A DNA stretch of 39,704 nt from positions 1-39,704 of IMG/VR virus record IMGVR_UViG_3300042691_009007; one strand, given 5' to 3'. The translations under genes and the position numbers were made by a program. The notes under the pieces are model-generated. The model saw nothing but the letters and a program-made list of their open reading frames with translations. It did no database searches and was not told the origin of the DNA. Shown here piece after piece: positions 1 through 39,704 of the stretch. This DNA is from a virus. Positions within the stretch are counted from its first letter, which is position 1. The number at the start of each line of letters is the position of its first letter.

Positions 1-3000
1 GATTTACAAGCTCGAAGCCTTGAGGATTATTTTTAACAAGTTGTTCATCTATAATAAATTCTATATTTTCAAAACTACTACTTGCACCGTATTGTCCAGT
101 TCTTAATGCCCATTCTTCATAAAAGGTAATACTTTCTTGGCCTTCCGCACTAAGAACATCAAACAACTTATTCAATACATTCTGAGTACCTTTTTCAACA
201 ATCATCCCTTGATAAAATTTAAACTCACTAACATCATCTTTAATAATATTGCTGAGATATTGTCGCTTCTGATAGCCAATCAAATGTTGTGCCATAGCTT
301 GTTGGTCGGCGTCGAAATTATCGCTATCCAGGTTATAAAAATCTTGGAACTGGTTGGCCTTATAAGACCAATTTGGTAATAGTTGAGCCGTTGGCTTACT
401 ATCTAGTTTCATCCACTTGGTAGAAATAAACTCCTCGTTTCCAGGCATAGACGATTTAGCTGTATAGTAAAATTGTTTGTATTTTACAATATCACCTAAT
501 GCATAATTTTGCCACGGTTGCCAATCTTGAATTACTGCTTGGTCAAAAATAAATCCTGGAACATTAAAATCTCCATTCCAATTGCTGCTTAAATATCCAG
601 ATACTTTAATTCTTTCTTGACGATATCCGCTTGTAGGGTTGTATATTGTGTCATTAAATAGAGTGTTATTTTTTAAAACAATAATCTGTTCTTTCTGAAC
701 AAGATAAAAAGTAGCACCGTAGATGCCGTCTTCAACTGGAGTATAACTTACAGTATTTTCTTCTCTATAATTATTTAAAAATTGCGGTTGGATCGGAGAC
801 CCATCTACTTTAAATATTTCATACTTGTTAAATTGATTTCGAATATCATCAACAACTGTCTGAGGAGAAGAGAAACTAAGTGCAATAGCTGCTGGACTTA
901 GACTAATAACACTACTACCAATCGAGCTTAATCCGTCTAATTTAACATATTCGTTGTAATCAAAGATATTAAAAGGATCAATATTATTGATTGCACGATA
1001 GTAATCACCGTTATATCTTACAATTTGTCCTAGCATTACTGGTTGATTTTCTTGCCACTCTGACCACTTGTCTTCTCCGGTACTCCAATTTTGAGTAGTC
1101 CAAAACATAAACTCTTTTGCGCTTGTTTCCCAATTAGCAATAGCTTTTAATTCATTATTAAAATTATCAAAAATAAATCCTTGATCTTTTAAATATTCTC
1201 CATACCCTAACAAGAAGTCAACTACATCCTGGATAGTTCTAAGTTTTGTTCCGTAAGGTAACACTATCTCTTCAGTTCTGTCCCATGCTTGTCTAATGTA
1301 TGCATTTCTACCTCCAACAATAGGAAGGGATGGCAATAACGTGTAATAAATTGGATTGAATATTGTTTCAGTCGTATGACGAGTTTTTACTCTATAGAAG
1401 CGATTTGAATACGCAACGATTTTTCCAGCAGAGTATTGTTGCTCAGGTGTCCATGTAACATAGTTTTCTGAGACGCCGCCAATATTAATTTCTATACCAG
1501 TTTTAATCCAATTATAATATTTGAAAAACGGCTGGGTCTTACTGTAGCCTTTTAAACTAAATCCGTCTTCTAATTTTGTAATAATTACGCCACTGTAAAT
1601 AATTTTCTTAACAGGACTAGATGTATTCAAGATTATTTCATAATCTTCCGCAGGAACAAAAACACTTCCACTAGTTAATGGTGTTTTACTATCAAGAAGA
1701 AGTTTAAATTTCTCTTTACTTGTAAATCCACCAATCCTATGAGCAAGTCTTACTTGGATATTTTGTAAGTCATAAAAATATTGGTCATAGGATTTTAATT
1801 TGTCGCTCTGAATATAATCAACAAGATAGTTTATTATACCGCTTGTTTTGACATTAGTAGAGCTAGAAAAAATGCTAGGTAATAAAATATCTTTAGGTCT
1901 AATTCGTTTTTTAGTTTCACTATAAACTATTTGGCCTGCTAAGTTCCTAACTACTCTAGATCGATCCAACAACAAGCCAAAAGATTTAGCAGGTTGTGTT
2001 AATATCAGTGTTATTAAAATTCCAAAAGGATAGTGACTGCTGCGGCGCCAAGCATTTTCAACAGGGCTCACATCACCAAATACAAAATCTCCAGCTGTAG
2101 AATTTGTAACTATTCCAGACGCCAAGCCTGATTCAACTGGACTGAGTAGTTGTCCTTGCTGATTAACTGGAATATTTCCTTTTAAATATGTTCTTACATA
2201 TTTTTTAATTTGTCTTGGAGGAGTTCCAGGTTCCCTAACAATTCCGTCTGCTAAGTCGTCCCACAAAATTAAATTATCACTAGTATAAGGTGCTGGACCG
2301 TAAACTTGTTGCCACCATGCTGGTTCCTCGCTGAAACCTAACATTTCCCAAGGACATAAGTTAGGCCTGTCTGTTTCAAGCATCCATCTGTAAATGCCTT
2401 TCCAATAACCTGGAAGCGGTGTTCTTCCGTCTGGCGTAGCCATCTCTCGATAATTGTATGTTCGAGGATCTTGATTATTATAACTTAATGGTTTTGTAAA
2501 ATCTCTATCGATTAAATTTGCCCAAGAATAAAAATTAGTTGATAATACTTCGTCAAATTCCTTCAACGAGTATGCACCATCTCTATTATAAACAGGTAGA
2601 AAATCCCCCGCATCAAAAATTTCAGGATCGTATTTTATCTTGATATTATTGTAGATTCTTTTTTCTAATTCAAGAATAATTGCATCTCTGTAATCACCAT
2701 ACGCTAATACAATACTGCCGTCATGCCCTTGAATAACTTGTTGTGGAGTTATTAATGTTGTATCTAAATAAATTTTTGGTTCGTACTTTGGCCACAGACC
2801 CAACTTGGTTGGTGTAGGAGGCACAAAGCAACCGTTGGTGTTTTCAAATTCGTAAATTGTTATTATGTCATTATTGACTATGGGTGCTGATATAACTACG
2901 AACCCCTGATCATCAAATGTATAATCTTTACCGTGTAATAATTGATCGGTGTTGTTTAGATAAACTAAAACTGCTTTATTTGAAAGTTCGTCTAAATTAA

Positions 3001-5713
3001 ATACCGAACTTAATGGGTAAGTTTTGATTCTATAATCAAATACTTTTAAATCGGTTCTAATATTTCCCGCATACGGAACCATATCACTAAAATAATAAGG
3101 AAACGACGTTGGTTTATCTTTATTAATTTCTTGTAAAATTGCGTTAACTTGTATAGCCGGGTCCGCTTCTATCCCTAAATTTTCAGCTACCTTGATAAAA
3201 TTTCTTTTAAATTTATTATAATCATATTGAGCATTTTCTATTGCTCTGATAATATTATTATTTTGAGATGTTAAGTGATATAAGGCCAATCCGATTGGAC
3301 CGCTGTGCTGAACAAATTTAGTGCCAAATTGTGTGATATTACCTAAGTCTCTGATATTACTTGAGCCTGGAAAAATTCCTGTAAATTGATTTTGAATATT
3401 ATCAATAATTGAATTTACGTGGGACGATATTTCGCCTAATGTGAAATCAGTTACATCGTCATTAAGAGGGTTGTTTTGCAATCCAATAGGAATTTCATAA
3501 AACCCGTTAGAATTTATATGCTGTTTAGCATAGGCTTTAATTGTTAAAATATCTGATTTATTGATACTGTTTTCTAAAATAATTTTTTTATAAGGAAACG
3601 TATCTTGAATACTCCAGTGTGGCTTTTCTAATCTGATACCATTGACTAAAACAATAACTTCTAAGTCATTCAAATTAGTTGGGTCATCAAAAATATCTAT
3701 CTCAAAGTTGTTTGTTATATTTGAATTTTTATAAATTCTGATAGCCGCTTGAACATTTGTACTTGAAGATGTTTGCCAGCCGTTAACATATTTGATTTCG
3801 TTATTTGGCAAGGTTTTTAGTAGATAACCAACGCTAGTTGATTTGTTAACTATAAAGGATATATCTTTATATTGAAATGTATCTGATATAATATTAAAAT
3901 TAAAAACTATATCACCAATATTATCAATATTTTTATAAGTTAGCGGAAACCCTAAGACAGAATCATTGACGCTGGATCCTAGTTTATACGAAAATATTTT
4001 AGTTCCGTTAAAAGTAGAACCATCATATACATCCTTATTGCCAAACGTTACTCCGTTCTGGTCAAATATATCAAACAACGGAGGTTGATTAACGTTATTC
4101 TTTTGTTGAGCAACCAGCCATTGAGATCCGTCAAACCAATACCACGATCCTTGATTAAACACTCCTTCTTTAATCAACACACTATCAAATACAGTTGGCG
4201 TTGATTCTTCTGTAAGATGTATTTGTCTAACACCATCTAATATTAGAAAGTCAACTTTAAAAATTTTATTTTTTACTCTTATATCGGTATCAGCTGCAAA
4301 CAAAATTCTCTGACCTTGTGCTACATCAATACCATCAATATTATAACCTAATTGACCTTCAATTTTTGAAAAAACATCAGTTGTATAAGTATCAATTAAA
4401 TCAACATCGCTTACTGATTTAATACCAAAATTAAACAGTTTCAAATTTGGTTCAAATTCAATAATGGGTCGAACTGCTCGATAAGTTTGATCTATATCTG
4501 CAATTTTTCCATTATATCTAGCACTGGCTTCGATTGTATCTTTGTGGAACCAACGGTTATATCTGCTCCAGGGATTACTGTCCTTACTACTTCTATTAAT
4601 AACAATATAATCTTTTTTTCCTGCGTAAGTAGTAGCATCACCAAAAGGCAAGTTATCAAACGGGTCTGCATCAAATAATACAGACTCCCTTGTTGTATAA
4701 TTTCCTATAATTTCTAAAGAAGACTCTGCAATTAATTCTATAGATTCTCCAACACCCTCAACATAATAATTTCCAACTTTATAATGCTCTGGAATAATAT
4801 TTCCAACAAAGGATAATTTCATGCCGTTGCTTAATGAAGTTCCGTCAGGCAATGTGTAAGTTTTTTTACCTAATAAATCTGTTTCAAGGTTAAATGTTGT
4901 ATTTTCATCTATTGATAAAATTTGAAAAACACCACCTAAGTTTACATCTGCTTCACTTACATAATAAATTATGTCTGGCGAATTCATTGGAACGAAAAAC
5001 TCAATCACACCTACTTCAACAGCATTACCTGTAATTTCTGGTATGTCATATCTGTATGTTTCGCCATCAATTCTTTTAGTTTTAATACTAAAAGGATTAC
5101 CAGGACTATTAATTTCAAAACGATATGTCTGACCTCTATACAACTGAATACTTGGATTTTGTATTAAACCGTTTGGATAAAATACATAAGTGTTATTATC
5201 AGCTTCAGCTTTAATTTCAACTTTGTAAGTGCTAACAATGCTTTCTTGTGCGCCAACAATTTTGATAGGATCAGGGCCATACGGTAGCCAGAAATATTGC
5301 TGAAAATTTACAAATTTATCCCAATTGATATGAGGATCCCAGCTGTAAAATTCTTGTTGATTTACCCTAGAATGATTTTTAACATTGCCGCCAAAAACAT
5401 TTATTTGATTAATATAATCTTGGTAGTCTTTAAAAAATGTTGTATTTTCTAATTCATCTTTGATAATTAATCCTGGCTCAAGCTGATAATTTTGACGAAC
5501 AGAATCTGCGGCTTGAACAAAAATGTCTTCGCCTGTTGTTGATTTACTATTTTGTCTTCCTACATAACCATTAACTTTTTTTACAGTACCTGGTTGTATT
5601 AATTGGTCAACTGTGGCTTGCAGAAACTTTTTATTTGAATCTGTTCTATAATATCTTGGAAGTAGTTCTGAACTAGATACTTTTCCGCCTGTAGGATTAA
5701 TTTTATCCGCCAT
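1..5713 (-). CDS. Giant baseplate/tail structural protein, 3' end beyond window
   Basis: Open frame of 1904 codons without a stop, from an ATG overlapping the gp6 stop by 11 bases (GGAG ribosome site inside the gp6 end) to the left edge, so the C-terminus is missing. It resembles the very large virion protein found after gp6 in marine T4-like phages: a Trp/Pro-rich block near residues 1115-1160 (PWEMLGF, WW, YGPAPYT) looks like that family. Three short segments near residues 1417-1442, 1547-1576 and 1729-1751 share a W-x-Y/Q-x-x-G-x-I-V-x-Y-x-x-x-Y-Y pattern like chitin-binding type 3 (CBM5/12) modules, suggesting carbohydrate contact. Position after gp6 suggests a wedge or baseplate-fibre connector (the place of T4 gp7/gp8), but sequence identity with T4 gp7 is not visible. 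That it is a virion protein is well supported; the exact role is inferred. Confidence 0.8.
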   Translation of the reverse strand, partial: MADKINPTGGKVSSSELLPRYYRTDSNKKFLQATVDQLIQPGTVKKVNGYVGRQNSKSTTGEDIFVQAADSVRQNYQLEPGLIIKDELENTTFFKDYQDYINQINVFGGNVKNHSRVNQQEFYSWDPHINWDKFVNFQQYFWLPYGPDPIKIVGAQESIVSTYKVEIKAEADNNTYVFYPNGLIQNPSIQLYRGQTYRFEINSPGNPFSIKTKRIDGETYRYDIPEITGNAVEVGVIEFFVPMNSPDIIYYVSEADVNLGGVFQILSIDENTTFNLETDLLGKKTYTLPDGTSLSNGMKLSFVGNIIPEHYKVGNYYVEGVGESIELIAESSLEIIGNYTTRESVLFDADPFDNLPFGDATTYAGKKDYIVINRSSKDSNPWSRYNRWFHKDTIEASARYNGKIADIDQTYRAVRPIIEFEPNLKLFNFGIKSVSDVDLIDTYTTDVFSKIEGQLGYNIDGIDVAQGQRILFAADTDIRVKNKIFKVDFLILDGVRQIHLTEESTPTVFDSVLIKEGVFNQGSWYWFDGSQWLVAQQKNNVNQPPLFDIFDQNGVTFGNKDVYDGSTFNGTKIFSYKLGSSVNDSVLGFPLTYKNIDNIGDIVFNFNIISDTFQYKDISFIVNKSTSVGYLLKTLPNNEIKYVNGWQTSSSTNVQAAIRIYKNSNITNNFEIDIFDDPTNLNDLEVIVLVNGIRLEKPHWSIQDTFPYKKIILENSINKSDILTIKAYAKQHINSNGFYEIPIGLQNNPLNDDVTDFTLGEISSHVNSIIDNIQNQFTGIFPGSSNIRDLGNITQFGTKFVQHSGPIGLALYHLTSQNNNIIRAIENAQYDYNKFKRNFIKVAENLGIEADPAIQVNAILQEINKDKPTSFPYYFSDMVPYAGNIRTDLKVFDYRIKTYPLSSVFNLDELSNKAVLVYLNNTDQLLHGKDYTFDDQGFVVISAPIVNNDIITIYEFENTNGCFVPPTPTKLGLWPKYEPKIYLDTTLITPQQVIQGHDGSIVLAYGDYRDAIILELEKRIYNNIKIKYDPEIFDAGDFLPVYNRDGAYSLKEFDEVLSTNFYSWANLIDRDFTKPLSYNNQDPRTYNYREMATPDGRTPLPGYWKGIYRWMLETDRPNLCPWEMLGFSEEPAWWQQVYGPAPYTSDNLILWDDLADGIVREPGTPPRQIKKYVRTYLKGNIPVNQQGQLLSPVESGLASGIVTNSTAGDFVFGDVSPVENAWRRSSHYPFGILITLILTQPAKSFGLLLDRSRVVRNLAGQIVYSETKKRIRPKDILLPSIFSSSTNVKTSGIINYLVDYIQSDKLKSYDQYFYDLQNIQVRLAHRIGGFTSKEKFKLLLDSKTPLTSGSVFVPAEDYEIILNTSSPVKKIIYSGVIITKLEDGFSLKGYSKTQPFFKYYNWIKTGIEINIGGVSENYVTWTPEQQYSAGKIVAYSNRFYRVKTRHTTETIFNPIYYTLLPSLPIVGGRNAYIRQAWDRTEEIVLPYGTKLRTIQDVVDFLLGYGEYLKDQGFIFDNFNNELKAIANWETSAKEFMFWTTQNWSTGEDKWSEWQENQPVMLGQIVRYNGDYYRAINNIDPFNIFDYNEYVKLDGLSSIGSSVISLSPAAIALSFSSPQTVVDDIRNQFNKYEIFKVDGSPIQPQFLNNYREENTVSYTPVEDGIYGATFYLVQKEQIIVLKNNTLFNDTIYNPTSGYRQERIKVSGYLSSNWNGDFNVPGFIFDQAVIQDWQPWQNYALGDIVKYKQFYYTAKSSMPGNEEFISTKWMKLDSKPTAQLLPNWSYKANQFQDFYNLDSDNFDADQQAMAQHLIGYQKRQYLSNIIKDDVSEFKFYQGMIVEKGTQNVLNKLFDVLSAEGQESITFYEEWALRTGQYGASSSFENIEFIIDEQLVKNNPQGFELVN

Positions 5714-8700
5714 TGTTTGCTCCGTATGAAGAACTTGATATAGTCTGTTGAGAAGTTGTGTTTGATGTTGATGTGGTTCCAGCTACAGATTTAATCGATG
5801 AACTAGTTATTCCGTAGATAATTTCAACATCATCAACTGTTGCGCCGTTAACAAATAGCTCGTCACCAGAAGATTTTATTTCAAACAAACTTCCAAATCC
5901 AAGTCCGCTAAGTCTTGGAACTATAACAAAACTTGAAATATCTGGAGATAACTGAGTCATTACATAAGCAGATAGTTCTGTGAAATAAAACGTATCACCA
6001 AAGTCCCAATTTTCTAAAGCAAAAAATTCTTCTATTGCTGATACAATTCTTGTTTTAATATCATTATCAGACACTACTCTGTTAGAATTTTTGATAACTT
6101 TAAAACTTGCCTGTACATCTGGACTTGCTGATTGTCCAAATAAAACTTTATAATTTGCTGGATGATATACTATCTCGTCGCTGATTGTTTTGATAAGGTT
6201 TAAGTTTGAAGAAATTAAATCATATAACTCATTTGAACTCGGTGGCAGTGGTCGAGTATCTATTGCACCACTTAGCCATTGTCTAAATCTTATGTCAAAA
6301 CTTTTTGTTAGTAAGTAAACATCTATAATATTACTTGCGCCTGGATCAATCCTGCTGTCGTAATCTGCATTATGAATATATTGAAATTTTAAATTATCTC
6401 TGCCAAGATAAACTTTATAATCTAAAGTAGGAACATACGGATCTGGTAATTTATCGTTGTACTTGAAAAGAGCATTAATATCAATAAAATAAAAATACTG
6501 CCCTGTTTTTCGTTCGTTTACAGATACAAAATTTTTACTAGCTTTTATAAGAACAAGTTGATTAGAATTGTCAATATATCGATAGTCTTCTTGACCTTGA
6601 CTTATTGAATATTTTTCTTGAACAATATATTTTTTCTGTAGTATTAACGAATCAGTTTCTCCGATAACTGGAGGTTCTACGATATTTAAAAATAACTCAG
6701 GATCGTCTACAACGCCATTGTCATCTGAATCTGCAAAAGAAACAATTAACTTTTTAGTATCAACATACCCATCAATGCCAATGTATTCTTTTTCTATATC
6801 CCATGCTTGATCGTATGTAAAAGCCGATGTGCTATCAGGTTTAGTATTAACACTTAAAATGTTAATCAAATCTTTTACTACTGCATTTGTCTTACTATCA
6901 TATATCTTATTGCTAGATTCAAAATAGAATCTAGTTTGAGTATCGCTTTCAAAAATATATCGTTGGCAGCGTGATATAACAGTATAGAATTCATTATCCG
7001 TTGTGAACAATAGTAACCAACTAGCATCTTGTCTTAAGTTAGTTTGGTCGCCTTGTTTACCCAAGCTAAACACATTCTTTGTATCTAAGTTTAATTCAAA
7101 TACAATTTTCCATTGTTGGGTCACAGCATCATATCTTAAACCAAATGGTTTATTTGAATAAATTAAATCTATCATAGTGCTGATTGTATCAGAATCAATC
7201 ACTGTTCTCCATTTTGGAATAATCAACGATAATTGTGGATTTACACCTGAGCCGGTTGTCAAAGAAGGAATAGTTCTATTCAGTGTCACAGGCCCAAATC
7301 CAGTGGACAATACACCGGTACCGTCTCCTGTGCCGTCATTAACTACATTTACTACTTCTGCCCATAATTCTGTTGTGCCGCCTTTTACAGTCGATGCTCC
7401 GTAGACTAATTTATTATTGTTTAATGTATCAAAATACCAACCAGCAGGAGCAGTAAATTTTATCAAGGCGCCTGCTTTAATATATTTTAAATCGGTTGAA
7501 GTAAAACTACCTACTTTGTAAATTGCATTTCCTGCGCCGGCGCTAAAATATCCTGTAGATAACCCTGTGTCACTTGTAACATTGGTCCAAATAGTGTCTA
7601 GGCCTTCTACGTAATTTAAAAATTTTTCATAGTAAAAGTTTCTTAAATCAACATTTTTTAAAATATCATTTATACTGTTATAGATAATACCTTCAATGTC
7701 TGTCTTATTAGTATAAGAAAATCTAAACGAATTTTGAAATTCTTCTTTATAAATTACTCCGTCATCAGAAAATAGAGTTGTCGAACTGTATTTTCCTGTT
7801 GGGTCTGAAAGATCAAAATATCTACTAATGCCGCTACTGGTTCTGTTAATTGCTTTTATTTTAGCTATTTGAGTACTAGCAGATAACGGACTAATGTTGT
7901 AGTCTTCTCCAGTAATCATACGATTTTGTGTATAGTATGTTTGAGGAGCGTTTGCTTTAATATCGTCGCTGGTTTCAGGAATTGCAGCATTAGACACGCT
8001 GCTGGCCAAATTCATTGATATTGTTAAATTTTCTTGCTGACCTGCATTAGAAATATACGGAAAAGAGATGCTTACATTTCTAATGTCTTGTGTATTAATT
8101 GTATAACTCAATGCGTTGCTTACACGATAATAGGTTCTAAAAGTTCCTAGAGGTAAGTCGCCAAATGTGCCATCACTAAATTGCAAACTAATTGCATCGT
8201 TAGTTCTAGTTATAACTGAAAAAATTGTTCTTATATTTTTATTAATACTATTATAGATAATGTTGTTAGCTTCAAAATTTGAAACACTAGTCCAGAGTGC
8301 AGATTCTTTACCTTCAGTATCTAGTTGATACAACCATACATCATCATTATTAATATTTTGACTGTCAATATCAACCGATTGATTGTTGCTTGGTTGAGTA
8401 ATTGTAAAACTTCCTGTATTAAGTGTTCCTTGTACAAACCTCAAGAAAAAACCAGACCCTGGACTGCCTGTTCCGCGGCCGTCATCTTTGTAAATGCAAC
8501 TTAGTTTATTTCCTAGTTTAGGAGTTTCTTCGTAGATGTAAGAACGCCCTTTAAATGTTGTACTAACAACTTCAAAATCCATGTTCCTGCCAGCTACTAT
8601 TTTACTAAAACCAAATACTGGTAGCCCTGTTGTGTTATTTTGAAAAATATATTGATCAACTGGTGTTCCGTAGATGATATCACTGGCAGCTGGATTTCCA

Positions 8701-9209
8701 AACTGTTGTGTCTTAGGAAATGCAGCATTTATAACTTTAATAAATTGGTCATACCAGTTAGCATTACTGGCATCATTCCAGTTAATTATTTGTCCTGATA
8801 AATTTCGTCCTGTGCTATCTGAAACGTTTTCAGTTGTTGAAACACTTGAAAACTTTAACAATCCGCTGGCAGCGACATTACGTTTAGCGTTATAAGATAA
8901 TAGTCTAGCTAGACGCAATACGCTTTCACGACGTTCTGCTAACTCTAAAAAATTGTCACGAGCATTTAAGTCAACACGGAAAGCTATGCTTTGGCCTAAG
9001 AACGCAATAAGGTCAATTAGGGCAAGGTATTCGCTAGACTCAATGTAATCATTATAATCTTCAGGATAATTTTGACGAATGTAATCAATCATTGTCCTGC
9101 GAAGATTTTCAAAATCGTAACTTTGGAAGTCGGCGTTTTTGAAGGATTGGTATATTTTTTTCCAATCTTCTGATATTAAAAGTTTATTTTGTCTAGCAGT
9201 AACCGTCAT
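5703..9209 (-). CDS. 6: Baseplate wedge protein gp6
   Basis: Protein of 1168 residues. The N-terminal ~150 residues (SEDWKKIYQSF, ESSEYLALIDLIAFLGQ, RVDLNARDNFLELAERRESV, LLSYNAKRN) are the characteristic start of marine T4-like gp6, the wedge protein whose dimers form the inner ring of the baseplate and start sheath contraction. It is much longer than T4 gp6 (660 residues); the middle is rich in beta/Ser/Thr/Asn sequence. The C-terminal part (about residues 1010-1130) has the alternating helix/strand look of the baseplate J-like region, and the last ~25 residues are Ser/Thr-rich and probably flexible. ATG at 9209 follows AGGA by eight bases and lies 18 bases after a late promoter box. It is fifth in the minus-strand baseplate operon. 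Confidence 0.9.
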   Translation of the reverse strand: MTVTARQNKLLISEDWKKIYQSFKNADFQSYDFENLRRTMIDYIRQNYPEDYNDYIESSEYLALIDLIAFLGQSIAFRVDLNARDNFLELAERRESVLRLARLLSYNAKRNVAASGLLKFSSVSTTENVSDSTGRNLSGQIINWNDASNANWYDQFIKVINAAFPKTQQFGNPAASDIIYGTPVDQYIFQNNTTGLPVFGFSKIVAGRNMDFEVVSTTFKGRSYIYEETPKLGNKLSCIYKDDGRGTGSPGSGFFLRFVQGTLNTGSFTITQPSNNQSVDIDSQNINNDDVWLYQLDTEGKESALWTSVSNFEANNIIYNSINKNIRTIFSVITRTNDAISLQFSDGTFGDLPLGTFRTYYRVSNALSYTINTQDIRNVSISFPYISNAGQQENLTISMNLASSVSNAAIPETSDDIKANAPQTYYTQNRMITGEDYNISPLSASTQIAKIKAINRTSSGISRYFDLSDPTGKYSSTTLFSDDGVIYKEEFQNSFRFSYTNKTDIEGIIYNSINDILKNVDLRNFYYEKFLNYVEGLDTIWTNVTSDTGLSTGYFSAGAGNAIYKVGSFTSTDLKYIKAGALIKFTAPAGWYFDTLNNNKLVYGASTVKGGTTELWAEVVNVVNDGTGDGTGVLSTGFGPVTLNRTIPSLTTGSGVNPQLSLIIPKWRTVIDSDTISTMIDLIYSNKPFGLRYDAVTQQWKIVFELNLDTKNVFSLGKQGDQTNLRQDASWLLLFTTDNEFYTVISRCQRYIFESDTQTRFYFESSNKIYDSKTNAVVKDLINILSVNTKPDSTSAFTYDQAWDIEKEYIGIDGYVDTKKLIVSFADSDDNGVVDDPELFLNIVEPPVIGETDSLILQKKYIVQEKYSISQGQEDYRYIDNSNQLVLIKASKNFVSVNERKTGQYFYFIDINALFKYNDKLPDPYVPTLDYKVYLGRDNLKFQYIHNADYDSRIDPGASNIIDVYLLTKSFDIRFRQWLSGAIDTRPLPPSSNELYDLISSNLNLIKTISDEIVYHPANYKVLFGQSASPDVQASFKVIKNSNRVVSDNDIKTRIVSAIEEFFALENWDFGDTFYFTELSAYVMTQLSPDISSFVIVPRLSGLGFGSLFEIKSSGDELFVNGATVDDVEIIYGITSSSIKSVAGTTSTSNTTSQQTISSSSYGANNGG

Positions 9210-9227
9210 GATTTATCCTAATAACAG

Positions 9228-9235
9228 TATTTATC
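9228..9235 (-). promoter_or_regulatory. T4-type late promoter GATAAATA before gp6
   Basis: On the minus strand the box reads GATAAATA, one mismatch from the T4 late consensus TATAAATA. It lies in the only sizeable gap (47 bases) of the baseplate operon, so gp6 and the giant protein can be transcribed separately from the upstream genes. Expected transcription start is about 12 bases before the gp6 ATG. Confidence 0.65.
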
Positions 9236-9256
9236 GATAAAAATAATATGCGTACT

Positions 9257-9700
9257 TTATCCTAACAATAGTCCGTTGGCTTGATCAAATCTCAATTGCA
9301 TTGACTGACTAATATTGTAGGGCAGATAAGTTAATACACATTCTAATTGTATACCTGTTTCATATTGTCTAACAGACACTTCGCTTGCACTTATTCTAGG
9401 ATCATAGTTTATAATTGTGTTTACATTTTCAACTATTAAATCTTTAAGCTGGTCTGTCAACGGTTCAAATAACAAATCCCAAATAATAGTTCCAAATGCA
9501 GGGTTCATTAATCGTTCGCCCTGTCTAGTATGAAAATGATTTAACAAATCCTGTTGGATTAGCTGAAAATCATATAAAGCAAAATTTTCAGTTTCTTGAC
9601 TAACTGTACTGAAACCTTTGTAAGTTTTAGGGGCTATAAGGTCGTTTCGTTGATTTGGTGATAAAACAATTTTATTGTATAATTTTGAGTTTTCGCTCAT
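9257..9700 (-). CDS. 25: Baseplate wedge protein gp25
   Basis: Protein of 147 residues, close to T4 gp25 (132). The segment around residues 55-105 (TRQGERLMNPAFGT, WDLLFEPL, DLIVENV, NYDPRI) is the conserved gp25/GpW core, including the EPL-type sequence shared by phage wedge proteins and type VI secretion TssE. gp25 sits at the centre of each wedge, clamps gp6 and initiates sheath polymerisation. The ATG overlaps the gp5 stop by one base (TAATG), implying translational coupling. Confidence 0.93.
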   Translation of the reverse strand: MSENSKLYNKIVLSPNQRNDLIAPKTYKGFSTVSQETENFALYDFQLIQQDLLNHFHTRQGERLMNPAFGTIIWDLLFEPLTDQLKDLIVENVNTIINYDPRISASEVSVRQYETGIQLECVLTYLPYNISQSMQLRFDQANGLLLG

Positions 9701-11175
9701 TATGGTCCCCTTTGCTCACTACGTCCTGGCGGCAAGATTTTTTCAAATGTATCTGTTTTTGTTGTATATTCTTGATATGCTTTGGGAGTAGCAATTGATT
9801 TTGTAGTTTCTCTATCAGTATTTTTAAAAGATACTGGATCTAAATTTTCATGATGTGGCCATGGCTCGTGCTGTGGAACACGCATCATTATTGATTCTAA
9901 GTCGTGAATACCTTCCTTGTTTGGAACTGTACAAACTTCTATCTTTTTTGTTTTTTCAGCAACTTCAGAACTGTTCATATAAATTTTTCCAGCAGTTTCT
10001 AAATGAGTTGTTCCGCTATTGATATGTGATGTTGTTCCGCTTGTAATTTTAGTATCTTTACCAGCTAGTGTTTCAATTTCAGAATCAGCTTCTACATGAA
10101 TATTATTTTTTGCTTTTACATTAAAATTTCTGCCTGCTTCTAAATTAATATCTCTATCTGCTTTAATGTTTAAATCTTTTTCAGTATGAATACTGATGCT
10201 GTCTTCTGCGTAGATATCAATTTTGCCGTTACTAGTTAGTTCTATCCAAGTTGTACCTCGAGCATTGCCAATGTAAATTAAATCTTCACTGTTGTGCATT
10301 AAAATTTGATGACCGGTTCTAGTACGAATGCGAACTAATTCATTGTGTAAAACTTTTCTCAAGCCAGTAGTTTCAAGATTTTCTAAAGAAGAATATTCAG
10401 GCGGACCTTCGCTGGCTAATGTTTTTCTTATAAACTTATCGTCTCCGTCGTCCATGACAAAAGTTGTACCGCCAAGTCTGCTTACTGGGACTTGTTCTGC
10501 CTGTCTACCTACAACTCCTATTTTTTGTGTAGGACCATTTTTGTCTAACGGTCCTGGAGTGCTAATGCCAAATACGCTACTTGGTATTTCTCTTCTTGCA
10601 CTGGATGTAGTGATTCCTCGTATGTCGTCTTTTAATAATCCTTGTTCTGTTAACACATCTGTAAATATATGTTTAGGTTTTAAAATTTTTGTAGTATCAC
10701 TTTTTGTACCATCATTTACTTTTCTATTGTACTCAGTTACAGGAACTCGGCCACTACCATCTACTGTAAATTTTGTAGCAGCTAATCCTGGAACTGAAAA
10801 ATTCATACCTTCATCTGGTACACATCCTATCCAATAGGCGTATTTAGGATCGTCTTGTACAAAAATTACAATTACAGTTGTGCCTACGTCAGGCGGAACA
10901 AACCACATTCCGTAACTTTTTTGTGTGTTAGGATAATCGTCTGACTGTGTAACACCGTCATACGGTGTTGACCCATAAAACGGACTCATAAACTTTGCTT
11001 GAAATGTTTGTCCTCTTGCAATAGTATTGCCGTATGATCTATGTAATCGTACTTCAAGAATTCCCATACTGGTTTTATCTTGATGTCCTACTACTTCAGC
11101 TAAAAATATACCTTCTTTAGGTCTATTGACACCTGCTGGGATTGTATCAAAGTTATTTGGATTTTTTGTATACAT
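9700..11175 (-). CDS. 5: Baseplate hub spike protein gp5, without lysozyme domain
   Basis: Protein of 491 residues. The N-terminal ~130 residues form the gp5/VgrG-type OB-fold (PEGIFLAEVVGH-like start, then SYGMWFVPPDVGT and DPKYAYWIGCVPDEGMN). The C-terminal part (about 290-410) is a run of alternating hydrophobic/polar strands (IDIYAEDSISIHTEKDLNI) typical of the trimeric needle beta-helix, preceded by the VgrG-like stretch RTRTGHQILMHNSED. T4 gp5 (575 residues) carries a T4-lysozyme domain between these two parts; here the linker shows no lysozyme-like E-D-T catalytic arrangement, so this is a puncturing spike rather than an enzyme. The start follows AAGGCGG and overlaps the previous stop by one base (TAATG). 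Confidence 0.9.
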   Translation of the reverse strand: MYTKNPNNFDTIPAGVNRPKEGIFLAEVVGHQDKTSMGILEVRLHRSYGNTIARGQTFQAKFMSPFYGSTPYDGVTQSDDYPNTQKSYGMWFVPPDVGTTVIVIFVQDDPKYAYWIGCVPDEGMNFSVPGLAATKFTVDGSGRVPVTEYNRKVNDGTKSDTTKILKPKHIFTDVLTEQGLLKDDIRGITTSSARREIPSSVFGISTPGPLDKNGPTQKIGVVGRQAEQVPVSRLGGTTFVMDDGDDKFIRKTLASEGPPEYSSLENLETTGLRKVLHNELVRIRTRTGHQILMHNSEDLIYIGNARGTTWIELTSNGKIDIYAEDSISIHTEKDLNIKADRDINLEAGRNFNVKAKNNIHVEADSEIETLAGKDTKITSGTTSHINSGTTHLETAGKIYMNSSEVAEKTKKIEVCTVPNKEGIHDLESIMMRVPQHEPWPHHENLDPVSFKNTDRETTKSIATPKAYQEYTTKTDTFEKILPPGRSEQRGP

Positions 11176-13361
11176 TATGATGTGCCGCCTTGACCGCTAT
11201 TTGGAGGATTGTTAGAATTAATAGTACTTTCTTTTTTAGCAATAGTTTTATATTCTTGGCCGCCTCTTCTAAATCCTTCAAGAACTTGTCTAAATTCACC
11301 GTTCCTAAAAAAGTTCTTTACAAGAGTGACACAATAAGCACCTGTAAATCCAATTGCAGGTCCTGCCTTTGGATCCTTTGACATGTCCATGTGATTAGGT
11401 CCTGCAAAGTTATACAAGCCAGTGGTTTGATTAATATCAACAGGCGTTCTAAAATTTACAACAACATCAACTTGGCTTGTTTGCCAACTAACTGAGCCAT
11501 CTTGATGTAAATCTTTAAATCCTGTCACAGGCTGTGCAACATAATTGCCCATGCCGCTAGTAGCAAACCAATAAGGATCACCCATTATTTCCATATCTAA
11601 CATAACCATATCATAAGGATTAGTAATTGCTTCGTGAAAAGTTTTTGCTAGACGAGTAAAGGCAGTTTCTGCTGCATTTCCTCCAGGTTGATCCATTGAA
11701 TTATTTGTAGCATCTTCTCTAGACTGTTGTCGTTGAGCTGATTTATCGTCGCCCGATGGTGCGGCACCGTCAGGTTTGAATGCTACCACTGCTTTTGGTG
11801 CAGAGCCTTGTTGATTGGCTTGCGGAGTTGTATCGCCTGTAGTTTCAGACTTGGCTCTAGTAACGCCAATAGAATTTAAAAAAGAATCGCTAGCATAATT
11901 GTTTGAAAATCCTACGTTGTAATCAATATTAAATTTTATAATTTCAGTATTTTTTCCTGTAAAAATATAATCGTAGCGTTTAATTGCTCTTGCTTTAAGT
12001 AAATCTATACCATCTACGTTAGTACCTGAACCTGCGGCTTTGCTAAGATGTACCTTGAACGGTACTACTCTATAAACAGCAATCTTTGGCATCTTACCGG
12101 TATCGGCATAATTTTCTTTTGTTTCTATATAATATATTTGTGTATCTATGCGCCACCATGTTACTAGTCCGTTTTCAGCTTGCGCCAATGCCTTTTTTGG
12201 GTAATCGCTTGCTATAATGATTTGATTAATGACTGAAGGAATATCCATTTGCTGATTAAATTTAAATGTTCCTTCGCTCCAGTTAGGTATTAATTTTCCC
12301 CTAAGCCATATTTTTAATTGCGGATCCCACGTGTCTATTGCATCTGCTGGGGATTGATCCGATTTTCGTTCAGGATTGAATCCTAAGCTACTGGTCCCAA
12401 TGTCATTAACATCTCCAGCGGCTTGTGTCAAGGTATCAACTGTTACACCTAATTTTTTTAAAATTTCTGCTGAAGGGCCAGCTTGAGGATTGATTACAAC
12501 AGTATTTGTTGATTCGTCTGCCCTATTAACTTGTGCAAACGCCTTACTGTCAGCTATGTCTTTTGGAAAAACGATAACAATCTGGTCTGCAATTTTTTTA
12601 GTGCCGGTGTCAACTGCTTCGTACAATTTTGCATTAACAACATTTTGAAGACTTTCTGCTCCAATTTGCAAAACTTCTTGGACTGTTTTTCCTTTAATAC
12701 TTAGATCGGTTCTTAATGATGCAAATTCGTTTGTCAGAGCAAGGCCGTTAGTTGCATAAGCATTAATCATATACCGTGTTCCTTGCTCTGACGAACTCAT
12801 CTGAATTGTTGCAAAACGAACAGGAATAAATCGTGTAGAAAAAGGAACTTTTTTCATTAATCCCTTTTCAGTGTTTCCTCTAAATTCAACACTTAAAAGA
12901 AAGGGTGCATCTCGCCAGTTTTCATACCCAGCTTTGTTAGCAGCTGCTTGTAGAGAATTAATGAATAATCCTATGCTGTAAGGCTCGTACACGTCAAATT
13001 GAATTGTTGCAACAGATGTTGTTTTGGGACTTGTATGACCTAGATAAGTTTCAAATGTTAAATTGTTAATAAAAAAATCTTGTTTTCCAAAATTTGGAGT
13101 TTGAATTCTATTAATAGGGTCCGCAAATGCAGATTTACAAATTATTGGAAGAACTCTACCTTGTAGATAGGATTGATCTGGAAAATTAAGTTCAGTAACT
13201 GTTAGTGGATGTAACGCTATTACATACGTATAACTAGCATAGTTTGATAAAATATTAGGAGCCGGAACACTTATACCTGCAGGGATTGATCCAAAACTAT
13301 TACCTAAAGAACCAGCTGTTTGAACAAGATTAGTTGTGGCACCTATTACATCAATTCCCAT
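11175..13361 (-). CDS. Baseplate hub protein, gp27-like by position
   Basis: Protein of 728 residues directly upstream of, and translationally coupled to, gp5. In T4 the partner of gp5 is the hub ring protein gp27 (391 residues). Recognisable features are a conserved first half (about 100-230: FINNLTFETYLGHTSPKT, FLLSVEFRGN, RFIPVRFA, YMINAYATN), a low-complexity Gln/Ser/Asp/Ala linker near residues 505-565, and a C-terminal block (about 580-700: YDMVMLDMEIMGDPYWF, GPAIGFTGAYCVTLVKNFF). Domains of the kind 'DMEIMGDPYW...Y' occur in hub and cell-puncturing-adaptor proteins that bind the spike. A structural hub role fits context well; orthology with gp27 is inference. ATG follows AGGAG by six bases. 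Confidence 0.7.
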   Translation of the reverse strand: MGIDVIGATTNLVQTAGSLGNSFGSIPAGISVPAPNILSNYASYTYVIALHPLTVTELNFPDQSYLQGRVLPIICKSAFADPINRIQTPNFGKQDFFINNLTFETYLGHTSPKTTSVATIQFDVYEPYSIGLFINSLQAAANKAGYENWRDAPFLLSVEFRGNTEKGLMKKVPFSTRFIPVRFATIQMSSSEQGTRYMINAYATNGLALTNEFASLRTDLSIKGKTVQEVLQIGAESLQNVVNAKLYEAVDTGTKKIADQIVIVFPKDIADSKAFAQVNRADESTNTVVINPQAGPSAEILKKLGVTVDTLTQAAGDVNDIGTSSLGFNPERKSDQSPADAIDTWDPQLKIWLRGKLIPNWSEGTFKFNQQMDIPSVINQIIIASDYPKKALAQAENGLVTWWRIDTQIYYIETKENYADTGKMPKIAVYRVVPFKVHLSKAAGSGTNVDGIDLLKARAIKRYDYIFTGKNTEIIKFNIDYNVGFSNNYASDSFLNSIGVTRAKSETTGDTTPQANQQGSAPKAVVAFKPDGAAPSGDDKSAQRQQSREDATNNSMDQPGGNAAETAFTRLAKTFHEAITNPYDMVMLDMEIMGDPYWFATSGMGNYVAQPVTGFKDLHQDGSVSWQTSQVDVVVNFRTPVDINQTTGLYNFAGPNHMDMSKDPKAGPAIGFTGAYCVTLVKNFFRNGEFRQVLEGFRRGGQEYKTIAKKESTINSNNPPNSGQGGTS

Positions 13362-13362
13362 A

Positions 13363-13662
13363 TTATACTCCTAAAACTGTTCGGAGACCGCTTGACTTAG
13401 GAATATAAATTTTCTTGCCAGGAATAAAATCAAATATAGGATCTTCTAAGACATCCATATTACGTTGTACAAACACCCACCAAAGTTGTGCATCTCCATA
13501 AAGGTCAAATGCCAACAAGTCTGGTCTATACATATATTGACTTTCTATTGTGTAAAGGAAATCGTCTGGTTCTGCGCTAACTGGCCTGACCTTTAAGACG
13601 TCAAGATAGTTTTGTTTGATTTCAGTGGTGTTCCAAGGACTTAAAATACTATACTGAGCCAT
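13363..13662 (-). CDS. 53: Baseplate wedge protein gp53-like (LysM-like)
   Basis: Protein of 99 residues. The pattern YRPDLLAFDLYGDAQLWWVFVQRN, then D-P-I-F-D-F-x-PG-K-K-IYIP (about 45-92), is the gp53 / tail-protein-X-like signature in which a LysM-like fold ends in the 'G-x-x-I-x-I-P' strand. T4 gp53 (196 residues) joins wedges into the star-shaped baseplate; the marine form is about half that size and keeps only this core. Three bases separate its stop from the next ATG and two bases separate its start from the previous stop, so it is embedded in the operon. Confidence 0.8.
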   Translation of the reverse strand: MAQYSILSPWNTTEIKQNYLDVLKVRPVSAEPDDFLYTIESQYMYRPDLLAFDLYGDAQLWWVFVQRNMDVLEDPIFDFIPGKKIYIPKSSGLRTVLGV

Positions 13663-13664
13663 GA

Positions 13665-14666
13665 TTAAACGTACCCGAATGAACTATTTAAATAGGAACC
13701 TGTGACAAACCTGTCAAGGCTGAACTTGCGAATACTTGTTCTGCTGTACATTGGTATCAATGAAACTGTAAATTCACTTTTTGTTGGCACATAAGCCTTG
13801 CCGCCACTAGTAGTTCCACCAATTCCAAATGAACCAAGTAAGCCAGCGACTTGGCCAACACCGCCAGCAATGGCACTAAAGTTGCTAGCCGCGGATGCAA
13901 TACCAGGAATAGCTCCACCTAATGAATCTGCTAGGCCGCCTACTGCATCTGCTGTTCCTGCAAAATTTCCTGCGGCACTACCAACAACATTACATGGTAT
14001 ATAATCTACATCATTAGGCAGTGAAAGACTAAAATTTTGTATAGCTACTGGTACATTTTTAAAAACATAATTTCCGTAACCATTTAGAAAAACAATCGGG
14101 GGCGGGTTTCCCGCTTTTGGATCAAAACCTGTAAACATTTTTGACACAGAACGTAAATAATGAAGAGCTGCAATCCAATATAGTGCTTGTCCGGCGTCTT
14201 CTACTGCCATCGTTGCTGTAATTTCAATAGTGCCTGGGTCACTACTCTTGTAAGCATTTACTGGATAGTTTGAATGTACTATTGGCTCTGCGGAATATTT
14301 TGCGTTACCTTTAATTTGAATTTTAGGAGTAAACGGAAACACTAGCCCACCTGCATCTTTAAGTGGTTTTAACACTGGACTAGATCTAAAACTAGTCCAA
14401 TTTGGGAGACTTAACCTGACACGCCAATCGTTCGCAAACGGATCACCTTGGAACGCGGTAATTGCACTAACTAAATCGCCAATTGCTTCACCGCCTGCTG
14501 GCAAGTTTATAGCTCGCAGGGCACCGCCAACTCCGGATGCGCTATCTAAACTGGATAACGCAGAACTAATAGCAGATACAGTATTAACTGCCTGTGCCGC
14601 GGCACCGAATACTGCTGCGCCAGCAGTAACCTTATTCACAAAACTATTACCAGATGTAAAAGCCAT
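13665..14666 (-). CDS. Tail tube cap/initiator-like baseplate protein (gp48/gp54 type)
   Basis: First gene of the baseplate operon, 333 residues. The middle (about 75-210) contains DPFANDWRVRLSLP, FPFTPKIQIKGNAKYS, HSNYPVNAYKSSDPGTIEI and LHYLRSVSKMFTG, resembling marine T4-like tube-cap proteins gp48/gp54, which share the tail-tube fold and nucleate tube assembly on the baseplate. The N-terminal 65 residues and a stretch near 230-280 are Ala/Gly/Ser-rich, probably unstructured or amyloid-like in solution before assembly. It has its own late promoter 24 bases upstream and an AAGGGA ribosome site. Which of gp48 or gp54 it corresponds to cannot be decided by eye; the other is not in the window. 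Confidence 0.6.
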   Translation of the reverse strand: MAFTSGNSFVNKVTAGAAVFGAAAQAVNTVSAISSALSSLDSASGVGGALRAINLPAGGEAIGDLVSAITAFQGDPFANDWRVRLSLPNWTSFRSSPVLKPLKDAGGLVFPFTPKIQIKGNAKYSAEPIVHSNYPVNAYKSSDPGTIEITATMAVEDAGQALYWIAALHYLRSVSKMFTGFDPKAGNPPPIVFLNGYGNYVFKNVPVAIQNFSLSLPNDVDYIPCNVVGSAAGNFAGTADAVGGLADSLGGAIPGIASAASNFSAIAGGVGQVAGLLGSFGIGGTTSGGKAYVPTKSEFTVSLIPMYSRTSIRKFSLDRFVTGSYLNSSFGYV

Positions 14667-14689
14667 ATATATTTTCCCTTTTGGTAATA

Positions 14690-14697
14690 TATTTATT
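14690..14697 (-). promoter_or_regulatory. Late promoter AATAAATA for the baseplate operon
   Basis: Minus-strand AATAAATA (T4 late consensus TATAAATA, one mismatch) 24 bases upstream of the first baseplate gene. Its last base overlaps the first base of the plus-strand -35 box of gene 55, making this a shared divergent control point. Confidence 0.7.
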
Positions 14698-14725
14698 TGA
14701 CTTTATAATATACGTAGTTTATAAT
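14697..14725 (+). promoter_or_regulatory. Sigma-70-type promoter for gene 55
   Basis: TTGACT at 14697-14702 and TATAAT at 14720-14725 separated by exactly 17 bases: five of six and six of six matches to the bacterial vegetative consensus. It lies 22 bases before the gp55 start with GGAG at 14734-14737. It implies that host RNA polymerase holoenzyme transcribes the gp55-47-46 unit before late transcription begins. Confidence 0.75.
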
Positions 14726-14747
14726 TAACAATCCGGAGACATGTCTA

Positions 14748-15590
14748 ATGACAACAATAGCACCAAAGATTAATTACTTAAACAATAAAGATTTACTATT
14801 AGAAATACACAAATCAAAAAGTACATTCTGTAGTTTTATTAAACCAGAATACCATCAATATGATATAATTTTACCTAGTGTAGAAAAAGTAAACATACGT
14901 ACTATAGCAGAAGCTAAAAGAAACAAAGCAAAGCGGCTAGGAGACGAAGATTATGCTAGAAGAAAAGCTTCTGGCGAAAAAGTAAAACTAGCAGACTGTG
15001 CTGTAGACTATAAAAAAATTGCAAAAGCTGATTTGATTTTTAGAATCATGACCTTTGAGCACATACCTACTAACGGTATTCGTAAAAAGAATCCAAAAAG
15101 CACAGCAGACAAACACGACAAAGTAAACTTTCCGCCGTTTCAACATTTCAAGTTTGACGAAAATGACGAGCTTGTATGTGTTGGCAAAAGCCATTGGCGA
15201 GGCAGTTTAAAGACAGGAAAGTTTGATAAAGATGCTGGACAAATTACTAATAATCTTGCTCGTATGATGATTAAATTATGCGAACGATACGCTACACGAG
15301 GTAACGTCCGAGGCTATACCTACAATGATGAAATGAAAGGCCAAGCAATTCTTCAACTAACTCAGATAGGACTACAATTCGATGAAAGTAAATCAGACAA
15401 TCCTTTTGCTTACTTTACTGCTGCTGTTACTAATTCATTCGTTAGAGTTATCAACATTGAAAAGCGTAATCAAAACATTAGAGACGATATTTTAGAAATG
15501 AACGGTATGAATCCAAGTTATACAAGAACCGGAGCGGGTGAACACGAAGCTGCATTACGCAGACATACAGAAGGAACAACCGATGAGTAA
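14748..15590 (+). CDS. 55: Late-transcription sigma factor gp55
   Basis: Protein of 280 residues (T4 gp55 is 185). The C-terminal half (about 165-255: NNLARMMIKLCERYATRGNV, YTYNDEMKGQAILQL, FDESKSDNPFAYFTAAV, FVRVINIEKRNQNIRDDIL) matches the sigma region-2-like core of marine gp55, which binds core RNA polymerase and recognises the late -10 element. The first ~150 residues are basic and less familiar, containing AEAKRNKAKRLGDEDYARRKASGEK; such N-terminal extensions are usual in marine forms. The ATAAATA boxes across this window are its expected targets. An upstream ATG at 14741 is out of frame and stops after ten codons; 14748 has the better spacing to GGAG. The gene ends overlapping gp47 by eight bases. 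Confidence 0.92.
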   Translation: MTTIAPKINYLNNKDLLLEIHKSKSTFCSFIKPEYHQYDIILPSVEKVNIRTIAEAKRNKAKRLGDEDYARRKASGEKVKLADCAVDYKKIAKADLIFRIMTFEHIPTNGIRKKNPKSTADKHDKVNFPPFQHFKFDENDELVCVGKSHWRGSLKTGKFDKDAGQITNNLARMMIKLCERYATRGNVRGYTYNDEMKGQAILQLTQIGLQFDESKSDNPFAYFTAAVTNSFVRVINIEKRNQNIRDDILEMNGMNPSYTRTGAGEHEAALRRHTEGTTDE

Positions 15591-16596
15591 TCTTTTTAAG
15601 AAGGTAGCATGTTTTACTGACATACACTTTGGATTAAAGTCTAACAGCCAAGTACACAATCAAGACTGTGAAGATTTTGTAGACTGGTACATTGCTAAAG
15701 CAAAGGAGGAAGGCTGTGACATTGGAATCTTTATGGGCGATTGGCACCATAACAGGAATAGTCTTAATATCACTACCATGGATTATAGTATCAGAGCACT
15801 GGAAAAATTGGGCCGTGCTTTTGATCAGTTTTACTTTTTTCCTGGTAATCATGATCTTTACTATAAGGACAAGCGCGACATACATTCAGTTGAATTTGGA
15901 AAGTACATTCCCGGTATTACCATTGTACACCACCCGATGACCGAAGGCAATGTTACATTATGTCCGTGGCTTGTTGGAGAAGAATGGAAGGCGATAGGTA
16001 AAAAGAAAGCCAAGTATATCTTTGGACACTTTGAGCTTCCACATTTTTATATGAATGCCATGGTACAAATGCCAGATCACGGTGAAATACAGTTAGATGC
16101 ATTTGACGGATATGAGTTGGGCTTTAGCGGACACTTCCACAAACGCCAAAGCAAAGGAAATATGCATTATATTGGCAATGCCTTTCCCCACAACTATGCA
16201 GATGCATGGGACGATGAGCGTGGAATGATGATTTTAGAATGGGGCGGGCAACCAGAATATCATACTTGGGACAGGCAACCTACATTCCGTACAGTAAAAT
16301 TAAGTCAATTGATCGATGAAGCAGATACATTGATTAAACCCAAACAACATTTACGTGTTACATTAGATATTGATATTAGTTATGAAGAAGCCAGTTTTAT
16401 TAAAGAAAACTTTATGGCCAATTATGACATCCGTGAACTTACTTTGATTACGGAGAAGAAGCAAGTTGAGATTAATACAGACATTGATATTCAAGCATTT
16501 GAATCAGTTGATCAAATAGTGTCCAGTCAGCTTGTGAATATTGAAAGTGACACGTATAATAAGAATACGCTACTAGCGATTTATAACAGCCTATGA
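15583..16596 (+). CDS. 47: Recombination endonuclease subunit gp47 (Mre11-like)
   Basis: Protein of 337 residues from the ATG at 15583, equal to T4 gp47 in size (339). This start is preferred over in-frame upstream codons because AAGGA lies about eight bases before it and the metallophosphatase fold begins directly: D13-x-H15 (FTDIHFG), GD53 (MGDWHHN), G-N89-H90-D91 (PGNHD), then GHFE and SGHFHKR. These are the Mn-binding motifs of the SbcD/Mre11 family. With gp46 it forms the SbcCD/Rad50-Mre11-type nuclease that resects double-strand ends for recombination-dependent replication and helps degrade host DNA. It overlaps gp55 by eight bases and gp46 by four (ATGA). Confidence 0.95.
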   Translation: MSNLFKKVACFTDIHFGLKSNSQVHNQDCEDFVDWYIAKAKEEGCDIGIFMGDWHHNRNSLNITTMDYSIRALEKLGRAFDQFYFFPGNHDLYYKDKRDIHSVEFGKYIPGITIVHHPMTEGNVTLCPWLVGEEWKAIGKKKAKYIFGHFELPHFYMNAMVQMPDHGEIQLDAFDGYELGFSGHFHKRQSKGNMHYIGNAFPHNYADAWDDERGMMILEWGGQPEYHTWDRQPTFRTVKLSQLIDEADTLIKPKQHLRVTLDIDISYEEASFIKENFMANYDIRELTLITEKKQVEINTDIDIQAFESVDQIVSSQLVNIESDTYNKNTLLAIYNSL

Positions 16597-18371
16597 TAAA
16601 AATTAAAGAACTTACAGTCAAAAACTTTATGAGCGTGGGTAATCAAACCCAAGCTGTAGATTTTGGCAAGCAACAATTGACGCTCGTACTAGGTGAAAAC
16701 TTAGATATGGGCGGAGATGATAGTGGAAGTCGCAACGGCACAGGTAAAACTACTATTGTTAATGCATTAAGTTATGCATTGTTTGGTACTGCTCTAACCA
16801 ATATTAAGAAAGATAACTTAATTAATAAGATCAACAACAAGAACATGCTGGTTACATTGGCGTTTAACAAAGACGGAACGGACTATCGTATCGAGCGTGG
16901 ACGCAAACCTAACATCCTACAGTTCTACGTTAACGATGTTGAACAAGAAACAGAAGAAACTGATGATGCTCAGGGCGATATGCGTGAGACACAGAAAGAT
17001 TTAGATGAGTTGTTGGGTATGAGTCACGATATGTTCAAACATATCCTAGCACTTAATACCTATACAGAACCGTTTCTCAGTATGCGAGCTAACGATCAAC
17101 GGGCAATCATCGAACAATTATTAGGTATAACTATCCTAAGTGAAAAATCTGAAACCCTTAAAGAATTAATCCGCACTACTAAAGACGATATAGTTCAAGA
17201 AAATGCTAGGATTGAAGCAACTAAAAAATCAAACGAAGGCATTCAGAAGAGCATTGACAGTTTACTTACTAAACAAACTGTTTGGAATAGTCAAAGAGAC
17301 GCAGATGTTGAAAAGATAGGACGGGCTATCATAGAACTTGAGAGCGTAGATATCGAAGCTGAGCTTGCGAAGCACGGCGAGCTCAAAGTTTTTGAAGAAA
17401 AGACAGCGAAGCTGCGCTCGCTGAATAAAGAACGTGCTACGTTAGAAAGCGCGATAGCGCAAGCAGAGCGAAGCGTCACAAAGTACGACAGCGAGCTTGC
17501 CAAATTGGCTAACAAGACCTGTCACGCATGTGAACAACAGCTGCATGACCACAAACATGAAGAGTTGTCCACTCAAGCCCGGGATAATTTAACTGAAGCG
17601 CAAAAGTATTTTACCAAAGTACAAGCAGACTTGAAAAAAATACAAACAGAAATTGTTGCTATAGGCGAAGTAAGTACCCGACCCAACACCTATTATGACA
17701 CAGTTGAAGAAGCACTTAAACATCAAAACAATCTCAAGACTCTGGAAACTCAGCTGACTGTACGTGCGGGCGAACAGGATCCCTATCAAGAACAAATTGA
17801 AGAACTGTTAAACACCGCAATGGTAGAAATAACTTGGGACCATGTCAACGACCTCAACAGTTTAAAGGATCATCAAGAGTTTTTACTCAAGTTGCTGACC
17901 AGCAAGGACAGCTTTATACGTAAAAAGATTATAGATCAAAACCTAGCGTATTTAAACAACAGACTAACTTATTATCTAGACAAGATGGGATTGCCGCACA
18001 CAGTGACATTCCAAAATGACTTGAATGTTGAAATTACTCAGCTAGGGCAAGACTTGGATTTTGATAATCTCAGTCGAGGTGAACGTAATAGGCTTATACT
18101 GGGCTTGTCGTGGGCGTTCCGTGATGTGTGGGAAAGTCTATATCAAAACATCAACTTGTTGTTTGTCGACGAATTAGTTGACAACGGCTTGGATGCGTCG
18201 GGAGTTGAAAGTGCTCTAGCAGTACTGAAGAAAATGGGCCGTGAACGCAATAAAAACATATTCTTAATCAGTCACAAGGACGAATTGATTGGGCGTGTCA
18301 ACAATGTGCTTAAGGTTGTTAAGGAAAATGGCTTTACCAGCTATGCCAACGACTTGGAGATAGCGGACTGA
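16593..18371 (+). CDS. 46: Recombination endonuclease subunit gp46 (Rad50-like ATPase)
   Basis: Protein of 592 residues (T4 gp46 is 560). Walker A is near residues 45-54 (GSRNGTGKTT), a coiled coil runs to a zinc hook C310-H-A-C313, and the returning coil leads to the ABC signature LSRGERNRL (about 493) and Walker B NLLFVDE (about 519-525) followed by the LISHKDE switch-histidine motif. All Rad50/SbcC elements are present, so it should be an active DNA-dependent ATPase partner of gp47. The stretch 17341-17515, coding the coil just before the zinc hook, is richer in G+C and short palindromes than its surroundings. Its ATG overlaps the gp47 stop, and its stop overlaps the next ATG. Confidence 0.95.
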   Translation: MIKIKELTVKNFMSVGNQTQAVDFGKQQLTLVLGENLDMGGDDSGSRNGTGKTTIVNALSYALFGTALTNIKKDNLINKINNKNMLVTLAFNKDGTDYRIERGRKPNILQFYVNDVEQETEETDDAQGDMRETQKDLDELLGMSHDMFKHILALNTYTEPFLSMRANDQRAIIEQLLGITILSEKSETLKELIRTTKDDIVQENARIEATKKSNEGIQKSIDSLLTKQTVWNSQRDADVEKIGRAIIELESVDIEAELAKHGELKVFEEKTAKLRSLNKERATLESAIAQAERSVTKYDSELAKLANKTCHACEQQLHDHKHEELSTQARDNLTEAQKYFTKVQADLKKIQTEIVAIGEVSTRPNTYYDTVEEALKHQNNLKTLETQLTVRAGEQDPYQEQIEELLNTAMVEITWDHVNDLNSLKDHQEFLLKLLTSKDSFIRKKIIDQNLAYLNNRLTYYLDKMGLPHTVTFQNDLNVEITQLGQDLDFDNLSRGERNRLILGLSWAFRDVWESLYQNINLLFVDELVDNGLDASGVESALAVLKKMGRERNKNIFLISHKDELIGRVNNVLKVVKENGFTSYANDLEIAD

Positions 18372-18640
18372 TGAGCAAGAAAGTCGATCCAGTAGACTAT
18401 CAAGATGAGGAACTACACGCAGAACTGCTGCGCTTGTTTCGACTTTACTTTGAAGCCAATCAAAAATGGATCAACCGGGCCACTAAACAAAGTTCAATTG
18501 AACTGCGGCAGGTGCTAAGTGAAATACGCAAGGTCTGTATTCAGCGTAGAGAAGTAGTTCGTGCATGGGCAGTGACCAAAGAAGCGCAGTTGGCTGAAAG
18601 AAAAATTCTTAGAAATGAAAAAACCAGCAAACAAATTTGA
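18371..18640 (+). CDS. Small helical protein of unknown function
   Basis: Protein of 89 residues starting in the last base of the gp46 stop codon (TGATG) and overlapping the following gene by 26 bases, so clearly part of the operon. The sequence is highly charged (many Glu, Arg, Lys) and predicted helical, with no Cys pair or recognisable domain. Small genes in this place are common after gp46 in marine T4-like phages. A role connected to recombination is possible only by position; I do not recognise a family. Confidence 0.75.
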   Translation: MSKKVDPVDYQDEELHAELLRLFRLYFEANQKWINRATKQSSIELRQVLSEIRKVCIQRREVVRAWAVTKEAQLAERKILRNEKTSKQI

Positions 18641-19373
18641 TTGTATCTACGTCAATGGCTGTAGCTGGGCCTACGGCAGTGAGCTGACTGATCCAGGCAG
18701 TCCAAGAATTACCAATCACTTTGATCCAGTGCATGAACGGTACCGCGAACAAAACAACTGGCCCACGAGACTGGCCACAGCATTTGGTGTGCCTGTACAC
18801 AACAACAGCATGCCTGGCGGCAGCAATGATAGGATTTTAAGAACTGGCATGCTGGATATTATTCAGTTGATCAAGCAGGGTGCTAGGCCCTTTGTGGTCA
18901 TAGCATGGAGTCAGTTGCATAGATTTGAACTGCCCGACAACAACAACAACTATGGTTGGAGGCCTTTTGTCAGTCCCAAGGATCCAAACAATCTTGAAAT
19001 TGCTAGGAAAATTTGGGCCGAACACAGTTCAGATAGATCAGATATTGAACGATGGCTGGTGCAAATCATCAGCTTGGATGGGTTTTTAAAGTCACATGAC
19101 CTAAACTATGTGTCTACCACAGTATTCAACAGTACATATCCTATCTTTGAACGGGTCACTGAAGAAAAATACTTTGATCCCTATCTACACTATTTAAAAA
19201 CGCAGATGAATCTTGACCATCATCTGTTGCACTACAGTTTAGAAACATACTTAAGGCAACAAGCAGGCATAGACTACGGCCCCGGAGGACATCCTTTGGT
19301 TTCCGGGCACGAGTTGATCAGTAATCACTTGAGAAGGCACATGTTAAACACATTTCAATTTCAAAGGCAGTAG
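18615..19373 (+). CDS. SGNH/GDSL-hydrolase-like protein
   Basis: Protein of 252 residues. It has the ordered blocks of the SGNH fold: strand plus nucleophile IYVNGCSWAYG (S17) near the N-terminus, the oxyanion Gly/Asn block MPGGSND (N71), the hydrophobic strand PFVVIAWSQ (about 92-100), and a C-terminal D220-x5-H226 (DYGPGGHP) matching the Asp/His block. All catalytic-type residues are present, so esterase or acyl-hydrolase activity on a sugar or lipid is plausible, but the substrate is unknown. No signal peptide is seen, so it acts in the infected cell or is carried in the virion. ATG lies within the end of the preceding gene, in the early/middle operon. Confidence 0.75.
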   Translation: MKKPANKFDCIYVNGCSWAYGSELTDPGSPRITNHFDPVHERYREQNNWPTRLATAFGVPVHNNSMPGGSNDRILRTGMLDIIQLIKQGARPFVVIAWSQLHRFELPDNNNNYGWRPFVSPKDPNNLEIARKIWAEHSSDRSDIERWLVQIISLDGFLKSHDLNYVSTTVFNSTYPIFERVTEEKYFDPYLHYLKTQMNLDHHLLHYSLETYLRQQAGIDYGPGGHPLVSGHELISNHLRRHMLNTFQFQRQ

Positions 19374-19397
19374 AGCAGGTGAACCAATATATAGTTG

Positions 19398-19832
19398 ATG
19401 TCATGGTATTATGAGAATCAACTGGTGGAACAACTGCCCGAAGACTGCACAGGCTTCGTTTATATCATCACAAACCTCACCAATCAGCGCAAATACATAG
19501 GCAAAAAACTAGCAAAGTTTAGCAAGACCACATACAGAGTACACAAACTTAAAAACGGCACTAAGAAAAAAAAGAAAATTAGGCAAAAGGTTGATTCAGA
19601 CTGGCGTGAATACTATGGTTCATCGCCGGAACTTACCAAAGACGTAGAGCAATTAGGCGCTGAAAACTTCCACAGAGAAATATTATTTTATTGTAAATCT
19701 AAGGCAGAATGTAGTTACATTGAAGCTCGCGAGCAGTTTACTCGTCGTGTGCTAGAATCAGATGAATACTACAATGGACACATTCAAGTTCGTGTTCATG
19801 GCAGTCATATTAAAGGCCGATTAATGGGTTAA
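19398..19832 (+). CDS. SegE-like GIY-YIG endonuclease
   Basis: Protein of 144 residues from ATG 19398 (a TTG three bases earlier is a less likely start). The GIY-YIG core is in variant form: GFVYIITN (about 19-26) and RKYIGKK (31-37), followed by a basic Lys-rich loop (KNGTKKKKK), then WREYYGSS, L-x-K-D-V-x-x-LG, SYIEAREQF with the likely metal-binding Glu, and YYN near the end. This order matches T4 SegE-type proteins found widely in T4-like phages. Members of the family are free-standing homing or DNA-nicking endonucleases; activity here is inferred. The ribosome site is weak (AGGTG about 15 bases upstream). It is followed by the long structured non-coding region. Confidence 0.8.
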   Translation: MSWYYENQLVEQLPEDCTGFVYIITNLTNQRKYIGKKLAKFSKTTYRVHKLKNGTKKKKKIRQKVDSDWREYYGSSPELTKDVEQLGAENFHREILFYCKSKAECSYIEAREQFTRRVLESDEYYNGHIQVRVHGSHIKGRLMG

Positions 19833-19837
19833 CAGCT

Positions 19838-20273
19838 GGCGCAGGCTAATTTCGTGCGCCCAAATCCCTGGTGATGTCGCAGGGTACGGAAGTCTTTTTG
19901 CCCAAAAAAGCACTCAGTAACTATCCTTAACAGGACGATGATCGGATATGCCTATAACCGGTTTTGCTGTTTAAAGACAATTTAAAAAGGCTAAATGAAG
20001 GGAGAAAAACCCTACGTAAGCAAATATGATAGCGTATATTTGTTTACCGCCGTCGTGTAAGACGTGGCTCGAGGTACCGGACGACCGCCTCTGTAATGCC
20101 ATAACGCTGTGTGACAATGTTCAACTCGGATAATGTTTAAACTTTTGCCCGCAAGGGCTAAGTGTGACTGAACAATCTGGATAATGCTAAAAACGCTTCG
20201 CGTTTATGTGTTTGTTAATTATTCCTTGATAAAAGTTCGAACGAAGTGAAGAACAGATGAACGTAGTTCATCT
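19838..20273 (+). ncRNA. Candidate structured RNA in the 461-base gene-free gap
   Basis: The gap 19833-20293 has no credible gene but many consecutive inverted repeats. I see GGCGCA/TGCGCC (19838-19860), CCCTG/CAGGG (19866-19884), CTTTTT/AAAAAG (19894-19910), AGGG/CCCT (19999-20013), a 12-pair stem with one G-U (20016-20027 with 20036-20047), CGTC/GACG (20051-20064), GAGG..CGG/CCG..CCTC with a three-base bulge (20071-20091), GCCC-GCAA-GGGC with an outer ACTT/AAGT (20141-20163), AAACGC/GCGTTT (20191-20205) and AGATGAAC/GTTCATCT (20255-20273). No run of T follows the first hairpins, so a simple terminator does not explain it. It is not a tRNA (no T-loop plus acceptor pairing). The strand is assigned from the flanking genes. 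Confidence 0.45.
20109..20186 (+). repeat. Imperfect direct repeat flanking a GCAA-loop hairpin
   Basis: Copies at 20109-20135 and 20162-20186 both begin GTGTGAC and end with GGATAATG, with a small internal shift. Between them lies the GCCC-GCAA-GGGC hairpin. The two copies also contain complementary TGTTCA and TGAACA, so they could pair with each other and enclose the hairpin. Confidence 0.5.
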
Positions 20274-20281
20274 TTAAACCG

Positions 20282-20289
20282 GATAAATA
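20282..20289 (+). promoter_or_regulatory. Late promoter GATAAATA abutting a start codon
   Basis: GATAAATA ends four bases before the ATG at 20294. With T4-like spacing transcription would start at or just inside that ATG, implying a leaderless or nearly leaderless message. Confidence 0.6.
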
Positions 20290-20293
20290 CCTC

Positions 20294-21250
20294 ATGAAAG
20301 TTAAAGAAATTATCATCGAGTCTCGAATTCTTCAAGAACAAATGCTAAGATTTGGCATGTTGTTAAATTATGCTATTAAGACCAACGGTAAAGGCATATC
20401 AGGGCTAGTAGAAAAAGCATTAGAGTGGCTGGCTAGAAATGTTAAGAATAGCCCTAAAGCCGCTGATGAGTTAGCTGATGGTTGGGTTAAGACAGCACAA
20501 GAAGCTGAAGTTGGAATTAACTCTGCTATCAGAGCTGGTCAAGAAGCAGCAGAGGCCGCAGGAATTCCTAAATCTGTATTAGATGATGCAGCAGCACTGG
20601 CTATAAGAAAATATGGCACCAAGCTAGGACCTAAAATAAGAAATAGCATGGAGGCAGCGCAAATATGGTGGGGTGCTGGACTAAGCAGTATCAATAGTTT
20701 ACTCATGTGGTTTGGAGTGCTTCAACCAATTGCTGAATGTGTTTACTACATACTGCTGGCATATAAAAAACGTGATGAAGGCCATCCAGAATATCAAAGC
20801 GATAAAAAATTACAATGGGTTGTACAATTTGAAATTAACAAAGCCCTTGCTGAAGTGTCAGCAATCTTAATTGCACGAGGAACACTAGCATGGGCATTAG
20901 GCCCCAACGGCATACAGAGATTAGGACCACTTGGTTGGGGTCCAATTGGCAAGGCATTTAACTTGCTAAACCCTGCGGCTCAAGCAACATTCCAAGCATG
21001 GTTTTTATCTCCACCTGGACAAGAAGCATTTAGTCAATGGCTAGTAGGAAATTCTATATTAGCGGGCGGCAAAGAGTACAAAGCAGTAGTTGATTTTGTT
21101 GGCGGGCACGTAGTTAAAACAGGCTACGATGCAATCTTAAGAGCATTAGGCAGTGACAAAGCACAACAACCGCCTAGAACTGGTGAAACTAAACCCTTTA
21201 AGTCTGCACTAGACAATATGGATTTAGGGCATGGGTTTAAGAAAGACTAA
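20294..21250 (+). CDS. Putative packaged internal protein with capsid-targeting-like N-terminus
   Basis: Protein of 318 residues, family not recognised. The first ten residues MKVKEIIIES closely resemble the capsid-targeting peptide of T4 internal proteins (MKTYQEFIAEA), including a gp21-type cleavage site (I-x-E followed by a small residue, after E9). Residues 40-110 are helical and Ala-rich; about 123-156 (WWGAGLSSINSLLMWFGVL and following) is long and hydrophobic enough to be membrane-associated; about 183-260 is Gly/Ala/Leu/Pro-rich. It has its own late promoter and lies alone between the structured RNA and convergent gp26. A head-packaged, injected protein is my inference. It ends directly against the stop codon of the opposing gene with no bases between. 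Confidence 0.6.
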   Translation: MKVKEIIIESRILQEQMLRFGMLLNYAIKTNGKGISGLVEKALEWLARNVKNSPKAADELADGWVKTAQEAEVGINSAIRAGQEAAEAAGIPKSVLDDAAALAIRKYGTKLGPKIRNSMEAAQIWWGAGLSSINSLLMWFGVLQPIAECVYYILLAYKKRDEGHPEYQSDKKLQWVVQFEINKALAEVSAILIARGTLAWALGPNGIQRLGPLGWGPIGKAFNLLNPAAQATFQAWFLSPPGQEAFSQWLVGNSILAGGKEYKAVVDFVGGHVVKTGYDAILRALGSDKAQQPPRTGETKPFKSALDNMDLGHGFKKD

Positions 21251-21466
21251 TTAAATCAACGGCATTTTAGTTTCTTTACTCATATCAATGTTTTCTTTTA
21301 TCACAGTATACATTGCTGAGCGATCATCGTAGCTGTACTGATGTAACAGCTGATCTACAGTTACACCTCCCCGCATGTACCAACTGAGTCTCATCAACTC
21401 AGTTTTAAATTCTTTAATTTCGTTTTCTAGCCTAACTAGATATTCTTCAATACCGCCCGCAGACAA
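21251..21466 (-). CDS. Small frame after gp26, probably expressed by -1 frameshift
   Basis: Frame of 71 residues after the gp26 stop. Read alone it would need a TTG start at 21466 with no visible Shine-Dalgarno, or an internal ATG (M25, before RLSWYMRGG). The frame stays open upstream into the end of gp26, exactly -1 relative to it, and a canonical slippery heptamer lies there. It is therefore better read as the C-terminal extension of a gp26 fusion of about 349 residues. The segment is helical and charged (IEEYLVRLENEIKEFKTEL), then SWYMRGGVTVDQLL. By position it could replace T4 gp51, the hub-assembly factor encoded next to gene 26; no sequence similarity is claimed. Confidence 0.65.
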   Translation of the reverse strand: MSAGGIEEYLVRLENEIKEFKTELMRLSWYMRGGVTVDQLLHQYSYDDRSAMYTVIKENIDMSKETKMPLI

Positions 21467-21471
21467 TCCAA

Positions 21472-22299
21472 TTAGGCGCCTACGAAAAAATTTGATTGAT
21501 CCAATTCTATTTTAATAGTGTCTTGATGGCCGCAACTGTCGCAAACAATAGATTTTTCAGGCGGTGTCCAACTGTCTTTCATTTTGTCTGCGTGACTATT
21601 AAGAGATTCTGTAACATGCACATCTGTGTTTGTTATCCATTCTTTAATGAATTGCGGATCTGTAACAATTTCAGATCCTATGCTTACACTTTCTATACCT
21701 GCACTTGCAATGTCTAATTTTAATAAAGTTAAATCTTCTAATATATCTTTGTTTGTTTTAGCACGTTCGGCATCATCTAATATACTTTGTATTTGAATTA
21801 CTTTTCTTTGTAGTTCAAAATTTCTAAGAGCAAAACTAGTTGATTGCTTGTAGGTCATGGGCCGTAATGTAACTGTTAGGTCGTGTACTTTAAAACTATT
21901 GTTGTAACGACATTGTGAATAAAATTCGATAATATCTGACAAATTGATTGTATATGTGTTTTCTGCGCCGCAAGAAGAACACGCTCTTGTTGCTTCTAAA
22001 GTATTACCATAAGTGGCAATTCTAATAGCAGACAGTAAAATATCCATATCTAACATGGAAATATCCCACGGATCTACAATATTAGGACAACAACTGGCAA
22101 TAACTCTTGCAGTACTTTCTCCAGATAGCAGAGCATCGGCAGTTTTCAGCAGAATCTCGTCCATGCCAGTCATACCATAAATTGGTAATTTAGTAACATC
22201 ACCTTCTATACTGCCTTTATGGTTATAAATTCCTTGACTAGGCAAACTGATAAAAATTTTAGGCTGTCTAAAATATTTTTGTAATGGGTTGGCAGACAT
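21472..22299 (-). CDS. 26: Baseplate hub assembly protein gp26
   Basis: Protein of 275 residues; T4 gp26 has 208. The opening NPLQKYFRQPKIFISLPSQG and LPIYGMTGMDEILLKT, SGESTARVIASCCPNI, PWDISMLDMDILLSAIRI are typical of the T4 gp26 family, needed to assemble the central hub. Two CxxC pairs, C107-SS-C110 and C253-DS-C256, could form a zinc ribbon and would bracket the helical middle. ATG is preceded by GGAG and by a perfect minus-strand late promoter. The last codons before the stop contain a -1 slippery heptamer leading into the next frame, a pattern like that of the tail-assembly chaperones lambda G/GT. Confidence 0.85.
   Translation of the reverse strand: MSANPLQKYFRQPKIFISLPSQGIYNHKGSIEGDVTKLPIYGMTGMDEILLKTADALLSGESTARVIASCCPNIVDPWDISMLDMDILLSAIRIATYGNTLEATRACSSCGAENTYTINLSDIIEFYSQCRYNNSFKVHDLTVTLRPMTYKQSTSFALRNFELQRKVIQIQSILDDAERAKTNKDILEDLTLLKLDIASAGIESVSIGSEIVTDPQFIKEWITNTDVHVTESLNSHADKMKDSWTPPEKSIVCDSCGHQDTIKIELDQSNFFVGA
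21487..21493 (-). promoter_or_regulatory. Candidate -1 ribosomal frameshift site A AAT TTT
   Basis: In the gp26 frame the codons are TCA AAT TTT TTC, giving X XXY YYZ with X=A, Y=T in the correct phase. Slippage at N270-F271 moves ribosomes into the frame of the 71-residue segment, adding F-R-R-R-L-I-G before it, five codons before the gp26 stop. A GGCGCC palindrome lies 8-13 bases downstream; I see no long stimulatory stem. Confidence 0.6.
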
Positions 22300-22310
22300 G
22301 TTTTACTCCA

Positions 22311-22318
22311 GATAAATA
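22311..22318 (+). promoter_or_regulatory. Late promoter GATAAATA for the tape-measure/head operon
   Basis: Plus-strand GATAAATA 44 bases before the ATG at 22363, giving a leader of about 40 bases with GAGG near 22351. It faces the minus-strand late box at 22331-22338. Confidence 0.65.
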
Positions 22319-22330
22319 TTAGTTATAGTG

Positions 22331-22338
22331 TATTTATA
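22331..22338 (-). promoter_or_regulatory. Perfect late promoter TATAAATA for gp26
   Basis: Exact T4 late consensus on the minus strand, 31 bases before the gp26 start. Predicted start lies near 22325, almost opposite the predicted start of the facing plus-strand promoter. Confidence 0.75.
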
Positions 22339-22362
22339 TACGCATATTTCGAGGAAAAATAA

Positions 22363-24408
22363 ATGGTAGATCGCGCAGCCGCACAAATGATAGGCGAAGA
22401 AGTAGCCAACTCTTTGAAAAGAACCGGATTTGCTTCAGGTAGTATGACTGGGCAAGCCATGCGTGACCAAGCATGGACTGGCATTACTAATGCTGGCTCA
22501 GCTCTTGGAAAAGTAAGCACAGGCGCTATGGATTTTAAAGGCGTCATAGAACAAGTTACAAAAACTTTTGGTATTTTTGGTGGTGTTGGTGACGTTTTAG
22601 GAACTGTGTTCAGCGGAACAATTAATCATCTCAAAGACATGAACGATGCTATGTTACTTTCAGCTCGTTCAGGAGTCTCATTTAATCAAAATTTATTCAA
22701 TTATACAAAAAGTCTAGCAGATGCTGGTATTAGTTTTGAAAACTTTAACAAACTGATAAGCACCGCAGGCAAGCAAATATTTGGATCAGGATTAAACGCT
22801 CAACACTCGGCCGATATATTTTTAAATGTCAGCAAATCATTGATGGAATCTAGAAATGTACTAACAATGAACATGATGGGTATTGATATGACCGAATTTC
22901 AAGATCAAATAGCCATTACTACAGATTTATTCAAAGGGTTAGATCGCACAAGATATGATGTGAATAAACTTATAGTAGAATCTACAATAGCTGCCGCTGT
23001 TGAAATAGACAACATGGCTAGACTTACTGGACGAAGTAGACAAGAAATACAAAAAGATCTTGACCAACAGCAAAGTTCAAAACTGACTAGGATGGCCAGA
23101 CAGTCCTTAGACGGCAAACAATTGGAAAATCTCAACCGAATGGGACCAATGTTAGCACAGTTACCAGAAGGTATGAGTGATGTATATGTACAACTGATGA
23201 GATTTAAAAATACTGTAACTAAAGATGCAACTGAACAGTTAAAAGCAATGGATATGGTAGCGCCAGGAACAGAAAGACTCATGAGACAAATGGCAAATAC
23301 CAAAGACGAAAAAGAGCTAGAACGTCTAAAATCTGAATTTCAATTTTTGTATGCTAAAGGTATGGCAGACGCCCAAGCTAAAGGTACGTTTGATATTATG
23401 CCAACAATCCAAAACGGAATTGCTAAAGGTATAACAGAAAATATGGCAGGCGGTAAATCTAACTATGGAATGTCTCTTAGCCAAATGTATAGAGATTCAG
23501 GCGGAAACTACGAAAAATTCTTAGAGTTAGAGCAGTCTGCTGCCAGATTTCGAGCAGATATGCAAAAGAATATTGGACTTACTAATCAAGCAGGTGGTTC
23601 TGGCGCCGTAGTGAGCCAGATACTACAACTTTTTGATCGTTCTCTTAAATTAGGTCCGCAGGCCGTAGCTGCTTTTATGAAGAGTTTTGAAGACACATTA
23701 GGTGAAAAATTAACTGGTGTTGATTCGCAAGGTATGATGGGCAAAATCTTAGACTTACAAAACATGACTCCTGAACGGGCAAAAGAAATTTATAATAAAT
23801 TAATTCCAAGTACAGCAGTTGATCTTGATAAAGGACGCAAAGAAGGCAATGTTCCAACAGACATGCCAGAACGATACGGAGTTGCTGCCGATAAACCTTT
23901 GCATGTTAGTGTAACTAATTTTCCTCCACTAACACCAGCTGATCAATCTAATTCAACTGACCCAAATAGAAGAAGAGCAGGTGGTTCTTTAAACGCCACC
24001 GGATCAACCAAAATAGACAAATGGTTTGAAAATTTTGACGGTATGGAGTATATACTTGACAACGATGAAAGTGTTGTTAGGAGAGATCAAAGTGTAGCTT
24101 TTGCTATAGATGCGCTAACACAAAATGGAATGTTGCCAGCTATGGCAGCAGGTTTACGAGCAGCAGCAAATACATCTGGCTCAAACGACGATGCTTTAAG
24201 AGAACTAACTAGTGTTATTTCTTCGCTACCAAGCCAACTTGTTCCATCAAATTTAGCCGGTGTAACACAGCCAAACGAAGACAAAGAAATATTAGCACAG
24301 TTGCTAGATAGATTAAATACTAAGATGGATACACTTATTAATACTGTCGAAGACGGGTCTAAAGGAACTGTTAGAGCAGTTAGAAGCCAAAATAATCTAA
24401 TTGGCTAA
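22363..24408 (+). CDS. Tail tape-measure-like structural protein
   Basis: Protein of 681 residues, mostly helical. An N-terminal hydrophobic Gly-rich segment (about 60-95: FKGVIEQVTKTFGIFGGVGD, VLGTVFSGTINHLKDMNDA) and a long helical middle with Gln/Met/Lys repeats resemble phage tape-measure proteins. The C-terminal part (about 545-600: KIDKWFENFDGMEYILDNDESVVRRDQSVAFAID) looks like the end of such proteins in marine phages, followed by a short coiled segment. T4 gp29, which sets tail length, has 590 residues. Location beside gp26 and before the portal supports a tail or internal virion role; the identification as gp29 is inference, and an alternative is another internal virion protein. GAGGAAAA precedes the ATG. 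Confidence 0.55.
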   Translation: MVDRAAAQMIGEEVANSLKRTGFASGSMTGQAMRDQAWTGITNAGSALGKVSTGAMDFKGVIEQVTKTFGIFGGVGDVLGTVFSGTINHLKDMNDAMLLSARSGVSFNQNLFNYTKSLADAGISFENFNKLISTAGKQIFGSGLNAQHSADIFLNVSKSLMESRNVLTMNMMGIDMTEFQDQIAITTDLFKGLDRTRYDVNKLIVESTIAAAVEIDNMARLTGRSRQEIQKDLDQQQSSKLTRMARQSLDGKQLENLNRMGPMLAQLPEGMSDVYVQLMRFKNTVTKDATEQLKAMDMVAPGTERLMRQMANTKDEKELERLKSEFQFLYAKGMADAQAKGTFDIMPTIQNGIAKGITENMAGGKSNYGMSLSQMYRDSGGNYEKFLELEQSAARFRADMQKNIGLTNQAGGSGAVVSQILQLFDRSLKLGPQAVAAFMKSFEDTLGEKLTGVDSQGMMGKILDLQNMTPERAKEIYNKLIPSTAVDLDKGRKEGNVPTDMPERYGVAADKPLHVSVTNFPPLTPADQSNSTDPNRRRAGGSLNATGSTKIDKWFENFDGMEYILDNDESVVRRDQSVAFAIDALTQNGMLPAMAAGLRAAANTSGSNDDALRELTSVISSLPSQLVPSNLAGVTQPNEDKEILAQLLDRLNTKMDTLINTVEDGSKGTVRAVRSQNNLIG

Positions 24409-24417
24409 GGATCGTAC

Positions 24418-26151
24418 ATGAGTTGGAAAAAATATTTTACGCCTGTACCGGTTAGTGGTGCAAGTCTTAGCCCTATTAATACTGGGAGCCAAAGTCGCGC
24501 AGGCCCGGCACGTACTAACTACAGCAGTTTTCTGCCAGACGTTTATACAGGCAGTCCAAATCGTGTTGAACGCTATCAACAGTACGAAGTTATGGACAGC
24601 GATCCGGAAGTCAATGCTGCCCTAGACATTCTAGCAGAATTTACAACTCAGAAACTTAAAGACGGAAAAACACCATTTACTGTTCAATGGCGCCACAAAG
24701 CTACCAATGCAGAAGTTCGTATTCTCAGCGAGTACATGCAACAATGGTGTAAGTTAAACAAATTTGATACACGCATTTTCCGTATCATGCGTAACACATT
24801 TAAATATGGTGATGCATTTTTCATTAGAGATCCTGAAACACAAAAATGGCACTATATTGATCCAAGCAAAATTGTAAAAGTTATTGTAAACGAAAGCGAA
24901 GGCAAAAAACCAGAGCAGTATGTTGTTAAAGATCTTGCGCCTAACTTTATGGATCTAGTAGTAACACAAATTACTCCTAATATTAATCCAAGACAAGGTT
25001 CAGGCGGACTAAGCGGCTCAGGTGGTTACGGCGCTATTGGCGGACAAACAAGTAAACCAAGTTCTGCAAACGGCAGTAGATTTGGAGTAACTGAAACTGA
25101 ATTTGCTATTGGAGCAGAACATGTAGTTCATTTGTCTTTATCTGAAGGTTTAGACAATAATTTTCCGTTTGGTAACAGTTTACTAGAAAACATTTTTAAA
25201 GTCTACAAGCAAAAAGAATTGCTTGAAGATGCTATTCTTATCTATCGTATACAACGTGCTCCGGAGCGCAGAGTATTCCATATTGACGTGGGTAACATGC
25301 CCAGTCATATGGCCATGGCCTTTGTTGAAAGGGTTAAAAATGAAATTCATCAAAGACGCATTCCTAGTCAAACAGGTGGCGGACAGAATGTTATTGATAG
25401 TGCATACAATCCGTTATCAATTAACGAAGATTACTTCTTTCCTCAAACAGCAGAAGGACGAGGAAGCAAAGTTGAAACACTTCCAGGCGGTACAAATCTT
25501 GGTGAAATTGATGATTTAAAGTATTTTACCAATAAATTATTCCGTGGTTTAAGAATCCCATCAAGCTATCTGCCAACAGGTGCAGACGATAGTCAAGCAT
25601 CATATAATGACGGCCGCGTTGGCACAGCATACATTCAAGAACTGCGTTTTAACAAGTATTGTGAGCGGTTACAATCGCTGGTAACATCGGTTATTGACGA
25701 AGAATTCAAGCTGTATATGTACTCAAAAGGTGCAAATATTGACGCTAATTTGTTTGAATTAAAGTTTAATCCGCCACTTAATTTTGCAAGTAGCCGCCAA
25801 GCAACAATGGATACAGAGCGTATCAATACGTTTAATACTGTACAAGCATTGCCATTTATTAGTAAACGTTTTGCTATGAAACGTTACTTAAACTTAACAG
25901 ACGAAGAAATTGCAGACAACGAACGCATGTGGGCAGAAGAAAACGGTAAAGGACTTCCAACTTATACTGATGCTGCAGGAGAATTGCGTAGCGCAGGACT
26001 TAATGCTGCTGGTATTGAAGGAGACTTGGGCATGGCAGGCGATTTATCAGCGCCAGACGGCATCGAAGGTGATTTAAGCCCAGATGCAGCCGCTCCTGGA
26101 GGAGCTCCAATGCCAGTGGCCGGTGCACCAGTTGGCGCTCCAACTGTATAA
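24418..26151 (+). CDS. 20: Portal vertex protein gp20
   Basis: Protein of 577 residues (T4 gp20: 524). The sequence QYEVMDSDPEVNAALDILAEF (about 51-71), the stretch FRIMRNTFKYGDAFFI, and above all IYRIQRAPERRVFHIDVGNMP (about 276-296), then FRGLRIPSSYLP with following acidic loop, are highly conserved in T4-like portals. Twelve copies form the ring at the vertex where the head is initiated, DNA is packaged and the neck attaches. The last ~60 residues are Gly/Ala/Pro-rich and probably disordered. ATG follows AAGGA; the gene starts nine bases after the previous stop. Its stop codon lies inside a perfect late promoter box. Confidence 0.95.
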   Translation: MSWKKYFTPVPVSGASLSPINTGSQSRAGPARTNYSSFLPDVYTGSPNRVERYQQYEVMDSDPEVNAALDILAEFTTQKLKDGKTPFTVQWRHKATNAEVRILSEYMQQWCKLNKFDTRIFRIMRNTFKYGDAFFIRDPETQKWHYIDPSKIVKVIVNESEGKKPEQYVVKDLAPNFMDLVVTQITPNINPRQGSGGLSGSGGYGAIGGQTSKPSSANGSRFGVTETEFAIGAEHVVHLSLSEGLDNNFPFGNSLLENIFKVYKQKELLEDAILIYRIQRAPERRVFHIDVGNMPSHMAMAFVERVKNEIHQRRIPSQTGGGQNVIDSAYNPLSINEDYFFPQTAEGRGSKVETLPGGTNLGEIDDLKYFTNKLFRGLRIPSSYLPTGADDSQASYNDGRVGTAYIQELRFNKYCERLQSLVTSVIDEEFKLYMYSKGANIDANLFELKFNPPLNFASSRQATMDTERINTFNTVQALPFISKRFAMKRYLNLTDEEIADNERMWAEENGKGLPTYTDAAGELRSAGLNAAGIEGDLGMAGDLSAPDGIEGDLSPDAAAPGGAPMPVAGAPVGAPTV

Positions 26152-26154
26152 ATA
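26147..26154 (+). promoter_or_regulatory. Perfect late promoter TATAAATA across the portal stop codon
   Basis: TATAAATA contains the TAA stop of gp20 (26149-26151) and ends five bases before the next ATG, so a transcript from it would have almost no leader. Confidence 0.6.
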
Positions 26155-26159
26155 TTAAT

Positions 26160-26399
26160 ATGATTTTACGCGAATTATTTTATATTGATCCTGATACACG
26201 ACGTACAGCTAACGATCTTCGTTATGATGCTGACCGTGACACTACCACATTACATCGCGATGATACTAGAAAAACACGTCTTACTCTCCGACAAATAAAT
26301 GAATTACGCAAATCTAGTGAAGCACACATCCTAGAACAAGAACGAGAACTACAGTTTATTAATGACATGTATCAGTTGCCATTAGAGCAACCAGCATAA
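26160..26399 (+). CDS. Small conserved-type head-cluster protein, unknown
   Basis: Protein of 79 residues between portal and gp67-like protein. It opens MILRELFYIDPDTRRTAND and is strongly charged, with an Arg/Asp/Thr-rich middle and a helical C-terminus (INELRKSSEAHILEQERELQF). No Shine-Dalgarno is visible; translation is probably coupled to the portal gene eight bases upstream or occurs on a leaderless message from the late promoter. Similar small genes are usual at this place in marine T4-like phages. A role in prohead initiation is plausible from position only. Confidence 0.75.
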   Translation: MILRELFYIDPDTRRTANDLRYDADRDTTTLHRDDTRKTRLTLRQINELRKSSEAHILEQERELQFINDMYQLPLEQPA

Positions 26400-26402
26400 A
26401 TA
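26395..26402 (+). promoter_or_regulatory. Late promoter CATAAATA before the gp67-like gene
   Basis: CATAAATA overlaps the stop codon of the preceding 79-residue gene. A message from here would have a leader of roughly 115 bases before the ATG at 26523. Confidence 0.5.
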
Positions 26403-26432
26403 TCCAACTAAAATTGAAAAAAACCTACAAAA

Positions 26433-26450
26433 TGGCCTATTTTTAGGCTA
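26433..26450 (+). other. Small hairpin between late promoter and gp67-like gene
   Basis: TGGCCTA and TAGGCTA flank a TTTT loop (seven pairs, one G-U). No T-run follows directly, so it is not a clear terminator; a leader hairpin or processing site is possible. Confidence 0.4.
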
Positions 26451-26457
26451 TTATAAC

Positions 26458-26487
26458 TTGGTTTTCTAATTAATATGTAAATATAAT
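26458..26487 (+). promoter_or_regulatory. Possible sigma-70-type promoter before gp67-like gene
   Basis: TTGGTT and TATAAT with an 18-base spacer. The -10 is perfect but the -35 is weak, and the region is AT-rich, so chance occurrence is possible. Confidence 0.3.
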
Positions 26488-26522
26488 ACAGCCTTGTATA
26501 ACCATCACAGGAGAATTTTAAC

Positions 26523-27401
26523 ATGACTGACCGAACACAATTTGAAGCCATGCTTGAGGCTTTGATCAACGAAGATCAAGAACAAGCAAAAGAGATTTTC
26601 CACAACATCGTAGTTGCAAAATCTCGTGAAATTTACGAAGAATTATTAAGCGAAGACTTTGACGCTAAAGACGACGAAGACGAGAAGCACGACGGTGTTG
26701 ACGAAGCGTTTGGCGAAGAAGACAGCGAAGACGACAGCGAAGAACCAGCTGACGACATGGAAGGCGATGATGCTGAAGATGATGCTGAAGACGACGACAT
26801 GGGAGATGACGACGTTGGTGGCGATGCTACTGATGACTTGATTGGCGACGTTTCTGACGAAGAAGGCTCAATGTCTGACGAAGAGCAATCAGATCGTATT
26901 CTTGATTTAGAAGACGCTCTAGAAGAATTAAAAGCAGAATTTGAACAACTAATGGCTGACGAAGGTGACGAAGGCAGCGAAGAAATGCCAATGGACGGCA
27001 TGGATGCTGGCGCAGACATGATGGGCGGAGATGAGCCTATGATGGGTGCTGATGCTGGCGAGCAAGATGAATTAGCAAAATTCATGGAATATGTTGACAA
27101 AGTAGCACTTCCAAAGCACGGCGATAATGGTGCAAACACCAAATCAATCGTAGCTGGTAAGAACAACATGGGCGGCACAACAGCTAATATTGCCAAGAGC
27201 TTTTCAACAGAAAAGGGCGGCACACAAGGCGGTTTGCTAAATCCTAGCACTAAGGAAGAAAACTTTGGTAATGTAAACGTTCCAGGCGGCAACGCAGGCA
27301 AGACAGCTTTCAAGAAGAAAGAACCTGGCCACGGTGCTGAGAAGAAAGGTGCCGGCGAAAATGCTGACAACAAGTCATCATTAATTGGCTCACGTAAGTA
27401 A
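26523..27401 (+). CDS. 67: Prohead core protein, gp67-like, greatly enlarged
   Basis: Protein of 292 residues. The first 50 residues (FEAMLEALINEDQEQAKEIFHNIVVAKSREIYEEL) share the layout of the T4 gp67 N-terminus: a helix with L-x-A-I/L, D, then A-x-x-x-F and I-x-E-E. It is followed, as in gp67 (80 residues), by an extreme acidic tract (about 50-110, nearly all Asp/Glu with Gly/Ala). Unlike T4 gp67 it continues with a helical segment (LDLEDALEELKAEFEQL), a Met/Gly/Asp-rich region and a Gly/Lys/Asn-rich basic tail. gp67 is an internal scaffold component needed for head shape and is degraded by gp21. Order portal, small gene, this gene, gp21, gp22, gp23 matches T4 20-67-68-21-22-23. GGAG precedes the ATG. 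Confidence 0.75.
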   Translation: MTDRTQFEAMLEALINEDQEQAKEIFHNIVVAKSREIYEELLSEDFDAKDDEDEKHDGVDEAFGEEDSEDDSEEPADDMEGDDAEDDAEDDDMGDDDVGGDATDDLIGDVSDEEGSMSDEEQSDRILDLEDALEELKAEFEQLMADEGDEGSEEMPMDGMDAGADMMGGDEPMMGADAGEQDELAKFMEYVDKVALPKHGDNGANTKSIVAGKNNMGGTTANIAKSFSTEKGGTQGGLLNPSTKEENFGNVNVPGGNAGKTAFKKKEPGHGAEKKGAGENADNKSSLIGSRK

Positions 27402-27422
27402 TTAGACGAGACTATTAAAAAT

Positions 27423-28052
27423 ATGTCTTTATACCTCCGAGAGAATCTCAGTTTCAACGAAGCCAAAATGATCGTTGAGTCTGATGACAAAGATGGGAAA
27501 AACTTATACATGTCCGGGATTTGTATCCAGGGCGGTATAAGAAACGCTAACCAGCGTGTTTACCCTGTGAATGAGATTGGCAAGGCTGTCAAAACCCTGA
27601 ACGATCAGATTCAAAACGGTTATTCAGTTCTCGGAGAAGTGGATCATCCAGATGATCTAAAAATTAATTTGGATCGCGTCAGTCACATGATAGTAAACAT
27701 GTGGATGGACGGTCCAAATGGTTACGGGAAGTTGAAAATACTTCCTACCCCTATGGGACAACTAATTCGCACTATGCTGGAAAGCGGCGTGAAATTAGGA
27801 GTTAGTTCACGCGGATCCGGAAACGTCAAAGATGACGGTTCCGGTGAAGTATCAGATTTTGAGATTATCACAGTAGATATGGTAGCTCAACCTAGTGCTC
27901 CTGGAGCATATCCAACACCAATTTATGAACACTTGATGAACAGTCGCGGTGGTCTTAATGCCTTACGCATAGCGCAAGAGGTCAAGGGTGATCCAAAAGC
28001 ACAAAAATATCTCAAAGAGAGCTTATTAGGTATAATAAGCAGACTCCAATAA
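27423..28052 (+). CDS. 21: Prohead core protease gp21
   Basis: Protein of 209 residues (T4 gp21: 212). Prohead serine protease motifs are visible: catalytic-type His in GEVDHPDD (H75) and Ser in GVSSRGSG (S128 or S129), with the VDMVAQPSAPGA block (about 151-161) that follows in T4-like members. It matures the prohead by cleaving after Glu at I/L-x-E sites in gp22, gp23, internal proteins and itself. The ATG at 27423 has only a weak ribosome site; an in-frame ATG before IVESDDKDG (M16) is an alternative start. The gene lies 21 bases after the gp67-like gene and 13 before gp22. Confidence 0.95.
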   Translation: MSLYLRENLSFNEAKMIVESDDKDGKNLYMSGICIQGGIRNANQRVYPVNEIGKAVKTLNDQIQNGYSVLGEVDHPDDLKINLDRVSHMIVNMWMDGPNGYGKLKILPTPMGQLIRTMLESGVKLGVSSRGSGNVKDDGSGEVSDFEIITVDMVAQPSAPGAYPTPIYEHLMNSRGGLNALRIAQEVKGDPKAQKYLKESLLGIISRLQ

Positions 28053-28065
28053 CAAGGAGAATCAC

Positions 28066-29172
28066 ATGTTGGATGCACTAAAAACGCTATTTGAAAATAA
28101 TGTGATTTCTGAGGAGATCAAAGTATCAATTGAGCAAGCATGGGAACAGCGTATCGCTGAAAACCGTGAAGAAGTTGCTCATACACTACGCGAAGAATTT
28201 GCTCAAAAATATGAGCATGACAAGCAATCAATGATTGAAGCAGTTGATCGTATGATCACTGACCAACTATCACAAGAGCTTGTTGAGTTTGCTGACGATC
28301 GTAAGCAACTTGCGGAAATGAAGGCTCGTTATGCTGTTAAGATGAAAGAACATACTGACACAGTAGCAAAATTTGTTACTAGTCAGTTAGCTTCAGAAGT
28401 CAAAGAGCTACACGAGGATCAAGTCGCAATGGCTGAGAAATTTGGCGATCTAGAAAAATTCGTAGTTGAGGCTTTGGCTGAAGAAATCGCAGAGTTTTAC
28501 AAAGACAAGCAGGACTTGGCAGAAACCAAGGTACGTTTAGTTCGCGAAGGACGCGAACAACTCGGTAAAGTAAAACAACAATTTGTAACCCGTGCCGCTA
28601 AGATGGTCGAAGGTCTTGTAACTAACGGTTTAAAAACCGAAATTACAGCTCTTAAAGAAGACATTGAAGCAGCTCGTCGTGCAGATTTTGGACGTAAACT
28701 ATTCGAGGCTTTTGCCGCAGAATATAGCACAAGTTACTTGAATGAGAAATCAGAAACTGCAAAATTACTCAGGGTCATAGACATGAAAGATGTTGCTGTT
28801 CAAGAAGCCGCTAACGCTATTGAAGAAGCACAGCGTATCGTAGAAAGTAAAGAAGCAGAGATTGCGAAACTAAAAGAATCGCAAGCGAGAAAAGAAATCA
28901 TGAATGAGTTACTTGCTCCACTTAACAGTAAGCAACGCGAAATCATGGGTGAGTTAATGGAGGGTGTGAAGACTACTCGTCTAAACGAAAGTTTTGAAAA
29001 GTATCTTCCAGCAGTTCTTAATGGAAATGTTAGAGCCCCGCAGAAGAAACAGGCACTTGTAGAGGCTAAAGAAATTACAGGTAATAAGGAAATAATTACC
29101 AACGCAAATCGTAGCGGCGAGGAAGATTCAAATATTATTGATATCCGTCGCCTCGCTGGACTAAAAATTTAA
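28066..29172 (+). CDS. 22: Prohead scaffold protein gp22
   Basis: Protein of 368 residues (T4 gp22: 269), almost entirely charged and helical with heptad-like spacing and many Gln/Glu/Lys, as expected for the major scaffold core of the T4 prohead. The N-terminal LKTLFENNVISEEIKVSIEQAWEQRI and the later NELLAPLNSKQREIMGELMEGVKT (about 283-306) are familiar in marine gp22. Several L/I/V-x-E sites could serve gp21. Placement between protease and major capsid, with AAGGAG before the ATG and 11 bases to the gp23 start, supports the assignment. Confidence 0.9.
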   Translation: MLDALKTLFENNVISEEIKVSIEQAWEQRIAENREEVAHTLREEFAQKYEHDKQSMIEAVDRMITDQLSQELVEFADDRKQLAEMKARYAVKMKEHTDTVAKFVTSQLASEVKELHEDQVAMAEKFGDLEKFVVEALAEEIAEFYKDKQDLAETKVRLVREGREQLGKVKQQFVTRAAKMVEGLVTNGLKTEITALKEDIEAARRADFGRKLFEAFAAEYSTSYLNEKSETAKLLRVIDMKDVAVQEAANAIEEAQRIVESKEAEIAKLKESQARKEIMNELLAPLNSKQREIMGELMEGVKTTRLNESFEKYLPAVLNGNVRAPQKKQALVEAKEITGNKEIITNANRSGEEDSNIIDIRRLAGLKI

Positions 29173-29183
29173 GGAGAAATTAA

Positions 29184-30344
29184 ATGTCTGAACTACTAAA
29201 CGGCCGTTGGGCAGAGACCAAAGAGGCACTACTTGAAGGCCTACAAGGTACCAAGCGTAGTGTAATGGGTGTAACTTTAGAAAATACTCGCAAGTATTTG
29301 ACTGAGAGCCCAACTGCAGGTGCTACTTCTGCCGGCAACGTCGCAACTTTAAACCGCGTGATCCTACCAGTGATCCGTCGTGTTATGCCAACAGTTATCG
29401 CTAACGAGTTGGTCGGTGTACAACCAATGACTGGACCAGTTGGTCAAATTCACACTTTACGTGTTCGCTATGCAGATAGCAGCACTGGTGTTACAGCTGG
29501 TGAAGAGGCATTAAGCCCATTCAAGATTGCTGAAGCTTACTCAGGTAATGAGGCAAGCCCAGCAAAAGCAGCAAGCACAGCAACCCTAGAAGGTCAAGCT
29601 GGTAAGCGTATGTCAATTCAAATCTTGAAACAAACTGTCGAGGCAAAAACTCGTAAGTTAAGCGCAAGATGGACATTCGAAGCTGCTCAAGATGCACAAG
29701 CCCAACAAGGTATTGACATCGAAGCAGAAGTTATGGCTGCTTTAGCTCAAGAAATTACAGCTGAAATTGACCAAGAGATCCTAGCTTCATTGCTAAGTCT
29801 TGCTGGTACAGCAGTTGAGTCTTTTGACCAAAACGCTGTTTCAGGTACAGCTACATTCGTTGGTGACGAGCATGCCGCATTGGCAGTTCAAATCAACCGT
29901 GTAAGCAACTTGATTGCTCAGCGTACACGTCGTGGTGCTGGTAACTGGGCCGTTGTAAGCCCATACGCTTTGACAATTCTACAAAGCGCAACAACATCAG
30001 CATTTGCACGTACAACAGAAGGTACATTCGAAGCTCCAACAAACACCAAGTTAGTTGGTACATTGAATAATGCAATGAAAGTGTATGTTAACACATACGC
30101 AACCGATACAACTGATATTCTTATTGGTTATAAAGGTTCAAGCGAAAGCGATGCAGCAGCATTCTACTGCCCATACATCCCATTGATGTCAAGCGGTGTT
30201 GTGTTAGATCCATCAACATTCGAACCAGTCGTATCATTCATGACACGTTATGGTTATGTTGAGTTGACAAACACAGCTTCTTCTCTAGGTAACGCAGCTG
30301 ACTACCTAGGTCGTATTAGCTTGTCAAACGTTTCTTTCAAGTAA
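29184..30344 (+). CDS. 23: Major capsid protein gp23
   Basis: Protein of 386 residues with the HK97-type major head protein character of T4 gp23 (521 residues). The conserved N-terminal part is present: LNRVILPVIRRVMPTVIANELVGVQPMTGPVGQIHTLRVRY (about 56-96, discontinuous pieces of which are hallmark gp23 primer sites), then TRKLSARWTFEAAQDAQAQQGIDIEAE and AQRTRRGAGNWAVVSP. A gp21-type site L39-T40-E41/S42 precedes the conserved domain, so maturation would remove about 41 residues. It is shorter than T4 gp23, as in other marine forms that lack most of the insertion domain. AAGGAG lies before the ATG and a strong terminator follows. Codons are more GC-rich and regular than in neighbours, as expected of the most highly expressed gene. 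Confidence 0.97.
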   Translation: MSELLNGRWAETKEALLEGLQGTKRSVMGVTLENTRKYLTESPTAGATSAGNVATLNRVILPVIRRVMPTVIANELVGVQPMTGPVGQIHTLRVRYADSSTGVTAGEEALSPFKIAEAYSGNEASPAKAASTATLEGQAGKRMSIQILKQTVEAKTRKLSARWTFEAAQDAQAQQGIDIEAEVMAALAQEITAEIDQEILASLLSLAGTAVESFDQNAVSGTATFVGDEHAALAVQINRVSNLIAQRTRRGAGNWAVVSPYALTILQSATTSAFARTTEGTFEAPTNTKLVGTLNNAMKVYVNTYATDTTDILIGYKGSSESDAAAFYCPYIPLMSSGVVLDPSTFEPVVSFMTRYGYVELTNTASSLGNAADYLGRISLSNVSFK

Positions 30345-30367
30345 TCAGTTACTTAGAGCAACAAATC

Positions 30368-30395
30368 AAAAAGGACTCTTCGGAGTCCTTTTTTT
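30368..30395 (+). terminator. Rho-independent terminator after gp23
   Basis: Stem GGACTC/GAGTCC closed by a TTCG tetraloop, extended by AAAAA upstream and followed by seven T. It ends the head operon 24 bases after the gp23 stop. Confidence 0.93.
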
Positions 30396-30401
30396 ATCTC
30401 A

Positions 30402-30409
30402 GCTAAATA
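30402..30409 (+). promoter_or_regulatory. Late promoter GCTAAATA after the gp23 terminator
   Basis: GCTAAATA is the CTAAATA variant of the late box. It follows the terminator by six bases and precedes a hairpin-rich leader and the next structural gene. Confidence 0.55.
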
Positions 30410-30417
30410 CATAGTAC

Positions 30418-30475
30418 GACTTACATAGGGTAAGTTTTATGCGGAAATCCAACCGCGTATGGCCTAGAACGCCAT
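30418..30475 (+). other. Hairpin-rich leader of the 30497 gene
   Basis: Three adjacent stems: ACTTAC/GTAAGT (30419-30435, extended by a G-U pair), TATGCGG/CCGCGTA (30438-30459, one G-U) and ATGGC/GCCAT (30459-30475). The last is followed by TTTTTC, like a weak attenuator, and then by AAGGAG. Together they fill almost the whole ~80-base leader. Confidence 0.5.
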
Positions 30476-30496
30476 TTTTCTTAAGGAGAAAACAAA

Positions 30497-31192
30497 ATGG
30501 GACGTCCAATTCAAAAGAAATTTTTCGCAAACACCAATTACGAACTATTTGGTACAGCAAATGTAGGTGGTGAGTCAATTGCTAGTGTAACAGCTCCAGC
30601 AGGAACATTAGCAACATTAGTCAACGGTACATATACAATTCCTCCAGCCAGTATTGGTGCACCTGATATCGATGGCGGTGCTAAACCAGTATTAACTGTT
30701 ACAGTAACAGGCGCAACAGCTTATACAGTAACAGTAGTTTCAGCAGGCTCTGGTTATACAAGTGCTCCAACAATTACATTTGCTGGTAGCGTAGCAGGTG
30801 GCTCTGGTAGTGCTACTCCTATAGCAACATTGACATCAGGCGCAACAGCACGTCAAAATGGTATTAAATGTGAAGCACAAGTTCCAACAGTTGCTGAAGC
30901 AACTACAGGCGATATTATTAAACAAGTTGGTAGTAAACGTTACAAAGTAAATGTAGGCGGTGTGGAAGGCATTTGCAAACTAGTACAATCTGCTAGTCTA
31001 GGCGACGGAGAAATGTCAATTACAGCAACTGATGCAAATAGCAACGCATACTTTATTAGAAAGCTAACAGCTCGTACATGTATTGTTGAGCGCAAGTCTT
31101 CTGGCGACGGTGATTTTGCTACAGGTGCAAAAGTTAAATGGACTTTTACAAGCCCAGCACCAGCAGATTCAGTAACTATTGAAAATCAATAA
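30497..31192 (+). CDS. Virion structural/decoration-type protein
   Basis: Protein of 231 residues starting MGRPIQKKFFANTNYELFG. The middle is beta-rich Thr/Val/Gly sequence containing the motif VVSAGSGYTSAPTITF (about 79-95), the 'G-x-GY-x-x-x-P' strand repeat common in phage and bacterial surface proteins, followed by a Gly/Ser-rich loop. The C-terminal half (about 120-215: GDIIKQVGSKRYKVNVGG, FIRKLTARTCIVERK) looks like a compact beta domain. No signal or membrane segment. Being right after gp23 under its own late promoter with a perfect AAGGAG, it is likely an abundant head or tail surface protein; exact role unknown. Confidence 0.7.
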   Translation: MGRPIQKKFFANTNYELFGTANVGGESIASVTAPAGTLATLVNGTYTIPPASIGAPDIDGGAKPVLTVTVTGATAYTVTVVSAGSGYTSAPTITFAGSVAGGSGSATPIATLTSGATARQNGIKCEAQVPTVAEATTGDIIKQVGSKRYKVNVGGVEGICKLVQSASLGDGEMSITATDANSNAYFIRKLTARTCIVERKSSGDGDFATGAKVKWTFTSPAPADSVTIENQ

Positions 31193-31198
31193 TTAAAT

Positions 31199-31216
31199 TA
31201 GGGGCTTCGGCCCCTA
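31199..31216 (+). terminator. GC-rich TTCG hairpin between structural genes
   Basis: TAGGGGC and GCCCCTA flank a TTCG tetraloop (seven pairs). Only ATT follows, so it is at best a partial terminator or a message-stabilising/processing hairpin; the next ribosome site AAGGA follows by two bases. Confidence 0.5.
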
Positions 31217-31229
31217 TTAAGGATTTAGA

Positions 31230-32165
31230 ATGTCTAGAATATTAAGAGTAACCGAAGGTGATTATAGAGTCAAAGTTCAAGATGCTGGGAGCATCACGCT
31301 TGATACTGGACTCGAACAAGGTACGGTTATTATCACCGGAGATTTACTAGTTAAAGGCAATACAACTACAGTTGATACTGCTAATCTTAATATTGAAGAC
31401 AATTTAATTTTATTAAACAAAGGCGAAAGCGGAGCAGGAGTTACAGAAGGAACAGCAGGTTTAGAAATTGAACGAGGATCACTTGAAAACGCACAATTTT
31501 TGTGGGACGAATCAATTGATAAGTTTAAAATTCAACTTGATACAGATGTTCTTTCAGGTATTGTAGTTGGAAATATTGCAACAGATCCAACTACAAACTT
31601 AGAGTTTGATATGCAAAGTGGACCTGGTACCCTACGCATTACAAATTCAACAGGTTATGAAAGTCGTGTGTTAGATCCAGACGATATTCCAAATAGACAA
31701 TATGTAACCGACTATGTGTTTGCCAGCGGCGGATCTGCTGTTGTTAGTTTAATTCAATATCCAGTTGGCGCTTCGTACGGCAATGCAGATACTATGGTAG
31801 AAGCACTATCATCAAGTATTAAAATTTGGGTTGATCCGGGCACTGGACTTTCTCAAGTAGCACAATTTTCTAATAATGGTCTTGACGTTGACAATGTAAA
31901 TATTTTAGAAAATACAATTTTAAATTCTGACCCAGCAGAATATTTGATTCTGACAGCGGCTAGTACACATGTTCAAATAGATGGTGTTCTTAATTTGAAA
32001 GAATTAATTACTGCACCAACTTCTACCGGAGGAGATGCTAGACTTTATGCAAAATCTGTCGCAGTTGGAGAAGAATTTAACAGTGGTGTGTTTATTGCTA
32101 ACAGCAGAACACAAGATGAAATTGTAGTTAAAAATAGAGCGTTACTTTTAAGTATGCTCTTTTAA
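31230..32165 (+). CDS. Fibre-like virion structural protein
   Basis: Protein of 311 residues. The segment GTVIITGDLLVKGNTTTVDTANLNIEDNLILLNKGE (read in pieces, about 31-66) is the beta-stranded 'G-D-L-x-V-x-G-x-x-T-x-V-x-T' pattern of phage fibre shafts and recurs in the neighbouring long proteins. The C-terminal half is likewise beta-rich with Asn/Asp/Thr. No enzymatic motif is visible. AAGGA precedes ATG. It is the first of four genes (31230-36251) separated by only 1-12 bases, suggesting a multi-component fibre or fibre-anchor complex. Confidence 0.7.
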   Translation: MSRILRVTEGDYRVKVQDAGSITLDTGLEQGTVIITGDLLVKGNTTTVDTANLNIEDNLILLNKGESGAGVTEGTAGLEIERGSLENAQFLWDESIDKFKIQLDTDVLSGIVVGNIATDPTTNLEFDMQSGPGTLRITNSTGYESRVLDPDDIPNRQYVTDYVFASGGSAVVSLIQYPVGASYGNADTMVEALSSSIKIWVDPGTGLSQVAQFSNNGLDVDNVNILENTILNSDPAEYLILTAASTHVQIDGVLNLKELITAPTSTGGDARLYAKSVAVGEEFNSGVFIANSRTQDEIVVKNRALLLSMLF

Positions 32166-32177
32166 GGATAAAAGAAT

Positions 32178-32495
32178 ATGGCAATATATAATACACCAAT
32201 TACAGCACTAGTTGAAGCAAGTGCAGACACATTAGCATCGGGTTCTGGTGCTAGGGCAATTACTACTGTCATAGTGTGTAATACAACAAGTGGAGATAAA
32301 ACAGTTTCATTATATGCTGTTGCAGGCGGCGGTTCAGCAAGTGCAAATAATATGATTGTAAACACTCTTACTGTTCCAGCAGGAGATACTGTAAGTTTTG
32401 ATCAAGAAAAAATGGTATTAAGCACCGGCGACCAATTAAAAGCAATTTGTAGTGCTAGTGGTTTAACAGCAACAGTAAGCACATTGGTAGTTTAA
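32178..32495 (+). CDS. Small beta-sandwich-type structural protein
   Basis: Protein of 105 residues, rich in Ala/Thr/Val/Ser. The run TVIVCNTTSGDKTVSLYAVAGG (about 30-51), NTLTVPAGDTVSFDQEKMVL and LSTGDQLKAICSASGL is typical of small phage fibre-associated proteins whose strands alternate with a conserved 'N-T-x-x-x-x-x-T-V-x-x-Y' motif. No transmembrane segment. AAGGA precedes the ATG; one base separates its stop from the next start. Probably a fibre or fibre-tip accessory subunit. Confidence 0.65.
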   Translation: MAIYNTPITALVEASADTLASGSGARAITTVIVCNTTSGDKTVSLYAVAGGGSASANNMIVNTLTVPAGDTVSFDQEKMVLSTGDQLKAICSASGLTATVSTLVV

Positions 32496-32496
32496 T

Positions 32497-33036
32497 ATGA
32501 GATTTTTAAAAACACTTACTCTAAATCGAAGAGCAATTTACGATAGTCGTGTGGCACTAACAACCAGCAATGACTTGACTCTTGCTGACAGCAGGACTAT
32601 GGTCCTTCCAAAAAGCAGTAGTAGTGTGTCAAGCCCAACAATTGGACAAATGCGTTACAACACATCAACAGACCAAGTTGAAGTTTATCAAGGGGTTGGC
32701 GGTGGTGCAACTTGGAGATCATTACGTTTTAAAGAAGCAACACAAATTAGTAGAGAAAATTATACAGGTGATGGCACAAGTACTGTATTTGGACCGTTAA
32801 CTTATCAACCACCAGCTGTAGTTGAAAGCGGCGCTACATGGACCGGAAACAATTTAATAGTTATAGTCGGAAACGTTTTTCAAATTTACAATACAAACTA
32901 TCTAATTCAATTAGGTTCTACATTAGGTGCTCCTTATAATACTCCGCCTAACGATACAAAATATTATATTCAATTTACATCAGCTACACCAGGTTTATCA
33001 ACACCAATAGTCATACTACATGGTTTTGATCAGTAA
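32497..33036 (+). CDS. Small fibre-module protein
   Basis: Protein of 179 residues. Residues about 29-75 (SRTMVLPKSSSSVSSPTIGQMRYNTSTDQVEVYQG, then WRSLRF) contain the 'P-x-x-G-x-x-RYN-T-x-x-x-x-E-V-Y-x-G-x-x-x-W' module that recurs near the C-terminus of the 33048-36251 protein, where it marks the join between fibre shaft and tip. The remainder (ENYTGDGTSTVFGPLTY and a beta-rich tail) may be a trimeric binding or capping domain. Start follows the previous stop by one base without a clear ribosome site, so coupling is likely. Confidence 0.65.
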   Translation: MRFLKTLTLNRRAIYDSRVALTTSNDLTLADSRTMVLPKSSSSVSSPTIGQMRYNTSTDQVEVYQGVGGGATWRSLRFKEATQISRENYTGDGTSTVFGPLTYQPPAVVESGATWTGNNLIVIVGNVFQIYNTNYLIQLGSTLGAPYNTPPNDTKYYIQFTSATPGLSTPIVILHGFDQ

Positions 33037-33047
33037 GGAGTAACACA

Positions 33048-36000
33048 ATGCCATTACTACCAGAAAACGTAGTAGCATTAGGTAGAATAGGCGGCCCGCT
33101 ACTAGACAGCAACCTTAAAAGAAAAAACGCAGGAACAGGCGAAGAAAATCTTGCGTTCGGCAACACATCTCTAGTTAACCCAACTGTACTTTATCTAGAT
33201 GTAATAAACGGCCGTGTGGGTATTAACACAGATACTCCAACTCATCCGCTCAATGTAAGTAACATACGAACAACAAATTTAATTGTTCCTACACAAACTG
33301 AAATAGAAAATTTTGTTATAACAACTAACACAATTCAAAATATTTCAACAGCAATAACAATTAGTCCAGATCAAACAACAGATCCTGTTATTGATATGGT
33401 CAAAATAGGAACTTATGATTATGGTTCAAGTGTAGCGTACTTGAACATCAGCGATCAACTGATTGAAAATATCAACAACAATAGTAATATTGAAATAAGT
33501 CCAAACGGCCTGGGCGCTGTTAATATTACTACTTCCAAATTATATGTTGATGGAAATTTTACAGCAACAGGTAATATTAATTGGGACGGCTCACTAATTA
33601 CATTAGGTAGTAATGACAGCGATAACGTAGTTTTTAATGCAGACGTAAACAGTAATATTGTACCTAATATTAATGAAACATATGATTTAGGCACAGCATT
33701 AAAACGTTGGAATACAATTTATACTGAAGATTTTCCAGTTGATAATTTAAATTTAGATTCTGCAATAATTAACGGTATAGACATGTTGCTTGAACAAGGC
33801 AACACTATCTATGTTAGTATATATGGAGATGATTTAAATGTAGGAACACATCTACACAACACTTATCGTACAGTAAAATATGCACTTAGTCAAGCAACGG
33901 CCGGTGATACTGTTGTAATTTTTCCAGGAACATACGAAGAAATATTTCCACTAACTGTACCAGCAGGTGTGACAGTTAACGGTGCGGGTATTAGAGCAGT
34001 AACAATAATACCTACAGTTGGAACAAATACTAACAATGCATTTTTATTAAACGGCGAAACAACTGTTAGTAATCTGACTGTTAAAGATTTTTATACAGGC
34101 TACGCATTTAGTTTTGCTAGTGGATTTACAGTAACCAGTCGTAGTCCTTATGTACAAAATGTTACAGTAATAACAACAGGACCAAATGCAGGTAACGGCG
34201 CCTTAGTTGACGGTAGTTTAGCCAACAGCTCCAGTAAAGAAGCCAGTATGTTGTTTCATAGTATCACTATGATTGTACCTAACAGTATAGGCATTACGGC
34301 AACTAACGGCGCTCGTGTTGAGTGGTTAAACAGTTTTACCTATTTTGCTGAAAAAGGAATTTACCTAACACAAGGTGCATTAGGTTTTGCAAGTCTCGGA
34401 GTCAAGTACGGTGCAGAAATTCGCAGTATTGGATCAGCAAACGTGTACGGAACTTATGGTGCTGTAGCAGACGGTGCTAACACATTAGCCTACTTGATTA
34501 GCCATAATTTTGCTTACATTGGTGCAGGAACAACTACTTCAAACGAACCTCATTTAGTAATTCAAGCTAATGAAGTGGTAGAGTTAAACAGTGGAAAAAT
34601 TTATTACGAAAGTGTTGATGCAAAGGGTGATTTTAGAATAGGCGATATATTCTATGTAAATCAAGAGACAGGCGCAGTAGTATTTAATGCTCAAAGCATA
34701 AGTTTTCTTCCTACCGGAAATATTACGTTAACTGGCCCAACCAGCTCAGCGTTTATTGATGCAACTACTGTAGATGTTGGAAATATACGTGTATACGACA
34801 ACACTATTGAAAGTGTTATTGGACCAATCAATTTTTCTACTTTTTCCGGAACAACTAATTTAAGTACAAATATATTTGTAACTGGTAATACAGAAATTTC
34901 AGCAGATGCTATTGTAAGAGGTAATTTATATTTAGGCAATCAAGCATCTGATACTATAACCATATATCCAGAATTTACACAGGATTTATTACCAGACGAT
35001 GTTGGCGGCCCGTTTACACTAGGTACTGATCCTAAGCGATGGGATACACTATATAGTTCTTTGTTAAATGTTGATGATATTATACAAATTGATAGTAATA
35101 CTATTGAAACCCTGACAACAGATACTGATTTAATACTTCAAGCTGCTGGTATAGGAAAAATTAATGTTGTAGATACTAACGTTACAGTTAATAACAACCT
35201 TACAACTGATAGTTTAACTGTAAATGGGCTATCTACGCTACAAGACTTAACAATTACTGGAACTACCTTGCAGACTGGAAACTGGGGACAGACTGGTAAT
35301 TTAGATTTAACAGGCGATGTAACTGTTAATATTCTTAAAATAACCGGGCTTACTTCATATTTTACTGTTCCTGATTTCAAGTTTGAAGGAAATGAAATTA
35401 GCATAACTGCGCTAGATCAAGATTTAAATATTTTTGGTAATACTACTGGAGCAGTGATTTTAAAAGATTCCGTAAAAATTTCTGGCAGCACAATTGAGTC
35501 GGTGTCTAGCTCACTGTTAAATCAAAATTTAACTTTTACACCTGACGGTACTGGAAATTTTATTGTAGATACAACAAAGTCTTTAAAAATTCCAATAGGT
35601 AACAATACTACCAGAACATTAAACGCAGGAGAAATTAGGTACAATAATGTAACTAATTTGTTTGAAGGTGGCGGTGCCACAGGTGGACTGATTAGCTTTA
35701 ACGGGCTATACGATAGTGACAGAAATACCTATATTACTACTGGAGGATTAGATAATACAATCTATTTTGGTATTAATAACAGCGTAAGAGCTACTATTGA
35801 TAGCACCTCATTAGAATCATCTAGATTTGACATAGGAAATATTCGTTTTGAAGGAAATACAGTTTTAAATTCTTTATCTGGAAATGATTTAATTTTATTG
35901 CCTACTGGAACAGGAAACACACTTTTAAACAACATAGGATTTTCTTCAGAAAGTACTATAACAAATCAATCAAATAGTCCGCTAGTAATTAAAGGAACAG

Positions 36001-36251
36001 GCTCAGGCTATATTAGTTTTGCATCTGCGGCTGCTGTTATGCTACCAATGGGTCTATCAGCAGAAAGACCACTAGCTACTGAAACGGGACTAGTGCGATA
36101 TAACACAACATTTCCACGTTTAGAAGTTTACACCGGCGACCCAGGCCAAGGAGAAAATGGTTGGGTAACAGCATTAGGCGAAGCAACCGGTATTGTAGAC
36201 GCAAACGTCATTGAAGGTCTTCTTGATTTTTGGACCCTGATACTAGGGTAA
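33048..36251 (+). CDS. Large fibre-like structural protein with pectin-lyase-like domain
   Basis: Protein of 1067 residues. N-terminus (residues 1-60) LPENVVALGRIGGPLL..VLYLDVINGRVGINTDTP matches the start of the 36400 protein. The motif YDLGTALKRWNTIYTEDF (about 213-230) recurs as FTLGTDPKRWDTLYSSLL (about 656). Between them (about 255-480) lies a DUF1565/pectin-lyase-like right-handed helix: YVSIYGDDLNVGTHLHNTYRTVKYAL and VVIFPGTYEEIFPLTVPAGVTV, then stacked Asn/Thr-rich turns. The second half is shaft-like beta repeats (TGNLDLTGDVTVN, LTFTPDGTGNFIV). Two G-x-x-RYN modules (about 863 and 1023) end the protein. Such folds bind or cleave host surface polysaccharide, but no catalytic residues can be assigned. 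GGAG precedes the ATG. Confidence 0.8.
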   Translation: MPLLPENVVALGRIGGPLLDSNLKRKNAGTGEENLAFGNTSLVNPTVLYLDVINGRVGINTDTPTHPLNVSNIRTTNLIVPTQTEIENFVITTNTIQNISTAITISPDQTTDPVIDMVKIGTYDYGSSVAYLNISDQLIENINNNSNIEISPNGLGAVNITTSKLYVDGNFTATGNINWDGSLITLGSNDSDNVVFNADVNSNIVPNINETYDLGTALKRWNTIYTEDFPVDNLNLDSAIINGIDMLLEQGNTIYVSIYGDDLNVGTHLHNTYRTVKYALSQATAGDTVVIFPGTYEEIFPLTVPAGVTVNGAGIRAVTIIPTVGTNTNNAFLLNGETTVSNLTVKDFYTGYAFSFASGFTVTSRSPYVQNVTVITTGPNAGNGALVDGSLANSSSKEASMLFHSITMIVPNSIGITATNGARVEWLNSFTYFAEKGIYLTQGALGFASLGVKYGAEIRSIGSANVYGTYGAVADGANTLAYLISHNFAYIGAGTTTSNEPHLVIQANEVVELNSGKIYYESVDAKGDFRIGDIFYVNQETGAVVFNAQSISFLPTGNITLTGPTSSAFIDATTVDVGNIRVYDNTIESVIGPINFSTFSGTTNLSTNIFVTGNTEISADAIVRGNLYLGNQASDTITIYPEFTQDLLPDDVGGPFTLGTDPKRWDTLYSSLLNVDDIIQIDSNTIETLTTDTDLILQAAGIGKINVVDTNVTVNNNLTTDSLTVNGLSTLQDLTITGTTLQTGNWGQTGNLDLTGDVTVNILKITGLTSYFTVPDFKFEGNEISITALDQDLNIFGNTTGAVILKDSVKISGSTIESVSSSLLNQNLTFTPDGTGNFIVDTTKSLKIPIGNNTTRTLNAGEIRYNNVTNLFEGGGATGGLISFNGLYDSDRNTYITTGGLDNTIYFGINNSVRATIDSTSLESSRFDIGNIRFEGNTVLNSLSGNDLILLPTGTGNTLLNNIGFSSESTITNQSNSPLVIKGTGSGYISFASAAAVMLPMGLSAERPLATETGLVRYNTTFPRLEVYTGDPGQGENGWVTALGEATGIVDANVIEGLLDFWTLILG

Positions 36252-36263
36252 AATCTCCCAAAC

Positions 36264-36271
36264 GATAAATA
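36264..36271 (+). promoter_or_regulatory. Late promoter GATAAATA before the last fibre gene
   Basis: GATAAATA, one mismatch to T4 consensus, starting 13 bases after the preceding stop. It predicts a leader of about 120 bases containing several hairpins. Confidence 0.65.
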
Positions 36272-36279
36272 CTATTGAT

Positions 36280-36383
36280 TACAAGAAACGACCAATTTCT
36301 TGTATGGTTAAACTGTGGTAAACCAGCAAAGAGCCGTAAAAACGGATGCGGAGAAATCCTAAATGGTTAACCGTGAAACACGG
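36280..36383 (+). other. Hairpin-rich leader of the 36400 gene
   Basis: Stems visible: TACAAGAAA/TTTCTTGTA (36280-36288 with 36296-36304, nine perfect pairs), CCGT-AAAA-ACGG (36334-36345), and CCGTG-AAA-CACGG (36371-36383). A block ATGCGGAGAAATCC at 36346-36359 resembles ATGCGGAAATCC in the leader of the 30497 gene. GAGGAG lies just before the ATG. Confidence 0.5.
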
Positions 36384-36399
36384 GGTTTGAGGAGAGCTG

Positions 36400-39300
36400 A
36401 TGGCTGTTGGTCGTATTACCGGTCCACTCTTAAAAGCGAATCTACTTCGTAATGGCGTAGATCTGGCTTTTGAGACCGACCTTTTATATTTAGATGTTAA
36501 TAACGGCAGGGTCGGAATTAAGACGAGCCTACCTGACTACGACCTAGATGTCAACGGCACAACCCGTTCAACAAACTTAACAGCAACTACCCAAGCAGAT
36601 TTAGCTACTTTTAACGTAGCAACAGATACTATTTCAAGTAGTAGTTCTATTATTAATTTACGACCAGCCGGTGCTAATCCTGTAGTTTATCAAGGTAAAA
36701 TTCAAACAGGTGATTTACAACTTAGCACTAACACTATCGAAACTACTGCAACAGACCAAGATTTAGATATCAACACACTTGGCACCGGGCAAGTAAATGT
36801 AAACGCAAATTTAAATGTTAACGGCGATGTGCATGTAACAGGAAATTTACAAGTTGACGGTGATGCTAGCGGAACAATTACAATCGGCGATGCTGACACA
36901 GATAATGTTGAATTTAAAGCAGATGTTAACAGTAATATTATACCCGATGATAACGAAACTTGGGATTTAGGTAGCAATCCTACTTCTGGCGGAAAACGTT
37001 GGAAAACAGTTTACACTAAAGATTTAATAGCTCAGCAGATTACAGCATCAAATGTATTAGTTGACGGCATTGACCTAACGCAAATTCAAGGAAACATATA
37101 TTATGTTGCTACAACTGGTAGCAATTCTAATGCTGGCGAACACGAGCATGATCCGGTATTAACATTAAAATATGCACTTAGCTTGGCAAATGCAGGCGAT
37201 TGCATTTATATTTTTCCAGGCGTTTATCAAGAAATTTTTCCATTAACTGTTCCAGCAGGAGTAAGCGTTAAAGGTGCAGGTCTTCGTTCAGTTAAAATTA
37301 CACCTACAGTAGGTACACGATTTAATGATGCATTTTTGCTAAACGGTGAAACTACTATTGAAGATTTAACTATAGCAGATTTCTTTAGCACTTCGACAGC
37401 ACAAATTACTTTATCCAGCGTACTTAATAATCCCAATGCTTACAGCACAAGTTCAAGTGATCAATTTGGTTGGTCAGTTGCTGTATCAGACAACTATGCT
37501 ATAGTTGGCGCAGTATCAGAAGATGATGCAGGTGGGCAAAGTTCAGGTAAAGCCTATATTTTCAATACAACTACTGGAGCACTAGTACATACATTAAATA
37601 ACCCCAACGCCTTTGGTACAAGTTTAGGTGATCAATTTGCTTTGTCAGTTGGCATATCGGGCAATTATGCTATAGTTAGTGCAACTGTAGAAGATGATGC
37701 AGGCGGCACTGATTCGGGCAAGGTCTATATCTACAACGTGACCACCGGCGCATTAATACGAACCCTAAACAACCCCAACGCTTACAGTACAAGTGGAGGC
37801 GATTTATTTGGACGATCAATTGCCGTATCAGGCAATTATGCAATAGTTGGCGCAGTATCAGAAGATGATGCGGGTGGTTCTAGTTCAGGTAAAGCCTACA
37901 TATTTGACCTTACACATGCAAGTACCGACAGTACCACTTCTGTACAAGTTGAATTTGGTGCTGCGGATAATCTAGACGGAACTTTCACTATTGATCTAGC
38001 TAGTCTAGGTATTACTGATCCAGGCGCTTTGATTATTATCAATAGCGTAGATATTAGAGGAGACCTAAGTAGTAATGCAATCGAATATATAGATTTAAAA
38101 TTAAGTACAGCAGCCGGTTATAATAGATATATCTCAGGCTTTGATGATGCTACTTATAGAAATTTCGCCTGGCTTGGAGGTCAACCAACTAGTGTTGGAA
38201 ACGTCAATATAGATTACATAATTCCGCCTGACATAAATTTTAGCCCTACTGGTATGCCTAACGGATATTTTTGGCAGGTAAGACTTAATATAACAGTAAC
38301 TATTAGTGCATTAAGACATGTTTTAAATAACCCCAATGCTTACAGCACAAGTGGAAGTGATAATTTTGGTTTGTCAGTAGACATATCAGACAATTATGCA
38401 ATAGTTGGTGCATATCTAGAAGATGATGCGGGTGGATCAGGTGCAGGTAAAGCCTATGTTTTCAACGTGGCCAGTGGCGCATTAGTACAAACTTTAAATA
38501 ACCCCAACGCCTTTGGTACAAGTGTAAGTGATCAATTTGGTTTGTCAGTTGGCATATCAGGCAACTATGCTATAGTTGGCGCATACCCAGAAGATGATGC
38601 GGGCGGCACTAGTTCAGGTAAAGCCTATATTTTCAATGCAACTACTGGTGCATTAATACACACTCTAAATAACCCCAACGCCTATAGTACAAGTGCAAGT
38701 GATCAATTTGGTTTTTCAGTAGACATATCAGGCAACTATGCTATAGTTAGTGCAAACGTAGAAGATGATGCGGGTGGTACTAGTTCAGGCAAGGTCTATA
38801 TTTTTAGTACTATAAGCGGTCAGCTATTACAAACTATTAATAATCCCAACGCTTACAGTACAAGTGCAGGTGATCAATTTGGCCATATAGTTGCAATATC
38901 AGGCAACTATGCTATGGTTGGCGCAATAGGAGAAGATGATGCAGGCGGCACTGATTCAGGTAAAGCCTATATTTACAACTTAACAGGTACTGTAGAAAAC
39001 GGATACGCATTCCGTTTTGCTACCGGAATGACTGTTACTAATCGTAGTCCTTATATTAGAAACGTAACAGTAATTACCAAAGGTTCAACTACAAGTGTAA
39101 CCGATCCTTACGGTTTTGATAGCGGTGATGCAGGTAAAGGCGCATTAGCAGACGGTAGTGTAGTTAATGCTGCTAGTGTTGAAGCAAGTATGTTGTTTCA
39201 TTCAGTAACATTTATTACACCTAATCAAGAAGCAATCACAGCAACTAACGGTGTACGTATTGAATGGTTAAATTCATTTAGTTATTTTGCTGATAAAGGA

Positions 39301-39704
39301 TTATATTTAACAAGCGGACCTTTGGGTTTTGCTGGAGTTGGCCAAACACGTTTAAGAATTGAAAATCGTACAGGTACATGGGCAGTTGGTAATACTGTAC
39401 TTTATTATAACACTGACGGAACTACTTTGTTAGCCAGCGGCACTATTTCCAGTATCAATGGAAACTATATTAATCTAGCAGGCAAATGTTCTGGATTTGA
39501 AACAATTACAGATAGAGTTGGTAAAACTGTTTATGCTCAAGGCAACGCTAAACTTTCAACTAGTATTAGAAAGTTTGGTACTGCTAGTTTGGCTTTAGAC
39601 GGTACAGGAGATTATGCAACAGTCCCAAGTCAACCAGATTTTAATTTTGGAACTGGAGATTTTACAATAGAGTGCTGGATATATAGAAGCATATCTAACG
39701 TACA
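36400..39704 (+). CDS. Fibre-like protein with seven-bladed propeller inserted in pectin-lyase-like domain; 3' end beyond window
   Basis: Open for 1101 codons to the right edge. The first ~330 residues parallel the 33048 protein (VGRITGPLLKANL, LYLDVNNGRVGIKT, WDLGSNPTSGGKRWKTVYT, YIFPGVYQEIFPLTVPAGVSV). In the pectin-lyase-like helix, at the place where the paralogue reads DFYTGYAFSF, a block of about 535 residues is inserted after DFF. It holds seven 57-residue FG-GAP/integrin-alpha-like repeats and one 129-residue foreign segment between repeats 3 and 4. The helix then resumes (NGYAFRFATGMTVTNRSPY) and leads to a LamG/concanavalin-like domain start (FGTASLALDGTGDYATVP, FGTGDFTIECWIY). It is probably a receptor-binding or adhesin fibre. 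Ribosome site GAGGAG, own late promoter. Confidence 0.8.
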   Translation, partial: MAVGRITGPLLKANLLRNGVDLAFETDLLYLDVNNGRVGIKTSLPDYDLDVNGTTRSTNLTATTQADLATFNVATDTISSSSSIINLRPAGANPVVYQGKIQTGDLQLSTNTIETTATDQDLDINTLGTGQVNVNANLNVNGDVHVTGNLQVDGDASGTITIGDADTDNVEFKADVNSNIIPDDNETWDLGSNPTSGGKRWKTVYTKDLIAQQITASNVLVDGIDLTQIQGNIYYVATTGSNSNAGEHEHDPVLTLKYALSLANAGDCIYIFPGVYQEIFPLTVPAGVSVKGAGLRSVKITPTVGTRFNDAFLLNGETTIEDLTIADFFSTSTAQITLSSVLNNPNAYSTSSSDQFGWSVAVSDNYAIVGAVSEDDAGGQSSGKAYIFNTTTGALVHTLNNPNAFGTSLGDQFALSVGISGNYAIVSATVEDDAGGTDSGKVYIYNVTTGALIRTLNNPNAYSTSGGDLFGRSIAVSGNYAIVGAVSEDDAGGSSSGKAYIFDLTHASTDSTTSVQVEFGAADNLDGTFTIDLASLGITDPGALIIINSVDIRGDLSSNAIEYIDLKLSTAAGYNRYISGFDDATYRNFAWLGGQPTSVGNVNIDYIIPPDINFSPTGMPNGYFWQVRLNITVTISALRHVLNNPNAYSTSGSDNFGLSVDISDNYAIVGAYLEDDAGGSGAGKAYVFNVASGALVQTLNNPNAFGTSVSDQFGLSVGISGNYAIVGAYPEDDAGGTSSGKAYIFNATTGALIHTLNNPNAYSTSASDQFGFSVDISGNYAIVSANVEDDAGGTSSGKVYIFSTISGQLLQTINNPNAYSTSAGDQFGHIVAISGNYAMVGAIGEDDAGGTDSGKAYIYNLTGTVENGYAFRFATGMTVTNRSPYIRNVTVITKGSTTSVTDPYGFDSGDAGKGALADGSVVNAASVEASMLFHSVTFITPNQEAITATNGVRIEWLNSFSYFADKGLYLTSGPLGFAGVGQTRLRIENRTGTWAVGNTVLYYNTDGTTLLASGTISSINGNYINLAGKCSGFETITDRVGKTVYAQGNAKLSTSIRKFGTASLALDGTGDYATVPSQPDFNFGTGDFTIECWIYRSISNV
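37423..39006 (+). repeat. Seven 171-base coding repeats with a 387-base interruption
   Basis: Repeats start at 37423, 37594, 37765, 38323, 38494, 38665 and 38836, each exactly 171 bases apart except for a 387-base insertion after the third. Each codes a 57-residue unit LNNPNAYSTS-x3-D-Q-F-G-x-S-V-x-IS-GNYAIVGA-x-x-EDDAGG-x-x-SGKAYIFN. Nucleotide similarity between copies is high, so recent duplication or homogenisation is likely. Confidence 0.92.
37936..38322 (+). other. 129-residue domain nested between propeller blades 3 and 4
   Basis: The coding frame continues through 387 bases unlike the flanking repeats. It encodes a beta-rich segment (VQVEFGAADNLDGTFTIDL, ALIIINSVDIRGDL, WLGGQPTSVGNVNIDYIIPP, FWQVRLNITVTISAL) resembling a small beta-sandwich that would protrude from the propeller. 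No family recognised. Confidence 0.75.

Follow-up and report, generated by a model that had tools for sequence, protein, structure and literature searches.

Tail assembly chaperones (TACs) made in two forms by -1 programmed frameshifting, such as lambda G/GT and P2 E/E', are already a known kind of recoding. In lambda, many short G copies and few long GT copies bind the tape-measure protein, and neither form is present in the virion (PMC5009743). TAC frameshifting was described in a 2016 review as widely conserved except in T4. The T4 proteins gp26 and gp51 are both listed as hub assembly chaperones (PMC3004832). Two papers cite Vladimirov et al. 2022 on T4-like phages: the citing passage of the PRFect paper states that some of them have a short gene and a long, fused one, and that of PMC12846349 describes poly-T frameshift signals in their TAC-N genes. 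A sequence-only reading of the locus described here knew of no frameshift described for T4-type gp26, a view that appears out of date in light of the latter passage.

The DNA analyzed here (the window) is a whole virus record of 39,704 bases. Its minus strand encodes a gp26 homolog that matched PF12322 (T4_baseplate, gp26/gp51; E 5e-13, 49.6 bits against a curated cut-off of 24.5) and the baseplate hub family phrog_150 (6e-16), and that carries two CxxC pairs (TAC N domain). The 3' end of the gene reads, on the minus strand, GAT CAA TCA AAT TTT TTC GTA GGC GCC TAA. Comparison with related sequences makes it very probable that a single TAC is produced here in two forms, by a -1 slip on T TTT TTC with a downstream stem-loop. 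The features of the locus are:

21472-22299, minus strand: gp26 homolog (PF12322 and phrog_150), zero-frame short form, 275 aa
21487-21493, minus strand: A AAT TTT heptamer, in phase but not conserved (AGT, GAT and GGT variants in relatives)
21484-21490, minus strand: slippery heptamer T TTT TTC, read in phase with gp26 and identical in the window and 80 relatives
21472-21474, minus strand: gp26 zero-frame stop TAA, three sense codons past the heptamer and within the 5' arm of the stem
21430-21477, minus strand: predicted stimulatory stem-loop, arms 21467-21477 and 21430-21440
21251-21490, minus strand: -1 frame extension forming the predicted helical T domain of the long form (FFRRRLIGL...MPLI; 79 aa, starting with the heptamer, and a stop)
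22363-24408, plus strand: divergent neighbor of 681 aa, tape-measure candidate, conserved in position

Two other open frames in the window were recorded. A 145-aa ORF with a TTG start (19395-19832) carries a GIY-YIG-like motif, FVYIITN...RKYIGKK, and could encode a homing-type nuclease. A 292-aa open frame at 26633-27511 is largely antisense to an acidic 292-aa ORF at 26523-27401 and is probably an effect of composition.

Site, frame, selection and RNA structure were established by comparison; the comparison set was the window and the best 80 IMG/VR relatives of its gp26, which are 41-71% identical at the protein level. NNT TTT TTC G was found in phase in the window and in all 80 relatives. 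T TTT TTC overlaps A AAT TTT, lying three bases further on. The sequence-only reading had taken A AAT TTT (21493 down to 21487) for the slippery site; it is indeed present in phase, but it is not conserved. Among 52 dereplicated loci, the codon preceding TTT TTC was AAT in 41, AGT in eight, GAT in two and GGT in one, so T TTT TTC and not A AAT TTT is the constrained element, and A AAT TTT was ruled out as the shift site. The invariance of TTT TTC is not a matter of codon bias, because phenylalanine is encoded elsewhere in these gp26 genes by TTT 378 times and by TTC 83 times. The chance of TTT TTC in 52 of 52 loci would be approximately 1e-43 if the loci were independent, a figure that is overstated and not a strict probability because they share ancestry. 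Despite this shared ancestry, the protein identities of 41-71% mean that synonymous sites are by no means fixed.

In the window, the -1 frame is open for 86 codons, beginning 37 nt ahead of the gp26 stop and continuing to 21251; the sequence-only reading had called it open from its heptamer onward. It is open in 80 of 80 relatives as well. The predicted fusion is 272 + 77 = 349 aa. Every one of the 78 complete loci gives a -1 product of exactly 79 aa from the heptamer on, even though the zero-frame stop moves, lying one, three or four codons after the heptamer in different relatives. None of 50 loci had a stop within the -1 frame, whereas each of the other two frames was interrupted in all 50. 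Median pN/pS for the -1 frame was 0.26 (441 pairs) and that for the end of gp26 was 0.39, whereas the two alternative frames of this DNA gave 1.12 and 1.91; the pairs overlap, and all of these proportions are uncorrected. By this measure, the -1 product is under purifying selection. Its conservation starts at the heptamer, with FFR..LI, the residues made at the shift. No conserved start codon for the -1 frame was found before residue 39 in the window and 80 relatives, and the first methionine common to nearly all relatives is residue 39 of the -1 product, in the motif WYMRGG. The 71-residue frame of the window does lack an ATG start, as had been noted; its sole start is a TTG at 21466 that has few counterparts in relatives. 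Relatives with an ATG and a ribosome site for the small frame but no heptamer, which the same reading had said would speak against a frameshift, do not occur in the window lineage.

Downstream of the heptamer, a stem of 11 bp in the consensus and 12 bp in the window starts after 6 nt, which is the standard spacing for a stimulator. The consensus arms are GCCTAATTA... paired with ...AATTAGGC. Across 35 sequences, 91.9% of cells in the stem were paired, compared with at most 54% for slid versions, and compensatory changes on both sides were seen at five stem pairs. The covariation score of the stem was reached by 0 of 500 shuffles, a count that is not a strict probability because the relatives share ancestry. 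Against dinucleotide shuffles, the mean folding z was -3.4 at 12-62 nt and -0.45 further downstream, and the folding signal was also weaker in control stretches. Against synonymous recodings of the -1 frame, the mean z was -2.64; therefore, the protein alone does not account for the stem.

The same heptamer and an open -1 frame were found in 78 of 78 analyzable cyanophage-type loci, in whose public records the frame stands as a gene of its own, named gp51 or baseplate hub assembly catalyst. A Shine-Dalgarno-like GGAGGG, with GAG in 70 loci and GAA in eight, lies approximately 9 nt upstream of the cyanophage heptamer and has a mean duplex energy of -8.1 kcal/mol; no such upstream stimulator was detected in the window lineage, where the best mean duplex was approximately -2 kcal/mol. 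An ATG is located near the gp26 stop in 71 of the 78 loci, but the distance from GGAGGG to this ATG is approximately 25 nt, too great for the element to serve it well. In L100, the cyanophage example that was folded, the ATG is within the 5' arm of a strong hairpin. In the cyanophage gp26 genes of L100-L179, the strong GGAGGG has the placement of an element that stimulates frameshifting, and the ATG annotated for gp51 is close to or in the downstream hairpin. The annotated gp51 of S-RIM2 (L191:1562-1699) starts within the T domain; it is probably truncated because the open frame reaches back to the gp26 heptamer.

The small frame could instead be a separate gene coupled to gp26 termination, initiated at the TTG at 21466 in the window and at the post-stop ATG in cyanophages. 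The in-frame TTG, the frequency of the cyanophage ATG and the public annotations are in keeping with this possibility, but the window lineage has no conserved start, conservation there begins at the heptamer, and independent initiation would not hold T TTT TTC invariant. In cyanophages, moreover, GGAGGG is spaced for the heptamer and not for the ATG, which in L100 is buried in a hairpin arm. We consider a separate gene improbable. Slippage during transcription, in which RNA polymerase would slip on the T6 run and mRNAs with an extra base would encode the fusion, is a known recoding route on homopolymers and would suit the conserved run of six T. It is, in our view, slightly less probable again: every window-lineage relative has exactly six T followed by C, with no longer runs, the downstream hairpin is not yet transcribed when the polymerase slips, and the cyanophage Shine-Dalgarno-like element acts on ribosomes. 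The hairpin and this element fit ribosomal slippage.

Adjacent frames offset by one base also have the usual look of an indel error or of a decayed gene split by mutation. The same junction was, however, present in 80 other contigs and in complete isolate genomes, with a constant product length of 79 aa and purifying selection; comparison with relatives refutes this explanation, whose probability we put close to nil. A -1 frameshift is supported because the site is invariant, product length is constant, the product is under purifying selection, there is no conserved start and a covarying hairpin is located at the standard spacing.

From these sequence data we infer the slippage itself, the ratio of the two forms, their binding partners and their function. 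In the proposed ribosomal frameshift, most ribosomes would stop at the gp26 stop and release the 275-aa short form; a minority, held by the mRNA stem-loop 6 nt downstream, would shift one base backward at T TTT TTC and read 77 more codons, giving the 349-aa long form with its helical T domain. On the model of lambda G/GT and P2 E/E', the short form in many copies and the long form in few would together cover the tape-measure protein, recruit tail-tube subunits and then depart before the virion is completed.

The predicted tape-measure gene is transcribed divergently from gp26 and is not immediately downstream of it as in lambda or P2. The 681-aa protein had no direct family match in the Pfam-type and phrog profile comparison used for gp26, and a scan with it as query gave no matches. 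Homologs in jumbo phages were detectable by profile, that of RaK2 is annotated as similar to tape measure protein, and the 22363 gene probably encodes the tape-measure protein. According to the virion protein-list passage of PMC5259590, the homolog in phage CBB is abundant in virions (29 peptides), and that passage, which goes from CBB_247 to CBB_251, does not include the CBB gp26 homolog or T ORF. CBB_250, the gp26 homolog (L093:2989-3846), is labeled as a structural protein in GenBank, yet it is not in this passage of the mass-spectrometry list. AlphaFold models, for which the input alignments were limited to the window and contigs, were confident for both parts of the predicted fusion: the T domain is all helix (pLDDT 90), and the gp26 model is similar to models predicted for baseplate hub assembly proteins of phages. 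Neither model matched a solved structure in the PDB, TACs included, which divergence could explain, and PDB sequence and fold searches with gp26 and the T domain produced nothing useful.

Production of gp26 in a short and a long form by -1 frameshifting, as the sequence-only reading had proposed, is supported by comparison, and the feature is not peculiar to the window lineage. T TTT TTC was found in the jumbo myophages 121Q, RaK2, GAP32, CBB, Atu_ph07, Phosso, Paride, PAC2, Vibrio 2.275.O and Hallingskeid, with T TTT TTT instead in XacN1 and RAS14, and in all of these the -1 frame is open for 71-86 codons. Of the jumbo-phage records inspected, some give two genes and others leave the second one out; none is annotated as joined. 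A downstream hairpin was strong in some jumbo phages and absent in GAP32, CBB and Hallingskeid, so the hairpin is not universal. With the protein of Atu_ph07 as query, a scan matched only that protein itself. The arrangement was also found in Aeromonas phage AS-szw (Straboviridae, Emmerichvirinae), DLP6, Yut3 and S-RIM2, in Melnitz-2 with T TTT TTT and in two Rhizobium phages with T TTT TTG. Unlike T4, AS-szw (L190:1420-2400) has kept the slippery site together with a T frame that is not annotated. The heptamer was absent in Vibrio phage D524 and Cygsa01, in which the T frame is present with a stop-start overlap. In Cygsa01 and Vibrio D524 (L097:4309-4482, L188:1400-1760), reinitiation or another type of slip may operate. 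Outside the classic T4 group, the predicted arrangement is present, judged by sequence, in nearly all of the T4 relatives that were examined, and most annotations miss it.

T4 gp26 (208 aa) consists of PF12322 alone. In T4 gp51 (249 aa), PF12322 occupies residues 1-201 and is followed by approximately 48 residues with a match to the T ORF of cyanophages (hhalign prob 96, E 4.5e-9; the ORF also matched phrog_634). Compared directly with gp51, the T domain of the window gave a weak match in register (prob 34, E 4e-4), and it is probably the counterpart of the gp51 C-terminal domain. Because gp51 is PF12322 plus a C-terminal T domain, T4 encodes the short form (26) and the long form (51) in genes of their own. 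In T4, 44RR and Pm5461, 26 and 51 are two separate divergent genes and gp26 ends without a slippery site; instead of recoding, these phages appear to have one short and one long gene. The PF12322 domain is common to the window and to T4 (Straboviridae), which likewise has a short and a long form. We think it likely that the T TTT TTC -1 frameshift is the ancestral and still the commonest route by which phages of the T4 superfamily make the two gp26 chaperone forms; we include here cyanophages, the uncultured window lineage, RaK2-type and Agrobacterium jumbo phages and some Aeromonas straboviruses; cyanophage gp51 would then be no independent gene but the frameshifted tail of gp26, and T4 the exception in which a duplicated, fused gene took the place of recoding.

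This reading brings T4-like phages outside the classic T4 group under the general rule of tail-chaperone frameshifting and suggests a reason why T4 looked like an exception. For cyanophage and jumbo-phage genomes, it also sets right an error that recurs in annotations: a second gene that is spurious, truncated or missing. Clean test sites are offered by the window lineage (hairpin without a Shine-Dalgarno-like element), the cyanophages (both elements) and related jumbo coliphages.

Among described systems, lambda G/GT and P2 E/E' have in common with the window a -1 C-terminal extension near a tape-measure gene. The window differs in that its chaperone, a PF12322 member, matched no solved TAC detectably in sequence or fold, and in that its tape-measure candidate is divergent. 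The TACs of Vandenendeviridae and Andersonviridae and those of T4-like phages, as presented in the relevant passage of PMC12846349, resemble the window in a T-rich slippery end and an open -1 frame that most often appears in annotations as a hypothetical gene of its own; the Vandenendeviridae motif is GTTTTT, compared with T TTT TTC in the window. The hairpin, the cyanophage Shine-Dalgarno-like element and the breadth across jumbo phages are additions to this picture that may or may not be new. The E. coli dnaX signal, like that of the window, combines a slippery heptamer with a 3' stem-loop, although the heptamer is A AAA AAG in dnaX and U UUU UUC in the window, whose lineage is without the Shine-Dalgarno-like element. 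Cyanophages are closer to dnaX, because they also have an upstream Shine-Dalgarno-like stimulator, approximately 9 nt before the heptamer compared with a spacing of approximately 10 in dnaX.

Follow-up and report, generated by a model that had tools for sequence, protein, structure and literature searches.

A fibre gene at the 3′ end of the window probably carries a single-unit FG-GAP_2 propeller that is closed by strand exchange, sits in a turn of a T4-like fibre, is exchanged between genes and sites, and is a putative adhesion module (probability roughly 0.6). The window is the whole 39,704-base stretch of DNA that was analyzed and is an entire IMG/VR record, a linear fragment. The gene is a plus-strand ORF of 1101 aa (translation P0001) that is open at the 3′ end of the record, so the protein is incomplete. 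Its shell matches a PHROG family for which the baseplate role is an annotation only. Portal and major head genes are also present (PHROGs 213 and 138). Two 292-aa ORFs at 26523-27401 (+) and 26633-27511 (−) overlap nearly fully on opposite strands, and a search of the PHROGs with the plus-strand ORF gave no match. The features of the fibre genes and the insertion sites in related fibres are collected in Table 1.

Table 1. Features of the two fibre genes in the window and insertion sites of propellers in related fibres.
Feature	Position	Strand	Basis or carriers
Fibre paralog P0002 without propeller, empty site DFY/TGYAF	33048..36251	+	Translation, model
Fibre or 'baseplate wedge subunit'-like ORF	36400..39702	+	PHROG 13163, E 6.7e-106
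N-terminal shell and first half of β-helix, P0001 1-329	36400..37386	+	L009 identity 55% over 316 aa; paralog model
Linker and lone N-terminal strand (QITLSSV), predicted to complete blade 7	37387..37422	+	Model strand E113-119; integrin alignment from model residue 110
FG-GAP_2 repeat 1	37423..37593	+	Repeat count, Pfam
FG-GAP_2 repeat 2	37594..37764	+	Repeat count, Pfam
FG-GAP_2 repeat 3, strands A-B-C	37765..37914	+	Repeat count, Pfam, model
Nested non-repeat insert, ~129 aa, C-D loop of blade 3	37915..38301	+	Spacing, L009 alignment; no relative found
Blade 3 strand D (SALRHV), 3′ of nested insert	38302..38322	+	L009 alignment, model
FG-GAP_2 repeat 4	38323..38493	+	Repeat count, Pfam
FG-GAP_2 repeat 5	38494..38664	+	Repeat count, Pfam
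FG-GAP_2 repeat 6	38665..38835	+	Repeat count, Pfam
FG-GAP_2 repeat 7, strands A-B-C only	38836..38997	+	Repeat count, Pfam, model
Second half of β-helix shell (NGYAFRF...)	38998..39395	+	56% to L009 over 133 aa; 69% to paralog over C half
Start of LamG-like insert, cut by record end	39396..39702	+	59% to L009 over 103 aa
Site A	β-helix turn		Window, L009
Site B	Before NVTGNLHATGNI stretch		L014, also first block of L016
Site C	~20 residues beyond site B		L080
Further blocks	Nearer C-terminus		L016 second block, L028, L023

The repeat block and its host fold

The block covers approximately P0001 residues 330-866 (window 37387-38997, ~537 aa) and is absent from the paralogous fibre gene. The initial annotation located the insertion point by comparing the two paralogs, and this placement holds: the P0001 flanks ADFF...ENGYAFRF correspond to KDFYTGYAFSF in P0002, which is read straight through. 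The span that it gave for the block, 37394-39006, is roughly right and misses each end by a few bases. Seven 57-aa repeats occupy residues 342-866 (window 37423-38997). They begin with LNNPNA or INNPNA at residues 342, 399, 456, 642, 699, 756, and 813, each contains one EDDAGG motif, and their tandem period at the DNA level is 171 bp. A search against FG-GAP families, which had been proposed as a check, returned Pfam FG-GAP_2 (PF14312) at E 1e-68 with 227.8 bits against a cut-off of 23, in seven stretches. Pfam listed four families with E values of up to 1, and the classical FG-GAP model, PF01839, was not one of them. The repeat count, the EDDAGG motifs, and the PF14312 match bear out the earlier reading of seven 57-residue FG-GAP-like repeats, but the run is not clean. 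The spacing between repeat starts is 57, 57, 186, 57, 57, and 57 aa, with ~129 extra residues between repeats 3 and 4. The earlier reading overlooked both this nested insert and the LamG-like insert downstream; the block itself is confirmed.

The shell was folded separately using P0002 residues 240-507 and an alignment of 71 rows. The model has a pLDDT of 84.5 and is a tailspike-like right-handed parallel β-helix. VIA-align gave Z scores of up to 17.1 against the phage tailspikes 6c72 and 7eea, a Foldseek comparison agreed with a pectin-lyase-like helix, and a profile search matched the shell to rhamnogalacturonan lyase (E 3.2e-5). Over 285 columns, the shells of the window protein and the paralog share 59% identity. 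In the shell model the insertion point is at residues 108-111, between strands 100-107 and 113-117. The paralog model and the tailspike matches thus agree with the proposal that a pectin-lyase-like fold hosts the block, and they place the insertion at a β-helix turn. The helix is inferred to rejoin across the insertion in P0001 from the paralog model and homology, the shell region being of low confidence in the model of P0001 itself. A different fibre gene of L016 (ORF 8147-11971) carries an unrelated 87-aa insert at the turn that holds the propeller in the window, so this turn accepts various inserts. A LamG-like insert follows the β-helix in L009 and is absent from L103. The full domain of L009 matches Laminin_G_3 with E 1.3e-16 and 61.5 bits, and the cut copy in the window scores 16 bits against a cut-off of 27.6.

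Predicted fold and closure of the propeller

AlphaFold2 was used to model P0001 residues 225-1001 with an alignment of 23 rows consisting of the window, L009, L013, and 20 block rows. The model has a mean pLDDT of 64 and a pTM of 0.62; the block-mean pLDDT of the repeat strands is commonly above 90, and the shell parts of the same model are mostly low. Each repeat forms four strands, with the exception of repeat 7, which consists of strands A-B-C only, and a lone strand (model residues 113-119) precedes repeat 1. The lone first strand together with the three-strand last repeat constitutes the pattern of closure by strand exchange. All 50 matches listed by Foldseek in the PDB are integrins. The best VIA-align match superimposes model residues 112-638 on the whole propeller of integrin αV with a Z score of 37.5 (357 residues, 2.7 Å). 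Integrin α chains among the 50 VIA-align matches listed align from model residue 110 to ~640 with Z scores of 35.9-37.5 over 343-372 residues at 2.7-3.2 Å, and Z is at least 8 in 967 of the 977 chains aligned by VIA-align. A phmmer search of the PDB with the block sequence returned nothing at E up to 0.01, and the link to integrins comes via fold comparison only. The model supports the assignment of the block as a closed seven-bladed propeller of the integrin α type. The earlier claim that seven repeats close the ring agrees with the structure prediction, in which the ring closes.

Sequences flanking the viral blocks of the family point to the same closure. A D-like strand lies upstream of the first repeat in 14 of 23 seven-repeat viral blocks and downstream of the last repeat in 1 of 23. 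The threshold was one passed by 1% of 4323 random 8-mers, and the downstream value was the best of six offsets. Twenty-five blocks were considered, the window included, and L025 and L028 were skipped (the profile counted 6 and 8 repeats). The lone downstream exception is a block of L007 that was cut from a longer run. The window's own upstream strand, QITLSSV, is without a D-strand score by sequence and is outside the 14.

The integrin α heads (αV, αIIb, and α5) and the modeled block have in common seven four-stranded blades and closure by strand exchange. The block differs from them in having only 16-19% identity, in lacking DxDxDG, in being built of FG-GAP_2 instead of PF01839 repeats, in its location inside a β-helix turn, and in the nested insert of blade 3. 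In its predicted fold the propeller resembles an integrin α head; it is not an integrin. Integrin-like heads would gain in it a phage relative that is independent, soluble, and variable.

The nested insert (approximately P0001 506-634) begins after strand C (KAYIFDLT) and ends before strand D of blade 3, and the blade is uninterrupted in L009. Its pLDDT is mostly ~33-57 in the AlphaFold2 model, and no relative was found in viral contigs, phages, or Pfam. A phmmer match to the leucine-rich repeat protein 4r58 (E 1.5e-5) was rejected as an artefact; the best single stretch has an i-Evalue of 1, and the score is summed over a repetitive target. In the close viral group (L002-L031), the gaps listed separate one propeller from the next, coming after repeat 7, 11, or 14; that of the window alone interrupts a propeller. 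Gaps within bacterial propellers were left uncounted, as many resemble missed repeats. The nested insert might change or abolish the function of the propeller.

Distribution, exchange, and history

A scan of IMG/VR with the block returned 53 loci. Exactly seven repeats are present in 21 of 49 distinct viral ORFs (window included), 14 repeats in three, and 21 repeats in three; the remaining 22 have other counts, some being cut by contig ends and some belonging to a shorter-repeat kind. In 80 bacterial loci, consecutive repeats form 126 clusters, of which 68 contain exactly seven. Seven is preferred in both sets, in keeping with the needs of a closed ring. The T4-type major head protein (phrog_138) was found in 14 of the 20 records searched, so most of those records are T4-like phages. 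Triple propellers of 21 repeats each occur in L003 (4420-8358) and twice in L007 (1-3882 and 3886-7800), with the propellers joined mostly by ~30 residues, and a T4-type head gene is on both contigs. A giant-virus origin of the triple-propeller contigs was considered and rejected; PF04451 was found in 0 of 20 records, a result that carries no weight by itself as the control genomes were also without a match, and phrog_138 was found in the 14 noted above. In the ORF at 1-12597 (4199 codons) of L032-L035, FG-GAP-like repeats are scattered, alone or a few together, in contrast to the runs of seven seen elsewhere.

A separate scan with the shell yielded the 79 best loci among 437 relatives. The shell and block loci together contain 153 distinct shell ORFs, eight of them with repeats. 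The site used in the window is covered by 137 of the 153, and 134 of these have no large insert there. A propeller fills it in two (the window and L009, +404 aa), and the remaining one is the L016 gene with the 87-aa insert. The row for the window was set by hand in this count, the local alignment having run into repeat 1, and L013, which has the same site but is cut by the end of its contig, was left out. Five pairwise comparisons gave three cases of fibres with and without the propeller, at three sites, and all seven repeats are contained in each insert. L014 has a 401-aa insert relative to L057 and L058 and is 70% and 68% identical to them elsewhere; L080 has a 401-aa insert relative to L130 and L097 (71% and 70% identity); and L009 has a 409-aa insert relative to L103 (62% identity). 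The same fibre therefore occurs with and without the block, an arrangement that the initial annotation had suggested looking for. L014, L016, L028, and L080 have a propeller elsewhere and an empty site A. The four PHROG wedge families matched by the window are also those matched by L009, L014, and L080. The positions of the blocks suggest four to six insertion sites in the fibres. Judged from these alignments, the propeller acts as a cassette of exactly one unit that is swapped between fibre genes and between sites. The pairs with and without it are natural constructs for asking whether such modules set phage adhesion.

In a tree of 42 rows, a branch with a support of 100 divides the viral blocks from the 16 bacterial rows, and the blocks of the window and L009 are sisters (94). 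The word 'captured' had been applied to the domain; no recent capture from these 16 bacterial rows is seen, as the viral blocks group apart. The blocks that sit in fibre shells are spread over more than one group in this tree, and a single origin is compatible with the well-supported branches. The window and L009 are 72% identical in the block and 55-56% identical in the shells. A quick shell tree splits the two, and a tree that unites them is not rejected by the AU test (p 0.751). In closeness to the window shell, L009 ranks first of 71 rows for the N half but 58th for the C half. The split, the unrejected union, and the disagreement between the halves suggest a mosaic shell with a recombination point near the propeller, and allow site A to have been filled either once or twice.

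Related repeats are found in bacterial FG-GAP_2 (PF14312) proteins, many of them in Planctomycetota, where they commonly occur in runs of seven. They are 25-50% identical to those of the block, and the viral blocks are separate from the bacterial rows tested. The T4-like cyanophage 'baseplate wedge subunit' fibres (PHROGs 13163, 1469, 19601, and 32294) have the same shell, and in MED4-213 and ACG-2014f the wedge genes adjoin tail-fibre or other wedge genes. Among 40 tblastn matches listed, coverage is at most 34% of the query, and a query with the block only had no match in those listed cyanophage wedge records. FG-GAP-like repeats with 26-33% identity are present among the matches listed in two isolated phages, Cyanophage S-TIM5 (annotated 'virion structural protein and packaging') and Vibrio phage nt-1 ('FG-GAP repeat protein'). 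The S-TIM5 gene is a separate 407-aa ORF and not a fibre insert. Predictions of FG-GAP proteins extend to other viruses, including giant viruses. Ig-like domains are promiscuous adhesion-type insertions at varied places in phage virion proteins; they have a different fold and are small sandwiches in comparison to a strand-closed unit of 400 aa. Domain insertion in fibres and FG-GAP repeats in phages are thus already known. No description of a propeller inserted in a phage fibre was found among the open-licence papers searched. The structural case for such an insertion in the window is strong.

Putative function of the propeller

The proposed mechanism starts with the shared blade. In the model, the lone strand before repeat 1 and the three strands of repeat 7 fill one blade. 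Because they share it, the two ends exit the disc side by side, so that the unit can fit into a turn and leave the host fold intact, as the model and homology indicate. A large domain could in this way be moved intact into a fibre, the exchanged strand bringing both ends together. The topology, with the two faces assigned from that of propellers in general, suggests that both linkers exit at the C-D position and tether the disc by one face, which would turn the D-A/B-C face outward. The nested insert is at the C-D position too and would hence lie on the tethered face, leaving the D-A/B-C face free. Through this outward face the propeller would bind a glycan or a surface protein, either of the host or of particles close by.

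Variability was compared over 168 repeats taken from 24 viral blocks. Eight positions (11, 12, 14, 17, 31, 32, 39, and 40) have at least 2.8 bits, and seven of them are in the D-A (3-14) or B-C (31-42) loops. In the window's seven repeats alone, the C-D loop is the most variable with a mean of 1.31 bits, a value that the tail of repeat 7 influences. Over the viral set as a whole, variation is highest on the face predicted to point outward, which makes an adhesion module the most likely reading and an adhesion role plausible. Integrins hold Ca2+ in the A-B hairpin loops of some blades with the motif DxDxDG, and the initial annotation suggested that the EDDAGG loops may bind Ca2+. EDDAGG is located in the B-C loop, the A-B hairpin is a two-residue turn in the model, and P0001 334-866 contains zero matches to a DxDxDG-like motif (D.[DN].[DNS]G). 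The absence of the motif speaks against Ca2+ binding of the integrin type by the block.

The extension to strand-closed FG-GAP_2 propellers as a class is tentative and has somewhat less than even odds. They would be adhesion cassettes of T4-like environmental phages with 7n blades, four to six sites within and between fibre genes, a tether on one face, a variable free face, and a tolerance for nested domains.

Binding to general surfaces or polymers such as mucus, particles, or exopolysaccharide, which would hold the phage near its hosts with the propeller not being the receptor-binding part, is rather unlikely, although it is the nearest alternative and differs from the adhesion reading in target only. 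It would suit an extra module that is missing from most related fibres, and the LamG-like domain that follows the propeller in L009 is in keeping with it. A structural decoration or spacer that thickens, stabilizes, or spaces the fibre and binds nothing is less likely again. Such a role would agree with the absence of the propeller from most sampled fibres and with insertion at several sites, including those towards the C-terminus, which indicates loose positional demands, but a pure spacer would have no need for the variability that the viral repeats concentrate in the loops of a single face. That the propeller is an enzyme domain such as a glycosidase or lyase is improbable. The shell resembles polysaccharide lyases, and the propellers of some other phage tails are enzymes, such as the endosialidase tailspike, a precedent that counts in favor of this reading; the Pfam, Foldseek, and VIA matches listed are nevertheless of the FG-GAP or integrin type, apart from weak ones such as a WD-type propeller, and include no enzyme family. 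The adhesion module accounts for the outward variability and is preferred over these readings. An assembly chimera of the block, or at least of the nested 129-aa insert, might be suspected from a single metagenomic record and an insert without a found relative, but is very improbable, because the block is in frame with the same site and junction in L009, which is represented by five identical copies among the fetched contigs, and the nested insert is in frame, falls precisely between strand C and strand D of a single blade, and has a GC content of 0.370, near the 0.375 of the record.
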